Below are positions 1 to 64,000 of a DNA stretch of 64,000 bases, piece by piece. How positions within the stretch are numbered: the first letter of the stretch is position 1; each line of letters opens with the position of its first letter. Below the pieces are notes generated by a model. It searched no databases and was not told the origin of the DNA. It worked only from the letters and a program-made list of their open reading frames with translations. A program made the translations under genes and the position numbers. This DNA comes from Protonemura montana (lineage: Eukaryota > Arthropoda > Insecta > Plecoptera > Nemouridae): the NCBI GenBank assembly GCA_947568835.1, contig OX387605.1, positions 3,720,001-3,784,000 of the forward strand, read 5' to 3'.

Positions 1-3000
1 GACTTTCGGTCTCTTCGTTCGGAGCAGCGTCTTGCCCCCCCATTCCTTATTGGGCTGATATATGGGACAGAGCTCGTGCGTGTCCCCGAAGTCTGAGAGG
101 GTAGGGGGACTCTTCTTGGGGCGAACGGGTCAATAACAGGAGGGTCCCAAACCCTTGCGAAGAACAGAAACCATGGCATAAGTATATAACTTATTCGGTG
201 GTTGGTATCATTGCTTCGCTTGCTGCCGAGGCCCGGTGAAATTGCTACTAAAGAGATATGAAGGTGAAATGTCTTGATCTTGATCATCTGGCATGGATGC
301 AAACTTGGGTAGCGAACACGAAAGACATTTGAAATGTGAGGGACGTATCAATTAGAATCATCTCACTGCATAATTGTTTCACCGAGCTCAGTGCATCCGT
401 CACTGGCATTTTATTAATTACTTTTGTTCGCCATTGCGGTCCACGTAGCAAAGAAAGAGAGAAAAGAGAGATTGGGAATGTGGGCGTAAGAAATACGATG
501 ACGTCGCCGAGAACCACTCATTGCGCACTGTCATGTACTTATCGTTTACGATTCAGCACAAGTTTGTTTGCAAAATGTAAAAAAAAAAACCTCTCCCACG
601 CAAGAAGAAGCAGCTAATTTGTGACCTCTCAAGAATCGAGTGACACACAGGAAAGTCCTCGTAGTGTAGCAATCCTTGCAGCAATTTCGCAATTTCGCAC
701 TTTGAACTGAAGCTTTTCCGTCCATCGACATGCAGCTCAATGAAACCATCGCGTTAGCTCTATCTCTCTTTGCTTTCATCTTCTTAGCTAATCCTCTTAC
801 GTTGCCCCGTTCTCCACCGCCCTTGACGCATTTACCTTTCACCTTTCTCAGAGTTAGCCCTATGCCCTTCGTGCTGCGAGAGTTAGTGGCCATCCAGCCC
901 TTTGCCAATCTCATTTAACCAGACGTCTAGAAGTAGGTACACAGATGGAAAGGAAGGAGTCGTTTGGTCGTCTGTGTGAAGGAGACTCTGAGATATCAGA
1001 TTAGACTTCTACTCAAAACAAACTGTTTAATATTCAGAACATAAAATTATGACTCTACCTCACTTGATAACAAAGTCTAGGCACACTAGGCAAGAGTTCA
1101 GGCAGACCTCTGTAACCAATGTGTTATTTGTGCTCGCCAACAGCGGGGGTTGATCGGCGATAGCGATTGCGATTTGCTCGTGACGGAAATAACAATGTGT
1201 TGATGACCAATCGGATTTCCCAACCCCAAAAAGCAATGAGGTGCACAACTCTGACCGCTTTCTACAACTGTCGGGCACGGACTGCTTGAAAAAAAAACCA
1301 TCCTGCGAACTGGATTTCAGCATTACACTAGAATTGTATGCGCATGTGAAGCGATTTATGTTCATTTGAATAGCTGCTGAGTGTGCAGCATAGCTCATAA
1401 GTTTCATTATATTTATTTCATGGTAGAAAAGTTTTGCTTGCTTTGCCATGAATATACTCGGTGGCATTTTAGAGCGCGTGGACACAGTTCAGAAAATAAT
1501 ATACAGGAGAAGTCTGGCAGGCGGCTTTTCATTTTAAATATAGAGCGAGTGCACGGTGCTGGCCATAGTTGCACAGTTTTCACTTTCTCATCTACAACGG
1601 TGGACGCGACACCAGGTGATACAATCCCAGCGCTTTTTCTGTCCCTTTGTCACTCGACACAGTAGCAAAAACTAAGCGAACGAAACACAAATTGCTGAGC
1701 TATTTGTGTGCTCATTCAATAGCGCCACATTGTTGTGAACAGACGACAATAGCAATACGCTCACGGCTTCGTCTTCAGCTTCGTCTAGCTTCAAATTACT
1801 TGTTGCGCTGTCAATTTTACGCGCGGAAAATTTACCAGTCGAGTCATGGTCTTCTTGAAAATGAAACTACTAACAGTCGTAGAGCGTTCGAGCAGGGTCG
1901 ATTGACCGAAACTAGCAAGAATCGTTAAAGGCCATTATTTTTTGTTGTTGTCAAGAGTAAACGTCGCCGTCGGCGTCTTAGTCCTGACACTTGACTGCGA
2001 TTGTGCACTTGTGTGTGCGCGTGCGTGTGAGTGTGCGACGAAGTTTTACGCATGCGCTCTCGAGAGTTCCAGTTTCTTCCGGATTTCGAAACGTGAGCAG
2101 TCATCGCGTTATTCCAAGAACGACTGTCCGTGGTTTTGTTTAGAAATCAGGAACGAGACTCGAAAAGCTTGCAAGGAATAGAAAGGTTGCAAGAAAAACC
2201 GGGACTCGGTACCCCACGTAAATGCATTGCACTCCAGCATATGAAAAGCTGACCTAAATATTTTGTAAGAGACGGAGGAAAACCGAGAGAAAATGGTATT
2301 GATAAAATTGTGTCGTTGCCCGTCCTCGTCAAGCGCAGATGAAATTATTTATCATGTCCGCCTCGGCAATTCAATGAATTACTCACTTATGCGTTGAAAC
2401 ATTTCTGCGATGAAGCAAATAAAGTTAATGAAATTGCCACCAATGTAAATTTGTTTTCTCATTCGCGCAGAAGTTGCTGTGATTTAGTTTAGTTTCTATG
2501 AGAGGTATGCATGGTTATAGAGCTAAGTTACTGCAACCCTCGGAGACCATTGTCTCTTTGAATCATTGCAGAGAAGTTAGTGCATGTTCGCTATCGCCGC
2601 GCCGTCCTGCACTGGCGCGGAAGTCGATGGAAAGGGACTTATTATTGATTAGAATCGGTGAAAATCATGCTGGAATGGCAAGAAAGCACGGGACGCCCGT
2701 CATCGCCCGTTATCGCATGTGGACTGGAAATAGACTCGGCTACTGCAATGCAGAAAACTCGTCTAGACGCTATTCTCTCTCTCGAGAAACAGTTATCAAT
2801 TCTGTTTTACACTCTTAGTTTTCTTGTTTTGCACAACAGCATTTGCAGGCGCGGAGGCCTCTAGCCAAGAGCACTCACTAACGACTTCCAAAGATTCGCT
2901 CGGCCTAGAAAGTGAAGTCTTGAATAGATTCCAAACAGCAGTGCATGAAGGCAGGAAACGGTGCCGGCACGATCATCTAAAATCTGTGTAACTTTCCAGG

Positions 3001-5182
3001 CTTGCGAAAAGTTGCTCCGTCCCATGAGCGGTATTACGGATCCGCTATCTTCGGGCAGCCGGTAGCTCGCGTCCAATTAAGCAGTAATAACTCGGCACCC
3101 TGCAGTCTCAAAGCAATTATTTTTCTTCCCTTTATAAGTTTGTCTCTTACGGTACAGAACGTGTTAGTGAAAATTGCAAGGACTTCGTAAAATGTCGTTT
3201 CCGTAATTAGTCAAAAATGTAGTGCGACGACTGGCATGGTTCGTGGATTGTTACGGCCATTGGATTGTGACAATACCTGTTGTCATGTATGTACAGATAT
3301 GCGCAAACCAAAAAGGTTTACACGAGTGAAATGTGAGCATTAAAACCAATCGGAGCGGGACAAGTCGCGTGCAGAGTAGAAATAGCAGCTCGTTGAAGCT
3401 TTAGCAAACAGAGGCAGTCGGGTGCGTGCTGGTGTTTTTATTTGATCAACTTTCGTCCAGTCGAAGAACTGATTTGGAGCCGACGTTGTGTTCTGGATTA
3501 ACGCAAGGCCCACCAACCGTCGTTCGACTGGTTCATTGATCTTCTGAGTCGGCATCAAAGAGTTGAATTCTAAAGCTCACATCAAAGTTGAAGGACTGGT
3601 TTGATTCAGTTGTTTGGTGTACAGTGGAAATAGGAAATTAATATCTACTCAACTTTTCATTCAATTAGGCTGAAAGCAGGCTTTAATCTGGTTCAGCTTC
3701 TCCGAACGAAATAATATTCGTTCGAGTTTCCGACGCACAGAAGCCTCGTTTGGAAATTCGTTTCAGATATTCAATGTCGATCATCATTACTGAAATTACC
3801 GATTTCGTGGCGCATATTTTGTTTGCACCGTGTTCTTGAATTTCCATTTATATTCGAAAACCATTTTATTGATTACGTTGAAGCAACGGATTTCAATAGA
3901 ATCACCGAGCCCCTCGATAATATATACCGATACTTAAAAAAGGAGCTTTCGGATTGGAGCAAGGCACAGACAAGAGGCTCGAGTTAATTACATTTCCCAG
4001 AATACCTGCGTCTCTCACCACTGTATTGCTAAAGGCACAACGTCTCGGCAGTACTCATTGAAGTAAGTACTCTCTCGAAATCCCGGTCGCGAGGTTCAGT
4101 GCCGATAATGACCTATTTCCATTAAACGTTCGCTACCTTTGAACCCTTTACCTCGTTGCGTCAGCCCCAGCTTGCCTTGGATTGGGAGCCACTTCCACCC
4201 ACTCATCCACCCACCCACCCACCAAGCCGCCCATCCGACCACAAGCCACTGTGTAACTTTGCGCGCGCGTGACTGGCCGTTCGACGCACTTCCCCGCCGT
4301 AAAAGCGCTGTGCTTTCCACAGATTATTATTGACCATACGGATTAAACCCATCACTGCTGCCGCCGCCCACTCAGCTCGCCCCTAGCGTGCAGTTCGACG
4401 GGCACTCCGATCGAACTACGAAATGTGTTTTGCCGACTGATAAAGCGTCGAATAATCGGCTCATCGGGCATCGCGACGTCGAGCGACAGTCGTCGAGGCG
4501 TCGCAATAAGGACGACGTCGGGCGATAAATAACCGCACGACATGCGCGGAAATCGGAAGGTCGGTTTAGTTGCAATCGTTCGCCGTTAAAAAGTTCGCAG
4601 CGCCTCGAGCGGTCGTAAAAAATGATTTTGATTGTATTACGTGCCGCACATTTCGATGCATGCGCTTGGTAGTAATGATAATCAAGATTGTTTCTAAGAG
4701 TAAAGTTCTTTATAAGAATGCTTGCAAGTAAATGCTCGCCGGAGGCACGTACAGAAAATTGGCAGCCATTTTTAGAATCCATTATGCTGAAACGACGTTC
4801 GTTTATCTGGTGGAAACAGAGACGAGCAAAACTGCGTGTGCAAATCGCGAAACCTTGTTCTAGGTAGCCACGGTAGGGAGGAAGAAATAGCAAAAGAAAA
4901 GGAGGCAGCGCACTTAAATGATATTTTTATTTGAAAAGTTTGCATTGCGTTAGAGAATGAAAGAAATTGACGCCGGTGCACGAAATTCCTTTTGCACTTA
5001 TTGAAGCTTGTAAGTTTATCTAGCTCTGGGGTGCTAAAATAATTCGAAGAAAAGTCCTATGCTGTCTTTCCATAAATATAGCTTGCAAGTTATCAAGGTC
5101 ATCATTTTCATTTTCTGACCATGGCAACTTTGCTTGTCCACGACTCTTTCCACAGTTGTCGACAGTTGTCCACGACTCTTAC
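1..5182. other. Non-coding stretch downstream of the last visible EGF exon
   Basis: I see no exon here on either strand. It should be intron of the minus-strand EGF-domain gene, because that gene's exon at 5183-5497 ends in a splice donor and has no stop. I looked for laminin-G-like coding segments on the minus strand and found none. The stretch contains a CCCAC-rich tract near 4195-4232 and a CpG-rich patch at about 4370-4620. Open frames, including a 173-codon minus-strand frame at 4372-4893, show no recognisable domain. Confidence 0.6.
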
Positions 5183-8100
5183 CTTCATTGCACCGCTCCC
5201 CGCCTCTTCCCAAAGGACACTGGCATCTTTGACGCCCACCGTCCAGGGCGCACAACCCGCCCTGGCCACAGTCCATGGTGCACGTGGTCAGGGACTCCGT
5301 GGCACGGGCGTCGGCGTCGTCCGTCGATGTCGGCGTCGCTGCCGGAGCCGTCACGAACTGCACGGCGCTCGGGCGCGGCGTCGTGCCGGTATCCACCTCG
5401 TTCAGACCGACGTCCAGCTCGGCGGAGAACGACGCGTCTTTCTGGTACAGGATGTCTTCGTCGGCATCCACTAGGGTCTCCATGGTCGTGTTTAGTTCTG
5501 CAGAACACAACAAGATCGGCGTGGTTACTTTTAGGTTTACTGCATCTTCAGCAAAGGAGGAGAATGACAGACTTGGGGTTGGATGGGACTTTCACATAGA
5601 AAGGCTTAATGGAAAGAGAAATAGTTTTAAGTGAAAAAATATGAAATATTCTGTTGGAAATCATTTTCGGCAGTTAATAATAGTACATCCACATCATGCT
5701 CTGTGCAAGTCTAGTTCCTGGAAAACAATTTATCCATACTGCAATGCACCTCACTATGTATTCGTTAAAAATGCAATTTAAAGACAAAGAGCTTTTTTGA
5801 CATTTTTTACAATTAGCACTAACAAAAACGTACTTCCATCCCTATAAATGACATGTACAGCGCATGTAATAACGGCTCTAGCTGTGTTCATTGAAGGCAA
5901 TGTAAGAACGAAGTCAATGCGGAAGAAATGAGTTCACCTGGCAAGGTAATTTCTTTGCACGTTAGTATGAAAACTAAAAGCTCAATAGGATTGTTACCAT
6001 TACTCTTCCATAGGGCAGCATCCTTTGACTTGTCACAAAATTCCCCCGGCTGATTCGGTCAGAGCGCAGGCCATGCCGAGTGGATTTTATGCAAGGTATA
6101 CTTTAACGACCAGGAGCACGCGGTGCAGGGAGCTGATAAAAGTGGCTAAAAGCGTCATAAATTTTTTAATATAACCGCTCTTAGAGTGCCGAATAGAAGC
6201 AAAGTTTTGTTAAACGTGAAAGAAATTGAGCAATAAATTAATTTCGTGGAATGATGCAGAGTGTGTGTACATGTATGTGTTCTCGCAGAGTGCACTCTCG
6301 CCATTTATTTGACTGAAGCTACAGTATTTAAATGCTCCGTAAGGGTGTGTGTGTACGCCCTTTAAATTGCTGAATGCCTTCAGGACGTCGCGGGAAGGGA
6401 AATTTATCACCATGCGGGCATAATTTCCCATTTATGCCCGACGAAAGCAGTACGTTCATCGTTCACATGCCTACAAGGGCGCATGCTCACCGTGTATGGC
6501 TTCCCATTTTAACAGAATTTCCATGGCTTTAAAATTTGCATCGTAAAGAAGAACAGGATTTTAATTTCGACCCATGAATTTTTTACTAGCTTATTAAAGA
6601 TAAACTTGTGAAATGTGAAGCAGCTCGTCATGAACAAGAGGCGTTCCAAAGAGAGTCAAGTTGACCGCAAGCTCGCGGCGAGCATAGCGCTCTCCCCACC
6701 GATCTGAACTCCTCGAGGGGCAAACTGGCAGACGAGGTATTAATCCGGGGCCAGGGAAATACCAGCTTAACATTCGCGAGAATTAATTAGTAATAGCCAT
6801 GGAGTTTAAATTCAGAATCTCTGACTCGTATCCCGGGTCCCGTGGGTGCCGCGCGCTAGAGCTGCTATATGGGTCATTGAGGATTTCACCCCCCGGGACG
6901 CATAAACATTAAACAACGTGCTGGGAGGAGGTCAACCAAGGTCTGAAGTCGCATTTCACAAACACATGGTGCACACACACACACACACAGAATGAATACA
7001 AGCGATACATTTTCTCATTCGCAATTACCGCGATGAAATTGGTACTTTACATCAACAAAAACACATCGATCGTGCCTCCTAATTGTGCAAATATTTTCGC
7101 TGCAAACATGAATTAAACATACAAAAAATAATTAAAGGACGAGCTTGTCAAGCGAGATATTCATATACGGGTATGCACGTGAAACTAACAAATAAATAAA
7201 AACAATTCTAGTGTTTCGGCTCGCTGTTTCAGCACCCTAGCGTGCTGACGATATTGTGCGGAGCCCTCGACGCGCATCATGTGAGAGGCGACGTCACGAC
7301 GTCGCGACGTCGCGACGTCGTGTTCATGTAGACAAGCGCCTTACATCACCGCTCGACGCCTAGGCCGATCATGTTTGCCCCCGCACTCGCTTTCCTCCCA
7401 TTGCAAGTCTGCCCACGTGCGGGCAGCTCTTTATCCTCCACACGGATAACGGGAACACGGGAGAGAGTCGGCTTTTGTTCACAGCGAAACCTGCCGTACT
7501 TTCCAAGTGCGACGAAATAAATAGTTGGAAATCTATTGTAGAAGGTAATACAGTTCAAGAATGTTTATGCTATCAACGATCTGAAACTATTTTCATCGGA
7601 TTGCTAAAGAAGGGACGTCGTCCCTGGAGATAAGAAGCCAGGAAGTTTGGTCCGAGCCCCGCGGCGGTGGGGCCGCGAACTAAAGCGGCTCGTTTGTTTG
7701 CGTCTTGGCTTTGTGCGATGGTTCCGCTGGCTCTGAAGAAACCGAACGGTCTTTCTCAGTGCTGCCAGTCGGCCGGTGTTGATACTGAGACACTGGTTGC
7801 TGCAGGATATGCATTCGTCTGTCCACGTCGCTCGGAAATGTTGATATCAGTTCTCTCTTGCTCGCATACGCCGACTTTTTACATATAAAGAAAGAAAGCT
7901 GCGAGCACTTTTTTTCTTGTAGATAAACATGGAATATAAATCTATTATGCAAATGATAATAGAAGTTGTTTTGTTGAAATTGTGCGCCCGTGGATGCTCT
8001 TTATGACGGGCTACGGATATGAGATTCTGCTAGGATTATTCGTCACGGCCTTTTTCTAAACAGCTTTGGAATTCAGAGCATGTCTATGACACGAGGCCTA

Positions 8101-9849
8101 AAAATACACGCTTAACTTTTCATTCAATTCAACGCTTTGTTTGCTTCAGAGATGCAAAATAAATTCGAAGAAAAAAAAATTGCAATGTGTCTTTACCTAC
8201 GTTATGTATAACATTTCATCGACAGAAATTTTCCGGCTATTTTCCGAGCTAGCAGCGAAGCCATTGTTTGCCAAGGGAGACCACGGAAAAACGAATAACT
8301 TTGAAACACCCTCGACATCAATCTCCGATAAGAAAGTAGGACAACATGATGAACAACCTGCGCTGCCGTCAATAAATCGAACCTTGAGACTCAGTGACAA
8401 GAACATTCAATGTTTACCGTAGGCCGATATCAATTAACCAGAAAGCTGGCGATGGTAAAGTTTGGCAATTTTTCTTTATTTGCGATCCAGCTTCGCTTAG
8501 TTTTGTCGAGTATGCGACAGATGAGAAAAGATTCTCGCAGAATAAGCAAAACAGACCCAGCAAAGAGCCGACGACTACGGTGGGAGATAATACCCGCGAG
8601 TTGTGCTGCGCGGGATTGTTATTGCAGAAGAAACTTTCGTCTTCACGCTAATGGTTCAAAGTTGTTCAGCAAGTTTGCCTGGGTCGAACCCCAGTCGAAT
8701 TGAGCACGGCACGCAACCCCCCTTGCATTCACAGCCGTGTTTTTACACCCGCTATCAAGATCTTGTTGCTGGGTGACAAAAGTTTCAAACCAGAGATCGC
8801 TTTAAGTTCAGGTCATGCAAGGCAATATCTAAACTGAACCAACTTTGCTTTGTTTCCGTTTCTCGCAGCTAGTTACTTCTTGCAATAGCTGCAGTAATGC
8901 TTAAATAATTAGACTTGGAAGACCCGGTCATGATATACGTTTGCAGTTTGTGCACGAGTAGTGGCAATTCAGAGTACACTGAGATCCTTCGGAAACAATA
9001 CGTCTGGTGGCTGATATTGTCTATGTGAGTTAAACTTACTTCCCACACATGCTAGCTTCGAGGACTGGTTTGATTCATGGAGGCAATAAGTTCCAATTAT
9101 AGCTTGTCTCTTTCTCACTTCCCTGCTCTTAATTCATCTCTCTCGCTTGCTCAGTAATTATCGCTGCGATGTGCGAGCTAGGAAGCAGTTTGGTTTTAGT
9201 GGTATTTCCTATTTGCAGGCATTCCTCTAATTAATGACTTTTTACACGCTCATACGTCAGAATTATGTCTGAAGGCAAAGATCATTTCTCTTACTCGTCA
9301 AACATTTGTTTGCGCAATGTATGTAACTATTAGTAAATTATGATAAGTTCTTTAATCACAACGCCTAAATTCCGCAGGACATATTTTGACTTTTTCATAA
9401 TATAGTTAACAACAGCATCAATAACAATGAGTTTTTTTTTTCTGATCGAACAAGTCAATTTATAGCCGTACTGCCATGTTCAACTTTTTTTCCTGGAAGC
9501 GGCTAATAATTTATTTCCCTCGACATATGAGTGCATCGTGTATTTTGATTGTATTTATCGGCCGTGATTAAGCTCCCTAGTGGTCGGGAACCGAACGAAA
9601 GCACACAACGAGGCCGCAATTGCCGCGATCGATTAGTTTCGGAAACAAACATGCGTGTGATTTTTGCAATGAAATGGACAGAGTTTGATTGGGTTCATGC
9701 TGAGGTTTCGAGGTGGTTTTGTGGATGCTCACCTAGACAGCTGTAACCGTCCTCGTGCAGAAAATATCCCTCCTTGCAATCACACTCGAACATCCCGTCG
9801 TGGAGCTCGTAGCAGAGCTGCTCGCATGGACTTCCGTGACCGCACTGAC
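5183..9849 (-). CDS. EGF-domain secreted/matrix protein, exons 2 and 3 (pikachurin/EGFLAM-like), partial
   Basis: Two minus-strand coding exons are visible: 9849-9733 (117 nt) and 5497-5183 (315 nt). Both start and end in phase 1 and have consensus acceptors and donors. The first encodes a compact EGF-like module with six cysteines, containing CGHGSPCEQLCYEL and ending GYSCLG. The second begins with an N-glycosylation sequon (LNTT), runs through an acidic segment (DADEDILYQKD) and a Thr/Ala/Pro-rich spacer, and ends in a second EGF module (CTMDCGQGGLC, then CQCPLGRGGERC). A final EGF of this type is commonly followed by laminin-G domains in pikachurin, agrin and related matrix proteins. No laminin-G exon is visible, so the gene continues beyond the left edge. 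The all-phase-1 exons suit shuffled extracellular modules. The EGF assignment is firm; the pikachurin-like name is an inference. Confidence 0.8.
6972..6989. repeat. (CA)9 microsatellite
   Basis: Nine uninterrupted CA dinucleotides in AT-rich intronic sequence. Confidence 0.95.
7289..7322. repeat. Octamer array of GACGTC palindromes
   Basis: The palindrome GACGTC occurs four times, at 7290, 7298, 7306 and 7314, in exact 8-bp register. The separators are AC, GC and GC. The first copy is close to a CRE-like site (CGACGTCA). It may be a short tandem repeat or a cluster of bZIP-type sites; the sequence does not decide between them. Confidence 0.85.
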
Positions 9850-12800
9850 CTGCAATAACATAGGAAAGCATGGGGTCACTCACGCGTTTCGCAAATGGTG
9901 TGAGAAAACACAGTGAAAACACACTCTGGGTAGGGGTGTTTGTTGCAATTCACTCATAATGACATCAACGTTTTGAACCGTTTCCCTGCAAGAAGGCTTG
10001 CAAGGTTGTTGTTTGCTTTTGTAATCCCCTGAATGCAGCCCGCAGAGCAAACTTGGCTCCTCCATTCAGCGACTTGCTTTCGGGCCACTTTAGGCGAAGA
10101 CTTTGATAATTTGTATCTAATTTACATACAAAATTATGCATGCAATGAGTTAAGGGATATGGGGGGTTAAATTGTGTGAAAAAGGTGGGGACAATGAGAT
10201 AAAATTTAACTGGAACTGGTTCGGATTGACTGCGAGGAAACTTTAGTGAAATGTAATCGTGGAGCAGTTAACTGGTACCGAGGCAATATGTTCGAACTCC
10301 ATGGCGTTCGACAATAACAGGTGCGCCGCTGGGGCGTCAAGTCAAGCATGATCATGAGCGTCGCATGAAGTATGGACGCATTATGCATTCGCAGCTCGCG
10401 CGGTTGTCGACGCGTTCCCTCGGAGGGACAATCATTCGCGAGCTAAACACTCGCTAAATCACCGCTCTATAATACTGGGTGTTCGTCTGCGATGATAATA
10501 GAGCGATTTGCATAGCGTTCGACAAATATGTAGTGCTTCTGTGCGCTCGTAAAGCTGATCGCCAGCTGGTGGTAGGTACTTGCTGAAATTGCATGCTCTA
10601 ATTCGCTGTGCACCGCCACAACAATCGCATGGACGTCATGGCTATAACGAACCTTTATCAATGGAGACGAGCACGTTCAAAATTGTATCATGCTGTACTA
10701 ACTTCCTTTTTTGGAGTGATTCAGTAGGTTTTTGTTAAATTTTTACTTCTTCCAGTTGGATGATAGAAAGAGCATAGCGGAAGAATACGACTCTGTAAAT
10801 TCAAATGCAACAAAAAATATCACGAGCGTATATAAAAGAAAATTATGCTTGCTTATATAGGTAATGCATTTTCCTATCGAGACCAATTGGCAAACTAGGT
10901 GAAGTAATCGACCGAAAAGTTCCCGAAGGCATTTTCGCGCTTGCCGATGCAGACATTTTCTATCGCTGCACAACCTCACATGGATCCGACGAATGACAAG
11001 ACATTACCACAAGTGCAATACAACATGACGTTCATTTGCCAACATCAAAACATGTCGTTTTGACATCAAAACATTCCAATCCTCTGTGCCAGTCTTGTAA
11101 TTAAAAAAAAAACCTCGGTCGTTTGTGACTGCATGCTGGCAGCACGATAAAGGCTTAATTAAGAGCGCCAATGTTTACCGTTTCCAATTACAAAATCAGC
11201 GACGCGGCTGACGGCGGGTGCGTGCCAACCTAGTGCATGCTTTTCAAACAATAGCCGGGGAGCTAACTTCAGCCCCTGGCGTTCGACCCTGATGAGAAAA
11301 TGCCAGGCGTGCTTAAAACAATTTCAGCGCAATAATAGTTGCTGAATTATTGCTCTGGGGTTGGATAAAGCTAGGCCGGCCGAGCAGAGAAGACAAAGAG
11401 AAATACCGCACAAGCCGCTTATTATTATTTTAGCGTGTTGCGGGGAACGCCGGGGTCATTACTCACATTGCTGTGCAGGGAGCGAGTATTGTAACGAGAA
11501 TTTGATACTTTGTCGTACACGCCCCCGTAATGAGCAATATCTTTCCACTCATTAAAACTATTTCAGTGTCATGTTCCGTCTACATTTGTCATTCATTACG
11601 GGAATTGGAAACTGTGTACTCGTGTTTACCCGTCCCACCGCGAGTTGAGCACCACATGCCCGCACGCACAAACCCTTCCTGCACATGGTACCCACTATAG
11701 GCACAGCGGAAACTTATCACAATCATGGGATGCGGATGCAAATCCAAGTAATTGGATAAGAACGTTGATGGAACGTTGGCCTATTCTGAAAATTGCTTTA
11801 TACAAAGAGAATCTAAATTTCCAAAATCAAGTTGAAAACATAATTAAACATTTGCATAATTGACTTACGGCCGTGAAACACGACATAAAGTAATGATGAC
11901 AAAACTAGGAACAAATAGGTAAGCTAGATATACATTCAAGTGCCTACGATCTAGACGGAATGCAAGGGACAAGTATCCGCAAAGCAAGGGCTCCTTTGAT
12001 ATGAGATCACAGCTAGCGCTCGGTCGCAATCTTGTCTTGAGGTTCCTGACATCAAAGAAACTCCCCACGACTTTTCTTCGAATTTATCCCACGAAAAATG
12101 TGATGGATGTTAGCGGTCTGCTTGTCGTGTAGGAACAATGTCAGTGCGGCGCCGACGCCGACGTCGAGAACATAAGTAATTAGTGACGTCTGATTGAGCG
12201 GGGCCGGGGGAAATCACGAGCTTCTGTGGCAGAAAGGTGCACTTTCGTGTAGAATCTAATTTTCTAGGGAGGATTCGGTCTTTGCGAGCAGCTGCAATCC
12301 ATCCTGCAAAACCAAGTTGCTTTTGAGAGGAATCTGCACGTGTGCCAGACATTGATGTCAAACAGCATGTGCACGCAGATGAGGAATTTAAAAACAATGC
12401 CAATTTGTCACAATGGGATTTAGAAAAACTAGAAAAGTGTCGATTAATGACGTAGCTTCCAATAATGTACGCTCAGTAACCAGATAGTAGTACTCATGAA
12501 ATACTCGTAGGTGAGGTGAATATGAACTTCACACGTGAACTGATAAACCTGCTATGATTATTTAAAAAATCTGACAATTTTGGAAGCTTGAACTGATGTT
12601 TGGTATTTGTCCAGGAAAGATTTGCATTATTATCTCATTCTTGTTCTCAAACTCACTTTTACTTTTTTGCCTGCACTTATGAGCGCCTATCTTCGAATGG
12701 AGGTGCCAAGTTTGCTCTGAGGGGTGCATCCAGGGGTCAAGTGAAAAGAAAATATGCTTCAATTTTTGGAGAAAAATTAATGTAGTACCTAAATTTAAAT

Positions 12801-15081
12801 GACAGTTTGACCTATGCCTAGCTGGACTGACACGACAATAATAACTTGAAATTTAACAGGTTTTGGGACAAATCTCAGCAGATCAACGCTCGGTTTTGCG
12901 AGGTCACCCAAAGGTTTTGCTCTGACGTCTGCATCGGTCCTTCGTGGCGTTCCTCAACTCAGCGTTCTTGACTTCAAAGAAAGATCAGTCCGTCTGACAA
13001 AACGTCGAGAACACGATCTCGATTTGAGAGTGATTTTTTTTGGTCCGTCCTAGACGTAAAGATGTGCAGAGTAAAATGTTTAAAACTGCACTCAACGAAT
13101 GTTACTGTAAATTGCTGGCGGGACTTGAAATGCTGTCTCGTTAAAAGAACAGTTCTCTCCAGTTACAGAGAAAATCGTCCTGATTAGTTACTCGAGTTCC
13201 TGTATATGTGCTTAAAGAGAATCATTTTTAAAGCAGCTTTTCTCTGACTAGAGCGGTGACATCAGACTTTGAGAGGCTTTTTTCTGAAAAGAAATGTATT
13301 CTGATTGCACGAAATATGAACCCCTATCATGTTGTGGAACACATAAACAAATTAAAATGACAGGTTTCCATGGCGGCGCACTTTATTATGTGCATTGAAA
13401 ATCTCCTTTCAGATTCGTTGCCGCCGCCGCTCAAGCAGCCGAGAAAATGATCTGTCCGTATGATATTTTTGAATGAGAACTTATGTGGTATTATTTCTCG
13501 ATTTCAGAGAAGAATCTCTGTCCTCGGAAGTGTGCTCGGCTCACGACTCCCCCTCCCCTCCCCCTCCCCACTCCATGACCACATCCATCTTCCCACCCTG
13601 AAATACATTTATGTGTCGGGAGTGGTCGAACAAACGACATGGAAAAACAAGAAACTGTAGTAAAAAAGGATTTTATACCAAAAAAAAAAAAAAATGCACA
13701 GAACGAAAAACAAACAATGAATTGGAAACTATATTGATAATAATAGCAAGGAATGGCGATCCAGACGAGTCGAGCATAAAGAAAGCCAACGAATTTTAGG
13801 GGAAACTTGAACGTAGTTTGCCAAATTTTGAAAGTAAACATACAAGTTTTGCGTCTCCACTGGAACAAGGCTGCCAACTGTGGGGTATTTTATGGGATAT
13901 TGTAACTCGGCCCGAGAGAAGAATGAGACATCATTTTGACGTTGTTTTTTTTTCCCGGAGGGTTCTCGACAAACCCAATTTTACTTCCCGTTTTATGTTT
14001 CTCCCGGACAATAAAGAAGGAAATGATCACATGTTGCCATCGCCAATTGGTTTCAACAAATCGTCGTTTATGACATTTACTGGCTAAAAAGTGTTACTTT
14101 TAAGAGTCTATAGACTCGTTCGCTTTTCCGTCGCTTTTCCGTCGCTTTTCCGCACCGGTTTTCCGGTAAAGTGTGAGCCGACAAGAACTAGCAATAAACT
14201 GGCAACAGTATTTGCCCATTGGGAAACGCTGTGAACGAACTATTTGTGCGACGTGGACTTGCTTCTATACTCGCGGTCCCCCGTAGCGTAATTCCTCCCA
14301 ACCACGACAAAAAAAAAAAAAGGATTTGCAAAAATTCCCGGGAAAAAATGAAGAGAAAATGTATTATCTCTGGACTCACTGAGTCGAGCGAGAATCACGA
14401 TCGGCAACGGCATGTGCTTGAGATTGATAATCCGTTCCGTTCGCCGAGCTGTGTGCCAGGCTTGGTATTGGGGTTGGGGGAAGCAAGGGGGGCCTCTCGT
14501 CGGCCGCGCGTGCAATCACTTTCCATGTGTGCAGGAATTCCGTGCACCCCAGCGGCGTCCCAACGGTGTCCCGACGGACTCCCGGCGTCGGTGGAGTACT
14601 TTCCCGCGGCGCTTTGTTCGTCGCTGCGTTTCTTGACGCGATCCATTCCAATAGCGGGACCGTTTCAACTTCGTTACCACTGCACTCGAGATACCAACCG
14701 AACCACACTACATTTTTTAATGATTACAAGCACCAATTTACTCAACTCAAACTCACACTACACACTAGAAAAACACACTACAAACTCACACTTACACTAA
14801 CTCAAAAAGAGACCGCTTACGGTTTTAAACGCATTAGATCCATTTCAGTAATGTTTTGTCGAACGTGGCATGAATCCACAAGCCACGGACATCTCCAATG
14901 ATTGGGCTATTACTAGAGTTTGCCGGCGTGGTAATTGCGTATGGACACACAATGATTAGCATCGACGGCGGCCTGAGCGGTGGAAAAGTGGTTGTCGGGT
15001 GAACTCTGGCGCTACCGCGACAGCCAACGTGACCTGCTATGTCCCGTTGATCGATCTCAGTACCTCCACACTCCGCCGGCC

Positions 15082-15108
15082 GGCAGGCAGGCAGGCAGGC
15101 AGGCAGGC
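15082..15108. repeat. (GGCA)n tetranucleotide repeat
   Basis: About 6.75 uninterrupted GGCA units. Confidence 0.95.
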
Positions 15109-15444
15109 TACACGCATACCTGCCACCCCATGCACCAGGAAGGAAGAATATCAAGCCACTGGCACAGAATTGAATAACGCAGTGGCGCAAAGAAATGAAT
15201 AATGCATTTGGAAAATACGCATTATTTCATTACTCTTTCTCTCTGGATATTTGGATTGAATTGGAATTGGTATATGGGCGCGTAATACAGTGTCGCTATA
15301 AAAGGCGATTCAATTTTCGTTGCCGTTCATTTTCGAAGCTGTCTTCCACGGCGGCTATTCGCGAAAGTGTGCTAGTGTTACAAATGACTAGAGCTCGCTC
15401 TGACGCGTCACAAATTTATTTTTCTGCCGTCCGTCGATTACAGC

Positions 15445-15470
15445 GTCGCCGCCGCCGCCGCCGCTGCTGC
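15445..15470. repeat. GCC/GCT trinucleotide repeat
   Basis: A run of GCC units passing into GCT units, with no supported coding role. Confidence 0.8.
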
Positions 15471-17126
15471 AGGCCGACAAAGCGTAATCGGGGTAATTTG
15501 TTAGATGGACCGAATTTCCCCCGCTATCTTGGCGTTATTTTCGCCATTAATTTTCGTTTACTCTTTGCTTGGTTTGTGCTGCGTTTGTGCTGAACGGCGA
15601 CTGCGCCGGACGTGTTTACAGACTGAACTGGTTCGGTTGTAGTAATATTTTAGCGACCGATATTTGATCGAGCGACGTTCAGAGGGGTGTGAAAACTGGA
15701 ACCACATGGACTTTGCATGTCAATATGTGTTTGAGAAGTTGGTTGATTGGGATGCAGGCGCAACCGCGCCCCAAAATCAGACGGTTACACAAGCAACCAC
15801 ATGGAAATAGGTGTAATTCTTGACGCACGCAGTACACTTCGCTGAAATTAATTGAACGGAATAATTCTGAGAGGCGCTACGAGAATATATTCTCCAATTG
15901 GCGAGGTATAAAAAAGTAATTACAAACAATTTGTGTTATTTATGTTAGGGAAACTTGTTCATCAGCGAAATTGCGAGCCGCTACCCGTGCGTAGGAAATC
16001 TTTTATCTGGAAGCGAGCAAAGTAAATTGACTTAAGAGACGGCTGTAAACAGGGACTACTTAAAACTTGGAGAGACAAATTGTACTCCCAAATGTCGCGC
16101 GTTGTGGAAATACTCGGGTTTCCTTAAGATTTCTGGTATTCCTGGTATGATTTCCTGGCGTAAAGTTGTCGCTTAAAGCTCGCTTAAAATGTCAGTCATG
16201 CCAGACTCAATATAATTGCTGATGGCATTCAAAACCTATTTCTCACGGCAGTGACTCAACTCAGTTAAACGGCTGTGAAAGACATTTTACTAAATACGTG
16301 CGAAGACACGGAAAGAGTTTTGTTTACCTGCTGTGTTCTCCTTTTTTACTTGCCACCGAATTAAAACAGAGAGTCTGTTCAAAACCTTTTTACGAACACT
16401 TTAACGGTGGACTTACTTTTTCATTTCAAACCTGCGTCCGTGAATAAACAAGCAATTTCCCAGCGGAACCAGTCTTGTTTCTATTCGTGCATTCTCGACT
16501 GGCACTAAATTTAGTTTCATTAAATAAGAAAAATCTTGCATTTCATGCAGAGGAACCTTGTTCACCGACCAAGCTCGAGCTATCGTGCATTCACCTGTGC
16601 AATTGAATCCATGTATATTGATAAAAGTACGGCGCTAAATAGTGACGTGTTGAAGGAGGTTTATTAGCGCACTTGGCTAGCCCATTGCAAGTACACACAA
16701 TTACACCATGTCGGAGTGAATGTAGGAGGATTGTCACATACTCGCTGGTAAGCTGCTGGTTCAGATGGAATGAATCAGCTCCCTATGATGTTATAATAGA
16801 CGTGCAAGACCCGGCATTTTATCCGTACAAAGCGAAACAGCGTCTAAAAAACACAACCGCAAACACCCTTCCACGGCGACCTCGAGTTAATGTCCCGACC
16901 ACATGCAAATGAGGGAAACACTGCGCTGGGTGGGTGTTTGGGTACCTAATACCAACTCAGTTGAACACGCCATTGCGGGCAAAGTTAACACAAGAAAGTG
17001 TGGAGAAAAGGGGGACACACACATATTTGTTTCAGGAATAAAAAGTCTTTACCTTGCCCTCTTGACAAGTCTTACACGAAGGGTGGTTTTTTTAATGCGA
17101 TTACTAACTTACCCTCTTCCATATAC

Positions 17127-17148
17127 AAAAAAAAAAAAAAAAAAAAAA
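17127..17148. repeat. Poly-A tract (22 A)
   Basis: Uninterrupted A run. No retroelement body is recognisable directly upstream. Confidence 0.95.
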
Positions 17149-19086
17149 TGCGGTCGATTCTTTGCTTTTTCTCCGAGCTCACGAACAGTTTTATCTTGGT
17201 TTGAATAAAATTTTACTTGAGTGAACAAATAACTTTAATTTTTTCCGTTTGGTAGATTTTAATCCTGGAAAATTGACGCCTTTCAGCATTATTGGAATGC
17301 AAATAAATATAATAACATTCTAAATAAATAAGAGAACTTTAGCACGCCCCGGCAAATCGACCTCCAGCAAGGCGTTCTACGCAAACAACTTTGAGATAGC
17401 ACAGGTGACTTCGGCTCACCGCCTCCCTGTTCGATAATTGACCTAATTAGCCCGAAGTTATGTTTTCTTATTGACTAACCCATGAAGCAGCCGTGGGCTA
17501 ATGAGTGATGGTGCTAATGAGCGTAATTGGCTCGGCTAAGCGCTTTCGAGGCCCCTTTTGTTGTTTGATGTGCCCGTCAGTGACATGGCGAGCATTTAAA
17601 ACTTGTATTCCCCGCAGTGTCATCCAGCGTATATGCGTGCCCGGTGAATTATGCACGTCCTCCACACGGGGGGGCATCCCCCCCCCCTCTTCCCCCACCC
17701 GCCGCCCGTGCAAATAAAGCGTCTGGGAATAAAGCGCGATTTTGTATTATGCAACAGAGTGCGCGGTCGAAATAATTTGCTGAAAGTCGTGGCTAGGCGG
17801 CGACCACTTAGCTGGCCACTAAGGTTTCATTCAAATTCCAATCGTACTTCTCCCCCAATTGAATCTGGTCTTCTACAATAACTTGGCACAGCGGGTGGCG
17901 CTTTTCAGACGAATTGTTAATTAAATCATTTTCTTTAATCAAAGTTTCGATATTTTCAAACGCCATCCCCTTCAAAAGTGCTATCGTTAATTGGGGAGAA
18001 GTAAATTCCCCCAGTGATTCAGGACTTTTTAAACTCGCCGAAAACTTGGCCGTTTGTCGTCAATAACTTTAGTTCATTGTTGTTAATCTGTTTACAGGCT
18101 GCCAACAGGAGGGTGTTGTCACCAGGACATTGCATTGCTGTGGATGACGAATGTCCTATTTACACATTTGCAGTAATCAATCCTGACGATGTCTACGATG
18201 TTAATTGACGTCGATGCTTGTAGCTCTCATATCGTATGTCCAATCAACGTTGACTGCTGTCAGTCGAACTGGAGCCTATCATCGTGATCGATACGAGGTG
18301 GGGGAAGACCAGCCAATACACCTACAACTGACACTCAACTTATAGAATATTACTGACAGAATCCTGTCCGCTGGTAACCGTGTTTGAAAGTTTGCTCTCC
18401 TTTGATCCGGTCGTCTAGCACCTCTGTCTGGTACCCTGTCTTGTTAACACCTAGCTGCTTAGTTTCTGATTTGGTGATCGCTAAAAGCGAGCGACAGAAA
18501 TCAGTTGTCTTCAAAGTTGTTAGCGAAGATCGCTGCGTCTTCGATAGATATTTCTTCAGAGTAACGGATCTTAAAAATGCGTCAGCCAACAAACAAATTT
18601 AAAAGAATTATTATTTTTGAATGAAAGTTTCTGCTTAGCTCAGAAGTGCGTATGATCGAAACGGAACGAAGTTGAATAAAATAATCTGTCTCGTAATCTG
18701 CAGCCTGTTTGGCGTTTTGGGAGGAGACGCAGTTTGGTACAACATTTGCAGTAAGACAAATGCAATGAGAAAAAGGCGGGTTGGGGGGCAATTATTTCAA
18801 CGTAGGAGGAATAACGACGCCTCCAGGTCACAGCGATAAAACAAAACAGCGCGACGCCGACGCCGACAGAAGATTGATGCTCTGCGGTGCATATCGAGAC
18901 AACGACGCTCTCCGAAGAGCGCAAAGAAGCGACGCTGATCATCAGTCACACAGAAGCAATATTAGTATTTATCTACATTATTTTCATAAACAGCCGTTGG
19001 GGACGACGGCGTAGAAATAGAAGTCGGGGAGAGTTTTCATTAAAATACATCCAAATACAAAGGGAAAAAAACAATGGCAAAGTCTG

Positions 19087-19107
19087 TTTTTTTTTTTTTT
19101 TTTTTTT
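19087..19107. repeat. Poly-T tract (21 T)
   Basis: Uninterrupted T run. It could be the reverse-strand tail of a retroposed sequence, but no body is recognised. Confidence 0.95.
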
Positions 19108-20601
19108 ACACTGCATGCCTATTGTGCGAATGTTGATGCATGTATCTTCTTCAATCCCTGAAAGTCTTTCTTGCTGTTTCTACGCCCTCTTAACGAACTT
19201 TGCCCCAGGGGTCGATGACATTGCCCGTAAATCTTGGCGGGTTAAGAGGGATTGCAGACGCGTCGATGTCCCAAACAAGGTTTACCATGCGGTGCATTCG
19301 GGTAAGTCGACGCGGATGCTTGGCGGAGACTTGTTGGGTGATTCATTGCATTGCTGGCGTCCAAGACTATAGGGGAGGCCCAAGGGTGAGGTGGTAGAGG
19401 CGTGTTTAGTAATTATACAGTAATTGTAATTTGAGATCCGTTACGGTGTACTAACTATCAATTACATTTCGTGTAAGCGAAGCGATCTCGCTTGAAATTT
19501 GAGTCGAGAAATTCTACAGCGCATCGAATAAATTGTTTGCAAATAGCGTTCGGAAATGAGTGTCTTACAAACACGATTGCATTAATTTCTGTCCGAATAG
19601 TTCAAATGAAATCCTGGAAACGAGCTGATACTTCATTCTGTTTCGACGTAGTATTTGACAATGGAAAAAATTACACGGCCATTCGATTTTAAAATGAAAT
19701 TCTCCTGTATTGCATTGAACTTTTAATTAAGTGCTAACAAAACAAATCACGTTTGAAGTGAATATGATAATAATGTTCAGATGAACACAGGTTCTCAATC
19801 CGCTCCAGGGACGTGATTGGCTAGAGAGCTAGCAGAATAATGCAACGCTCAGTCTAGACGCTGCAGAATTCACACTTTTTCCCCTGCCGAGCTGCGAACA
19901 CCGGAATATTAAACTCACAGCTTTTGATATCGTATCATTTGAAAGATTTTTCCCTCATTTCCTTGCAAAACTCGAAATTCGCTGGAATCGATTTTCGATG
20001 GAACACTTCGCGCTGTTTTTCCGGCATGTGGCTAAAAAACATTAGGCCGGGACGCCACGTTATTTCGCTAGTGATGGCTCTTTACCAGCACCAAGCATCA
20101 GTCCCCCAGTAAACCAGGAGGTGCTCTCAAGAGAGATCTGATTGCATCTCAAACTTATTATACACCAAGCATGAAATAGTTTTGACATCATTTGCAGGCT
20201 TCTCCTACACTTTAACCCAATTCGAGTAAAGGTATTGTTTAATATTCACTTCTAGCCTGAATACTCTGGGCAACGTAATCAGAAGAGGCACTAAATTGTC
20301 GTTAAAAAGATTATTGCCCTCCGCGTTCAAAAGACATGAATACAATTTCGCGCTAAGCTTGGGCGTATAGTGTGTTATAGAGAAAACGAGGCTGGAGAGA
20401 AATTCAATGTGATTGCTTCTTCGCGGGGTCGTGGCTTGGTTGACTTGGTATTGTTCCCTAATCCCACAGAGCAGTGATAAAGCAGGTTCGCGCGGCAAGA
20501 AAATGGTGCGAGCCTCCGAGAAAAGTTTCGCGTCCCACGGCTTAAAGTTTCCAACACAGATGAAATAAAAACGCCGATCTATAAACATCACAACGCATCG
20601 T

Positions 20602-20621
20602 TGTCGTCGTCGTCGTCGTCT
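20602..20621. repeat. (GTC)n trinucleotide repeat
   Basis: Short run of GTC units in non-coding sequence. Confidence 0.85.
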
Positions 20622-23600
20622 CGTAGTTATTAACAAAAAAAAGGCGACCACCCTGTTCGCTTCAACGGCAGTGATCGATTTCGCTTAAGCCGAGGGAGGT
20701 TTGCGACATCTTTCAATTCTACGCGAAGATGCAATCAAAAAGTCCGATTCTAATCGCGATCGATCGTTGAGCGGGGCTCGTAAAAGACATTAGTATTGAT
20801 TTATCGACGATTTATAGCGCTCGTTCTCTTGTAAAAAAACATGCTATTTGTAGGTTATGTGTGTTTTATTACACGATTTGTAACATATTGTACAAATTCT
20901 CCAAATATCAAGCCACGTTTTTTAAAAGTAGTTGCATACTAATCGCTTTTTTTTGTCCACTTTGTTGTACGGTTTATGGTTTATGCATTTGGTGGGTCCA
21001 TGAAAGTCAATTGTAAGTTTATAACTCAACAGCCAGTAAATCAGTTTTTCCTGCGCCGAGCGCACCGCGGTACTTGCAAGAAATCCAGCGCACGCACAGA
21101 TGCACTACAATGGCGCCCGGCTGTGGGATAATCTCACAGCATTACACTGCATCTCACTGCCGGTGCATGCATCACTTGCACGTGTGGCAATCGGAACTTT
21201 GTACCAGAGCGGAAAGTTTATTCACTCCTAGTGCAACACGATGATTGAACGGAAGCATGCATTACCTTGTTATTAGGGAGTGCATTTGCATTAGCGGGTT
21301 GTCTGAAACTCTCGGTAACATCGGGTTACGGTTACAATTGAAACTGTTCAGGTACACACAGGAATAAATGCTAAACTTTCATGATTTAAACATGCTTTAC
21401 AGAGCGTTGTTCGCACAACTTTTCCAGTTTTTCATTACATTTTAACGTAGACAAGAAAAAATCTAAACAAAACAATTTGAATTGGGGGTGGGAGCGACGA
21501 AGCTCATGTCTGTCTTGAACACGACGTAAAGTTGGCTTCGGAAGCACTCAGCATGCTAAACCTAAGTGAGCATCTCCAACAAGAAGAATGCAAGCTGCTG
21601 GCGTTGTATGGGGGGACCCTGCCTTGGGTTGAGGAGCTGGAGAAGAGATCTCTGCTGAGAGGTTTCGATCGTGACAAACAATCCCATCGCTCCTCATAGC
21701 TGGCTTGTCGCATGCTCTACATTGCCCGTCATTTGCATACTACAAGCGAGGAGTGCCGCGTTAAGTGCGTTGCCTCGGTCGCGACCTGCGTGGCACTGGG
21801 CATCACACGCATGCACACGCATGCAAACGTTCCGATTTCAAGAGTTTTTAAGGAGCGTGATGTTCGGTCATGGCGGTTGTTTGGGGTTTGCTTCTTTGGC
21901 GAACATTGACCAATGGTTTTATGCTGTGGACGAGTCGCTTACACCATGATGCGCTTATTTTAAGAATTTTTTATGTCAAATATATGACAATCCTGGTAAG
22001 TGTTAAATTGGTCAAAGAGAATAAAGAACCATTATCATTATGTTATGTTATTATGTTTCCTTGCTGGCCAGGGATCCATGGGTCTACATATTGGGATACA
22101 ATCAAAATATATAAATTAACCAAACTGATTTGAATCGAATTCGTCCCAAGCGAGAGTTCGATGTCAAATCGGCTTTCGATCAATGCAATTTAAGCATTCG
22201 AATGTTCAATTAAAAGTACTCCTCATTTGGAGCGGTGCTAGGATTAAATTGCACGTGAAATACATCTGTCACTCGGCACTCTTGCGTTCAATGAAATCCT
22301 ACTAATTGATGCAGTCGTCCAACATTTTCTGTTAACTGACGTTTGAAACGAGCAAAGTGGTGATTTGATCAGTTATGTTCAAAGGCGGCTGCAACGAGGT
22401 AAATGAAAATAGATGGCAGCAAAGTGCAATCACGCAGTTTGAAACGTGCGACTCAGTTGAAGTGTAGAATCTAGGCGGGCATCGGGCCAAGATCAAACGA
22501 TCATTGCTAGTCGGCCAAAAAGAGCAATGAAAACGCGGTAAGCCGAATATGATCGTTGGATTTTGGTCGGGTATGAGCTTCATGGGAAGAAGAGTGTTAT
22601 GATTCTCGAATTACCTTTGTGAGAAAAAAAATGGAGGCTTGCGTGTAAAACATTACATTTTGAAATGCTTCCCCTTCACGTTTCGTACAACACACCCTGC
22701 ATCTGACAGAGGTATGTTAAAGTTTAATTCATGCTGTTTAGGCTTCTAGTCTTACACATCATCAACCGCAATATTAAGAGAGTGAGGGGGTGAAAGTACT
22801 CCATTAGATGATTTGATAAGGTATGCGTGAGGGTGGAATGCACGTGATAGGCATTTTCATATGTGCAGGGGTGGAAATTACATCAGATGGGTACTAGCTG
22901 TGTTGAGCTCGCACCCCATTATTTTAGATTATGACCAAGATATGAGTTTTCATTATAAATTAAAGAATTCGCAATAATCCATCGAAATTCATTCTGTGAT
23001 ATCTTTGATGATATCCAACTCGGTTGGGTTGACAGGACAGAGGATTATTTCGAGGCCTGCTGTCTGAAACTCTGTTGGTACGCAGAGTCGAGCTAGAGGG
23101 AGGCGGTGCGAACGCCGTTCTTGCAGACTCCGCTAAGAGGATTAGTGGGTGGTGGGCGCGAGGAGGATGCGCTCGTCTCTTCTTGGATGGGGGGGCAGGT
23201 CGGTGCAGGCGCCGGCGCGACCCTCTCAATGACATGCGGAGTAAGGCGTACCTTATACTGACAACAGGCATGTCTCGTGTATTTGCTGCGAATGTGAAAA
23301 TCGTTATAACATGCGTATGAACGCGTTAAAGAGGAAAAGAAACTGTGTGTAAGATATGTCGTTGTACGACCTGTAGGTGGAAACATTACAGACTTAAGTT
23401 ATGAAAAGCCAATTAAAAGGAGTCGACGGTGAAACTGACGCATTATCACCTGGGAGTAGGTTATGTACACACAATTTTCGGGGAAAAAAATAATTGAAAT
23501 TAAATTGGGTTAGGATGAAACAGAATTTATTTTCATTGCTATGCAAATGTGGTAAATAAATTGTTATAACGTAATACCAATCAGCTTGCCCAAAAAGTTG

Positions 23601-25257
23601 TGCGTAGAATTAAACACAAAAAGTTTGCTATACTGTTCCGAGAAGACCTTTTTAGGCTGCGAACGAGGAAAAAAAGGCGGAGGGCAATTTGTAGCGCACG
23701 CATTTACAACAGCAGAGAGAGATCTCTATTGCTTTGCCTCTCAATTTGCCTTCACCACAAAATTGCAGGTAGACCCTTCTGTGTCTATATACCCAGCCTA
23801 CTCTGGCTTTCACACTCGGATACGCGACAAAGGTCTCTGCGAATTGAGACAGTTGTACTGTGAATAGGACCCAAAGTAAATGTGCTTTCCTCCTGACAAT
23901 GGACCGGATTTTACACTTCGTGCACTTCGTGCGGTGACAATACAGAGTCAATTATTTGAAAACAGTTTAGTACGTGGAACAAAGTTTGCATATCGAAGTC
24001 AGCGCGTGAGTTTCACTAACCGTACACGCTACACGCACCAATGAGAACGCATAATGCGAGTAAAGAAGTTGCATTTGCTCAGACGAACGGAATGAACCAA
24101 ATATTATGAATTTACTGCTCTAAGCATTAATTGTAAAAGCACGAATAAAGCAGTGTACGGTTGTCATTAATCTGTAATTTCAGTGAGGGATTTCATCTGA
24201 AAAGTCTTTGTCTTGTCGTTGACGGAACGCTGCCTGCACAGAATAACTACAATCAGGTTTCTCCTCCCTCCGAACAACACAATGAACAGAGCCGAGAAAC
24301 CTACCAGTTACATTATAGCATGCAGATACTTGAAAACTTTCCCCAGCTTCGCATTCCTTCAGCTTCCTCTTCCCAGTGCCGCCATTCAACCAAGACAATC
24401 CCATAACATCCAACCGTCAGTTTCAAAATCCGGGATAGCATTTTGTGAGAGATCTCTGATCTGCGTGACCGCTCCTCGCGGGTTTCCTTCAACTTTCCCA
24501 ACCGGCAGGTCGCAGCAGACACCTACTCGTCCCGGGTGGCGCTCCCTACCGTTCCTATGGGCGACTCAGGCTGGCAGCTGTCGCAAGGAGGTGGTCGCGC
24601 CCGTTGGCTATAGGAAGTCAGGGAGCTACAGGGACAAAGACTGGCAAGACTTATTGATACCCACCAAACCGTAAAAACGATGTCACCTTCTCTAGCCGCC
24701 AATTGTTTTCCCACCGATTTACGGCCGCCATTTTCTTTGCGCGCTAGCGTGGTCTTGTATCGAGATTAGAATGTCAAGGCTCGATTGATTATCCTGCAAG
24801 TCTCGTGTTGTTATCATTTCGTATTTATCCTTATTTACCATTGCGCTGGCCAACGAGAACCTGGTTAAAAAATATTGATCTGAAAAGCTGTTCTCCCGGG
24901 AACGCCGAGTGATTGATTGCGACAGGATATAATTATTCACTGTACAATTTAGATGCACCGTAAGATTTGTATATCCGTGTATTCAGCGAGAGTTTCCAAG
25001 CTTTTTGCCGAGCGTTTCATTTCGCTATGCAAAGCCACAAGACCTCATTCGTTATCATGCTTTTTGTTTTGATATTGAAATTTCTGCTGGCGCTTTTCAT
25101 CATACATTCTGAATATAAATAATGTGTAAATTAGTTTATATGTATATTAGTTTATTAGTTTTTAGTTTATACCCCTGACATGTCTCACACCGAAAATTTC
25201 AATCGTGATAATAAAATAAAAATACATATTATTATTATTATTACTATCGCTAACCCT

Positions 25258-25285
25258 CTCCCGATCTCCCGATCTCCCGATCTCC
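25258..25285. repeat. CTCCCGAT octamer repeat
   Basis: Three exact 8-bp units and a partial fourth, directly after an ATT-rich tract. Confidence 0.9.
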
Positions 25286-26893
25286 GCTCCACCGCGACAA
25301 ACACTCCTCTCTTTGCAAAGGTTTACATTGGCGCTGTGTATCTTTAATATCCCATCTCTACTAAACCAACGCTCGATATCCGATTTTCACTCGCTCTTTG
25401 CGGGTGAAAGATGCTTTGCAATAAAAATAAATGAATACTTTAATAAAAAACAGTCTCTCAAAGACGCGCAATCTGAAAGACAAGGAAAACGACCGCGCGT
25501 ACTGCCAGCAACAAAACAATGGAAACAGAAGCTGAATTATTTTCCAGATTCAATCCGCGTTTCAGCTTTGGTAGAGAAATGTAATTAATAACGATGATCG
25601 AATTTCACCCCCGCGAGCGCGCGCGGTCGAGTTCCCCCGCCCGCCCCCCTCCCCACCAACCGTCAAGGGGCCCTCGATGGCCGATCCCATCTGATGGTAA
25701 TTTGCTTGCTAGATGACGTCCCCCTTATCAATGCGTGACATGACCCAGGCATTCTCCAGCCAGTCGAGCTGCACGAATCACATCAACTCACATAAGTAGA
25801 TTGACATCGATTCAAAGAGCATCAATAACAGGAGCAGAGTTCATTCACGTATTGCACACAGATAGACAGAAAGACAGATCAGCCGTCAGCTGTAGCCGGT
25901 CAATAACAAAGCCGGGTAATTGCGTGTGATACAAGTAAAATCGACGATGTGTTTTGCTCACTATTGGCGAGATAATACTAGTGCCAGCTTTTTCACGACT
26001 TAAAGATCAAAAGCTCAAAGACAAAGGTATGCTATTTGACGCGAGATAGAATCGTGTCTGCCTTTTTTTCTTGTGTTTCTCAGCCTCCTGGGCCCAGATT
26101 CGCCCAGATTCGGGCCCAGGTTCTTCTAAGATGGAACCATCGCACGGATGAGTCAGACGTTTTAAGCTCTTAGAACCTCTTGCTTTTGGGTACCTAGAAA
26201 GTGAGCATCAATTCTACGGTTGAGTATTGAGAGTCTGAGGGCCGATTTCAACCAACGCCGTATAAATCTTGCTTAATACTCGTTTAAGGGGGATTTAAGG
26301 CTAAAATTGATTTTCTCCGTTTAGCCGACATTTTGAAAGATTTGAAAGAAAATGCTTAGGTAAATTCACAAAATAGTTTTAAATTTAAATTTGAATCTGT
26401 CAATGATTCAAAAAGGCTTTGTCCTTAATTGGAGTCCTAAATTTAATAAAATAAATTGTATTTAGCAGCCGTCACTATTTTCACTCTGGTCTAATTGCCG
26501 TTTAATATTTAAACCTCGAAGGATGGGAGTTTAACTTTTAAACTCTCATTTGGAGGTCAAAGAAGCAGTCCCACTGATATTTTGTCTCTTTTTACAAGTT
26601 ACCAAATATTTCGTTTTAAAGCAAACACATCGTTGAACACATTTTTCTCTTGTTCATCGTGTGTTGTCTTGATCTTTTGGTTTGCAATAATAAAAAAAAT
26701 AATTTTTAGAGCAAATTACTCCACCGGTTAAAATCACCCCTAAACGTCGTTTGAGAGCGTTTTAAAACGTGTTGGTAAAATCGGCGCTGAGATCCATCAG
26801 CTTAACTCAGTGCTTTCGTCTGCAAGAGCTGCCCAAGCAGAAGTCGTCGTTCAATTGAGATGGGTGTTTCGGCAGTTGACTTCCTGACCTACG

Positions 26894-29800
26894 ATGTCGA
26901 GAATGTCAGCTTGGATGTCTGGTCCATTGGTACTTGGCCTGCTGACCTTGGCCGTGGTCCATGTCCTGCCTGCAACTGGAGGTATACTCTACCCTCGGGC
27001 GTCGGAGACCAGGGAAGTGATATCGCTGGATGGAGTCTGGAGGTTTCTGAAGACCCCTACCAAGCAGCCGGACCTGGGCTTTCTTGAGCAGTGGTACAAA
27101 AGCGACCTTGAAGGGGTAAGTCTGATTCTGAGCTGTGGCCGACGGTGGAATTATTTTGTAAGTATTTGTAGAATAAATGTAATAGGGATTAATGCTTTTA
27201 AGCCAGGGAAATTTGTTTCATACAAATCACCAAGAAACCCCCAACGTAACGATTTCTTACGGGAAGGTCTGAAAATTCTACTTGCGAATGCACCCGTGCG
27301 AGTTTAAAATTTGAAATATTTTCGAGGAATTATAATCTCACTAAATAGTTCGTATTTTGTGAAGACTAACTTTGAAATAGCACAGCTCATCAAGATATGG
27401 TAAATCTGAAGACACTGCATTGTCTGTTTGCCGTCTTTCAACCTGCACACGCTAAAATTGAGCAATATTTTGTTTCCCAAGAGCAATTAAACTCAGATTG
27501 AACTAAATCAACTTTAGACAGAAAGTATAACGTGAGCATGACGCTACGTATGACTCGTATAAAAGGCTGTTGCCAAACTTTTGGCTCCCTCTGCCTTCCT
27601 CTCAACTCTCCAAGAGAGAAAATTAGCTAAAAGAAGCAGCTAGATGCTTGCCGCTGAAAACTTAAACAAACAACAATCATCTTCATTTTGTTAAGATCGC
27701 TAACTTTTCAGCCAAGACAGCATATAAACATGTAGTACTCTCAACAAATCCTCAACAGTATTATGTGTACTTTAGTTTTAAAATTAAAGGATTTACTTTT
27801 CATTTTGACAACAAGTAATTGCAAAGAAAGAATGAGCTGAAAATGCAACACACGTGTAACGTCAAAACCACTTGCTCATACATTACTAGAGCAAATAAAT
27901 TCATTCCTTCCGACACATTCGTAAATACACCACCGCGTCTACGGGTAACACATTTCTGGAATTGGTGCATATTTCATCACAATATCTTTACATACATCCC
28001 ACACTTTTGCACATAAAAATCGACTAGATATCCATCTTCTATAGACTGGCATCGACTACGCCATGCAAGCCAACTAGATGTTCGACAGTCGAGTCACACT
28101 TCTGAAATATATCCCCATTAGGCTGATATTGTTTTGTTGGACGGACTCCACGGCATCTACGTGTGCACTTTTGCGTGCAGTGGATCGAGATGCCCGTCCC
28201 TTCCAGCTACAACGACGTCACGGCCGACGCCGGCCTGCGAGACTACGTGGGCTGGGTCTGGTATCAGCGACGCTTCTTCGCTCCGCGACGCTGGAAGACC
28301 GACGCCCAGCGAGTGTTCGTCCGCTTCGGGAGCGTGCATTATACGGCGCAAGTGGTAAGGAAAGACATGGAAGCCGGTGGAAAGATGGATAATCTGGTAA
28401 AATCCGGCGAAATTTGCATGGAATGGTACCCGATGGTGGAATTTTGCTTCAAACGCAGCGATGTTAATTTTCAATAAGTACAGCCGAACCATGGCTTAGT
28501 AGATAATTAGTTAATTTCTGTACCAGCTCATAGAGTTCACCGTGTGAATGAAGCTAAGGTCATGGTGCAATAGAGAGGAGCAAAGAAATGTGCGGCGATA
28601 TCTGGCGCTCGGTATTGGCCGTTTTGAAGCTCGTTCTTGTTGACTTGATGGTGTCGAGTTCAGGGTAGCTGCATGAAAACATTCCAAGCTTTCAGCTGAA
28701 ATGGTGGTGAAAATGGTGCAGAAAACGGTGTGGTAAGGAGTAGTGCTGGTTTGAGCTTTACAATTGTTTGGTGGAGGTGCCAGGTTTAAAGCTTCATTTC
28801 GTGGTTTATAGGATAAAGCTTAGTTCCATATGTTTCAGTCCCCTATGTGGCTTGGAAAGATAACACTTTAAAGCGACTTGATGGAGATGCCAGGCTCACA
28901 GCTTGTTTTGATGGAACTGCAAGATGTCTAGATTTGCGATTTTAAATAGTCATTTTCAATTTATAAACTGCAATATAGAACTTTGTACGAAGTAAAATCT
29001 TTCCGCAATAGATTCGTTGCATTAAGTCCCTAAACTGTAAATTTGAATATCAATTTTCTCCCAAGAACTCCCCATAAACATGGGTATCCTCCTCTAACCA
29101 AAATACTTTACTTAACAAGATAATGAGCAATCTCGGAGCTATAAAGTTTGTTTTTATTTCATTTTCTACTTCATTTATGAAAGCCTTTCATCTTCAAATA
29201 GAAATACAAAAAGTACATCTCAAAGTTTCGCTCAAAACTGAAACAAACTGTTCAAAAACTTGTACTCAAAACTTTTCCATAGACCTTCTAAAGTTGACTA
29301 ACATGTTCCGCGAAAATGTCGGAAGGAACACACCTCTATCCGCGAATGGATCGAAATATCGGATCATGTACACGTTCACAACTCGCGGAAGTTGTTACTG
29401 AGAACGTGAGATGCATAGTCCCAAAGTTGTCCCAGATCTTCCGATAAAGCGGACAGTTTCTGTCGCCTCGTTAGGTGACCTCGTGCCCGTCCCGTTGAGT
29501 GTTCTGGCCTAGTTTACGGTGATTGGCGGTGCAAACCTGCAAGACTCTACCCGCAGTAGCTGTGCAAAGTTATGCAACTTGCGGATGGATGACCACTACA
29601 CTTGGCACACGATTTAAGCTTATGGCGCTTTTATTTTAGTGTCAAATGTCGTTACCTTGTTATATTTCTAAAACATTGACCGGTGATTAATAATAATTTC
29701 TGTTTCATCAATTGTGTCAGAAAAATCGGCAATGTTTAAAATACTTTCACACGTTTTCCTGTAATTTTTTATCGTTTGCTTTCGCTAAGATAATTCGCTA

Positions 29801-32800
29801 CCCATTTGGTAAAACAATTCACTGTTCCAATGCAGCAGAAAAGACTCTTGAAACAATGTACTGTAATGTTGCTTCGTTCTACAAAATGTTCGAAATGCAA
29901 GCAAGAAATTGAATTACTGGATAAGAAACCAATTCAATCTTTTAGCTGATCAATCCCAAGTCTCTCAAGTTTTTAAACTCGGCCCATTCAAGCAGGAGCG
30001 TTCACCACCTCATTCTTAGCTGGACAAAGCCAAGCCCAAGCTTACCACGCGGTGGTCGTTGTGTTGGTAGTGGGTGAACGGCAGGAACGCGACGTCCCAC
30101 TCCGGCGGGCACCTGCCGTTCCAGGGCGAGATCACCCAGCTGCTGAAGTATGGGGCGGAGAACCTGCTCACCGTCGCAGTCAACAACACCCTTACCAGGG
30201 ACACCATACCGCAGGGGTCGGTACAGCATCCCAACGACACGCTAAGGTCAGCTTGCTAGCGGAATACTAACTTTAAAGAGCATTTTCCTAATCATTCGAT
30301 TGCTTGTAGAGCTGCGCTATTAGAATTGGACAACCACTGGTTCACGGGTAGCTTACCAAAGCTATCATAGGCTATCAATACTGATGACAGGGCATGTCAG
30401 GGTAAGATTTAGGTTCATGAAGATCATTGCCTTGCCTTCACTTTTCCATTTTTCTTTCTCATTCACTTTAAACTTACAAGCGATACAGAAATAATGTTGG
30501 GCACATCTATGAAGAAATGAGACCAACAAGGACAAGTGCACATGTCTCCAAACATAACCAAAGACCAGCCTTCCCATGTCTATTAATATTTTCATTTTTG
30601 ACACACTGTGCCGATCGCGAGCGATTCTCGTCCTAGTAAAATGACTGCAACGAATTCCGCATCATTGCACGTTTACTCAAAGCTTTATCTTAAACGGGTC
30701 AAAAGTTAAAATAATCTTTCAAAGTGTCAATAAAATATTTAAGAATACCGACCGAAATCTATGAGTTGCCATTGATGTTCAGACGTTGGTGTAACCTACT
30801 TCTTGGGATAACGTATTGACTTGTAGCCATGGATAGGGGTAAGCTTTTCCTAGCTTTATGCATTCACATACGGGGTCTGACGTCTACACGCGATAAATCG
30901 TTGTAAAGCCCTGTACCGAGGCAATATACCGATATCAGGTATGTTTCTAGTTCTTCAAAATATATCGCTTCGTATCAATAAGATTCGTATACGCAGGATC
31001 GTGCCCCAAAGTGACTTTAAAGGCTTATTTCCCCATAACTAAAAATAAACTACCTTTTCAAACTATCGCTTATAGAAATAAACGATGCGAACTGATATCA
31101 GATGAGGCGTCGTCTTTAGCATATTGATTTTTTTGTCTTTAGTGCTGGTGCTAAGAATTTTATTCCGCCATCTTTCGCCCTCTTGGCCTGCTTCCCCGCG
31201 AGACATTTAATTTTATCTCACTGGCTTCCCGCCTGGAATTCCAATGAAACCTCGTTCGAGAAGATGCAATTGTCCTTAGGTACCCGCCCGGTTACATCCT
31301 CAACGAGTACACCTTTGATTTCTTTAACTACGCCGGTATCCATCGGCCGGTCTACCTTTACACCGTCCCGCGCATCCACATCGAGGACGTCACCGTGAAT
31401 ACTGATGTCGACGGAACCACTGGTAAGTGAACTCAACGAACAACATGTGCAATTGTGACAAAACTCTTTGAAAATACACTGCAATACCAAACAGTGATTG
31501 AGGTATTCGTAGAATCTTTGTTTACCTGGATATCTAGAAATGTTTTGAGCTTTGATACCCAATTGAAATGCGTTTCAAACGCGTTTTTTGATTTGAGCCT
31601 CCACCTCTGGGCACGAGGTAGATAGGCAAGTAGTTCTGCCTGAAAGGGTCCCCTAATATCGACTAAACGCGGGTGGGCTAGAATACATTCTAAATATACC
31701 AAGATATTGTTTAATATTAATCAGGTTGCTGATTTCATCTCGGAAATCACGGTGTATTGTGTAGCGAGGCATCGCTCATAAACCATCAATCTCTATTATA
31801 GACCCGCGTTGAACCATGATAATCATCGGCTATCAAGAAAAGGTCACGGGGCCAAGTTGGGCTTTGAACAACTTGGGCTGGCAATTAAACCAGTTTGCCG
31901 GCCTGGCTTTTGGGTTTGCTAAAAATGTCTCTTAATCTTAACGACAAAATCCACATTACAAATTACTAGTGTCAAGATTTCACGGTCATGAAACAGCAAC
32001 ACGATTCAAGATAACATATCTACGTTCTATTTTGGTTTGACCAGGCGTGGTCAAATACTCGGTGTCATACTCGGTCGCCGAAAACTCGGTGGCGACGCAG
32101 GCCCGTTGCGAAGTGTCGCTGTTGCCGGCGTCGGGCCGGGAGCCCAGCGTCGCGACGTCCAGCGGGTGCGACGCCGTGATGAATGTGTCCGACGCTCAGC
32201 TGTGGTGGCCAGCCTACATGCATTCGCGGCCGGGACATCAATACATCCTGCAGGTTCGAGTGCTGGACGTTGCTCGGACAGCGGGAATAATGTCGGGTAG
32301 CGATCGAGCTGGCATAAACTTGGTTGCGTATGACATGAATAACGACTTGTGTGGGCAAAAAGCGAGGTTTTTTTGTTTTTATCAGTCTGTGAAGGTGATC
32401 TTGGAAAGTTTATTGATGCAACTCATTCATTTCTTTCCCTTCGCTTAATAAAAATAACAGTCGCTAACTGAATTTAACATTCAGTACTCTCACTAACGAG
32501 ACCGGAGTCTGCTTCTTTAATTGGCACCCTTCAAAAAATGGGCGCTTGAAAAAAATGGACGCCTCCGCGCAAGGCATCCCTTAATTTTATCAGTGACTGC
32601 GTAGACGCTATTCCAGCCAAGCGGTAAATTGCGCGTGTTAATCATCAGCGCAAAGCTTGTCGGGGAGCATGCTTTGAGGCACTGCCTGGCCGACTTGTAA
32701 TAAAGTGTGGCTCAGGTCCCTGATACCATATCTGCACACACTTTACGCGTCCACTCAGCCGCAAGATTTTATTTTATTCACGAGCCGTGGAAGACAGCGC

Positions 32801-35800
32801 GGCGTTTGCTGGCTTCAAGTTATGTCGTCTCCTGCGTAAATGGATTTCTTCAGTTTACCTCACACTAGTGACGATTTTCTTGCACATTTTTTTAGAATGC
32901 GCCACGTTCAGTTATCTTCGATGCTTTTGAATGCTTTATTTTCTTTTATTCAAATCATTTTTATTGCAGCAGTCTATTGTATGGAATTCTGTGGTGGAAA
33001 TGTGCCCCTCGCTCGACCGAAGCAGGAAATCCCATTAATGGCACAAATCGAACGCGGCAGGGTTGAGGTTGTTTGTCGCCTCTAAAGGAATGTGACGGTG
33101 TTGGGTGCAGGTGCGACTCGTGGTCGACGGCGACACCGAAGACGTCTATCGGCTGCCAGTCGGCATCCGTGTGCTACGCTGGGCTCCCGACCAAGGACTC
33201 CAAATCAACGGCAAGAACATTTACTTGCGCGGCTTTGGCAAGCACGAGGATTCAAACGTGAGTTGCCTTTACTCGGTAAACATAGCACACTTATAGAATT
33301 AAAACCGCTCGAATTTCGGTCGGATTTCATTAGAGCCCACGACTGAGGCATGAACGTTTCGACATGAATATTGAAACGCGAATAAAAATGCACGGGAGCA
33401 TTTTGTGTGTACAAAACTTAGTTCACATGTATACGCTTTTCAGCGTCTCTCGAATTTTGAAGATTTTTGACTAGTTCAGAAAGCTTTAGACACAAATAAA
33501 TTATTTACTCAAGATGTTTCTCTCGTTCTAAAGCTAGCAAGGAAAAAAAAAAAAAAACTACCTCCCGATTTCCTTTTGAATATTTCGAGAGAGAGTTTTG
33601 GCAAATAAAAGAGTGACGTCTGGGTCGCAGATTCGAGGAAAAGGACTCGACTACACGGTGCTGGTACGCGACTACGACTTGATGGGGTGGCTGGCTGCGA
33701 ACGCCTATCGGACCTCGCACTACCCTTACGCGGAAGAGGCCCTCGACTTGGCAGACAGCAGGGGCATCATGGTAATTGCCGAGAGCCCTGCTGTCAATCT
33801 TGAGTAAGCCCTTTCATTTTCAGCGTTCACATTGCGTTAGCCTCAAGTCGAACGTCTCGATCTGAAAACTTTTTGAGCCTTATTGATGGAAAAGATCTCC
33901 AATTCGGCCCATGCCGCTCTTGGTTTTTTTTTTGCATTAGATTTCTTGCAATTTAATGGTGCACCTGACATTTTCACATAGCTTTCATGCGAGTCAACAG
34001 CTACCATTGGTTCTACGATATCAGTTTGAAATGCGATGATTTGGTAACGGGTTTATTGGTAATAGTAAACTTCTGTGTTTACCTCAACTTTGTCCAGCTC
34101 ACACCGGAGAGTTAAAGCTGTGTTGTCAACAAGCCTCACGTCACCGCTGTCAAAATGGTGCTGTTAGACTAAAGCTTACAGCTTAACTTTGTTGGTCAGG
34201 GCTATAGCCATCGCAAATTGAGCTGATTTCCATATGAAAATCTATCAAACTAGGGCTAACATAGATATAGTTGGTGTTTCCACAAACTGCACAGATTATC
34301 GATGAGGTTCGCTCAGCAAATGGTGTTCCTGTGCGCAGTTTCTTCGACGCCAAACTCCTCTCTACGCATCAAAGCGTGATGCGTGAGATGTACGAACGCG
34401 ACAAGAACCGTGCGTGTGTGGTGATGTGGTCGCTGTCGAACGAGTCGATGTCGCAGAAGAAGAAAGCTGGTCCATACTACGGTAATCTCACGGCGTTCGT
34501 GCGGTCCCTGGACTCCTCCCGACCTGTCTCGTTCGTCACCAACAAGGGAGCAGCCGTCGACCAAGGGGTAACTTGGTGCAGGGGCACGGAGGTCACGACT
34601 AGTGAAATGAGGTTGAAGAGATTACACTTTTTATTGCTAGGCATTTTGCATGTAAGACTTTACAGGTCGGCCTCACTGGAGGTAGAAACAGCTGTTCAGG
34701 ATTTTTATAAACGTGCAAAAAAGGTACCGGATATCGTAGAGACTTTTTGCGATTTTTTACGCGGCATCAAACAAAGTTGTTTGATGTGCAGCATTTGATG
34801 TTCGTGGAACTTTGTTTCTTTTGGCCTAAATCTTTCTCGGCCGTTGGATTACCGGGCACGGTATGCGTGGCCCAAGGGCAAGGAGAACGACTGAAGCAAA
34901 GCACTCTATCCTCCGAGAACACACGTCCATGTTTTCAGTGTTTAATCTCGAACAGCCAAGCAGATTCTATGCAGACATTTTTCATCGATCTTTCCTCTTC
35001 TATACTCTTTCAAACACGCGACTCTCACGATAAATATGAAAAGAAAAACAGGGACGCGAGTGAAAGACACAAAAGCTTAAATGAAAATGGAGATGGAGCA
35101 GTATTTCAAAAAATAAAATAGAGCGCCTAGGGAAATCGAAGTTGCAGAGAGCCCGGGTCCATACATAAAACTGTCATCCGCTTTGATTGTGATTGATTCG
35201 GTGATCGGCGTTCTCTTAGGCTGGTTTCATGGACGTGATCGGTGTGAACCATTACTCTGCGTGGTACTCGGATGCTGGACTGCTCGACTTGATCCCCCAT
35301 CAGGTGGAGGCGGCGTTCGACGACTGGCACACACGCTTCGGAAAGCTGTTCTACATGAGCGAGTACGGAGCTGGGGCGTTAGCCGGGCTGCACGCGGTGA
35401 GCGACATTGTATTTAACCACTTTAGCGCTCGTAAAGAAGCTATGAAAATGGTTACAGCTTTATGCAGCGTGCAATTTTAACCAAGTTTCTGCTCAAAAGA
35501 ATCTTATTTGCGTTCTGTCTTAGCTAAATTTGATGGGAGTTATTATTGGTTTTTAAAATATTTTGAATACTGCGCGAAAACCACATGAAATCTGAGCTTT
35601 CTTATTTTTGTTTCGTCTTTTAAGTTGCCAGTGACAATTTGGACGGAAGACTACCAAAGAGAGTTGCTCCAAAAGCATTTTGAAAGCTTTGATCAACTGC
35701 GAGAGAAGAAGTTCTTTGTCGGGGAAATGGTTTGGAACTTTGCTGATTTCGCCACCAAACAAGGTAATACTAATTGAGTAACTCGTTAAATTCCCGCGCA

Positions 35801-35985
35801 CTTTTGCGTGTTTCATTGCAACCCGTTTTATTTCCACCAACGCAGACTTCAACCGGGTGGTCGGCAACAGGAAAGGACTTTTCACTCGGGAAAGGCAACC
35901 GAAAATGGCGGCGCACGTATTGCGAGAGCGATACAGAAGCTTGGCGGAGATCCTAGACGAGCACTGGTGGAGAAGCGATCTTTAG
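26894..35985 (+). CDS. GUSB: Beta-glucuronidase, complete, 11 exons, 642 aa
   Basis: Lysosomal/secreted glycoside hydrolase family 2 enzyme that removes terminal beta-D-glucuronic acid from glycosaminoglycans and conjugates. Exons: 26894-27115, 28181-28354, 30071-30246, 31280-31422, 32045-32253, 33111-33257, 33631-33803, 34339-34567, 35220-35396, 35625-35763, 35846-35985. All junctions keep frame with GT..AG borders, and the 642 aa compare with about 650 in vertebrates. The N-terminus has a hydrophobic signal peptide, followed by ISLDGVWRF and MPVPSSYND (sugar-binding domain), [16 protein letters not shown], then the TIM barrel with [10 protein letters not shown] and [10 protein letters not shown]. 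The acid/base Glu450 lies in WSLSNES and the nucleophile Glu539 in MSEYGAGA. Tyr503 (NHYSAWY) and an N-x-K pair (N604, K606) are kept. The residue after the acid/base is Ser where the human enzyme has Pro. The exon 8 acceptor is the least certain boundary. Confidence 0.96.
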
Positions 35986-38900
35986 GGGGGGCGCTGCACT
36001 ATCTACCCTCTAACCGTGAAATAACCATGAATACTAAACACAACATTGGGTCGACCTCAGAACACTTGGAAAAGAATCAAGCGAGCATCTCAAGAGCTCA
36101 TACCGAGTAGTTTCCAATGAAAGAAAAGAATTGTTAAGCGTCCTTAGTAAAGTTCCGAAAAGAAAGGTCGTCTGGCGGAAACCTTCGAAGAGTGCAATAT
36201 CGAAGCAAGAGTCTTGATTTTTTGTGAGCTTTTCTTTTTCGAAAACTTTCTTCTTGTATAACAACAGCTGTAAGAATCATTTTTATCTCATTTTTCCGTC
36301 TCCCCTTCTCATGCAAGTGAACCGTGGTCGCACGAAGGCACATGCACGAAGAGAATGACGTTCCGATGAACTGGCTATGCCAAAAAAGCTTGGTAAAAGG
36401 GAATGCAAATTCTGTGTACTAATATAAAAATTATAATATCAAATCGGGAAGGGTGTTATACAGCAACAACGTATTTGCATTTCGTTTCACGATTTTATCA
36501 TCACGGGGTCTGAATAACTTTTCCACTCTTCAAACTTTTTTCCGAGGCGGAAAGTGAGTCGTAATATCATTTTCTGCCTCTCCTTGATTAATTTATTTAC
36601 TTGCGTCTGAGCACAGCAGTAAAGTGCGACCGAATCACTGGCAGCCTTGCGGAACGACGGGATTTGAAGCACGCTGCTGGGCACAGGGTTTGGTCCAAAA
36701 TATTGCAAACCGAAAGACATATTATGAAAAAAAAGGTCGAGTGCCTGTGGAGCGCACAAAAAGAGCAATCCCTCAGAAACGTCACCTGAAACTTGAGATG
36801 AAAAAGCAGGACAAACTTTCTCGTGCTTGAAATTTTCAGTGGGAAGGAGATGTCCTGTTTCAGAGATGTCTCCTGTTCTCTGATAGGCATCTCTTTTTTT
36901 TACATATTTTATTTTCCCATTTCCAGGCACTTTGTACGAACAAATATTTGATATATTAATCAACGTAGTTAAGTGATCAATTATACCTAGGCAAGAGTAA
37001 ATACGATCTGTACAAAGGCACGGGTCTTGCAATGTTTTTCATTTCAACGGACAACATATCTCGAAATTTCAACAAAAAGTTGAAACTCATGGGACCTGGT
37101 GTATTCTTTGTGTCTCTTCTTAGTTTCATTCATATTTTATAAGTTTATAAAAGAAGTCTCTTCATTCCGTACATAAAAAAGGAAGAAAACTTTGCAAACA
37201 GCCACGAAGTCTGTCTGTCTGCGAGGCCGATTCATTTCCCTTCCCTCCATTTGGAAATTTTCCCGTGCCGAGCGAACACGCGCCCGCGCGTTGCATCCAC
37301 GTCCGGGAAATTCAACGACGTCGACGACGACGATGACGACGCTGGGAACTTTGCGGTGAAAACTTTGCCTGCGTCTCGGGTCGCACGCGAGTTTGAATCG
37401 AGATCGCCCCAGGAAGCGAACTTCTCGGCAAAAAGATTATCATCTCGTTCGCAGATTACTTGCTAATTATTGTAAATCCATTACGAGTTTCGCTTTTTGC
37501 TCTAGACCAATAAATTATAAATACCTCTGCATGTATATGTGTGTATTTTTCACTTGTAATACAAATGATTTTGCAGTACAAATTGAAATATACGGAGCAA
37601 AGTAACAGTTCCTTTGATTTTTGAAATCTTTTTTGTGTTTTCATTATCATATTTTATCGGCGGTGCGATTAGTAGCGAAGCCATTTTAAATTCGGTTGCC
37701 AAACCACTGTGTTTGGTGAAAATTCGACCCAAAATAACCGACTCGTTAAAGCTGCAGTTTTACCACCAAACTTTCTAAATATTAATCGGAAAGTATGCAC
37801 TGTGTTCTAATGGAAACCCCTGATCGTTATTGATAGCGGAGGGGCGTGAGATTACGAGTCCTGTTCATGACCACCAGTATAGCACCGACCGCAAGGCTTG
37901 CATTGCATTCACCGATAGGGCTTGAGCACAGATATTTGCCAGCGTAGTTTAATTTATTAGCTTTAATTCCCTACTTTCTGCCCCTGCGAGTTAAGCTCTC
38001 CTAAAGGCTGGATTTATTCAGTAACATTTAAGCAATGGCGTTCGGGGGGTATGAAATAATTCAAGATATTAACCACACGGAAGTTTGTTTCAACTTTCAA
38101 GTCAACATGTAACTAGATATCTTCAAGTTGGAAACCAGCAACTAAGTTTTTACCCCAACGTTTGGCTATTTGAAAACACATTGAGACGTGTCGGCAGTGA
38201 AAACACGGTATGGCAATCGGAGGACTCGTTCCAGTGGTCAGAACGATCCAATCAATGAACTGGTGAATGGTTGCAAGGGGTCCCGAGGCGAACCATGCCA
38301 AGACGCTGGTCTGGTTCTGTCCTTGCATCCCAGCGCAAAGCCCATTTCGGTGTCGACGTCGCAGTCAGCCAGCGACGTCGATTCGATTAATTGCCAACAG
38401 CTGCGACCGAGCCGAACGACGCGACTCGTTTTCCGATTCGACAATTGTATCACGTCACGAATCGATAAACGGTGATTAAAAATTTGCCAGTCAAGTGTCT
38501 GTTTGTGCTGAATACCTGTCATCTGTTGCGCATCAATTCGAATCAGCCACTCCGTACCAAGAGTTTAATCAGGAGCTGGATTTTCCATCGCTCTGTATCT
38601 CTTTGCCTGGTCATACCTTCATTTGCAATACTACTTTTAATTGAATGTAGACATTTTCCACATGCTATACTAAAATTATATAAACGCAATTTCATAGCTC
38701 AAGATCGCAGATGCTCCATTTTCTACCACGTTATTTGCCAAAGCAATTCCAAGAGACCGTGGAAATTGTGTAGTCGGTTTGTTGCAAACAATCCCGATGC
38801 GTGATTTCGAGACACATTATGCAAATCTTGGCGAATTGACGCAAACACGACGTTAACTTCGTCTCTTCGTCTCGGCAACGGCGCTCAAGTGGCGCGTAGG

Positions 38901-38990
38901 AAGGAAAATCATCACACGAGACGCGTTATTCAGCGGCGTCTACCCCTGGTATTACAAGCTATACCTATATAGAAACTCCCGCGGCGGTGG

Positions 38991-39007
38991 CTGCTGCTGC
39001 TGCTGCT
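38991..39007. repeat. (CTG)n trinucleotide repeat
   Basis: Short CTG run following a GGCGGTGG segment, in non-coding sequence. Confidence 0.85.
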
Positions 39008-41270
39008 CCCTCGCACTACATTTCCTTAACAATGGCCCACCACGCCATGCATGCATACTATGGAAAAATACCATTGTGCTCTAACCGTGGTGGTGAATGT
39101 AATGTATCTGAGCCTCGGCTGATCTCATATGCATTACAATGTTGGGATACAATGTCGGCGAAATGCCTACAGAGGCTTCATCGTGTCCACGGTGCCTCAT
39201 AATATGCGGTTTAATCGTACTTAACCCGCTAATCCTCGCGAGCATTGTACGGACTCCAATCGCACATATCCGACTTCAAGGGAGGGATGCCGATCTACAC
39301 TTTTAACATTGCAATGGACAGTGTGGAACCAATTCGAGTCGTGAAAAGCGCACGGGGTTTTCTAATTGCAGCATGGCATTGCAAACGAAAGAATTGCATT
39401 GTTTGGGGAAAGAATGGTAATTAATTGTTCCGGTTGAACGGTGCCGAGTTGTGAGCTCATTTCGATGCATTGTGCTAGCACTAGTTTAGATTCACAATGC
39501 GGGTCGAGCAGTTTTTGCCGTTTTCGTCACCGCGGCGCTGGCTTTTCCGGGCTGAATTGTCGACGCAAATGAACGGAACGAAACGAGCAGGCAAAAACCC
39601 GAGGCGATGTTCAACACGGATTGTAATTGAGGTTGGAGTCGGCAAACGGGCGCTGTGTGCAGATTCCTTGCTCGGCGCACGAAGGCCGGTCTTTTGTCAG
39701 GAGATTGCAGGACTCGGGGAGTCAGGACTAACTTAGCCAACTCGTCCGGGGTATTTACGTGGCGGGCAGGGAGAGGCTGGCTGACTGCCACAAATTCACG
39801 CGGGCAGCCGGGATCGGCCAGGGAAATTCCCGCTACTTAATTGCTTTCTGATTTAAACCGAGCTGGGGAATTTTCATGAATGAGATTTTTTGTGGTGACG
39901 ATTTCACCAACTCACCCTGATGCTACTTCCGGGTATCATGGCTTCACCGTGAGAAAGCAATGTCAGTGGTTTTTCCGGTGGAGTTTTATTTACAAAGACA
40001 CTGGAAAATCTTCCAGCGAGAGTGGCCACGAAATGCATTGAAAGCAAAAGTAGTGTTACTTTGATTGGGGGGTACTTGTCCCTTCCCTTACCACCAGGGT
40101 TTAGCGTCTTCGGGAGCGTCCCTAAGTCCTCTAGCCACCATGTTTTTTTTGCTGGCAAGGATGTAAAACAATGACTCTTCCTAGCAAGACAACACGCCTA
40201 ACTTTTCGTGATATAGATTCCACGGCAATAAATTACACGTTAGTGCGCCGTGGGAGAGAGGTGGGCAAGAAATGAACTCCGCCGTCTTTTCTTGAAAAGT
40301 AAGTGTGCTCGCTGGATTCTAGACGAACGAAGATAAAACGCCACTAAATTATGAGCCACTAGATTTTGAAGCAGCCTTAAAAGCAATTCTTCTTATTTTC
40401 TCCACGAAGCCTCTCGACTCCTTGGCTCGGTTTTCTTCCATTCCTCGCGACTAACGGCGTAGGGAAGCAAGCGCCGAACATTCTCCAACTCGATATTGCT
40501 CCACAAATCCCGACTCTTCTCTCTAAATCCACTTTTATCAGATGCTCCAGTTCACTTTTATTGTGCGTTTTAATACAACATTTTGCAGCGGGTTTAGGAT
40601 CTGTAAACATCCCACTCCCACGACTTTTCTCCACAGAATCGGGTGAGGGTTGAAGACGATGCTACTCGAAGAAAAACTAATAAGCCCTGTCGACAGCAAG
40701 CAAATTGAAACCTTGCCGCGAGGCAAGAATATCGGATACAATTTGACGTTTACTTTATTAACCTCAACGATAGAAACAAATGCAATGGCTAGAGTTATGC
40801 GACTTGTTGCTGTTTAATGCAACTTAGAGAAAATGGTATTACTATACACATGCACCGAACACATGCTGTGATCTCAAAGAAAGAAATGACAATCCGGGAA
40901 ATGTGATCTCACTCTACATGCATTTTCTCATATAAAACAGCTGAATATTTCCGTCGGTATGTATATAGGTAAGTACTTTCAAAACACATAAGTTTGATCG
41001 GATCTATCGCGTCCAATCTCTATCGAAATCGAACCTCCTGACGAGGCCGGACAGTGGTCACTCATTCTATCCACTCTCCCTTTCTAAACAGCCAAGCTTA
41101 ACGCATTCAATATCTAAAGCGCTTTTATCCTACTCCTGTCAATCACAGAAAAAATCCAAAAAAAAATCGTGCAATCCAAGCATGAATATGCTTTAAATAA
41201 TCAGCGTGTGCATAATAATTTCGAACGTAAATTACATCATTACTGCCAGGTTTGTTTACTGCCCTGTGTT

Positions 41271-41296
41271 GGTGCTGGTGCTGGTGCTGGTGCTGG
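41271..41296. repeat. (GGTGCT)n hexamer repeat
   Basis: Just over four uninterrupted GGTGCT units. Confidence 0.95.
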
Positions 41297-44096
41297 GAAG
41301 TATGGCGGCTGTACACAGTGCTCCTGGTCTGTCGTTCATAATGCTCGGTAAATACCCCGCCTACCACCCTCAGCGCATTATTTATTTGCCAGCGCGCACG
41401 GGTGGCAGACTCAGGTAGGTGCGTTACGCACAGCACTCTTCCATGATGAGTGCGTTCACACCCACGCCATGCAACGCCTCCCCACGCGTTTCACTGCATT
41501 GATTTCCGATCCCCCGGCCTGGCGTACACTGTCCACATTGAACCTCCCGTCGGCGACGAAAAAATGCGCACATTTCACAATGCAACCAATGAAGCACATA
41601 ATAATGGCTGACTTTCTCCATCCACGACGGGCATGGGGGAAATGAGGTGATTTGCATTCTCGCAGGGAGTCTAAGGGATCCTTTTATGGGGATACTGCGA
41701 GCTGATCTTTGGCGGAAAACGCAATCGAATGGATGTTATCCAGGATCCCATCTTCATTGCCCGAGCGCTCATGGAGCGTAATCGATGGGATTATTTATAA
41801 TACTGGCAATTGTCTTTAAACTGATACTAATGTGAGTTTCATGTGCTCAGAAAGTTTGGATGCACTTGTATATTTATGATGCATGTGCAAAGCATGAGTT
41901 TCGGACCGTTCGACTTGACTTTGATGTGTTGGTTTGACTGTGCAACGAGATTCACCAGGCAAACTGTTTGCCTTCGCGGGCAGGGCGTTGTCGATCTGAC
42001 AGTGAAATGAGCGAGCTCTCCGCCAGCAGTTGCAGCGATCTGACTGCAGATGAGATCTTCTTGTGTTTTCTTGTAATTGTCTGGGAGTGTGCTCGAGATT
42101 GAATTCTTTGTCTGCATTGTCTGCGGGCATGGCTTGAAAAATATTACTATAACCAACCAGCCGAGGCATCCGCTCTCAGACATTGCCGTAATTTATTGCC
42201 CCAGCATCAACATGAGAACTTAAAAATTTATATAAAATTTCAAGTTCAAGAGATAGCAAAAAATCTGAATAATGAAAGAGAAAAAAAAACTAATTCAATT
42301 ATAGCATACTTTAAGTCCAATAACGTGGCAGAATGTAAACGTATGGTAATATATTTCACACACCTCTTGATGAGGGACAAGAGTTCTATCGTGTGGAACT
42401 CAATTATTGCTTCTACCTGCTTCGATTTTAGACAGGTGCATATTTGTATTTGTGAAGAGCTGGACTGAAAGGGTTCTGCTTTATGACTTCGAAGACAAGC
42501 CCGGCGTCTCGCTCCCTTCCGGTGCCCATCACGACTCATCTGCGTGCTCACCACAGGCCGCGTTACTTTATTAAAATGCACGCTCCCAATCGTGATATTC
42601 GCGTTTAGTCGGCAAATTTAACAGCAAATCGCACGAAAATAAAACCCGGGATAGGAAATTGCGATACATGAGCTGATATATCAATCTCACGTTCTGCGAC
42701 CTCGAGTAATCTGACCACCTATATGCACCCACACACGACAAGCATGTTTGTTCCTATTCCCCATGCTCTTTCATGCTTTCATGAGTCACGGGCTTAGATG
42801 TCATCTCCGGTCCCGGACACGCAGACACAAAGTATCAGGTGTTTCCTCTGTTCTGTTCGTCACACTAGGCTACCCTCTAGTGTCTTCCTCCTGGCAGCTT
42901 CGGGGCAGCATCCTTCAAAGCAAGCCCACCTTGCAAGTGTCTGCTCACTTAGACAATGAACCCGTGATTAAGAGTGGATTTATCAAATATAAGTGCCTCT
43001 CAGTTACGCCCTTTATAGAAACTCTGTCTCAGTGTTATTGAGAATTGTATTGATAGCGTATCATGCCATAGGGCAAAGTTTGTGTCCAATGGTAAGGAGA
43101 TCAATGATTCGCTAGGTCCAAGTCCTGATGGCTCTTTCCCTGCACTAAGAACCATGCAATGCCGAGTCCCTGGATACGAACCAACCTCACTAGTTAGGAA
43201 TGTAGGCAATAATTCAGATTGTGCAATTGCACAATAGAAGGTACGTACACACTGGTTGATGCGAGTGAATTGCAGCACAGTGGGAATCGCTCTGTATATT
43301 ATGCATGCGGACAAATGTAGGTACACACAGCGAAACAATGTCCAACACAATGTCCAAAACAATGTCGACATTTCACGAGACTGTCTAATTGCTTTCGAAT
43401 TGCTTTGTACGACTTCACAACAAGCATTATTCCTCCGGCAAACAGGATCGATGCGTTTGACGAAAGAGAATAACCCTACCCGAACCAGACTTGGGACTTG
43501 AACTATGTTTGCATTCTAGAAACCATTTTGGCTATTTGTGTAAGAGTTTACGATGATAGAGTTTATAATCTAGGTTAATTGGCGGTCGATTCGCCGGGTT
43601 CGTACTGTGATTTTTAGTTCGATATGAAAATGTGACTTAACACTGCAGTCCACCCGTAGTTATCGTGTGCAGTTTTACCAAAAAGAAACTTTGGAAGTAG
43701 TTACCTGAAAATAGAACTGCAATCGCATGTCTGCTGATGATTAACCCATTGGCCCCGAGATATCCTTGCCGAATGGAGAATGTTTAGGTTTGTTTATTTT
43801 CGGCCAATAGAGCTTCGTATACCTCGGTGGGTGGACAGGGTCCCTTCGTGATCGACCGATCATATCGCTGGAAGCAATCAATATCCGGTGCTTGCCTCTC
43901 CTTAACCATGATTGATATCAGAACCTTGGACAGCAGGGGTTCCGATTTTACCAAAACGAATTGCCTCGTTGCTCGATAACGGAAAGCGAATGTTCGGACG
44001 CCCAATTTGTACTTCCAAGAAAGGTAAATATGCACGGTTTACCGACAGCAAAGTTTCAATAATCCGGCCGCAGTATTATTTTGAGGTAACACAAAA

Positions 44097-44109
44097 TGAA
44101 CAAAGCGAG
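44097..44109. repeat. Left target-site duplication of Penelope-like element
   Basis: TGAACAAAGCGAG, repeated with one mismatch (TGAACAACGCGAG) at 45649-45661, directly outside the two ends of the element. The mismatch fits an old insertion. Confidence 0.75.
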
Positions 44110-44352
44110 ACAAAAACTATTTAAACTGGGTTTTGAATGCTAAGTGAAGAACATCTAAATTTCCCAACGTTTCGTAACTTGTACCTGTTACTTTATCAAG
44201 GGTAAAAGCAGTCCTGACAATTTTCCGATAACAAAAGAACCACAAATAAATATAACAATTACCTAGTACATGCATCTACATGCATCTAAATAAAATAATC
44301 AGGGTCAATAATTAAAAAAACTAACATATTTTGTATTTTTGGAATTTTGATG

Positions 44353-44396
44353 CCAAAACATCAAGAAAAGATGTTCAGCTTTTCTTGATGTTTTGG
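44353..44396. repeat. 18-bp perfect inverted repeat inside the Penelope-like element
   Basis: Arms at 44353-44370 and 44379-44396 are exact reverse complements, separated by an 8-nt loop. The hairpin lies between the left arm of the element and the start of the protein remnant. Confidence 0.9.
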
Positions 44397-44401
44397 TTAT
44401 T

Positions 44402-45295
44402 AGAAAAGAAGATGGCTCATTAGGGCACACAGTCTACGGAAAGAAAACAAACACAAACACGCAGATTTATGTCACCATCCTAGCCAAAAACATGGGGTGC
44501 CAAACACATTAGCGACCAGATCAGCGAGATTAACTGATGAGGAACACTAGGCGGAAGAAAAGGAAACACTTAGGACAAATGTTCAACAGAATGGCTATAA
44601 AATCAAAGATATAAGAAAAGGAGGTACAAAAAAAAGTGGACAGGTTAAAAAATAAAGGAAATAGTGAAATAAACGCTGAAATAATTGAAAAGGGAATTAG
44701 TGAAAGCAGCTTAAAAGAAAAACAAATCCATCGCAGTTTTATAATGTAATGTAATGTAATGTAAGTAATTTCGTAAAATCAGATTTTTACAGCATTTAAA
44801 GCAGATAGAAAAATAAGTACAATGGTCAGACCAGTGAAGGATCAGGTTCATTTAGAATACAAATGCGTTTATGAAGTAAGTTGTGAGTGTGGAAACATGT
44901 ACATAGGAGAAACAGGTAGGAAAATTAGCACAAGAGTCAAGGAACACGAAAGACACATAAGATTAACAAAACAGTCTAGCAGTGTTGGGGGAAAAAAAGA
45001 GACTTAAATCAATCAGCTTGTGCAGAAAACGGGAATGAGTTTCAACACCACATTCAAATAAAAAGGATTTTATGTCGAGATGATAGGAAATTCACTAGAA
45101 AAGTCAGAGAAGCAAAAAAAAATTAAAAAACAGCCCAATAAATTCAATAAAGATGATAGTTTTCAACTAGATGGAGCATGGGGAACAGTTTTGCAACAGA
45201 AAAATGGAATAGAGAATATCATTGAGGAGGTAGAAGAAGAAGTCAGCACACAGGATCTAGAAGAAAATATTTGGACAGGTAGATTTTCGAACTAA
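44402..45295 (+). pseudogene. Broken Penelope-type reverse transcriptase tail and GIY-YIG endonuclease
   Basis: The first segment, from 44402, reads EDGSLGHTVYGKKT, a hallmark of the C-terminal region of Penelope-type reverse transcriptases. It hits a stop near 44509 and the homology continues in another frame (ARLTDEEH, then a stop, then TLRTNVQQNGYKIKDIR). A later open frame (44822-45007) holds the endonuclease core CGNMYIGETGRKI with a downstream RVKEHERHI segment. After another break, 45080-45295 is a Lys/Asn-rich tail. I see several stops and at least two frame changes, so no functional protein is made. The family call rests on motif recognition, without alignment. Confidence 0.75.
44742..44763. 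repeat. (TAATG)n pentanucleotide repeat
   Basis: Just over four TAATG units inside the Penelope-like element, between the protein remnants. Confidence 0.9.
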
Positions 45296-45648
45296 ATTTA
45301 ATGAATAAGGAAATTTGGATTATATCACATAAAGTAAGGACAACCTCAAAAAATTGGCGTCTTTTCAACACACATAATTGGTTAGTAAAAACGCCAATTT
45401 GTTCGGGGTTATATTTCCGAAAGTACAAAATATATTATTTTTTCAATTGTTGACCATGATTATTTTAGTTAGATGCATTTAGGATGCTTGAACTAGGTAA
45501 TTGTAAGCATTTTTTGTAGTTTTTTGTGGTTTTAACGTCGGAAATTTAGTTGTTCTTGACTTAGCATTCAAAACACAGTTTAAATAGTTATTGTCAAAAC
45601 TAGTATTAAGGTTAGATAAAATACACATGAGTCTAAAAACTATCATAG

Positions 45649-45661
45649 TGAACAACGCGAG
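45649..45661. repeat. Right target-site duplication of Penelope-like element
   Basis: TGAACAACGCGAG, one mismatch from the left copy at 44097-44109. Confidence 0.75.
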
Positions 45662-46586
45662 GTTTGTACCCACCTATGAAAGACCTCGAGACGAATGGCA
45701 TGAGAATGCAGCCACGGTTCTGTTGATAGAGTTGACGACTTCAAAGTAGTTCCACGTAGTATTTTATGCAACTTTTTTATGCTCAGAAGAGAACATGTTT
45801 TACACAGAAATGAGTGTGTCGCCGTGCGCGCTGCCATTTGTTATGCAAATGCCCATCGATATTTGCTCAAGCGGCAAGGAAGGATTATTATTCCTCTTTT
45901 TCAACGGACTAGATGGCTCATTACTCACCGATCTTTGACAGAGGCGCAATGTTTAGGGGCGTGCACTGCGTTCCACTAGGAAAACGAGCGTGCATTGCTA
46001 TGCAGGAAATCAGAATCGGCTGCATGCCCACTTGTAATTGCGACCCTTCAGTTTAAAAGTGCCAGCGAGAAATGATGACTGCGGTCTCTGTTTTCTCCGA
46101 GCATGGTTATTATGGAATATTTAAGACACGGCATTAGGTGACGCTGATTGTTGCAAATGAATTACCCTGTATATGAGCGTTTGTGTACTATTAGTGGTAG
46201 TAGCTTGGATCGTATAAGCCATTAGCTAATGGATACTCCAAAATTCTGTGGGCTCAATAACCCTCTATATCGAATGGCCTGAAGCAGTGATAGCAGCGAT
46301 AGGGCCAAGTAATTTAGCGGCGGAAAGCCTCGGCAACGCACAGTAACCTATATTCAAGCCATGATTAAGTACATGTGCGTGCACGACGAAAATGTACGTA
46401 CACGTTGCGTGTTACTTTCCAGTCGTGTACTTAGGTGACCATGAAATGTCCCACTTATAGGAAACAGTGTTCCTCGCCCCCGCGACAGAATCGAGGGTTT
46501 TCTTGAATTAAACCACCGTCAATTCCCCGCCATATGAGTTCCCACATAACATAGGTGCGACATTTCTGTCAGAATAAGCGTCTTAC
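45662..46586. other. Stretch without recognisable genes
   Basis: I see nothing that I can support between the Penelope-like insertion and the donor of the signal-peptide exon. It is probably the 5' end of intron 1 of the minus-strand EGF gene. Confidence 0.55.
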
Positions 46587-46689
46587 CTTGAAAGGCAGCC
46601 TCAAACAAGGTGTTATCCAAGTCGCTGGCCGCCGCGACGGAGACGGCAACGGCGACGCTGACCCACACGAGACACGCAAGTGGCGGCAT
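46587..46689 (-). CDS. Signal-peptide first exon, probably of the EGF-domain gene
   Basis: On the minus strand an ATG at 46689-46687 opens 34 codons plus one base and ends at a strong donor (CAAG then GTAAGA). The peptide starts MPPLACLVWV, continues with a Val/Ala-rich hydrophobic core and ends ASDLDNTLFEAAFQ. This is a textbook secretory signal with likely cleavage after the Ala run. The exon ends in phase 1. The next phase-1 acceptor on this strand that opens a recognisable secreted domain is the EGF exon at 9849, and the joined codon gives Gly at the border. The link implies a 36.7-kb intron and is an inference; a different partner exon is possible. A CpG-rich block just upstream (about 46860-47180) would suit its promoter. 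Confidence 0.65.
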
Positions 46690-46859
46690 TGTCAAAGCAA
46701 TCCACCACCTAAGACCCGATCACTCGAGGAGACACATCCACGCTCGCCAGGCCAACGAATCTAACAGGAACCCAAGGATCTGTCACACAGGGTATTCACA
46801 CGCACACACCGCGCTTTTCCCCGCAGAACGGGCGGCCACACGCTAGAATCTCACTGGGT

Positions 46860-47180
46860 ACACCCCCGTGCATTCACCGCCGCTCACGACGGCCATTCGG
46901 TCGCATACCGCACTCGCGTCGCGACGTGGGAAACAAGCGACGACGTCGAATTACACACAGAGTTGTGTGATGCAAAGATCCGCCGCGACGAGCGATCCAA
47001 AATGGCATCCGACCCGTGCACTCTGCTGCTGCTCTCTCGACTAACTCCGTGCTTCGCCGCGAGGGCTACCGATGCCGCCGCCGACGCCGTTCGATCGCCG
47101 CCGAGCGACGTCGCGGCGGCGTCGACCGACGACGTGACCTGACAGGCAGCGACGCTTACTACGCTGCGGCGACGCAGGGA
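46860..47180 (-). promoter_or_regulatory. CpG-rich block upstream of the signal-peptide exon
   Basis: This block is dense in CpG, with many CGACG and GCCG steps, unlike the AT-rich flanks. It lies 170-490 bp upstream of the minus-strand ATG at 46689 and downstream of the two-DOMON gene's stop codon (47449). The position suggests the promoter or 5' leader of the EGF gene. No TATA box was identified. Confidence 0.4.
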
Positions 47181-47448
47181 ACTACTCGTTACGGGAGTTG
47201 TAGCTGGTATACAACGATTTTAATGGGATACCTAGCGTCCCGAGCTATGGTGGGGTTCATTCATGGTATCATTTTTGTTTCCGAAAGGTTAATCATGAAA
47301 TAAATACTATGGTTTTGACTTTTTTATCGTCTTGTATTATTACATGTGTGTTAGTTTGTTGTTTTTAGGTATCTTACCTCTTTTTATAAGGGTTGTTTAG
47401 AGAGGGGGTCTCCTTCGCCGTTGTGTGTTCAGCTTATTGATCAGCCTC

Positions 47449-50400
47449 TCATACGATTGTAACGATCGGCAGAAAGGCGTCCGCCAGTTCGTATGAGTCG
47501 GCGTCGGCGTCGCCTTCCTCGGGCTCATCAATCATGCTACGATGGCGTCTCTGTGTGAACATTCCGACCTCGCTGAGGAGTCGTCCGGCGTAGCTGCCGG
47601 CGTACCCGCGGTTGTGAAAGCCGATGCCATGGGCTGGAAAATCGTTGCATGGTCAAGTGTAATCTGTTTTAGGTGCGGAGAATCGATTGCAGGTCGCCAC
47701 ATGAAACGAGAGGACGGAAAAACTTGGCACTGGGGCTGGATCGATGGTAGATCCAACTTACTTCTTAGCGTCGGCTGTCGTATTTTACATGCGCTTAAGG
47801 CGTTCGTGACTTTTGTATCAACAAAGCACCGCTACTAAAATACCTAAGAGATTGCCATTTCGTACCTGTACATTTAAAAGGGTAATTCATTGTAAAAACC
47901 GCCCTTTGCTTGTAGCTTTAAGTTGTGTACCTTTCAAGCTCGAGCCGGAAGCCATCAGCAAATGGAATTTGCTATTTGTCAAGTCGAAAACGACTCCCTC
48001 TACCGTCGTGACCGGGTCACGTGTGAATTTGCAATAGACATCGCCGCCGCTGGTCGAACCTTCGAGGAGGGCGATCCCACTCTAAAACGAGAACATGGTG
48101 GTGACTAAAAGGTCTCTTGGCAAGCACCGGTCGCTAAAGCGGGACGCACCTTCGACAATGGTCCGAGGATGCGATGATTCTTGTGCCCCTTGTTCCAAGA
48201 TGTGTATCCGTGGATGTTGGAGCCGTTCGTGGTGCACTCGACGACGCTGTCAGAACCCTAAGGAAAGATCAATCTGAATAGGGGTAGGGGTGCAAAAATC
48301 GAGGCAATGAGGTGATTTAGGGTGATTGGAGCTTCTTTTTTTTGCTATTGAATGACTTTATGAACTACTTAACAACGTCTGGCGCGCTCTTGTTTTCAGC
48401 GATAAACTTATCTATCAATATAGTCCAAAAGTGTGAACCTTAGAAGCCGAGGGAAAATATTTTTAAACGAACTTTATCTTAGGTCCAAGTTTATGAATAG
48501 AAGGACTCAACTCCCCTCAATTGCACTCTTGAGTGGACTATTGGAATTTGGAAACTTCTTCGAAGTTGGTAGTGGTCGCTAGCCAAAGAAAACTCACCAT
48601 GATGGCGTCTGTGGAGAGAGCGACGGCGACGTAGACGCTGTCTACTGCGTGTATCTCGAACTCGAACCCGGCAGTAGTCCTCCGAACAGACGCCGCTAGA
48701 GTGCACGAGTCGGTTTGAAGACAGGAGGGTGGCAACAGAAAGCACGATTTGGTATCGTTGCAGCCGCGTGCAGTGAAACCCTGAAGCCACAGAGACGACG
48801 GCCATCACTAGAGATCATCAGGGTGCGCCCAATGGAATTGGTCGTAAACAACTCTTTACTTCAAAACTTCCTGAGAAAATGCATTTTTGGCCATGCTCTA
48901 AGTACACGACCTTAATATAAGAATTAACAAAATTTCCGCAGTTAGGTCTTTTACTAGACATGCATTGCCAAATGTCTCTGAGTTGCTCACCAAAGAAACA
49001 CAACAAAAGGTGTCGTTAATATTGTCAGCAACGAAATTTTTTCGCGATTTTCGGTCATTGAAACCGAAGCAATCGAAGTGAAACCTACTTTGTGAGCCTC
49101 GTGGTCAGTGTTTGAGAGTGTGGTCAACTCGACGCCGTCGACGCCTTCCCCGGAATCGTACAAGATGTCGCTCTCGTACGTTCCGCAGATGATTAGCTCG
49201 TAGCTGTCGCTCTCGATGCTCGATGTATTGCTATTTTCCATGTTGCGGTCTTTACCCCACGATGTGTAGTCTTCTTCTTTATCTTCGTAGGTCTCGTACT
49301 CCTCGCTCGACTCGACGCCGGGCGTCGATGTCGCCGGATCGCTAGGCGATGCCGAGTTGCTGTCTTCACTCCATGATTGGTTGTCTTCTCCAGTCTCTTC
49401 GTAGGTCTCGTACTCCTCGCTCGACTCGATGCTGGGCGTCGATGTCGCCGGATCGCTAGGCGTCGCCGAGTTGGGGTTCACGAACATGCCTATGTCGGCC
49501 ATCAGACGACCGTTGCGGCTCCCCGAAGACTCGCGGTCGTGGAAGGCGATGCCATACGCTACAACGGAGGACAAGACCTTGCATGACACCACTCCACCAT
49601 GTCTCTAAACTAATTGGTAATTTATTATGGTCATGAGTTTCATTCTCTGATATTTTTTAGTCTTTCAAATATTTCCTGCAATAATACTTCTTACAATACC
49701 ACAGTATTACGAAGTACCAGGCGACTGAGAAATGATAGTGCTGAAACTTTGACTAATTGCTTATAAACACAATGTTTGTACACTGCGTCAGTTTCGGGTG
49801 TAAGATTTGGAGACTGGGGTTGCCGTTTGAAAGCTCTGAGGGCAACCGCATAGATACGGTTTGGTTGTCAGGATCTAACCTACTGTGAAGCCTCGATCCT
49901 GCGGCCACCAGCAAGTGGTACTGTCGCTTAGCCAAGTCGAACACGACGCCCTCAGCTCGCGTGAGGCTGTCTCGCGTGAACGTGCACCTGATGACGCCGT
50001 CGACGAACGACCCAGTCGCCAGGTTCACCCCGTTCTGTAGGAATACGACAATTTCATCAACACGTTAAGAACAAACAGCGAATCCTATTGAGGGTTTCTG
50101 AGGGAGTTCGAGCCAATATTTAAAAGGAGGTGGGTGGTGATATCTGTTACGGACGACCTGTCAAACATTCGCACCGTACCTACCTCTGAGACGGAGGTCT
50201 TGATGCGTGTGTTCTTCGTGCCAACGTTGAAAGACACAAAGATTTGGACGCCCTTTTCGGTAGCGTTCACGTCGTGCAAACATTCCACCACGCTGTCTTT
50301 GCCCTGCAATCCAAGGGAATCTGACATTAGGAGAAATCGGACTAAACATATGTTCAAATCTATTAAAAAACCGGCAGTATCCAGTACTATGAATCCATGA

Positions 50401-50761
50401 TTCCAGTACCATGAATGCATCATCCGAGAGTCCGACGGCGACGTATACGCTGTCGACGGCCATCATTTCAAACTGGAAGTGATCTCCGGTTGCTGAGACG
50501 GCTACCCCTGCCCTGCAGGAGCCTGATGTCAAACAGGAGTCTGGCACCAGGAAGCAGGACTTTGTCTCGTTGCATCCAGAGACGAAGGCGTCGGGCTATT
50601 TGTTAGGGGATCAGTATTAATGTTCTTCACAAAGCTTCTTTCAAGAGGGTGTTAATGGAGGATGGTCGTTTGCTTACCACATTTTTACCACCAGGTTCTT
50701 TAGGGATGACATGGCTGAGAACAGCACACGCTGAAGCGACCGTTATTATTAGCCAACGCAT
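47449..50761 (-). CDS. Secreted two-DOMON-domain protein with acidic repeat linker, 9 exons, 545 aa
   Basis: Exons, 5' to 3' on the minus strand: 50761-50678, 50595-50410, 50303-50184, 50034-49884, 49558-49089, 48780-48598, 48257-48150, 48081-47931, 47633-47449. Exon 1 is a signal peptide (MRWLIITVASACAVLS). Exons 2-4 and the start of exon 5 form DOMON domain 1: GCNETKSCFLVPDSC, DSVYVAVGLSDDAFM, GKDSVVEC, QYHLLVAAG, GIAFHD. Exon 5 continues as an acidic Ser/Thr/Pro-rich linker with two 38-residue repeats. Exons 6-9 form domain 2: GCNDTKSCFLLPPSC, GSDSVVEC, FHLLMASG, HGIGFHN, then an acidic tail. This DOMON type resembles the FRRS1/SDR2 ectodomain; such domains bind haem or other ligands. There is no membrane cytochrome part. 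The join at 49089-48780 is phase-compatible (phase 0) and no separate signal exon precedes exon 6, favouring one protein. Without that splice, exon 5 would read on to a stop at 48987. Confidence 0.8.
49251..49478 (-). repeat. Two tandem 114-bp coding repeats (38-aa acidic unit)
   Basis: Units at 49478-49365 and 49364-49251 lie in exon 5 of the two-DOMON gene and are nearly identical over much of their length. Each carries SDPATSTP, then ESSEEYETYE, then an acidic stretch ending in SW. A degenerate third unit follows (DRNMENSNTSSIESDSYEL). The DNA repeat is in frame, so copy number can change without a frameshift. Confidence 0.9.
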
Positions 50762-51421
50762 TATTTTAAGAACGAATCTAATTTTGTCCTGTTTGATAAA
50801 TAGATTTTAGATTTTGGCCGGCTCAGTCACAAGATTTAAAACATAAAAACTTGGTAAACGTGAAAGATCTTGAGTTTGCGAACTTGATTGCTAGTTTGCT
50901 GGTAGTATTTTGTGATAGCACTTTTAACCGATTTTTGCACTGTCTTTAAAGTCTACACAAGCAAATCAGTTCGGAGATCCGAAAATAATGTGCCATTTTC
51001 AGCTCATTCCATGTATCTCGATAAGATAAGCATCTAAGATACCGGCCTAGACTACTGCCCTTTTATCTGTGAAAACAGAACATACGAGCACGTATGCCAC
51101 ATTGCTGTGCGGCGGTAAACACTCCGACCATAATTTCGGAGCCCCTCCAACGTCAATGGTCAAACCAACCTCCAAACGCAATCAAACACTAGATAATCAC
51201 TCTTGCGCTGTACAATGATTATTTTAAATCTAAAGATTAACTATTACTTACGTCACATTTTTCTTTGAGCTAGGTACACAAGATGATTCAACGTTGATCC
51301 AACGATATTTCAATTTTCCGCTCAGCTGTCGGCACAAGTGGCCGGCCAATCAGCTGTTGCGCGCTCAACTGACACACTAGAATTTAAAAATAAGTTTCAT
51401 TGCTTTTCGGTTGCTTTTATT
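50762..51421. promoter_or_regulatory. Shared intergenic region between two divergent genes
   Basis: 660 bp separate the start codon of the minus-strand two-DOMON gene (50761) from the start codon of plus-strand CWF19L2 (51422). Both promoters and 5' leaders should lie here. I see AT-rich sequence and no clear TATA box or repeated operator-like motif. An open frame runs in frame upstream of the CWF19L2 ATG to 51338, but it starts with GTG, so 51422 is the first usable ATG in that frame. Confidence 0.5.
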
Positions 51422-54400
51422 ATGGATATCAAACTGAGTGATAGAAAGACGCAATCAAGCCACGGTGAGAAATACGCGCAATCAAGTGCAACAGCCACAC
51501 AATTCAAATCAACTGAAAGGAAACACAAGAAGAAGAAGTCCAAAAAGCAGAAGAAGAGGAAGAAATCGAAACGATCGGTACTTGTACCTACCTAACCAAA
51601 CTTTTTCATATGATCTGGTGTTATTGGTGTTATTACGTTATTGTCTTTTGATTTTGTTACCATGTTTTCTTCAAAACGAGGATAAGTGTGAAATATTAAA
51701 ACCTTTTATTAATCAAGCTTCTCGGTAGTAAAGCAACAATGTTATCTTGCAGGAAAGTGACTCGGATAACACCTCTGACTCTGACGAATGGGTTGAAGAA
51801 GACGAGCGTAAAAAACCCAAAAAGAGGAAGAAAGCAAAACGTTCAGTAAGTCACTTTATCATTAACTTTTTTATCTAGTTAATCTGTTTGTAATTTTCCG
51901 AAATTCTAAATCATTCTGTTTACCATTTGGTTACTTAGTGAAACGTACCTAATTTTATTTGTGAACTTACAGGAAAGTGACTCGGACAGTAGCTCGAACA
52001 TAGATGAATGGGCTGAAAAATACCCTAAAGACGATGTGGTGAAACCTAAAACTGATGCCCGAGATGAATGGATGAGCATGCCTGGACTTTTTCCATGTGT
52101 TGTAAAAGAAAAGAAGCAACCTGTGAAGAAGGATTCAGAAAAGATGATTCTTGATGCGGTAATTGAAATAAGATATCGGAATACAGTGTTGTCTGGTATC
52201 TGTCTTTGCTATCTTAATTTTTTTGTCTGCAGATGGGTCAAAGTAAATATGAACTTAATCCTTACTGGAAAGATGGAGGCACTGGCCTCCCTTCTACGGC
52301 AAAGACAGATAGATTTGACAATGCAAAGCCTTCAGCTAGTGGAACTGTGGGAGATCAAGGTGCAGATTGGCTGCGACGAGCGCTGACCAGAGCTGAGGAA
52401 CAAGCGCGGAGCGAAGGCCGTTCACTGGAGGCGGTGGCAGCAGAAAGATGGGGCGTAAGTGTCCATTGGATTGTTTGCAGCAGACAACACTGAGCATTAT
52501 CCCGAACTAAATTTGAACATTACAACATTATCCAAAAAAATTGTTATTTACATTATATATTTATTTCTTTTTGGTTAACCCTAACATTTCTTTCTGGACT
52601 TGTTTTCCAGTCTTTAGAAAAGCTACAGTCAATGTTAGCGGAAGCAGAGAAGAAGGCTGCAGACTCCAGACCATTTAGCAATAATCGTTCTAGACATCAA
52701 GATTGTCAGAGGGAGCAGGAGAGAAGGAGAGATTTTGGGAGAAGAGACAGAGATCAAGTAAGACGTTATAATGATCAAGAGAGCAAAGGAAAGAGGGATG
52801 ACAGAAGAGATCCTAACAAGTTAGAAAGAGATGGAGGCAGACCGTTTGAAAGGTCTAGAGGATTCCACAAACCAGGAGGTGACGACGAAGATGATTCTCC
52901 AAGTGGAAGATTTAGAAGACCCGATGATCGTAAGAAATCAACAGCATCGAATAAATGTCATTGAACTTCTTACTCATTTTCAACCTAGCATGTCTTGGAG
53001 GAAACCTCTCACAAATATATGCAACTTAGGGCAATTGAATTAAATGACATCTGCCCAGTTGGACCAAGAACTTTGTATAAACACCCAAAAAGAAATGTGT
53101 GAAAAAAGTGATGTCTTTTTATGTATTAAGATAAATGAATAATGTATTCTTTACAGGTGCGGAGAGCTACGTATCTTCCAGTCGTAGAGAAGGAGGCTGG
53201 CGGAAGAAAGATTTGAAACCCGTGGAGAAGAGCAATTCTCGCACTGAAAATTCCGATTCCTACCCAAAACGAATCAGCGACAACTCGGAAAAAAAACCCA
53301 GTGCTCCCAGCGTGAGCAGAGAAGAGGTTGAAGCTAGTGGTACCAACCCTGCAAAGGTTTCCGCTACGAAACAAGTGTTACCGGAAGACAGTGGTTCAGA
53401 TTCCAGCGGCGAGGAAGCAAAGGAGACGGAAGAAGTGGAACGCCTAACCGACAAAGAGATGAACGAGCTGGGAGCAAAACTCATCAAGGCTGAGATCCTC
53501 GGAAATAAAGTCAGTGCTTGGGGTTTTCAATACACAAAACAGAGGTGATCAAAGAATTTAAATTCATGTTTATGAACCACACAAAGTCTGATTGGCAAGT
53601 CAGATGCCAAAAAATATTTATTTTGAAATGAATTGGCACAACGTTTCTGGACAAAAAATGGGATAGATCCCTTACTTACATTTGTAATCAGTATTGCTGA
53701 ACGACGAATTTGTTCCAAATGAATCTTTTTGGCTACTTGCTTCACCATTTCTAAAATTAGTGGGGAGTTTGCTGTTTGTTAAATGGCTGAAATATTTAGC
53801 GGGAAAGTGGAAAGAACGTACTCAACTTACTCAAATTGAGAATGCTTGTTAACATAGATGAACTTACCTTTTGGTTCAGCTAGGTTCCCTTGTCCATGTA
53901 GAGTAGAAAAATGTGCTTGGTAGCTGGTGTGTGGGTAAGATGTAGAGTGCAGATGATATTGGAGCAGGGTAATTATCTGTGAGAAGATTTCAACATTTTT
54001 AGAAAAACTATTTGAACTGGGTTTTGAATGCTAAGTAAAGGGCTACTAAATTTCCCGACGTTTCGCAACATATACTAGTTACTTCTTCAGAGGTTTGAGC
54101 TCAGAGGACTGCTCAAACCTCTGAAGAAGTAACTAGTATATGTTGCGAAACGTCGGGAAATTTAGTAGCCCTTTACTTAGCATTCAAAACCCAGTTCAAA
54201 TAGTTTTTCTAAAAACTTGTGCTAAGGATAAATTAAATAGACATGAGTCTAAAAACCATCATATTTCAACATTTATTTATGAAATAATCATACATGTGCC
54301 ATATCCCTCGCTTGCTGGCTTAAGCTCCCTAGTGGAAATGCCAGAAAACCAAAAAAACACTGCATACATGTGATATTTTACCAAAATCATTGCTGTACAC

Positions 54401-57400
54401 AAGTGGAAACCGATTTTCTAAAAACCCCCATCAGCGGCAGGAAGTAATCAAGTTACTTCTCCCGATAAACCGCAGACCCTCGCCGCTGAGTTGCGTCTGC
54501 GTCTTGAGTCCGCACGAACGGTGCGATCATCTGCCCCCGCGCGGGCAGCGGACGAGACGGTGCTGCTGACCGTGCAAGACGCAGCGGGCAACGTGAGGCC
54601 CGCTCGGGGCATGGAGCGGCCCGCGGGCAAGCAACGCAAGCAGAAGCCCGCGCAAACTCACGACCAAGATGGGAAACGCGAACGATACTTCCCTGACGAC
54701 GATCAGCGCACTCTCAAGGATATGGTGCGTGTCTTCCGTAGGAAGGTTTTAAACCAGAAATTAGTAAGTGTTTGACGTTGAACGGCTTGAATCTTCTGTT
54801 TCAGTTTGAACGTGAGAAGATGAGTTCTGTGGAAGATTCTAATAAGCAGTTCCTGGATATGGTTGCAAAGGTCAGTAGCACTACAATCACTATTTTAGAA
54901 GTTAACTGTGAGAATTTCAAACTCACTTTAACTTTATCCAGTGGAATTGAAATAGGAATCATGAATACCGATGTTTGATGCATGTTATCCCTGTTATGTT
55001 TATTTTTTTTGCGATTTTACGCCTTTGGGGCACTGGGTGGTCTGGATTTTATCTCCCAATATAGAGATAGAAACAATTTTGACTCCAAGAAACTCCATTT
55101 TTTTTAATCTGCTCTGGTAAACTTGAGCTTGACTCTTCTTTTTGCCGCGGCAGGTGAAGCCTAGCGACGAAATGGACGCTGCGTTCGAGGACAAGGCCAG
55201 CCGACAGCGTGATCCAGATGAACGCAGTCGTGCGCTGGCGCAGGCCAAGGCAGCCAGCGTTGCGCTGGGAGATTGCCAGCGCTGCTATCACGGCAAGCGT
55301 CTGCAAAGACATCTCGTGGTTGCCTCCGGAGAGAAGGTAGGCAATGGATGTGCCTGCATGGGAAGTCCCATTTTACCAGATGCATTCTCCCACCAAACTA
55401 AAACAAATCTTTACTGTACATTTTTTGCCTGTTTCTTTATTGTGTTCCAAAATGTCTAAGTATGCAGGCCCGTCCATTTTATCCAAGTCTTCGTTGTGTT
55501 TGATCGTCCAATGTGCTATTGCTGTTTCAGGCCTACCTGTGCGTGCCCGGACACCGTTCCCTAACGCTGGGCCACTGCATGATCGTTCCGATTGGACACA
55601 CGTCTAGTGCAACGCAGCTCGACGAGGATGTCTGGGCCGAGATGCAGGTTCGGCCGACAGACCTCGCTTGCTCTAGGCACTGGCAACACGAGCCAATAGC
55701 TTCACCCAACTTAATCCTTCAAATGCAACCCAGTGATGGTGTTCTTTTGGGGATGCCCAGCATATGTAACATCTAGCCTACTCGATTTTTTTGTTCTTGT
55801 TATTATCAGCTCTACAATTGGTGAATCCAACACTAGTCACCACCTTTTGTGGATGTTGCCCCATAAATTTGTGTAAATTAGATGCTTAGAGCACAGATCC
55901 TCAGAGTCTCTTCTCTCCAGTGATAAATGCAACAGCCGAAACGTTAAACAAAGAATTTTCACTATTGCGGCCTGCCACCCCTGCTCGGTAAGTTCTGTAC
56001 TCTCCCTTTACTTTCCCAATCTATATACTCGTAATCCCAGCCCTTTGGCACATTACCTGGCACATTACCTGGCACATTGGCACCTGCAGGCCCCTTAGAC
56101 GTCATCCAACTTAGTTCAGACAAGCGATTCATCTAAACCTGGGCCGACGTTTGCACTGCAAATGCTTGTTGCAGCTGTTCCGTCGTGGCCTGGTGGCAAT
56201 GTTCGAGGCACGAGACGAGGACGTTGTCTTCTTCGAGACGGCCACGCGGTTTCGACATCGACCGCACATGCTCGTAGAGTGCGTACCCTTGCCCAGGGAT
56301 GAAGGCGCTGCTGCACCCATTTACTTCAAGGTACGATAAAAACCCTGGGCTTAGCTTTGTCAAATTCGACAGCAGAAGTGGTTGCTCCCTATTGCTCTGT
56401 TAAAATTAACGGATGGTTGATATTTCACTCCAAGATCTGTTTTCTCAATATGACTGCAATGGCAAAAAAACATCTGCTACAAATGCCAGAAGACTATGGT
56501 TTAAAATTTTGCAAGAAAAAATTAAACTTATTGTAAATGATTTTGAAATTTCATTTAAACACAATGCGTTTCATTTGATTAATGCCATGGTGTTCAATTC
56601 AAGCTGTAACTAAGGGTATGAGTTTCATTTTTGCCATTCATAGTATCTGCATTACTTTACTTATTGTCACCCATTAATACCATTCTGTCAATTGCAGTTT
56701 GTTAAATCTTACAGTTGTTGTGGTAAGTTGTCGAGCGGTTGTGGCGGTTGTCACCCATGGCTCTAAACCACTTCACCAAACCATCTTAAAGTTGTCAATT
56801 TTCAAAGAAAAAAAACCATGAAAATTGCCAACAGCAACATTCCAATGCAAAGAATTCAGAAAGTACATGACCTGAGGAAACAAAGCTCATCAATGTATCT
56901 ACTTTGAGATGCGGGCCTAGACAGTCTAACGCTAACCTGAATGCAATGTTGCTGTCCGCCGCAGAAAGCAATACTGGAGTGCGAGACAGAATGGAGTACA
57001 AACCACAAGCTGGTGGACACGCGCAAAACGGGAGTACGCCGCTGCCTGCCACGCGAGCTGCCGTACTTTGCCGTCGATTTTGGCACGGGCGGAGGTTTCG
57101 CTCACGTAATCGAGGACGAAAAGGCTTTCCCGGACACGTTCGCGCAGGTACCGTCACTCTATCATAACCGCCGCTCTCTCTCTCTCTTGTACGGTTATGT
57201 GTTCCTAGTACAGATATCTATACCACTAGACCAATAATTTCTTTTGCATGGCCTGAAATGGAGCCAGGCATTGAGTGTGCAGATCTCAAAACTATAAGGA
57301 TGGTATGTCTGTTAACTCTTAATTTGTAGGCCATGCTGTGACATATTCTTTGTGGTAATGAAAATAAAGCTTCTGATTACTGGAGGATAATGTACCTGTA

Positions 57401-57647
57401 TAGGTACCTTGCATTGTCCTGGTTCATGCCTTGGATTTATTTGTTTTCAAAGCCAGGGTGCATGCTCTGATAAATGCCAACGTTGCAGGAGGTGGTGGCT
57501 GGGATGCTGGATCTGGACCACGATGCATGGCGCAAACCTGCCCGGGAGCCGTTCGAGAAGCAACGCGATAAAGTGCTGCAACTGTCTGCTTGGTGGAAGC
57601 CACATGACTTCACAGCAACGCTTTCTGATGAGCAGGACTCGACATAA
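51422..57647 (+). CDS. CWF19L2: CWF19-like protein 2, complete, 13 exons, 813 aa
   Basis: Nuclear splicing factor of the Cwf19/Drn1 family, linked to late spliceosomes and intron-lariat turnover. Exons: 51422-51577, 51753-51845, 51973-52158, 52233-52454, 52611-52929, 53157-53509, 54476-54724, 54805-54870, 55154-55336, 55531-55647, 56175-56330, 56965-57147, 57489-57647. All junctions hold frame; most are phase 0, exon 5/6 is phase 1. The N-terminal half is charged and disordered, Lys-rich (residues about 33-52), then Arg/Asp-rich (about 240-330). The first C-terminal CwfJ domain (about 549-700) has CQRCYHG, HLVVASG and the HIT-like GHCMIVPIGHT. The second (about 700-813) has LPYFAVDFGTGGGFAHVIED and WWKPHDFT. 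This order matches animal CWF19L2 closely; the human protein is about 80 residues longer. Exons 2 and 3 begin with the same ESDSD segment. Intron 6 carries a palindromic transposon relic. Confidence 0.97.
53987..53998. repeat. Left target-site duplication of the palindromic element
   Basis: ATTTCAACATTT, repeated exactly at 54263-54274 on the other side of the inserted 264 bp. Confidence 0.85.
53996..54215. repeat. Perfect 105-bp inverted repeat (10-nt loop)
   Basis: Arms 53996-54100 and 54111-54215 are exact reverse complements by direct reading, around a loop TCAGAGGACT. They carry the Penelope arm sequence, including GAAACGTCGGG. Perfect identity indicates a recent origin or conversion between arms. 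Transcription of the host intron would give a 105-bp RNA hairpin. Confidence 0.95.
53999..54262. mobile_element. Non-autonomous Penelope-derived palindromic insertion in CWF19L2 intron 6
   Basis: A 264-bp insertion flanked by the exact 12-bp duplication ATTTCAACATTT. It consists almost only of the two inverted arms plus a 47-bp tail ending in CATGAGTCTAAAAACC then ATCAT. The longer element at 44110-45648 has diverged copies of both arms and the same tail, but with a protein remnant between the arms. This copy therefore looks like an internally deleted, MITE-like relative, younger than the long copy because its arms and target duplication are unmutated. No coding capacity. Confidence 0.85.
54263..54274. 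repeat. Right target-site duplication of the palindromic element
   Basis: ATTTCAACATTT, identical to 53987-53998. Confidence 0.85.
56047..56078. repeat. 12-bp tandem repeat in a CWF19L2 intron
   Basis: Two exact GGCACATTACCT units followed by a partial third (GGCACATT). Confidence 0.9.
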
Positions 57648-58123
57648 TAGCTGTCCTGCCTGACTTCGTTCTAAAATACTGTACACCACTGCGACTCACT
57701 CAACTTGTTAGCTTTGCACCTCTCGCCGTATTTTGTATTTACTATAAATTATGTTAATGATTGGTACATTATAACATTTTTATTGTCTTAAAATTGTATT
57801 GCTTCAAAGCAAATACACAATAGTGTTGAGATGTGACAAAAATTACATTCTTTACAGTGATAGTAAACAGTAACAGATATTTTAATTTCATATACTGAAA
57901 ATTGAAATACATTTATAATAAGAGATACTTGTTTATTAGTATACTGTTTTTTCAAAAGAAAGGTGAGTGAACTAAAATTGTACCGTCCCTTTTCTGGTTT
58001 TGGTAGTAAATTGCTTAACGCTGAAGGCAGCTAGCGTAGCTAAATATGCTTGTGACTTTTCAGCATGAACATTGATGAACATTCCGTGGACTTGATGACA
58101 CTTTGCCCATTCCTCCAATGAGG
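57648..58123. other. Convergent 3' flanks of CWF19L2 and a DOMON gene
   Basis: 476 bp separate the CWF19L2 stop (57647, plus) from the DOMON stop codon (58124-58126, minus). The 3' untranslated regions of both genes should lie here. A possible minus-strand AATAAA is at 57932-57937. I saw no canonical plus-strand AATAAA for CWF19L2 before 57900. Confidence 0.5.
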
Positions 58124-60161
58124 TTATTGAGTGCTTTCTGACTGCAAAACATCAGGAATCTGGAAGTAACCATACTCCTCGACCCAACCCTTGATGGAGT
58201 TTGCTCCTTTGGCGATGTCGTGGTAACCAATACCACTGTCTGAAATTGAGAAAGAAAGAAATGTATCACCATTCTGCACCTAGCTGATCAGTCAGGCCAT
58301 TGGTGTCTACCTTATTGTCGTACCATGCATTTTTGTATTTGTAATTTGTTTCCTGTTGTATAATATACATGCCATGGTGTTTCATATTATAATAAATAAA
58401 AACAGGCTTTGGAAACTGTTATATTTTCTATTTCCAAAGACTAAACGTAAGGAAATTATCATAAGTACCGGTAGCCGTGGTTCCTGCCGCTAGCAGCAGA
58501 TGAAATTGTGTGCGGAAGAGATCAAACTCTACGCCTTGAAAAACGGTGACCTCTTCCCGTGTGAATTTACAGTAAATTTCCTTAGTGGCAGGGTCGTAGC
58601 TGCTGGCTTCGACGTCGAGTGTCAGACCAACTGCGACAGCCTCACGTGTATTAACTTTTCCGTTGTTAAATGATGCGTAGAGGCTCACATTTCCTGCCCC
58701 AGCGGCTGTGTCACTGACACATTCAACGATACTGTCGTTGCCCTGCAATATAAGTTTTGGCAACATTAGGCACATATCGGATTTGGTTGATTTTTTATAC
58801 TTCTTGTTACCTCTAGTCATACCATACCTCTATTGTTTGCTATTTTTCATTGGATCTTTATGACGACGACCCACAAATTTCACAAGCCTGTTTTATTCCA
58901 TTGTTCAGTTTTACAAACTAATGTATTTTAACTCCCTACATAATGAGACATTCTTTAGAACAAGACGATGAAATTCTATGATGAAACCATTGCCAATCTG
59001 GCTAAAACCCATGGATAAAGGTAACACCTACTACTGACCAACCCGCCAGAACCGAGGCAGAGCTGTCGGACTAATATTGTAATATGAGCTGCATTGCGAC
59101 AATAATCACTCTCTTGCGCAATGGAACAAGTGTCTATACCATCATAGTGTCGTCTGAGAGGCCCACCGCGACATAATTTCCTCCGACAGCCCACAGTTGA
59201 AAGGTGTACTCGTTGACCCAGGCCCGGATGGATACGACGGCCGTGCAGTCCTTGGTGGTCAGGCACGAGTCTGCCACGGGGACGGCATATCTTCCTTTAT
59301 CAGTAACCTGCATGAGTCCAACAATAAAATACTTTTTTTAAACAGGGAAACTATATACGGTAAATGCACATTCAACTGTACCTTCATTTTCATTATTATT
59401 ATTATTTTTTTTTTTTTTTTAATGTCTTTAAACCACGATGGGTATTTGCAGACGATGAATTAAAAAGTGAATAAAAATGTGTGACACGGAAACAGGAAAC
59501 AGCCACATCTAAGTTTGTACAGCCGCAATTTGTGCATGACCTGTTGAATCATCTGACAGAAGTTTGAAGTGTCCACCTGCCGGTTCCCGGGCGAAAATAT
59601 ATTGGTTTTTGGCAAAATTGTAAAGGACTGGCGACCAACGAAATTTTAGCGAATAAAAATAAGTAGTTTACAATTGCGTCCAACTTAATATGGTCCATGC
59701 CCCAGGGGCTGACTTTTGTGTGGATGTTGTCTTCGTCGGGAAAGCTGGAGAAATTTGGCAAGTGCCGTCCTACTCCTAAGGATCAGTCAGAGTGAGAGCT
59801 GCTTTATTTGTCTTTAACAAGTAGGGACATTTAAGAATTTAGAGGAGGAGGCGACTAAAAACGCTTGTTTTGGAACCTCCATTGCTTTGTTTTCATAAAA
59901 AGATCATTTTTGAAAATTATGAGTTCGAGATTTAAAAAAATAATCAAAAGTTTTCCCGGAGCAGAAAACAGCAGGAATGGGTGGAAAAAATGTAGATCGT
60001 TTTTATACTCGATCTGTAATTGAAAGTAATACTTGCGTGGGTTTCAATTTGAAATGACTTCTTATCAGAGTTCCACTTACCACGACGTGACCTTGATTGG
60101 GTACAGAGACAGCACAGACTGCAGTTGTTGCCAATACGAGCATGATGTCGATGGCAGTCAT
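58124..60161 (-). CDS. Secreted single-DOMON protein, 4 exons, 212 aa
   Basis: Exons 5' to 3': 60161-60081, 59307-59140, 58742-58469, 58239-58124. Exon 1 gives a signal peptide (MTAIDIMLVLATTAVCAVS). Exon 2 holds the first half of the DOMON fold, with NYVAVGLSDDTMM at its end. Exon 3 continues with GNDSIVECVSD, YASFNNG, YCKFTREEVT and FHLLLAAGT. Exon 4 starts with DSGIGYHD and ends in ESTQ then stop. Phases are 0, 0 and 1, as in its neighbour at 60779-62529, and exon 3 has the same length (274 nt). Exon 2 lacks the first Cys pair found in every other family member with a visible exon 2 (the GC..C segment), keeping only the later two. Likely a small extracellular haem- or ligand-binding protein; the exact ligand is unknown. 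Confidence 0.88.
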
Positions 60162-60677
60162 TCTACGTGCGTCAAAAACAGTGCATTGCAGACTTTAGCT
60201 AGGTGTGTGTTCCTCAAAACAAACCGCATTGGTGCAAAGAGCAAAAAAATACATTTGGTACATTTTTTTCTTCATATGTCATGGAATACGGAATTGTGGA
60301 ATTTCGTTTTTTAATGAGCAAGGAAGAAAATATTAGCTGTGGATTTGCATAAATACCGGATAATACAACCCTTTAAGTAATGATTACCTCGATTTGATTT
60401 CCGCTTGGCTACTCACTTTGCAATGTTTCTTCCTGAGCTTATGATTTGAATAAAGAAGTAAGGAAACTTGACTTGTTGGTCATTTATATCAATATGCAGC
60501 CTGATAAGCTGGACAAACAGTAGGTACTTAAAGAGTCAGCCTATTTTAACCACTCCATAATCACCGATAAAGATTTTTAAAGATACGTCTATTTAAAATG
60601 AGTCTGCAGCATGTTTTTTAATTCCGTAACTCGGAGGAAGAATGTCTTGGAAAAGATAACACGATAAATCCAAACTC

Positions 60678-60683
60678 TTTATT
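60678..60683 (-). terminator. Polyadenylation signal AATAAA for the 60779-62529 DOMON gene
   Basis: TTTATT on the plus strand reads AATAAA on the minus strand, about 95 bp after the stop codon at 60779-60781. Confidence 0.6.
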
Positions 60684-60778
60684 CATCAACCACCTTTCAG
60701 TCAGTTAATTGGCTTCTAGTCGCAAGCCGCAACTTCTGTAGTGATGCAGTGGTAGGCTAGTTGGTGTAGTGACCATCT

Positions 60779-62529
60779 TCACTCAGCCAAAGTCGTTTCA
60801 GGTTGATGGTAGTAGCCGATGTCGGCCACAAACCTTTTGTCTACACTGTATGATCTGGCGACGTCGTGGTAGCCGATCCCGGAATCTGGAATCAGGGTCC
60901 GACAGATTCACGCTAAAAAGTCTGAATGCGTGGCTAAAATTCACCCATGAACGGTTTGCGAAAAGTACAAGGTAGACATCAAAGAGTCAGTTGCTAAAAC
61001 AATTGTGAAACACGCGTCGATTATGATGTGAAAAACGATTTTGATGGAAGTCAATACAAGTTCATACCTCACTTTCAAACGTCACCGATGACCGTCACAT
61101 GATTTTGATCCAAAAAATTGACGTCTTATCCTAAGTTCGTTGCAATTACCTGTGGCTTTAGTGCCTACTGCCACTAGCAAGTGGTACTGCGTTTTGTCAA
61201 GGTCAAACAGTACCCCCTGGAACGTGGTGACCTCATCGCGAGTGAACTTGCATTTGGCAATCTTTGAGTCTACGTCGTAGCTGCTGGCTTCGTTGTCGAG
61301 CGTCAGGCCAGTCGCCTCCACCTCGCGGGCGTTATTGTGGCCGTTGTTGAAAGACGCGTACAGACTCAACTTCCCTTCGGCTGCTGCGTTGTCGCTCACG
61401 CACTCCACGACGCTGTCGTCGCCCTGGAATTAACATCGTTTGATGAATATCTTTTGATGCTGAGGAGCTGAGGAATATAGCTCGATGTATCTAGTGGCCG
61501 AATGGTCAAATCAGAATTAAAACAAAGGTGCAAGGTTCCTATCTAACCAAAGTACCCAAACACTTAATTTTCACGTATGCAACTGGCAAGAGTTCTCTTC
61601 AAGAATTCGTACTCTTCACGACTAGAAATAATCTTTGAATATTCATTCGAAAGAAGCTGCTCGGGATCTTGTCTCCAGAAATCACCATTTTATCGTCGGC
61701 TGAGAGCGCCACTGCGACGTATACGCCGCCGGCTGATTGTATCTCGAACGTGTACGTTTTCCCGACCACTAAGATGGAGACGGCGGCTACGCAGTTTTTG
61801 GACACGAAGCAGTCTTCGGGGTACTGGAAGCAGGCCTTACTCTGCCCACAGCCGTCGGTCACCTCTCTCCACAGCTCGTCGTGACTCTGCGGATTTGGTT
61901 AGAGATCACCAACAGATGTTACCATTGTTGTATCAGACTGGCCAACGTCAATAATAAATAATATAAAATAATATAATATATTATGATATATTTTATATGT
62001 ATTGTATGTTTTATATTATATTATATTATATTATGTAATGCAATTTAAGAAAGATTGCCAAAAAAGATTTTAAGCTTGGAGTATGAGAGAAGGGGAAGAG
62101 GACGACCAAGAGAAAGATGGATACAAAAAGTACACGATGATGTGGAGAAAAGAGGTGGGAAATGGAATGAAGTAGAAGAGAAAAAAAGCTGGCTGGATAA
62201 GGAGAAATGGAAGAAGTGGGTGAATGAAAAGGAAAATGAAAAAGAGCATGAAGAAAACCAAAAAATTATTTGGCATAATCAAGCTAAATGCCTTAAATTA
62301 AACATTTTCTACCTGTTGTAAGAAATAAATGAAAATAAAAAATCGATTTAAAAAAATAAATATAAAACATAATAATAGGTTCGATTTTTACTTTAATTGT
62401 ACACCAATAAATGAAGCGTCAAGGAAGGAGGGAGGGACACGCAAATTCTGCACTTACCGGTGCATCTTGATCAGACACAGGCACAGCAAGGACTGCGGTT
62501 GCAGTCAACACCAAAACAAGGGCAATCAT
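60779..62529 (-). CDS. Secreted single-DOMON protein, 4 exons, 217 aa
   Basis: Exons 5' to 3': 62529-62458, 61886-61686, 61423-61150, 60885-60779. Exon 1 is a signal peptide (MIALVLVLTATAVLAVPVS). Exon 2 begins SHDELWREVTDGCGQSKAC and ends GGVYVAVALSADDKM. Exon 3 carries GDDSVVECVSDN, YASFNNGHNN, CKFTRDEVTTFQG and QYHLLVAVGT. Exon 4 starts DSGIGYHDVA, ends QPETTLAE and stops. The pattern Cys..Cys..VAVAxSxDxxM / GDDSVVEC / GxHD is that of the FRRS1/SDR2-type DOMON domain, here as a free secreted domain. The Met before the exon 2 donor and the His of GYHD are candidate axial haem ligands by analogy with other DOMON cytochromes. Intron 1 contains a LINE fragment. It is the closest intact sister of the gene at 58124-60161. 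Confidence 0.92.
61949..62035. repeat. AT-rich low-complexity tract
   Basis: Nearly pure A/T sequence with ATATA and TTATA units in intron 1 of a DOMON gene, directly before the LINE fragment. Confidence 0.85.
62050..62340 (+). mobile_element. 3'-terminal fragment of a LINE-type retroelement
   Basis: A plus-strand open frame contains RGRPRERWIQKVHDDV, then GGKWNEVEEKKSWLDKEKW. This Arg/Trp pattern is typical of the extreme C-terminus of endonuclease/reverse-transcriptase polyproteins of non-LTR retrotransposons. The frame stops near 62321 and is followed by an A-rich tail. No upstream reverse transcriptase is present, so this is a 5'-truncated insertion. It sits in intron 1 of the minus-strand DOMON gene, in opposite orientation. 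Confidence 0.75.
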
Positions 62530-63388
62530 TCTAGAGAAATTCAAGTAAATTGGCAGTGGTTATTTCGAGGTGTTTAAGCTTAAAAGCCCGACAAAGACTT
62601 GAGTCCAGTCTCAAGGTTTCTACGAGTTTTGCAAATTAAAGGAGAGAAATGAAAACAATGAAATTTTGCCATAAATTGCGAACTTTCGTTTTGCGCTATT
62701 CCTTTGCGTTATTCCTTAACCTCTTTTTCTGTCTGACATCGACTGCAAACACTGTTCTATTAAAGAATATAGAGGTGTATGTCAAAACCTTACCTCATAT
62801 TTAGTTATACTGAGTCTTCTGCGTTGGTCAAGGATTGCCCAAGTAATGAAAGGATGTAAACGTTCTTTAGACGTGGCTATTTTACTACGCGTGAAGCAAT
62901 GCGTGGTATCAATGATAAGAAGAATAAAAATGCTATGCGAAAAAGTATCTTCTTGAAATTTTAAAAACAGTATGAGTACTCCTGATTGTGCGCGTTTTTG
63001 TGTTGGTACATTGCTTCAGAGGTTGCCAGTACCCTGGATATTAAGTATTGATCACGTTGCGCCTCACGTCGATTCAAGACCGATCCATGATCATCTTGAC
63101 TTCATATTGTGACCACCATCACCACGGTCTGATCATGACCCTGGCTGTCACGAGCTACGTCACATAGACTATTCGGTGAGGGCGATTTCAGTGTCACCAT
63201 ATTGTCCTTTCATAAAGAGACACGTTTTTGAGATGAATTCGTGCTATAACTAGAAACGCAATGCAGTGAGACAAACATAAAGATATGAGATGAGACAGAC
63301 TGAGTGTTGACTAGCTTTATTCGAAATAATTCAATACATGGTTGTATCTCCGTCAACCCGCTGGTCGAATCATGGAGTATGGCTATGT
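62530..63388. other. Intergenic region between two DOMON genes
   Basis: It holds the promoter side of the 60779-62529 gene and the 3' flank of the next DOMON gene. Apart from an AATAAA on the minus strand at 63316-63321, I see no further feature. Confidence 0.5.
63316..63321 (-). terminator. Polyadenylation signal AATAAA for the partial DOMON gene
   Basis: AATAAA on the minus strand, about 70 bp after the stop at 63389-63391. Confidence 0.65.
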
Positions 63389-63492
63389 TTAGACCACTGG
63401 AGTGGTTGGTAGCTGGAAGAATCCAATGTCTGCTAGGTAGCGCTGGTCTGCGCTGTACCTCATGGCCACATCATGATAGCCAATGCTGATAT
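63389..63492 (-). CDS. Last exon of a further DOMON gene, partial (upstream exons beyond window)
   Basis: The acceptor (TTACAG) at 63493 opens a phase-1 exon that starts DISIGYHDVAMRYSAD, continues with RYLADIGFF and stops at 63389-63391. It aligns with the final exons at 60885-60779 (DSGIGYHDVARSYSVD, VADIGYY) and 58239-58124 in phase, length and the invariant GYHD. The preceding exons were not found in 63493-64000, so they should lie past the right edge. The sequence is closest to the final exon of the 60779-62529 gene. Confidence 0.85.
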
Positions 63493-64000
63493 CTGTAATA
63501 AAAAAAAACATGGGTCGTATTGCAAGTCTTTCTTTCAAATGCACAACTCGGCATCCACAACCACGTCGCCTTTATTTGTTGATAAACATCTTATTGGTGC
63601 AATGGAGATAGTAGGACAGAGAGACGCCTGAGCGTTTATTTGTACCTCCCGTGGACAAAGGATTGTCACACTTGTGCCCACGCACTTGTTGATGCCGAAT
63701 ACTATATCAAGGTGCAATCAAATTAACTCTTACAGCGGCTATGATCCCAAAGTTTAACAAAATGTAAATTGCAGGTGCCACTCGCAGAGAAAAAAGGCTG
63801 GAATGAACTTGTCTTCCTAATTCCAGAACATGTGGTCCAGGGCATGGAATCCTGGAATTTTTTGACTTTATTTTTGTTGTGTAAATTGATTTGGATTGGC
63901 TAAATCTTCTCATCGTTTTTTTTATTTGGCTTGAAACTGAAAGGGTGATTTGAAAGAAAAGACTGCAAAACAAAGTAAGATCAGCTATTCAGCCTAAAGA
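63493..64000 (-). other. Probable intron of the partial DOMON gene
   Basis: No coding exon is recognised here. Two open frames of 60 and 88 codons on the minus strand show no DOMON motifs. Confidence 0.5.

What the first reader, a model, noticed from the sequence alone, without database searches (positions are those of the whole stretch)
47449..63492. Tandem cluster of secreted DOMON genes on one strand
At least five DOMON domains occur in four minus-strand genes within 16 kb, all with signal peptides where the 5' end is visible and none with a cytochrome b561 membrane part. Family context: this domain is usually seen as the ectodomain of FRRS1/SDR2-type reductases. A local expansion of free, secreted DOMON domains suggests a specialised extracellular role such as haem handling, defence, saliva or cuticle. 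The function is inference.
Basis: partly seen in the sequence, partly recalled or inferred. Interest (0 to 1): 0.75.

Follow-up and report, generated by a model that had tools for sequence, protein, structure and literature searches.

The report
Secreted cytochrome-like DOMON gene array
In this insect chromosome a run of small, probably secreted proteins appears to have been copied from the outer domain of a neighbouring membrane iron-reductase-type gene, keeping the residues expected to hold haem but losing the membrane part, so they may work as free haem or electron carriers outside cells.

Summary
The window holds four complete DOMON domains, all above Pfam's cut-off, plus the last exon of a fifth, on the minus strand at the stated coordinates, with no b561 part. 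The array runs past the window: over 31 kb there are nine free DOMON domains in eight or nine genes. It ends beside the only b561-bearing homologue found by a genome search, a CG8399/SDR2/FRRS1-type gene. The free copies end soon after the exon in which that neighbour runs on into its first b561 helix. Both predicted haem ligands, Met and the 'YHD' His, are invariant in 11 of 11 domains, and dN is below dS in 10 of 10 pairs. An eleventh relative, on another contig, has a GPI-like tail. My reading: truncated tandem copies of the reductase's haem domain, now secreted b-type cytochromes (electron carriers or haem binders). Parentage, secretion, haem binding, expression and role are inferred. The genome is an insect's, species unidentified. 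Secreted or anchored single-DOMON proteins are in print (Daphnia DD1, plant AIR12); ten paper searches showed no such array. New variant of a known kind.

The parts
60779..62529 (-). Gene A: exons 62529-62458 (signal peptide), 61886-61686, 61423-61150, 60885-60779; 217 aa, one DOMON, haem-ligand candidates M91 and H189
   Evidence: GT-AG, exon starts in phases 0,0,0,1; Pfam DOMON 42.7 bits; ligands
58124..60161 (-). Gene B: exons 60161-60081 (signal peptide), 59307-59140, 58742-58469, 58239-58124; 212 aa, one DOMON; lacks two of the four N-terminal cysteines
63389..63492 (-). Last exon of gene G0; its other three exons lie just right of the window (C3:3785083-3784006); 219 aa, one DOMON; 'SxDxxMGxD' motif degraded to SGDQAMNAT
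49089..50761 (-). Gene C, first DOMON of the probable two-domain gene C+D: exons 50761-50678 (signal peptide), 50595-50410, 50303-50184, 50034-49884, 49558-49089 (the last one carries an acidic tail with a 114-bp tandem repeat)
47449..48780 (-). D, second DOMON: exons 48780-48598, 48257-48150, 48081-47931, 47633-47449; no first exon of its own found, phase-compatible with gene C exon 5; C plus D as one protein would be 545 aa
51300..57750 (+). CwfJ/CWF19-like gene (probably CWF19L2) between D/C and B; span approximate, by eye; not part of the DOMON family
   Evidence: Pfam CwfJ_C_1 and CwfJ_C_2, each split over two frames

Best explanation
The window holds the left part of a tandem array of truncated copies of the extracellular haem (DOMON) domain of a neighbouring cytochrome b561 reductase gene of the CG8399/SDR2/FRRS1 type. 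The copies have their own signal-peptide exons (found for every copy but D) and end soon after the exon that carries the second predicted haem ligand, so the haem pocket is kept and the b561 membrane electron input is lost. The products are most likely secreted, disulphide-braced b-type cytochromes with Met/His-ligated haem. They would act outside the cell as one-electron carriers or haem holders, probably exchanging electrons with the membrane reductase or with small reductants and passing them to ferric iron or another acceptor. Shown: gene structure, domain, lack of a b561 or long hydrophobic segment, ligand conservation, purifying selection, position beside the only b561-bearing homologue found. 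Inferred: that the neighbour is the parent, secretion, haem binding, redox role, partner.
For: DOMON over Pfam cut-off in 4 of 4 window domains and in 7 of 7 further proteins (G0, E1-E4, K, F). Gene F (C3:3798720-3795381) has DOMON (50.5 bits) and b561 (21.0 bits, just under the 23-bit cut-off) plus further exons rich in long hydrophobic segments; Reeler exons lie upstream on the same strand (45.3 and 29.4 bits, cut-off 21). A genome search with F gave 24 matches; b561 exons occur at this one place only. Searches with A and C list only the array and K (27 and 28 matches, E up to 0.1). F, C, D, E1-E4 and K share the phase-0, phase-0 and phase-1 introns of the domain; A, B and G0 lack the middle one. 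Met and YHD-His are invariant in 11 of 11 domains, 93-101 residues apart; in F the His is 30 residues before the first b561 His, as published for fly CG8399. SxDxxMGxD is complete in 9 of 11. No 19-residue stretch of mean hydropathy 1.6 or more after residue 26 in any free copy, and no match to F's b561 part (E up to 1) outside L049. dN below dS in 10 of 10 pairs.
Against: No measurement of haem, redox activity or transcription. No profile match to any solved structure (0 hits at E up to 10), so the ligand assignment rests on spacing, invariance and a published model of CG8399. G0 and E1 depart from SxDxxMGxD. The tree is unrooted, leaves most forks weak and puts F and K on long branches, so 'F is the parent' rests on position, introns and uniqueness, not on topology. 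First exons of G0, E1-E4 and K were picked from candidates filtered for hydrophobicity, so their hydrophobicity is not independent evidence. The b561 family search of the genome did not complete, and the answered genome searches score only the best candidates, exon by exon. The Pfam DOMON search of the genome listed 14 matches, none of them in this array, so it misses such exons and may miss other relatives.
Confidence: 0.6

Rival explanations
1. Haem or porphyrin sequestration: the free domains are secreted haem-binding proteins that protect or move haem, without electron transfer.
For: Both predicted ligands invariant in 11 of 11; free of the membrane electron source; many copies suggest dose (inference).
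Against: A six-coordinate Met/His haem is typical of electron carriers rather than hemophores (recalled); nothing measured; feeding habit of the insect unknown.
Confidence: 0.2
2. Signalling or ligand-binding proteins of development, like Daphnia DD1 (signal peptide plus DOMON, kairomone-induced), where the pocket binds another ligand or works in extracellular adhesion.
For: DD1 is the closest published animal architecture seen (passages).
Against: The ligand residues are kept, which published work says is not so in sugar-binding DOMONs or in DBH; no DD1 sequence was compared.
Confidence: 0.1
3. Cuticle proteins, like the DM13-DOMON protein Knickkopf.
For: The genome has 130 Chitin_bind_4 matches; Knickkopf acts in cuticle (passages).
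Against: No DM13 or chitin-binding domain in the copies by Pfam. Searches with A, C and F list none of the other DOMON loci; the four-domain profile has one weak match there, in L058 at E=2.9e-4.
Confidence: 0.07
4. Decaying duplicates or mis-modelled exons without a product.
For: No transcripts available here; exon ends were chosen by me to fit GT-AG; D has no first exon of its own; B lost two cysteines.
Against: No stop inside any final model; introns in shared phases; dN below dS in 10 of 10 pairs.
Confidence: 0.03

Closest known systems
CG8399 / SDR2 / FRRS1 (CYBDOM ferric reductases)
   Same: Same kind of DOMON, with the published SxDxxMGxD region and Met/His spacing; a member of this kind sits at the end of the array
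   Different: The array copies lack Reeler and cytochrome b561 and have their own signal exon
AIR12 of Arabidopsis (single DOMON, GPI-anchored; EPR work cited in PMC10784544, passages)
   Same: DOMON-only extracellular protein with haem; relative K has a GPI-like tail
   Different: Plant, one gene, anchored; most array copies look soluble; no sequence comparison made
Daphnia pulex DD1 (PMC2888767, passages)
   Same: Signal peptide plus DOMON in a crustacean
   Different: One gene reported, said there to have no homologue in other crustaceans and insects; the passages seen do not mention haem or b561; no sequence compared
Cytochrome domain of cellobiose dehydrogenase (as described in PMC10691727)
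   Same: DOMON homologue that binds haem b by Met and His
   Different: Fungal enzyme, fused to another domain (fusion recalled); no profile match found in the PDB search
Knickkopf family (PMC4140639, passages)
   Same: Extracellular insect DOMON proteins
   Different: DM13 domains and chitin role; Knickkopf sequences were not compared here

Membership tests
DOMON domain family (PF03351) | Profile score over the curated cut-off of 32.7 bits | tested here: met
   4 of 4 full window domains; 7 of 7 further proteins incl. F and K; G0's last exon alone 0 hits
CYBDOM / FRRS1-SDR2-CG8399 reductases | DOMON joined to a cytochrome b561 domain | tested here: not met
   Free copies: no match to F's b561 part in window ORFs or in any fetched stretch but L049. 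Neighbour F: b561 21.0 bits, 2 bits under the cut-off, with further membrane exons
CYBDOM / FRRS1-SDR2-CG8399 reductases | N-terminal Reeler domain | tested here: not met
   Pfam scan of the free copies gives no Reeler. Reeler exons lie upstream of F but were not spliced to it here
Haem-b DOMON cytochromes | Met and His axial ligands | tested here: met
   Both invariant, 11 of 11; spacing 93-101; in F same distance to the first b561 His as in CG8399. Position equivalence is inferred, not aligned to CG8399 itself
Haem-b DOMON cytochromes | Bound haem and redox activity | not testable with these tools
   Needs protein
AIR12-like anchored DOMON | GPI anchor signal | tested here: inconclusive
   K has a hydrophobic C-terminus; A, B, E1, E2, E3, E4 and G0 have none comparable; C read to its stop and D end in short hydrophobic runs; no predictor was run
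Secreted proteins | N-terminal signal peptide | tested here: inconclusive
   Hydrophobic N-terminus in 9 of 9 free genes with a first exon model (A, B, C, G0, E1-E4, K), D has none; hydropathy only, and 6 of the 9 first exons were chosen with a hydrophobicity filter
Knickkopf family | Tandem DM13 domains | tested here: not met
   No DM13 match in the Pfam scans

The most novel reading that the evidence does not exclude
An insect has turned the output domain of a single trans-membrane reductase into a battery of diffusible extracellular cytochromes (nine free domains, two of them probably in one protein on an acidic linker) that are charged by the parent reductase and deliver electrons at a distance to ferric iron or to copper or haem enzymes of cuticle or gut: a short-range extracellular electron-shuttle system in an animal.
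Probability: 0.2. Interest if true: 0.8.

Novelty: new variant of a known kind. Interest (0 to 1): 0.5.

Why it matters
[quoted passage not shown] Natural soluble versions, under purifying selection next to the likely parent gene, would allow the proposed haem and its electron transfer to be tested without a membrane. They would also show a route by which a membrane redox domain becomes a secreted protein family.

Tried and rejected
First taken as haem ligand and rejected: the His of 'YHLL' (H172 of A), invariant in the first four sequences but missing at that column in G0 and F. The published CG8399 spacing moved the assignment to the invariant YHD His; the first checkpoint note still holds the old guess.

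Solved structures by sequence: no match at E up to 10 with 4 or with 11 sequences. Rfam: no match in the window at gathering score. LPMO partner idea: 2 LPMO_10 matches in the genome, so no sign of a matching LPMO expansion. E3 and E4 were first spliced one base off and corrected. PMC5307778, PMC6832493, PMC5823890 and PMC6855507 hold only author names such as Domon or Domont; PMC4883753 holds DOMON in a reference title only; PMC2762978 mentions it for DBH-like proteins. A separate first exon for D: none convincing between C and D, and no AATAAA or ATTAAA between 49090 and 48600. Structure prediction was not run: the tool takes proteins that the DNA gives letter for letter, and these are spliced; I did not test whether it would take them.

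Not in print: judged from ten paper searches of an open-licence library; not all were aimed at this point, and searches by word start also match author names.
Full report
CHECK OF THE OBSERVATION. The minus strand of the window at 47449-63492 was read exon by exon and spliced. I chose exon ends to fit GT-AG where the domain continues. Two four-exon genes result, A (62529-60779, 217 aa) and B (60161-58124, 212 aa), together with C (50761-49089, five exons), D (48780-47449, four exons) and the last exon of a gene here called G0 (63492-63389). Shared boundaries have shared phases. Pfam DOMON is over its cut-off in 4 of 4 full domains (42.7-50.4 bits, cut-off 32.7). A profile of these four finds 15 of the window's 2188 ORFs (E at most 8.3e-7, next best E=2.8): 14 are exons of the four domains, matched by construction, and one is G0's last exon. 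A reversed-window control of 2232 ORFs has best E=5.7. No sixth DOMON was seen in the window.

C AND D. D has no convincing first exon of its own, no AATAAA or ATTAAA lies between C and D, and the donor at the end of C's last exon is in phase with D's first exon. The simplest reading is one gene with two DOMON domains joined by an acidic linker that contains a 114-bp tandem repeat. If C instead runs to its own stop, it ends in a short hydrophobic tail. This needs transcripts.

BEYOND THE WINDOW. The window is C3:3720001-3784000 of a 258-Mb genome in 34 contigs. It has 130 Chitin_bind_4 matches and 129 matches to 7tm_6, the insect odorant-receptor family (that 7tm_6 marks insects is recalled). 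The animal is therefore an insect; the species was not identified. Searches with A and C (27 and 28 matches) show that the family continues to C3:3798720: G0 complete (219 aa), four genes E1-E4 on the plus strand (202-204 aa), then F on the minus strand. One more relative, K (234 aa), lies on C4:2240233-2243678. That makes nine free domains and F over 31,272 bases, and K elsewhere. All 7 proteins outside the window models (G0, E1-E4, K, F) pass the DOMON cut-off.

OTHER DOMON LOCI. The Pfam DOMON search of the genome listed 14 matches, none in this array, so that search misses such exons. Its loci fall in 9 of the 13 stretches; F matches none of those 9 at E up to 0.05, and the four-domain profile has one weak match there, in L058 (E=2.9e-4).

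THE NEIGHBOUR. F joins DOMON (50.5 bits) to cytochrome b561 (21.0 bits, just under the 23-bit cut-off) and further hydrophobic exons. Reeler exons lie about 3.6-4.2 kb upstream on the same strand (45.3 and 29.4 bits, cut-off 21). They were not spliced to F here, so Reeler-DOMON-b561, the CG8399/SDR2/FRRS1 architecture, is a strong inference. A genome search with F (24 matches of 32 candidates scored) finds b561 exons at this place only; the b561 family search did not complete. F, C, D, E1-E4 and K share the two phase-0 introns and the phase-1 intron of the domain; A, B and G0 lack the middle one.

WHERE THE COPIES END. In F the last DOMON exon reads on from the YHD motif into the first b561 helix. 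In E1-E4 the same exon stops right after G-x-F plus one residue, 20 residues after the His; A, B and G0 stop 27-31 residues after it; C, D and K carry longer tails. F's b561 part has no match (E up to 1) in the window's ORFs or in 12 of the 13 fetched stretches, only in F's own. DNA of the last exons of E1-E4, A, B and G0 shows only matches of 20 bases or fewer to F's (best E=0.003). The free copies thus keep the whole DOMON and lack the membrane part.

HAEM SITE. PMC10691727 was seen as passages and one whole section. The haem ligands predicted there for fly CG8399 are Met286 and His379, 93 residues apart, and the first b561 His is His409, 30 residues further on. In F the YHD His lies 97 residues after the Met and exactly 30 before the first b561 His. 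Both residues are invariant in 11 of 11 domains, spacing 93-101. The surrounding SxDxxMGxD motif, part of an iron site proposed there, is complete in 9 of 11; G0 and E1 deviate. PMC10784544 (passages) models the same kind of Met/His haem in the plant protein HYP1. This is conservation plus published modelling, not a measurement, and I did not align to CG8399 itself.

SECRETION. A, B, C, G0, E1-E4 and K have a hydrophobic N-terminus (9 of 9), but the first exons of G0, E1-E4 and K were picked with a hydrophobicity filter and no trained predictor was run. No later 19-residue stretch reaches mean hydropathy 1.6 in any free copy.

SELECTION AND HISTORY. By Nei-Gojobori counts dN is below dS in 10 of 10 pairs; dS is beyond measure in 2 and above 1.5 in 5 more. 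Better examples: E2-E3 0.18/0.80, E3-E4 0.17/0.70. An unrooted tree groups A, B and G0 (99/99) and C with D (88/87); the rest is weak, and F and K are long branches. Exon 2 of E3 and E4 is 97.9% identical while their exons 1, 3 and 4 are 63-79% identical, which points to gene conversion.

LITERATURE. [quoted passage not shown]). AIR12 is a single GPI-anchored DOMON (PMC10784544, passages). Knickkopf proteins are extracellular DM13-DOMON proteins (PMC4140639, passages). I found no report of a tandem array of free DOMON genes beside a CYBDOM gene in ten searches of an open-licence library.

VERDICT. Observation confirmed and enlarged. Best reading: truncated tandem copies of the reductase's haem domain, secreted as soluble b-type cytochromes. 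Function remains inference.

Noticed in passing
C3:3790444-3790632 and 3793070-3793258 (L048): Exon 2 of E3 and E4 is 97.9% identical while their exons 1, 3 and 4 are 63-79% identical: probable local gene conversion.
   Followed up: partly
window about 26900-35800, + strand: Exons of a glycosyl hydrolase family 2 gene (Glyco_hydro_2_C in three frames); beta-glucuronidase by eye.
   Followed up: partly
window about 51300-57750, + strand: CwfJ/CWF19-like gene (CwfJ_C_1, CwfJ_C_2) lies between DOMON genes C/D and B.
   Followed up: partly
window 49242-49477: 114-bp tandem repeat (2.1 copies) that lengthens the acidic tail or linker of gene C.
   Followed up: partly
window about 46690-46587 (-) and 5240-5591 (-): A signal-peptide-like exon and an EGF-like exon, possibly ends of one long minus-strand gene (by eye).
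   Followed up: no
window 44777-45007 (+): ORF that looks like a GIY-YIG endonuclease fragment of a Penelope-like element (by eye, recalled).
   Followed up: no
L049:7632-8087 (-): Reverse-transcriptase match between the Reeler and DOMON exons of F.
   Followed up: no
L051 about 6150-6250: Stretch resembling 5S rRNA, perhaps a 5S-derived SINE, in an intron of K (by eye).
   Followed up: no
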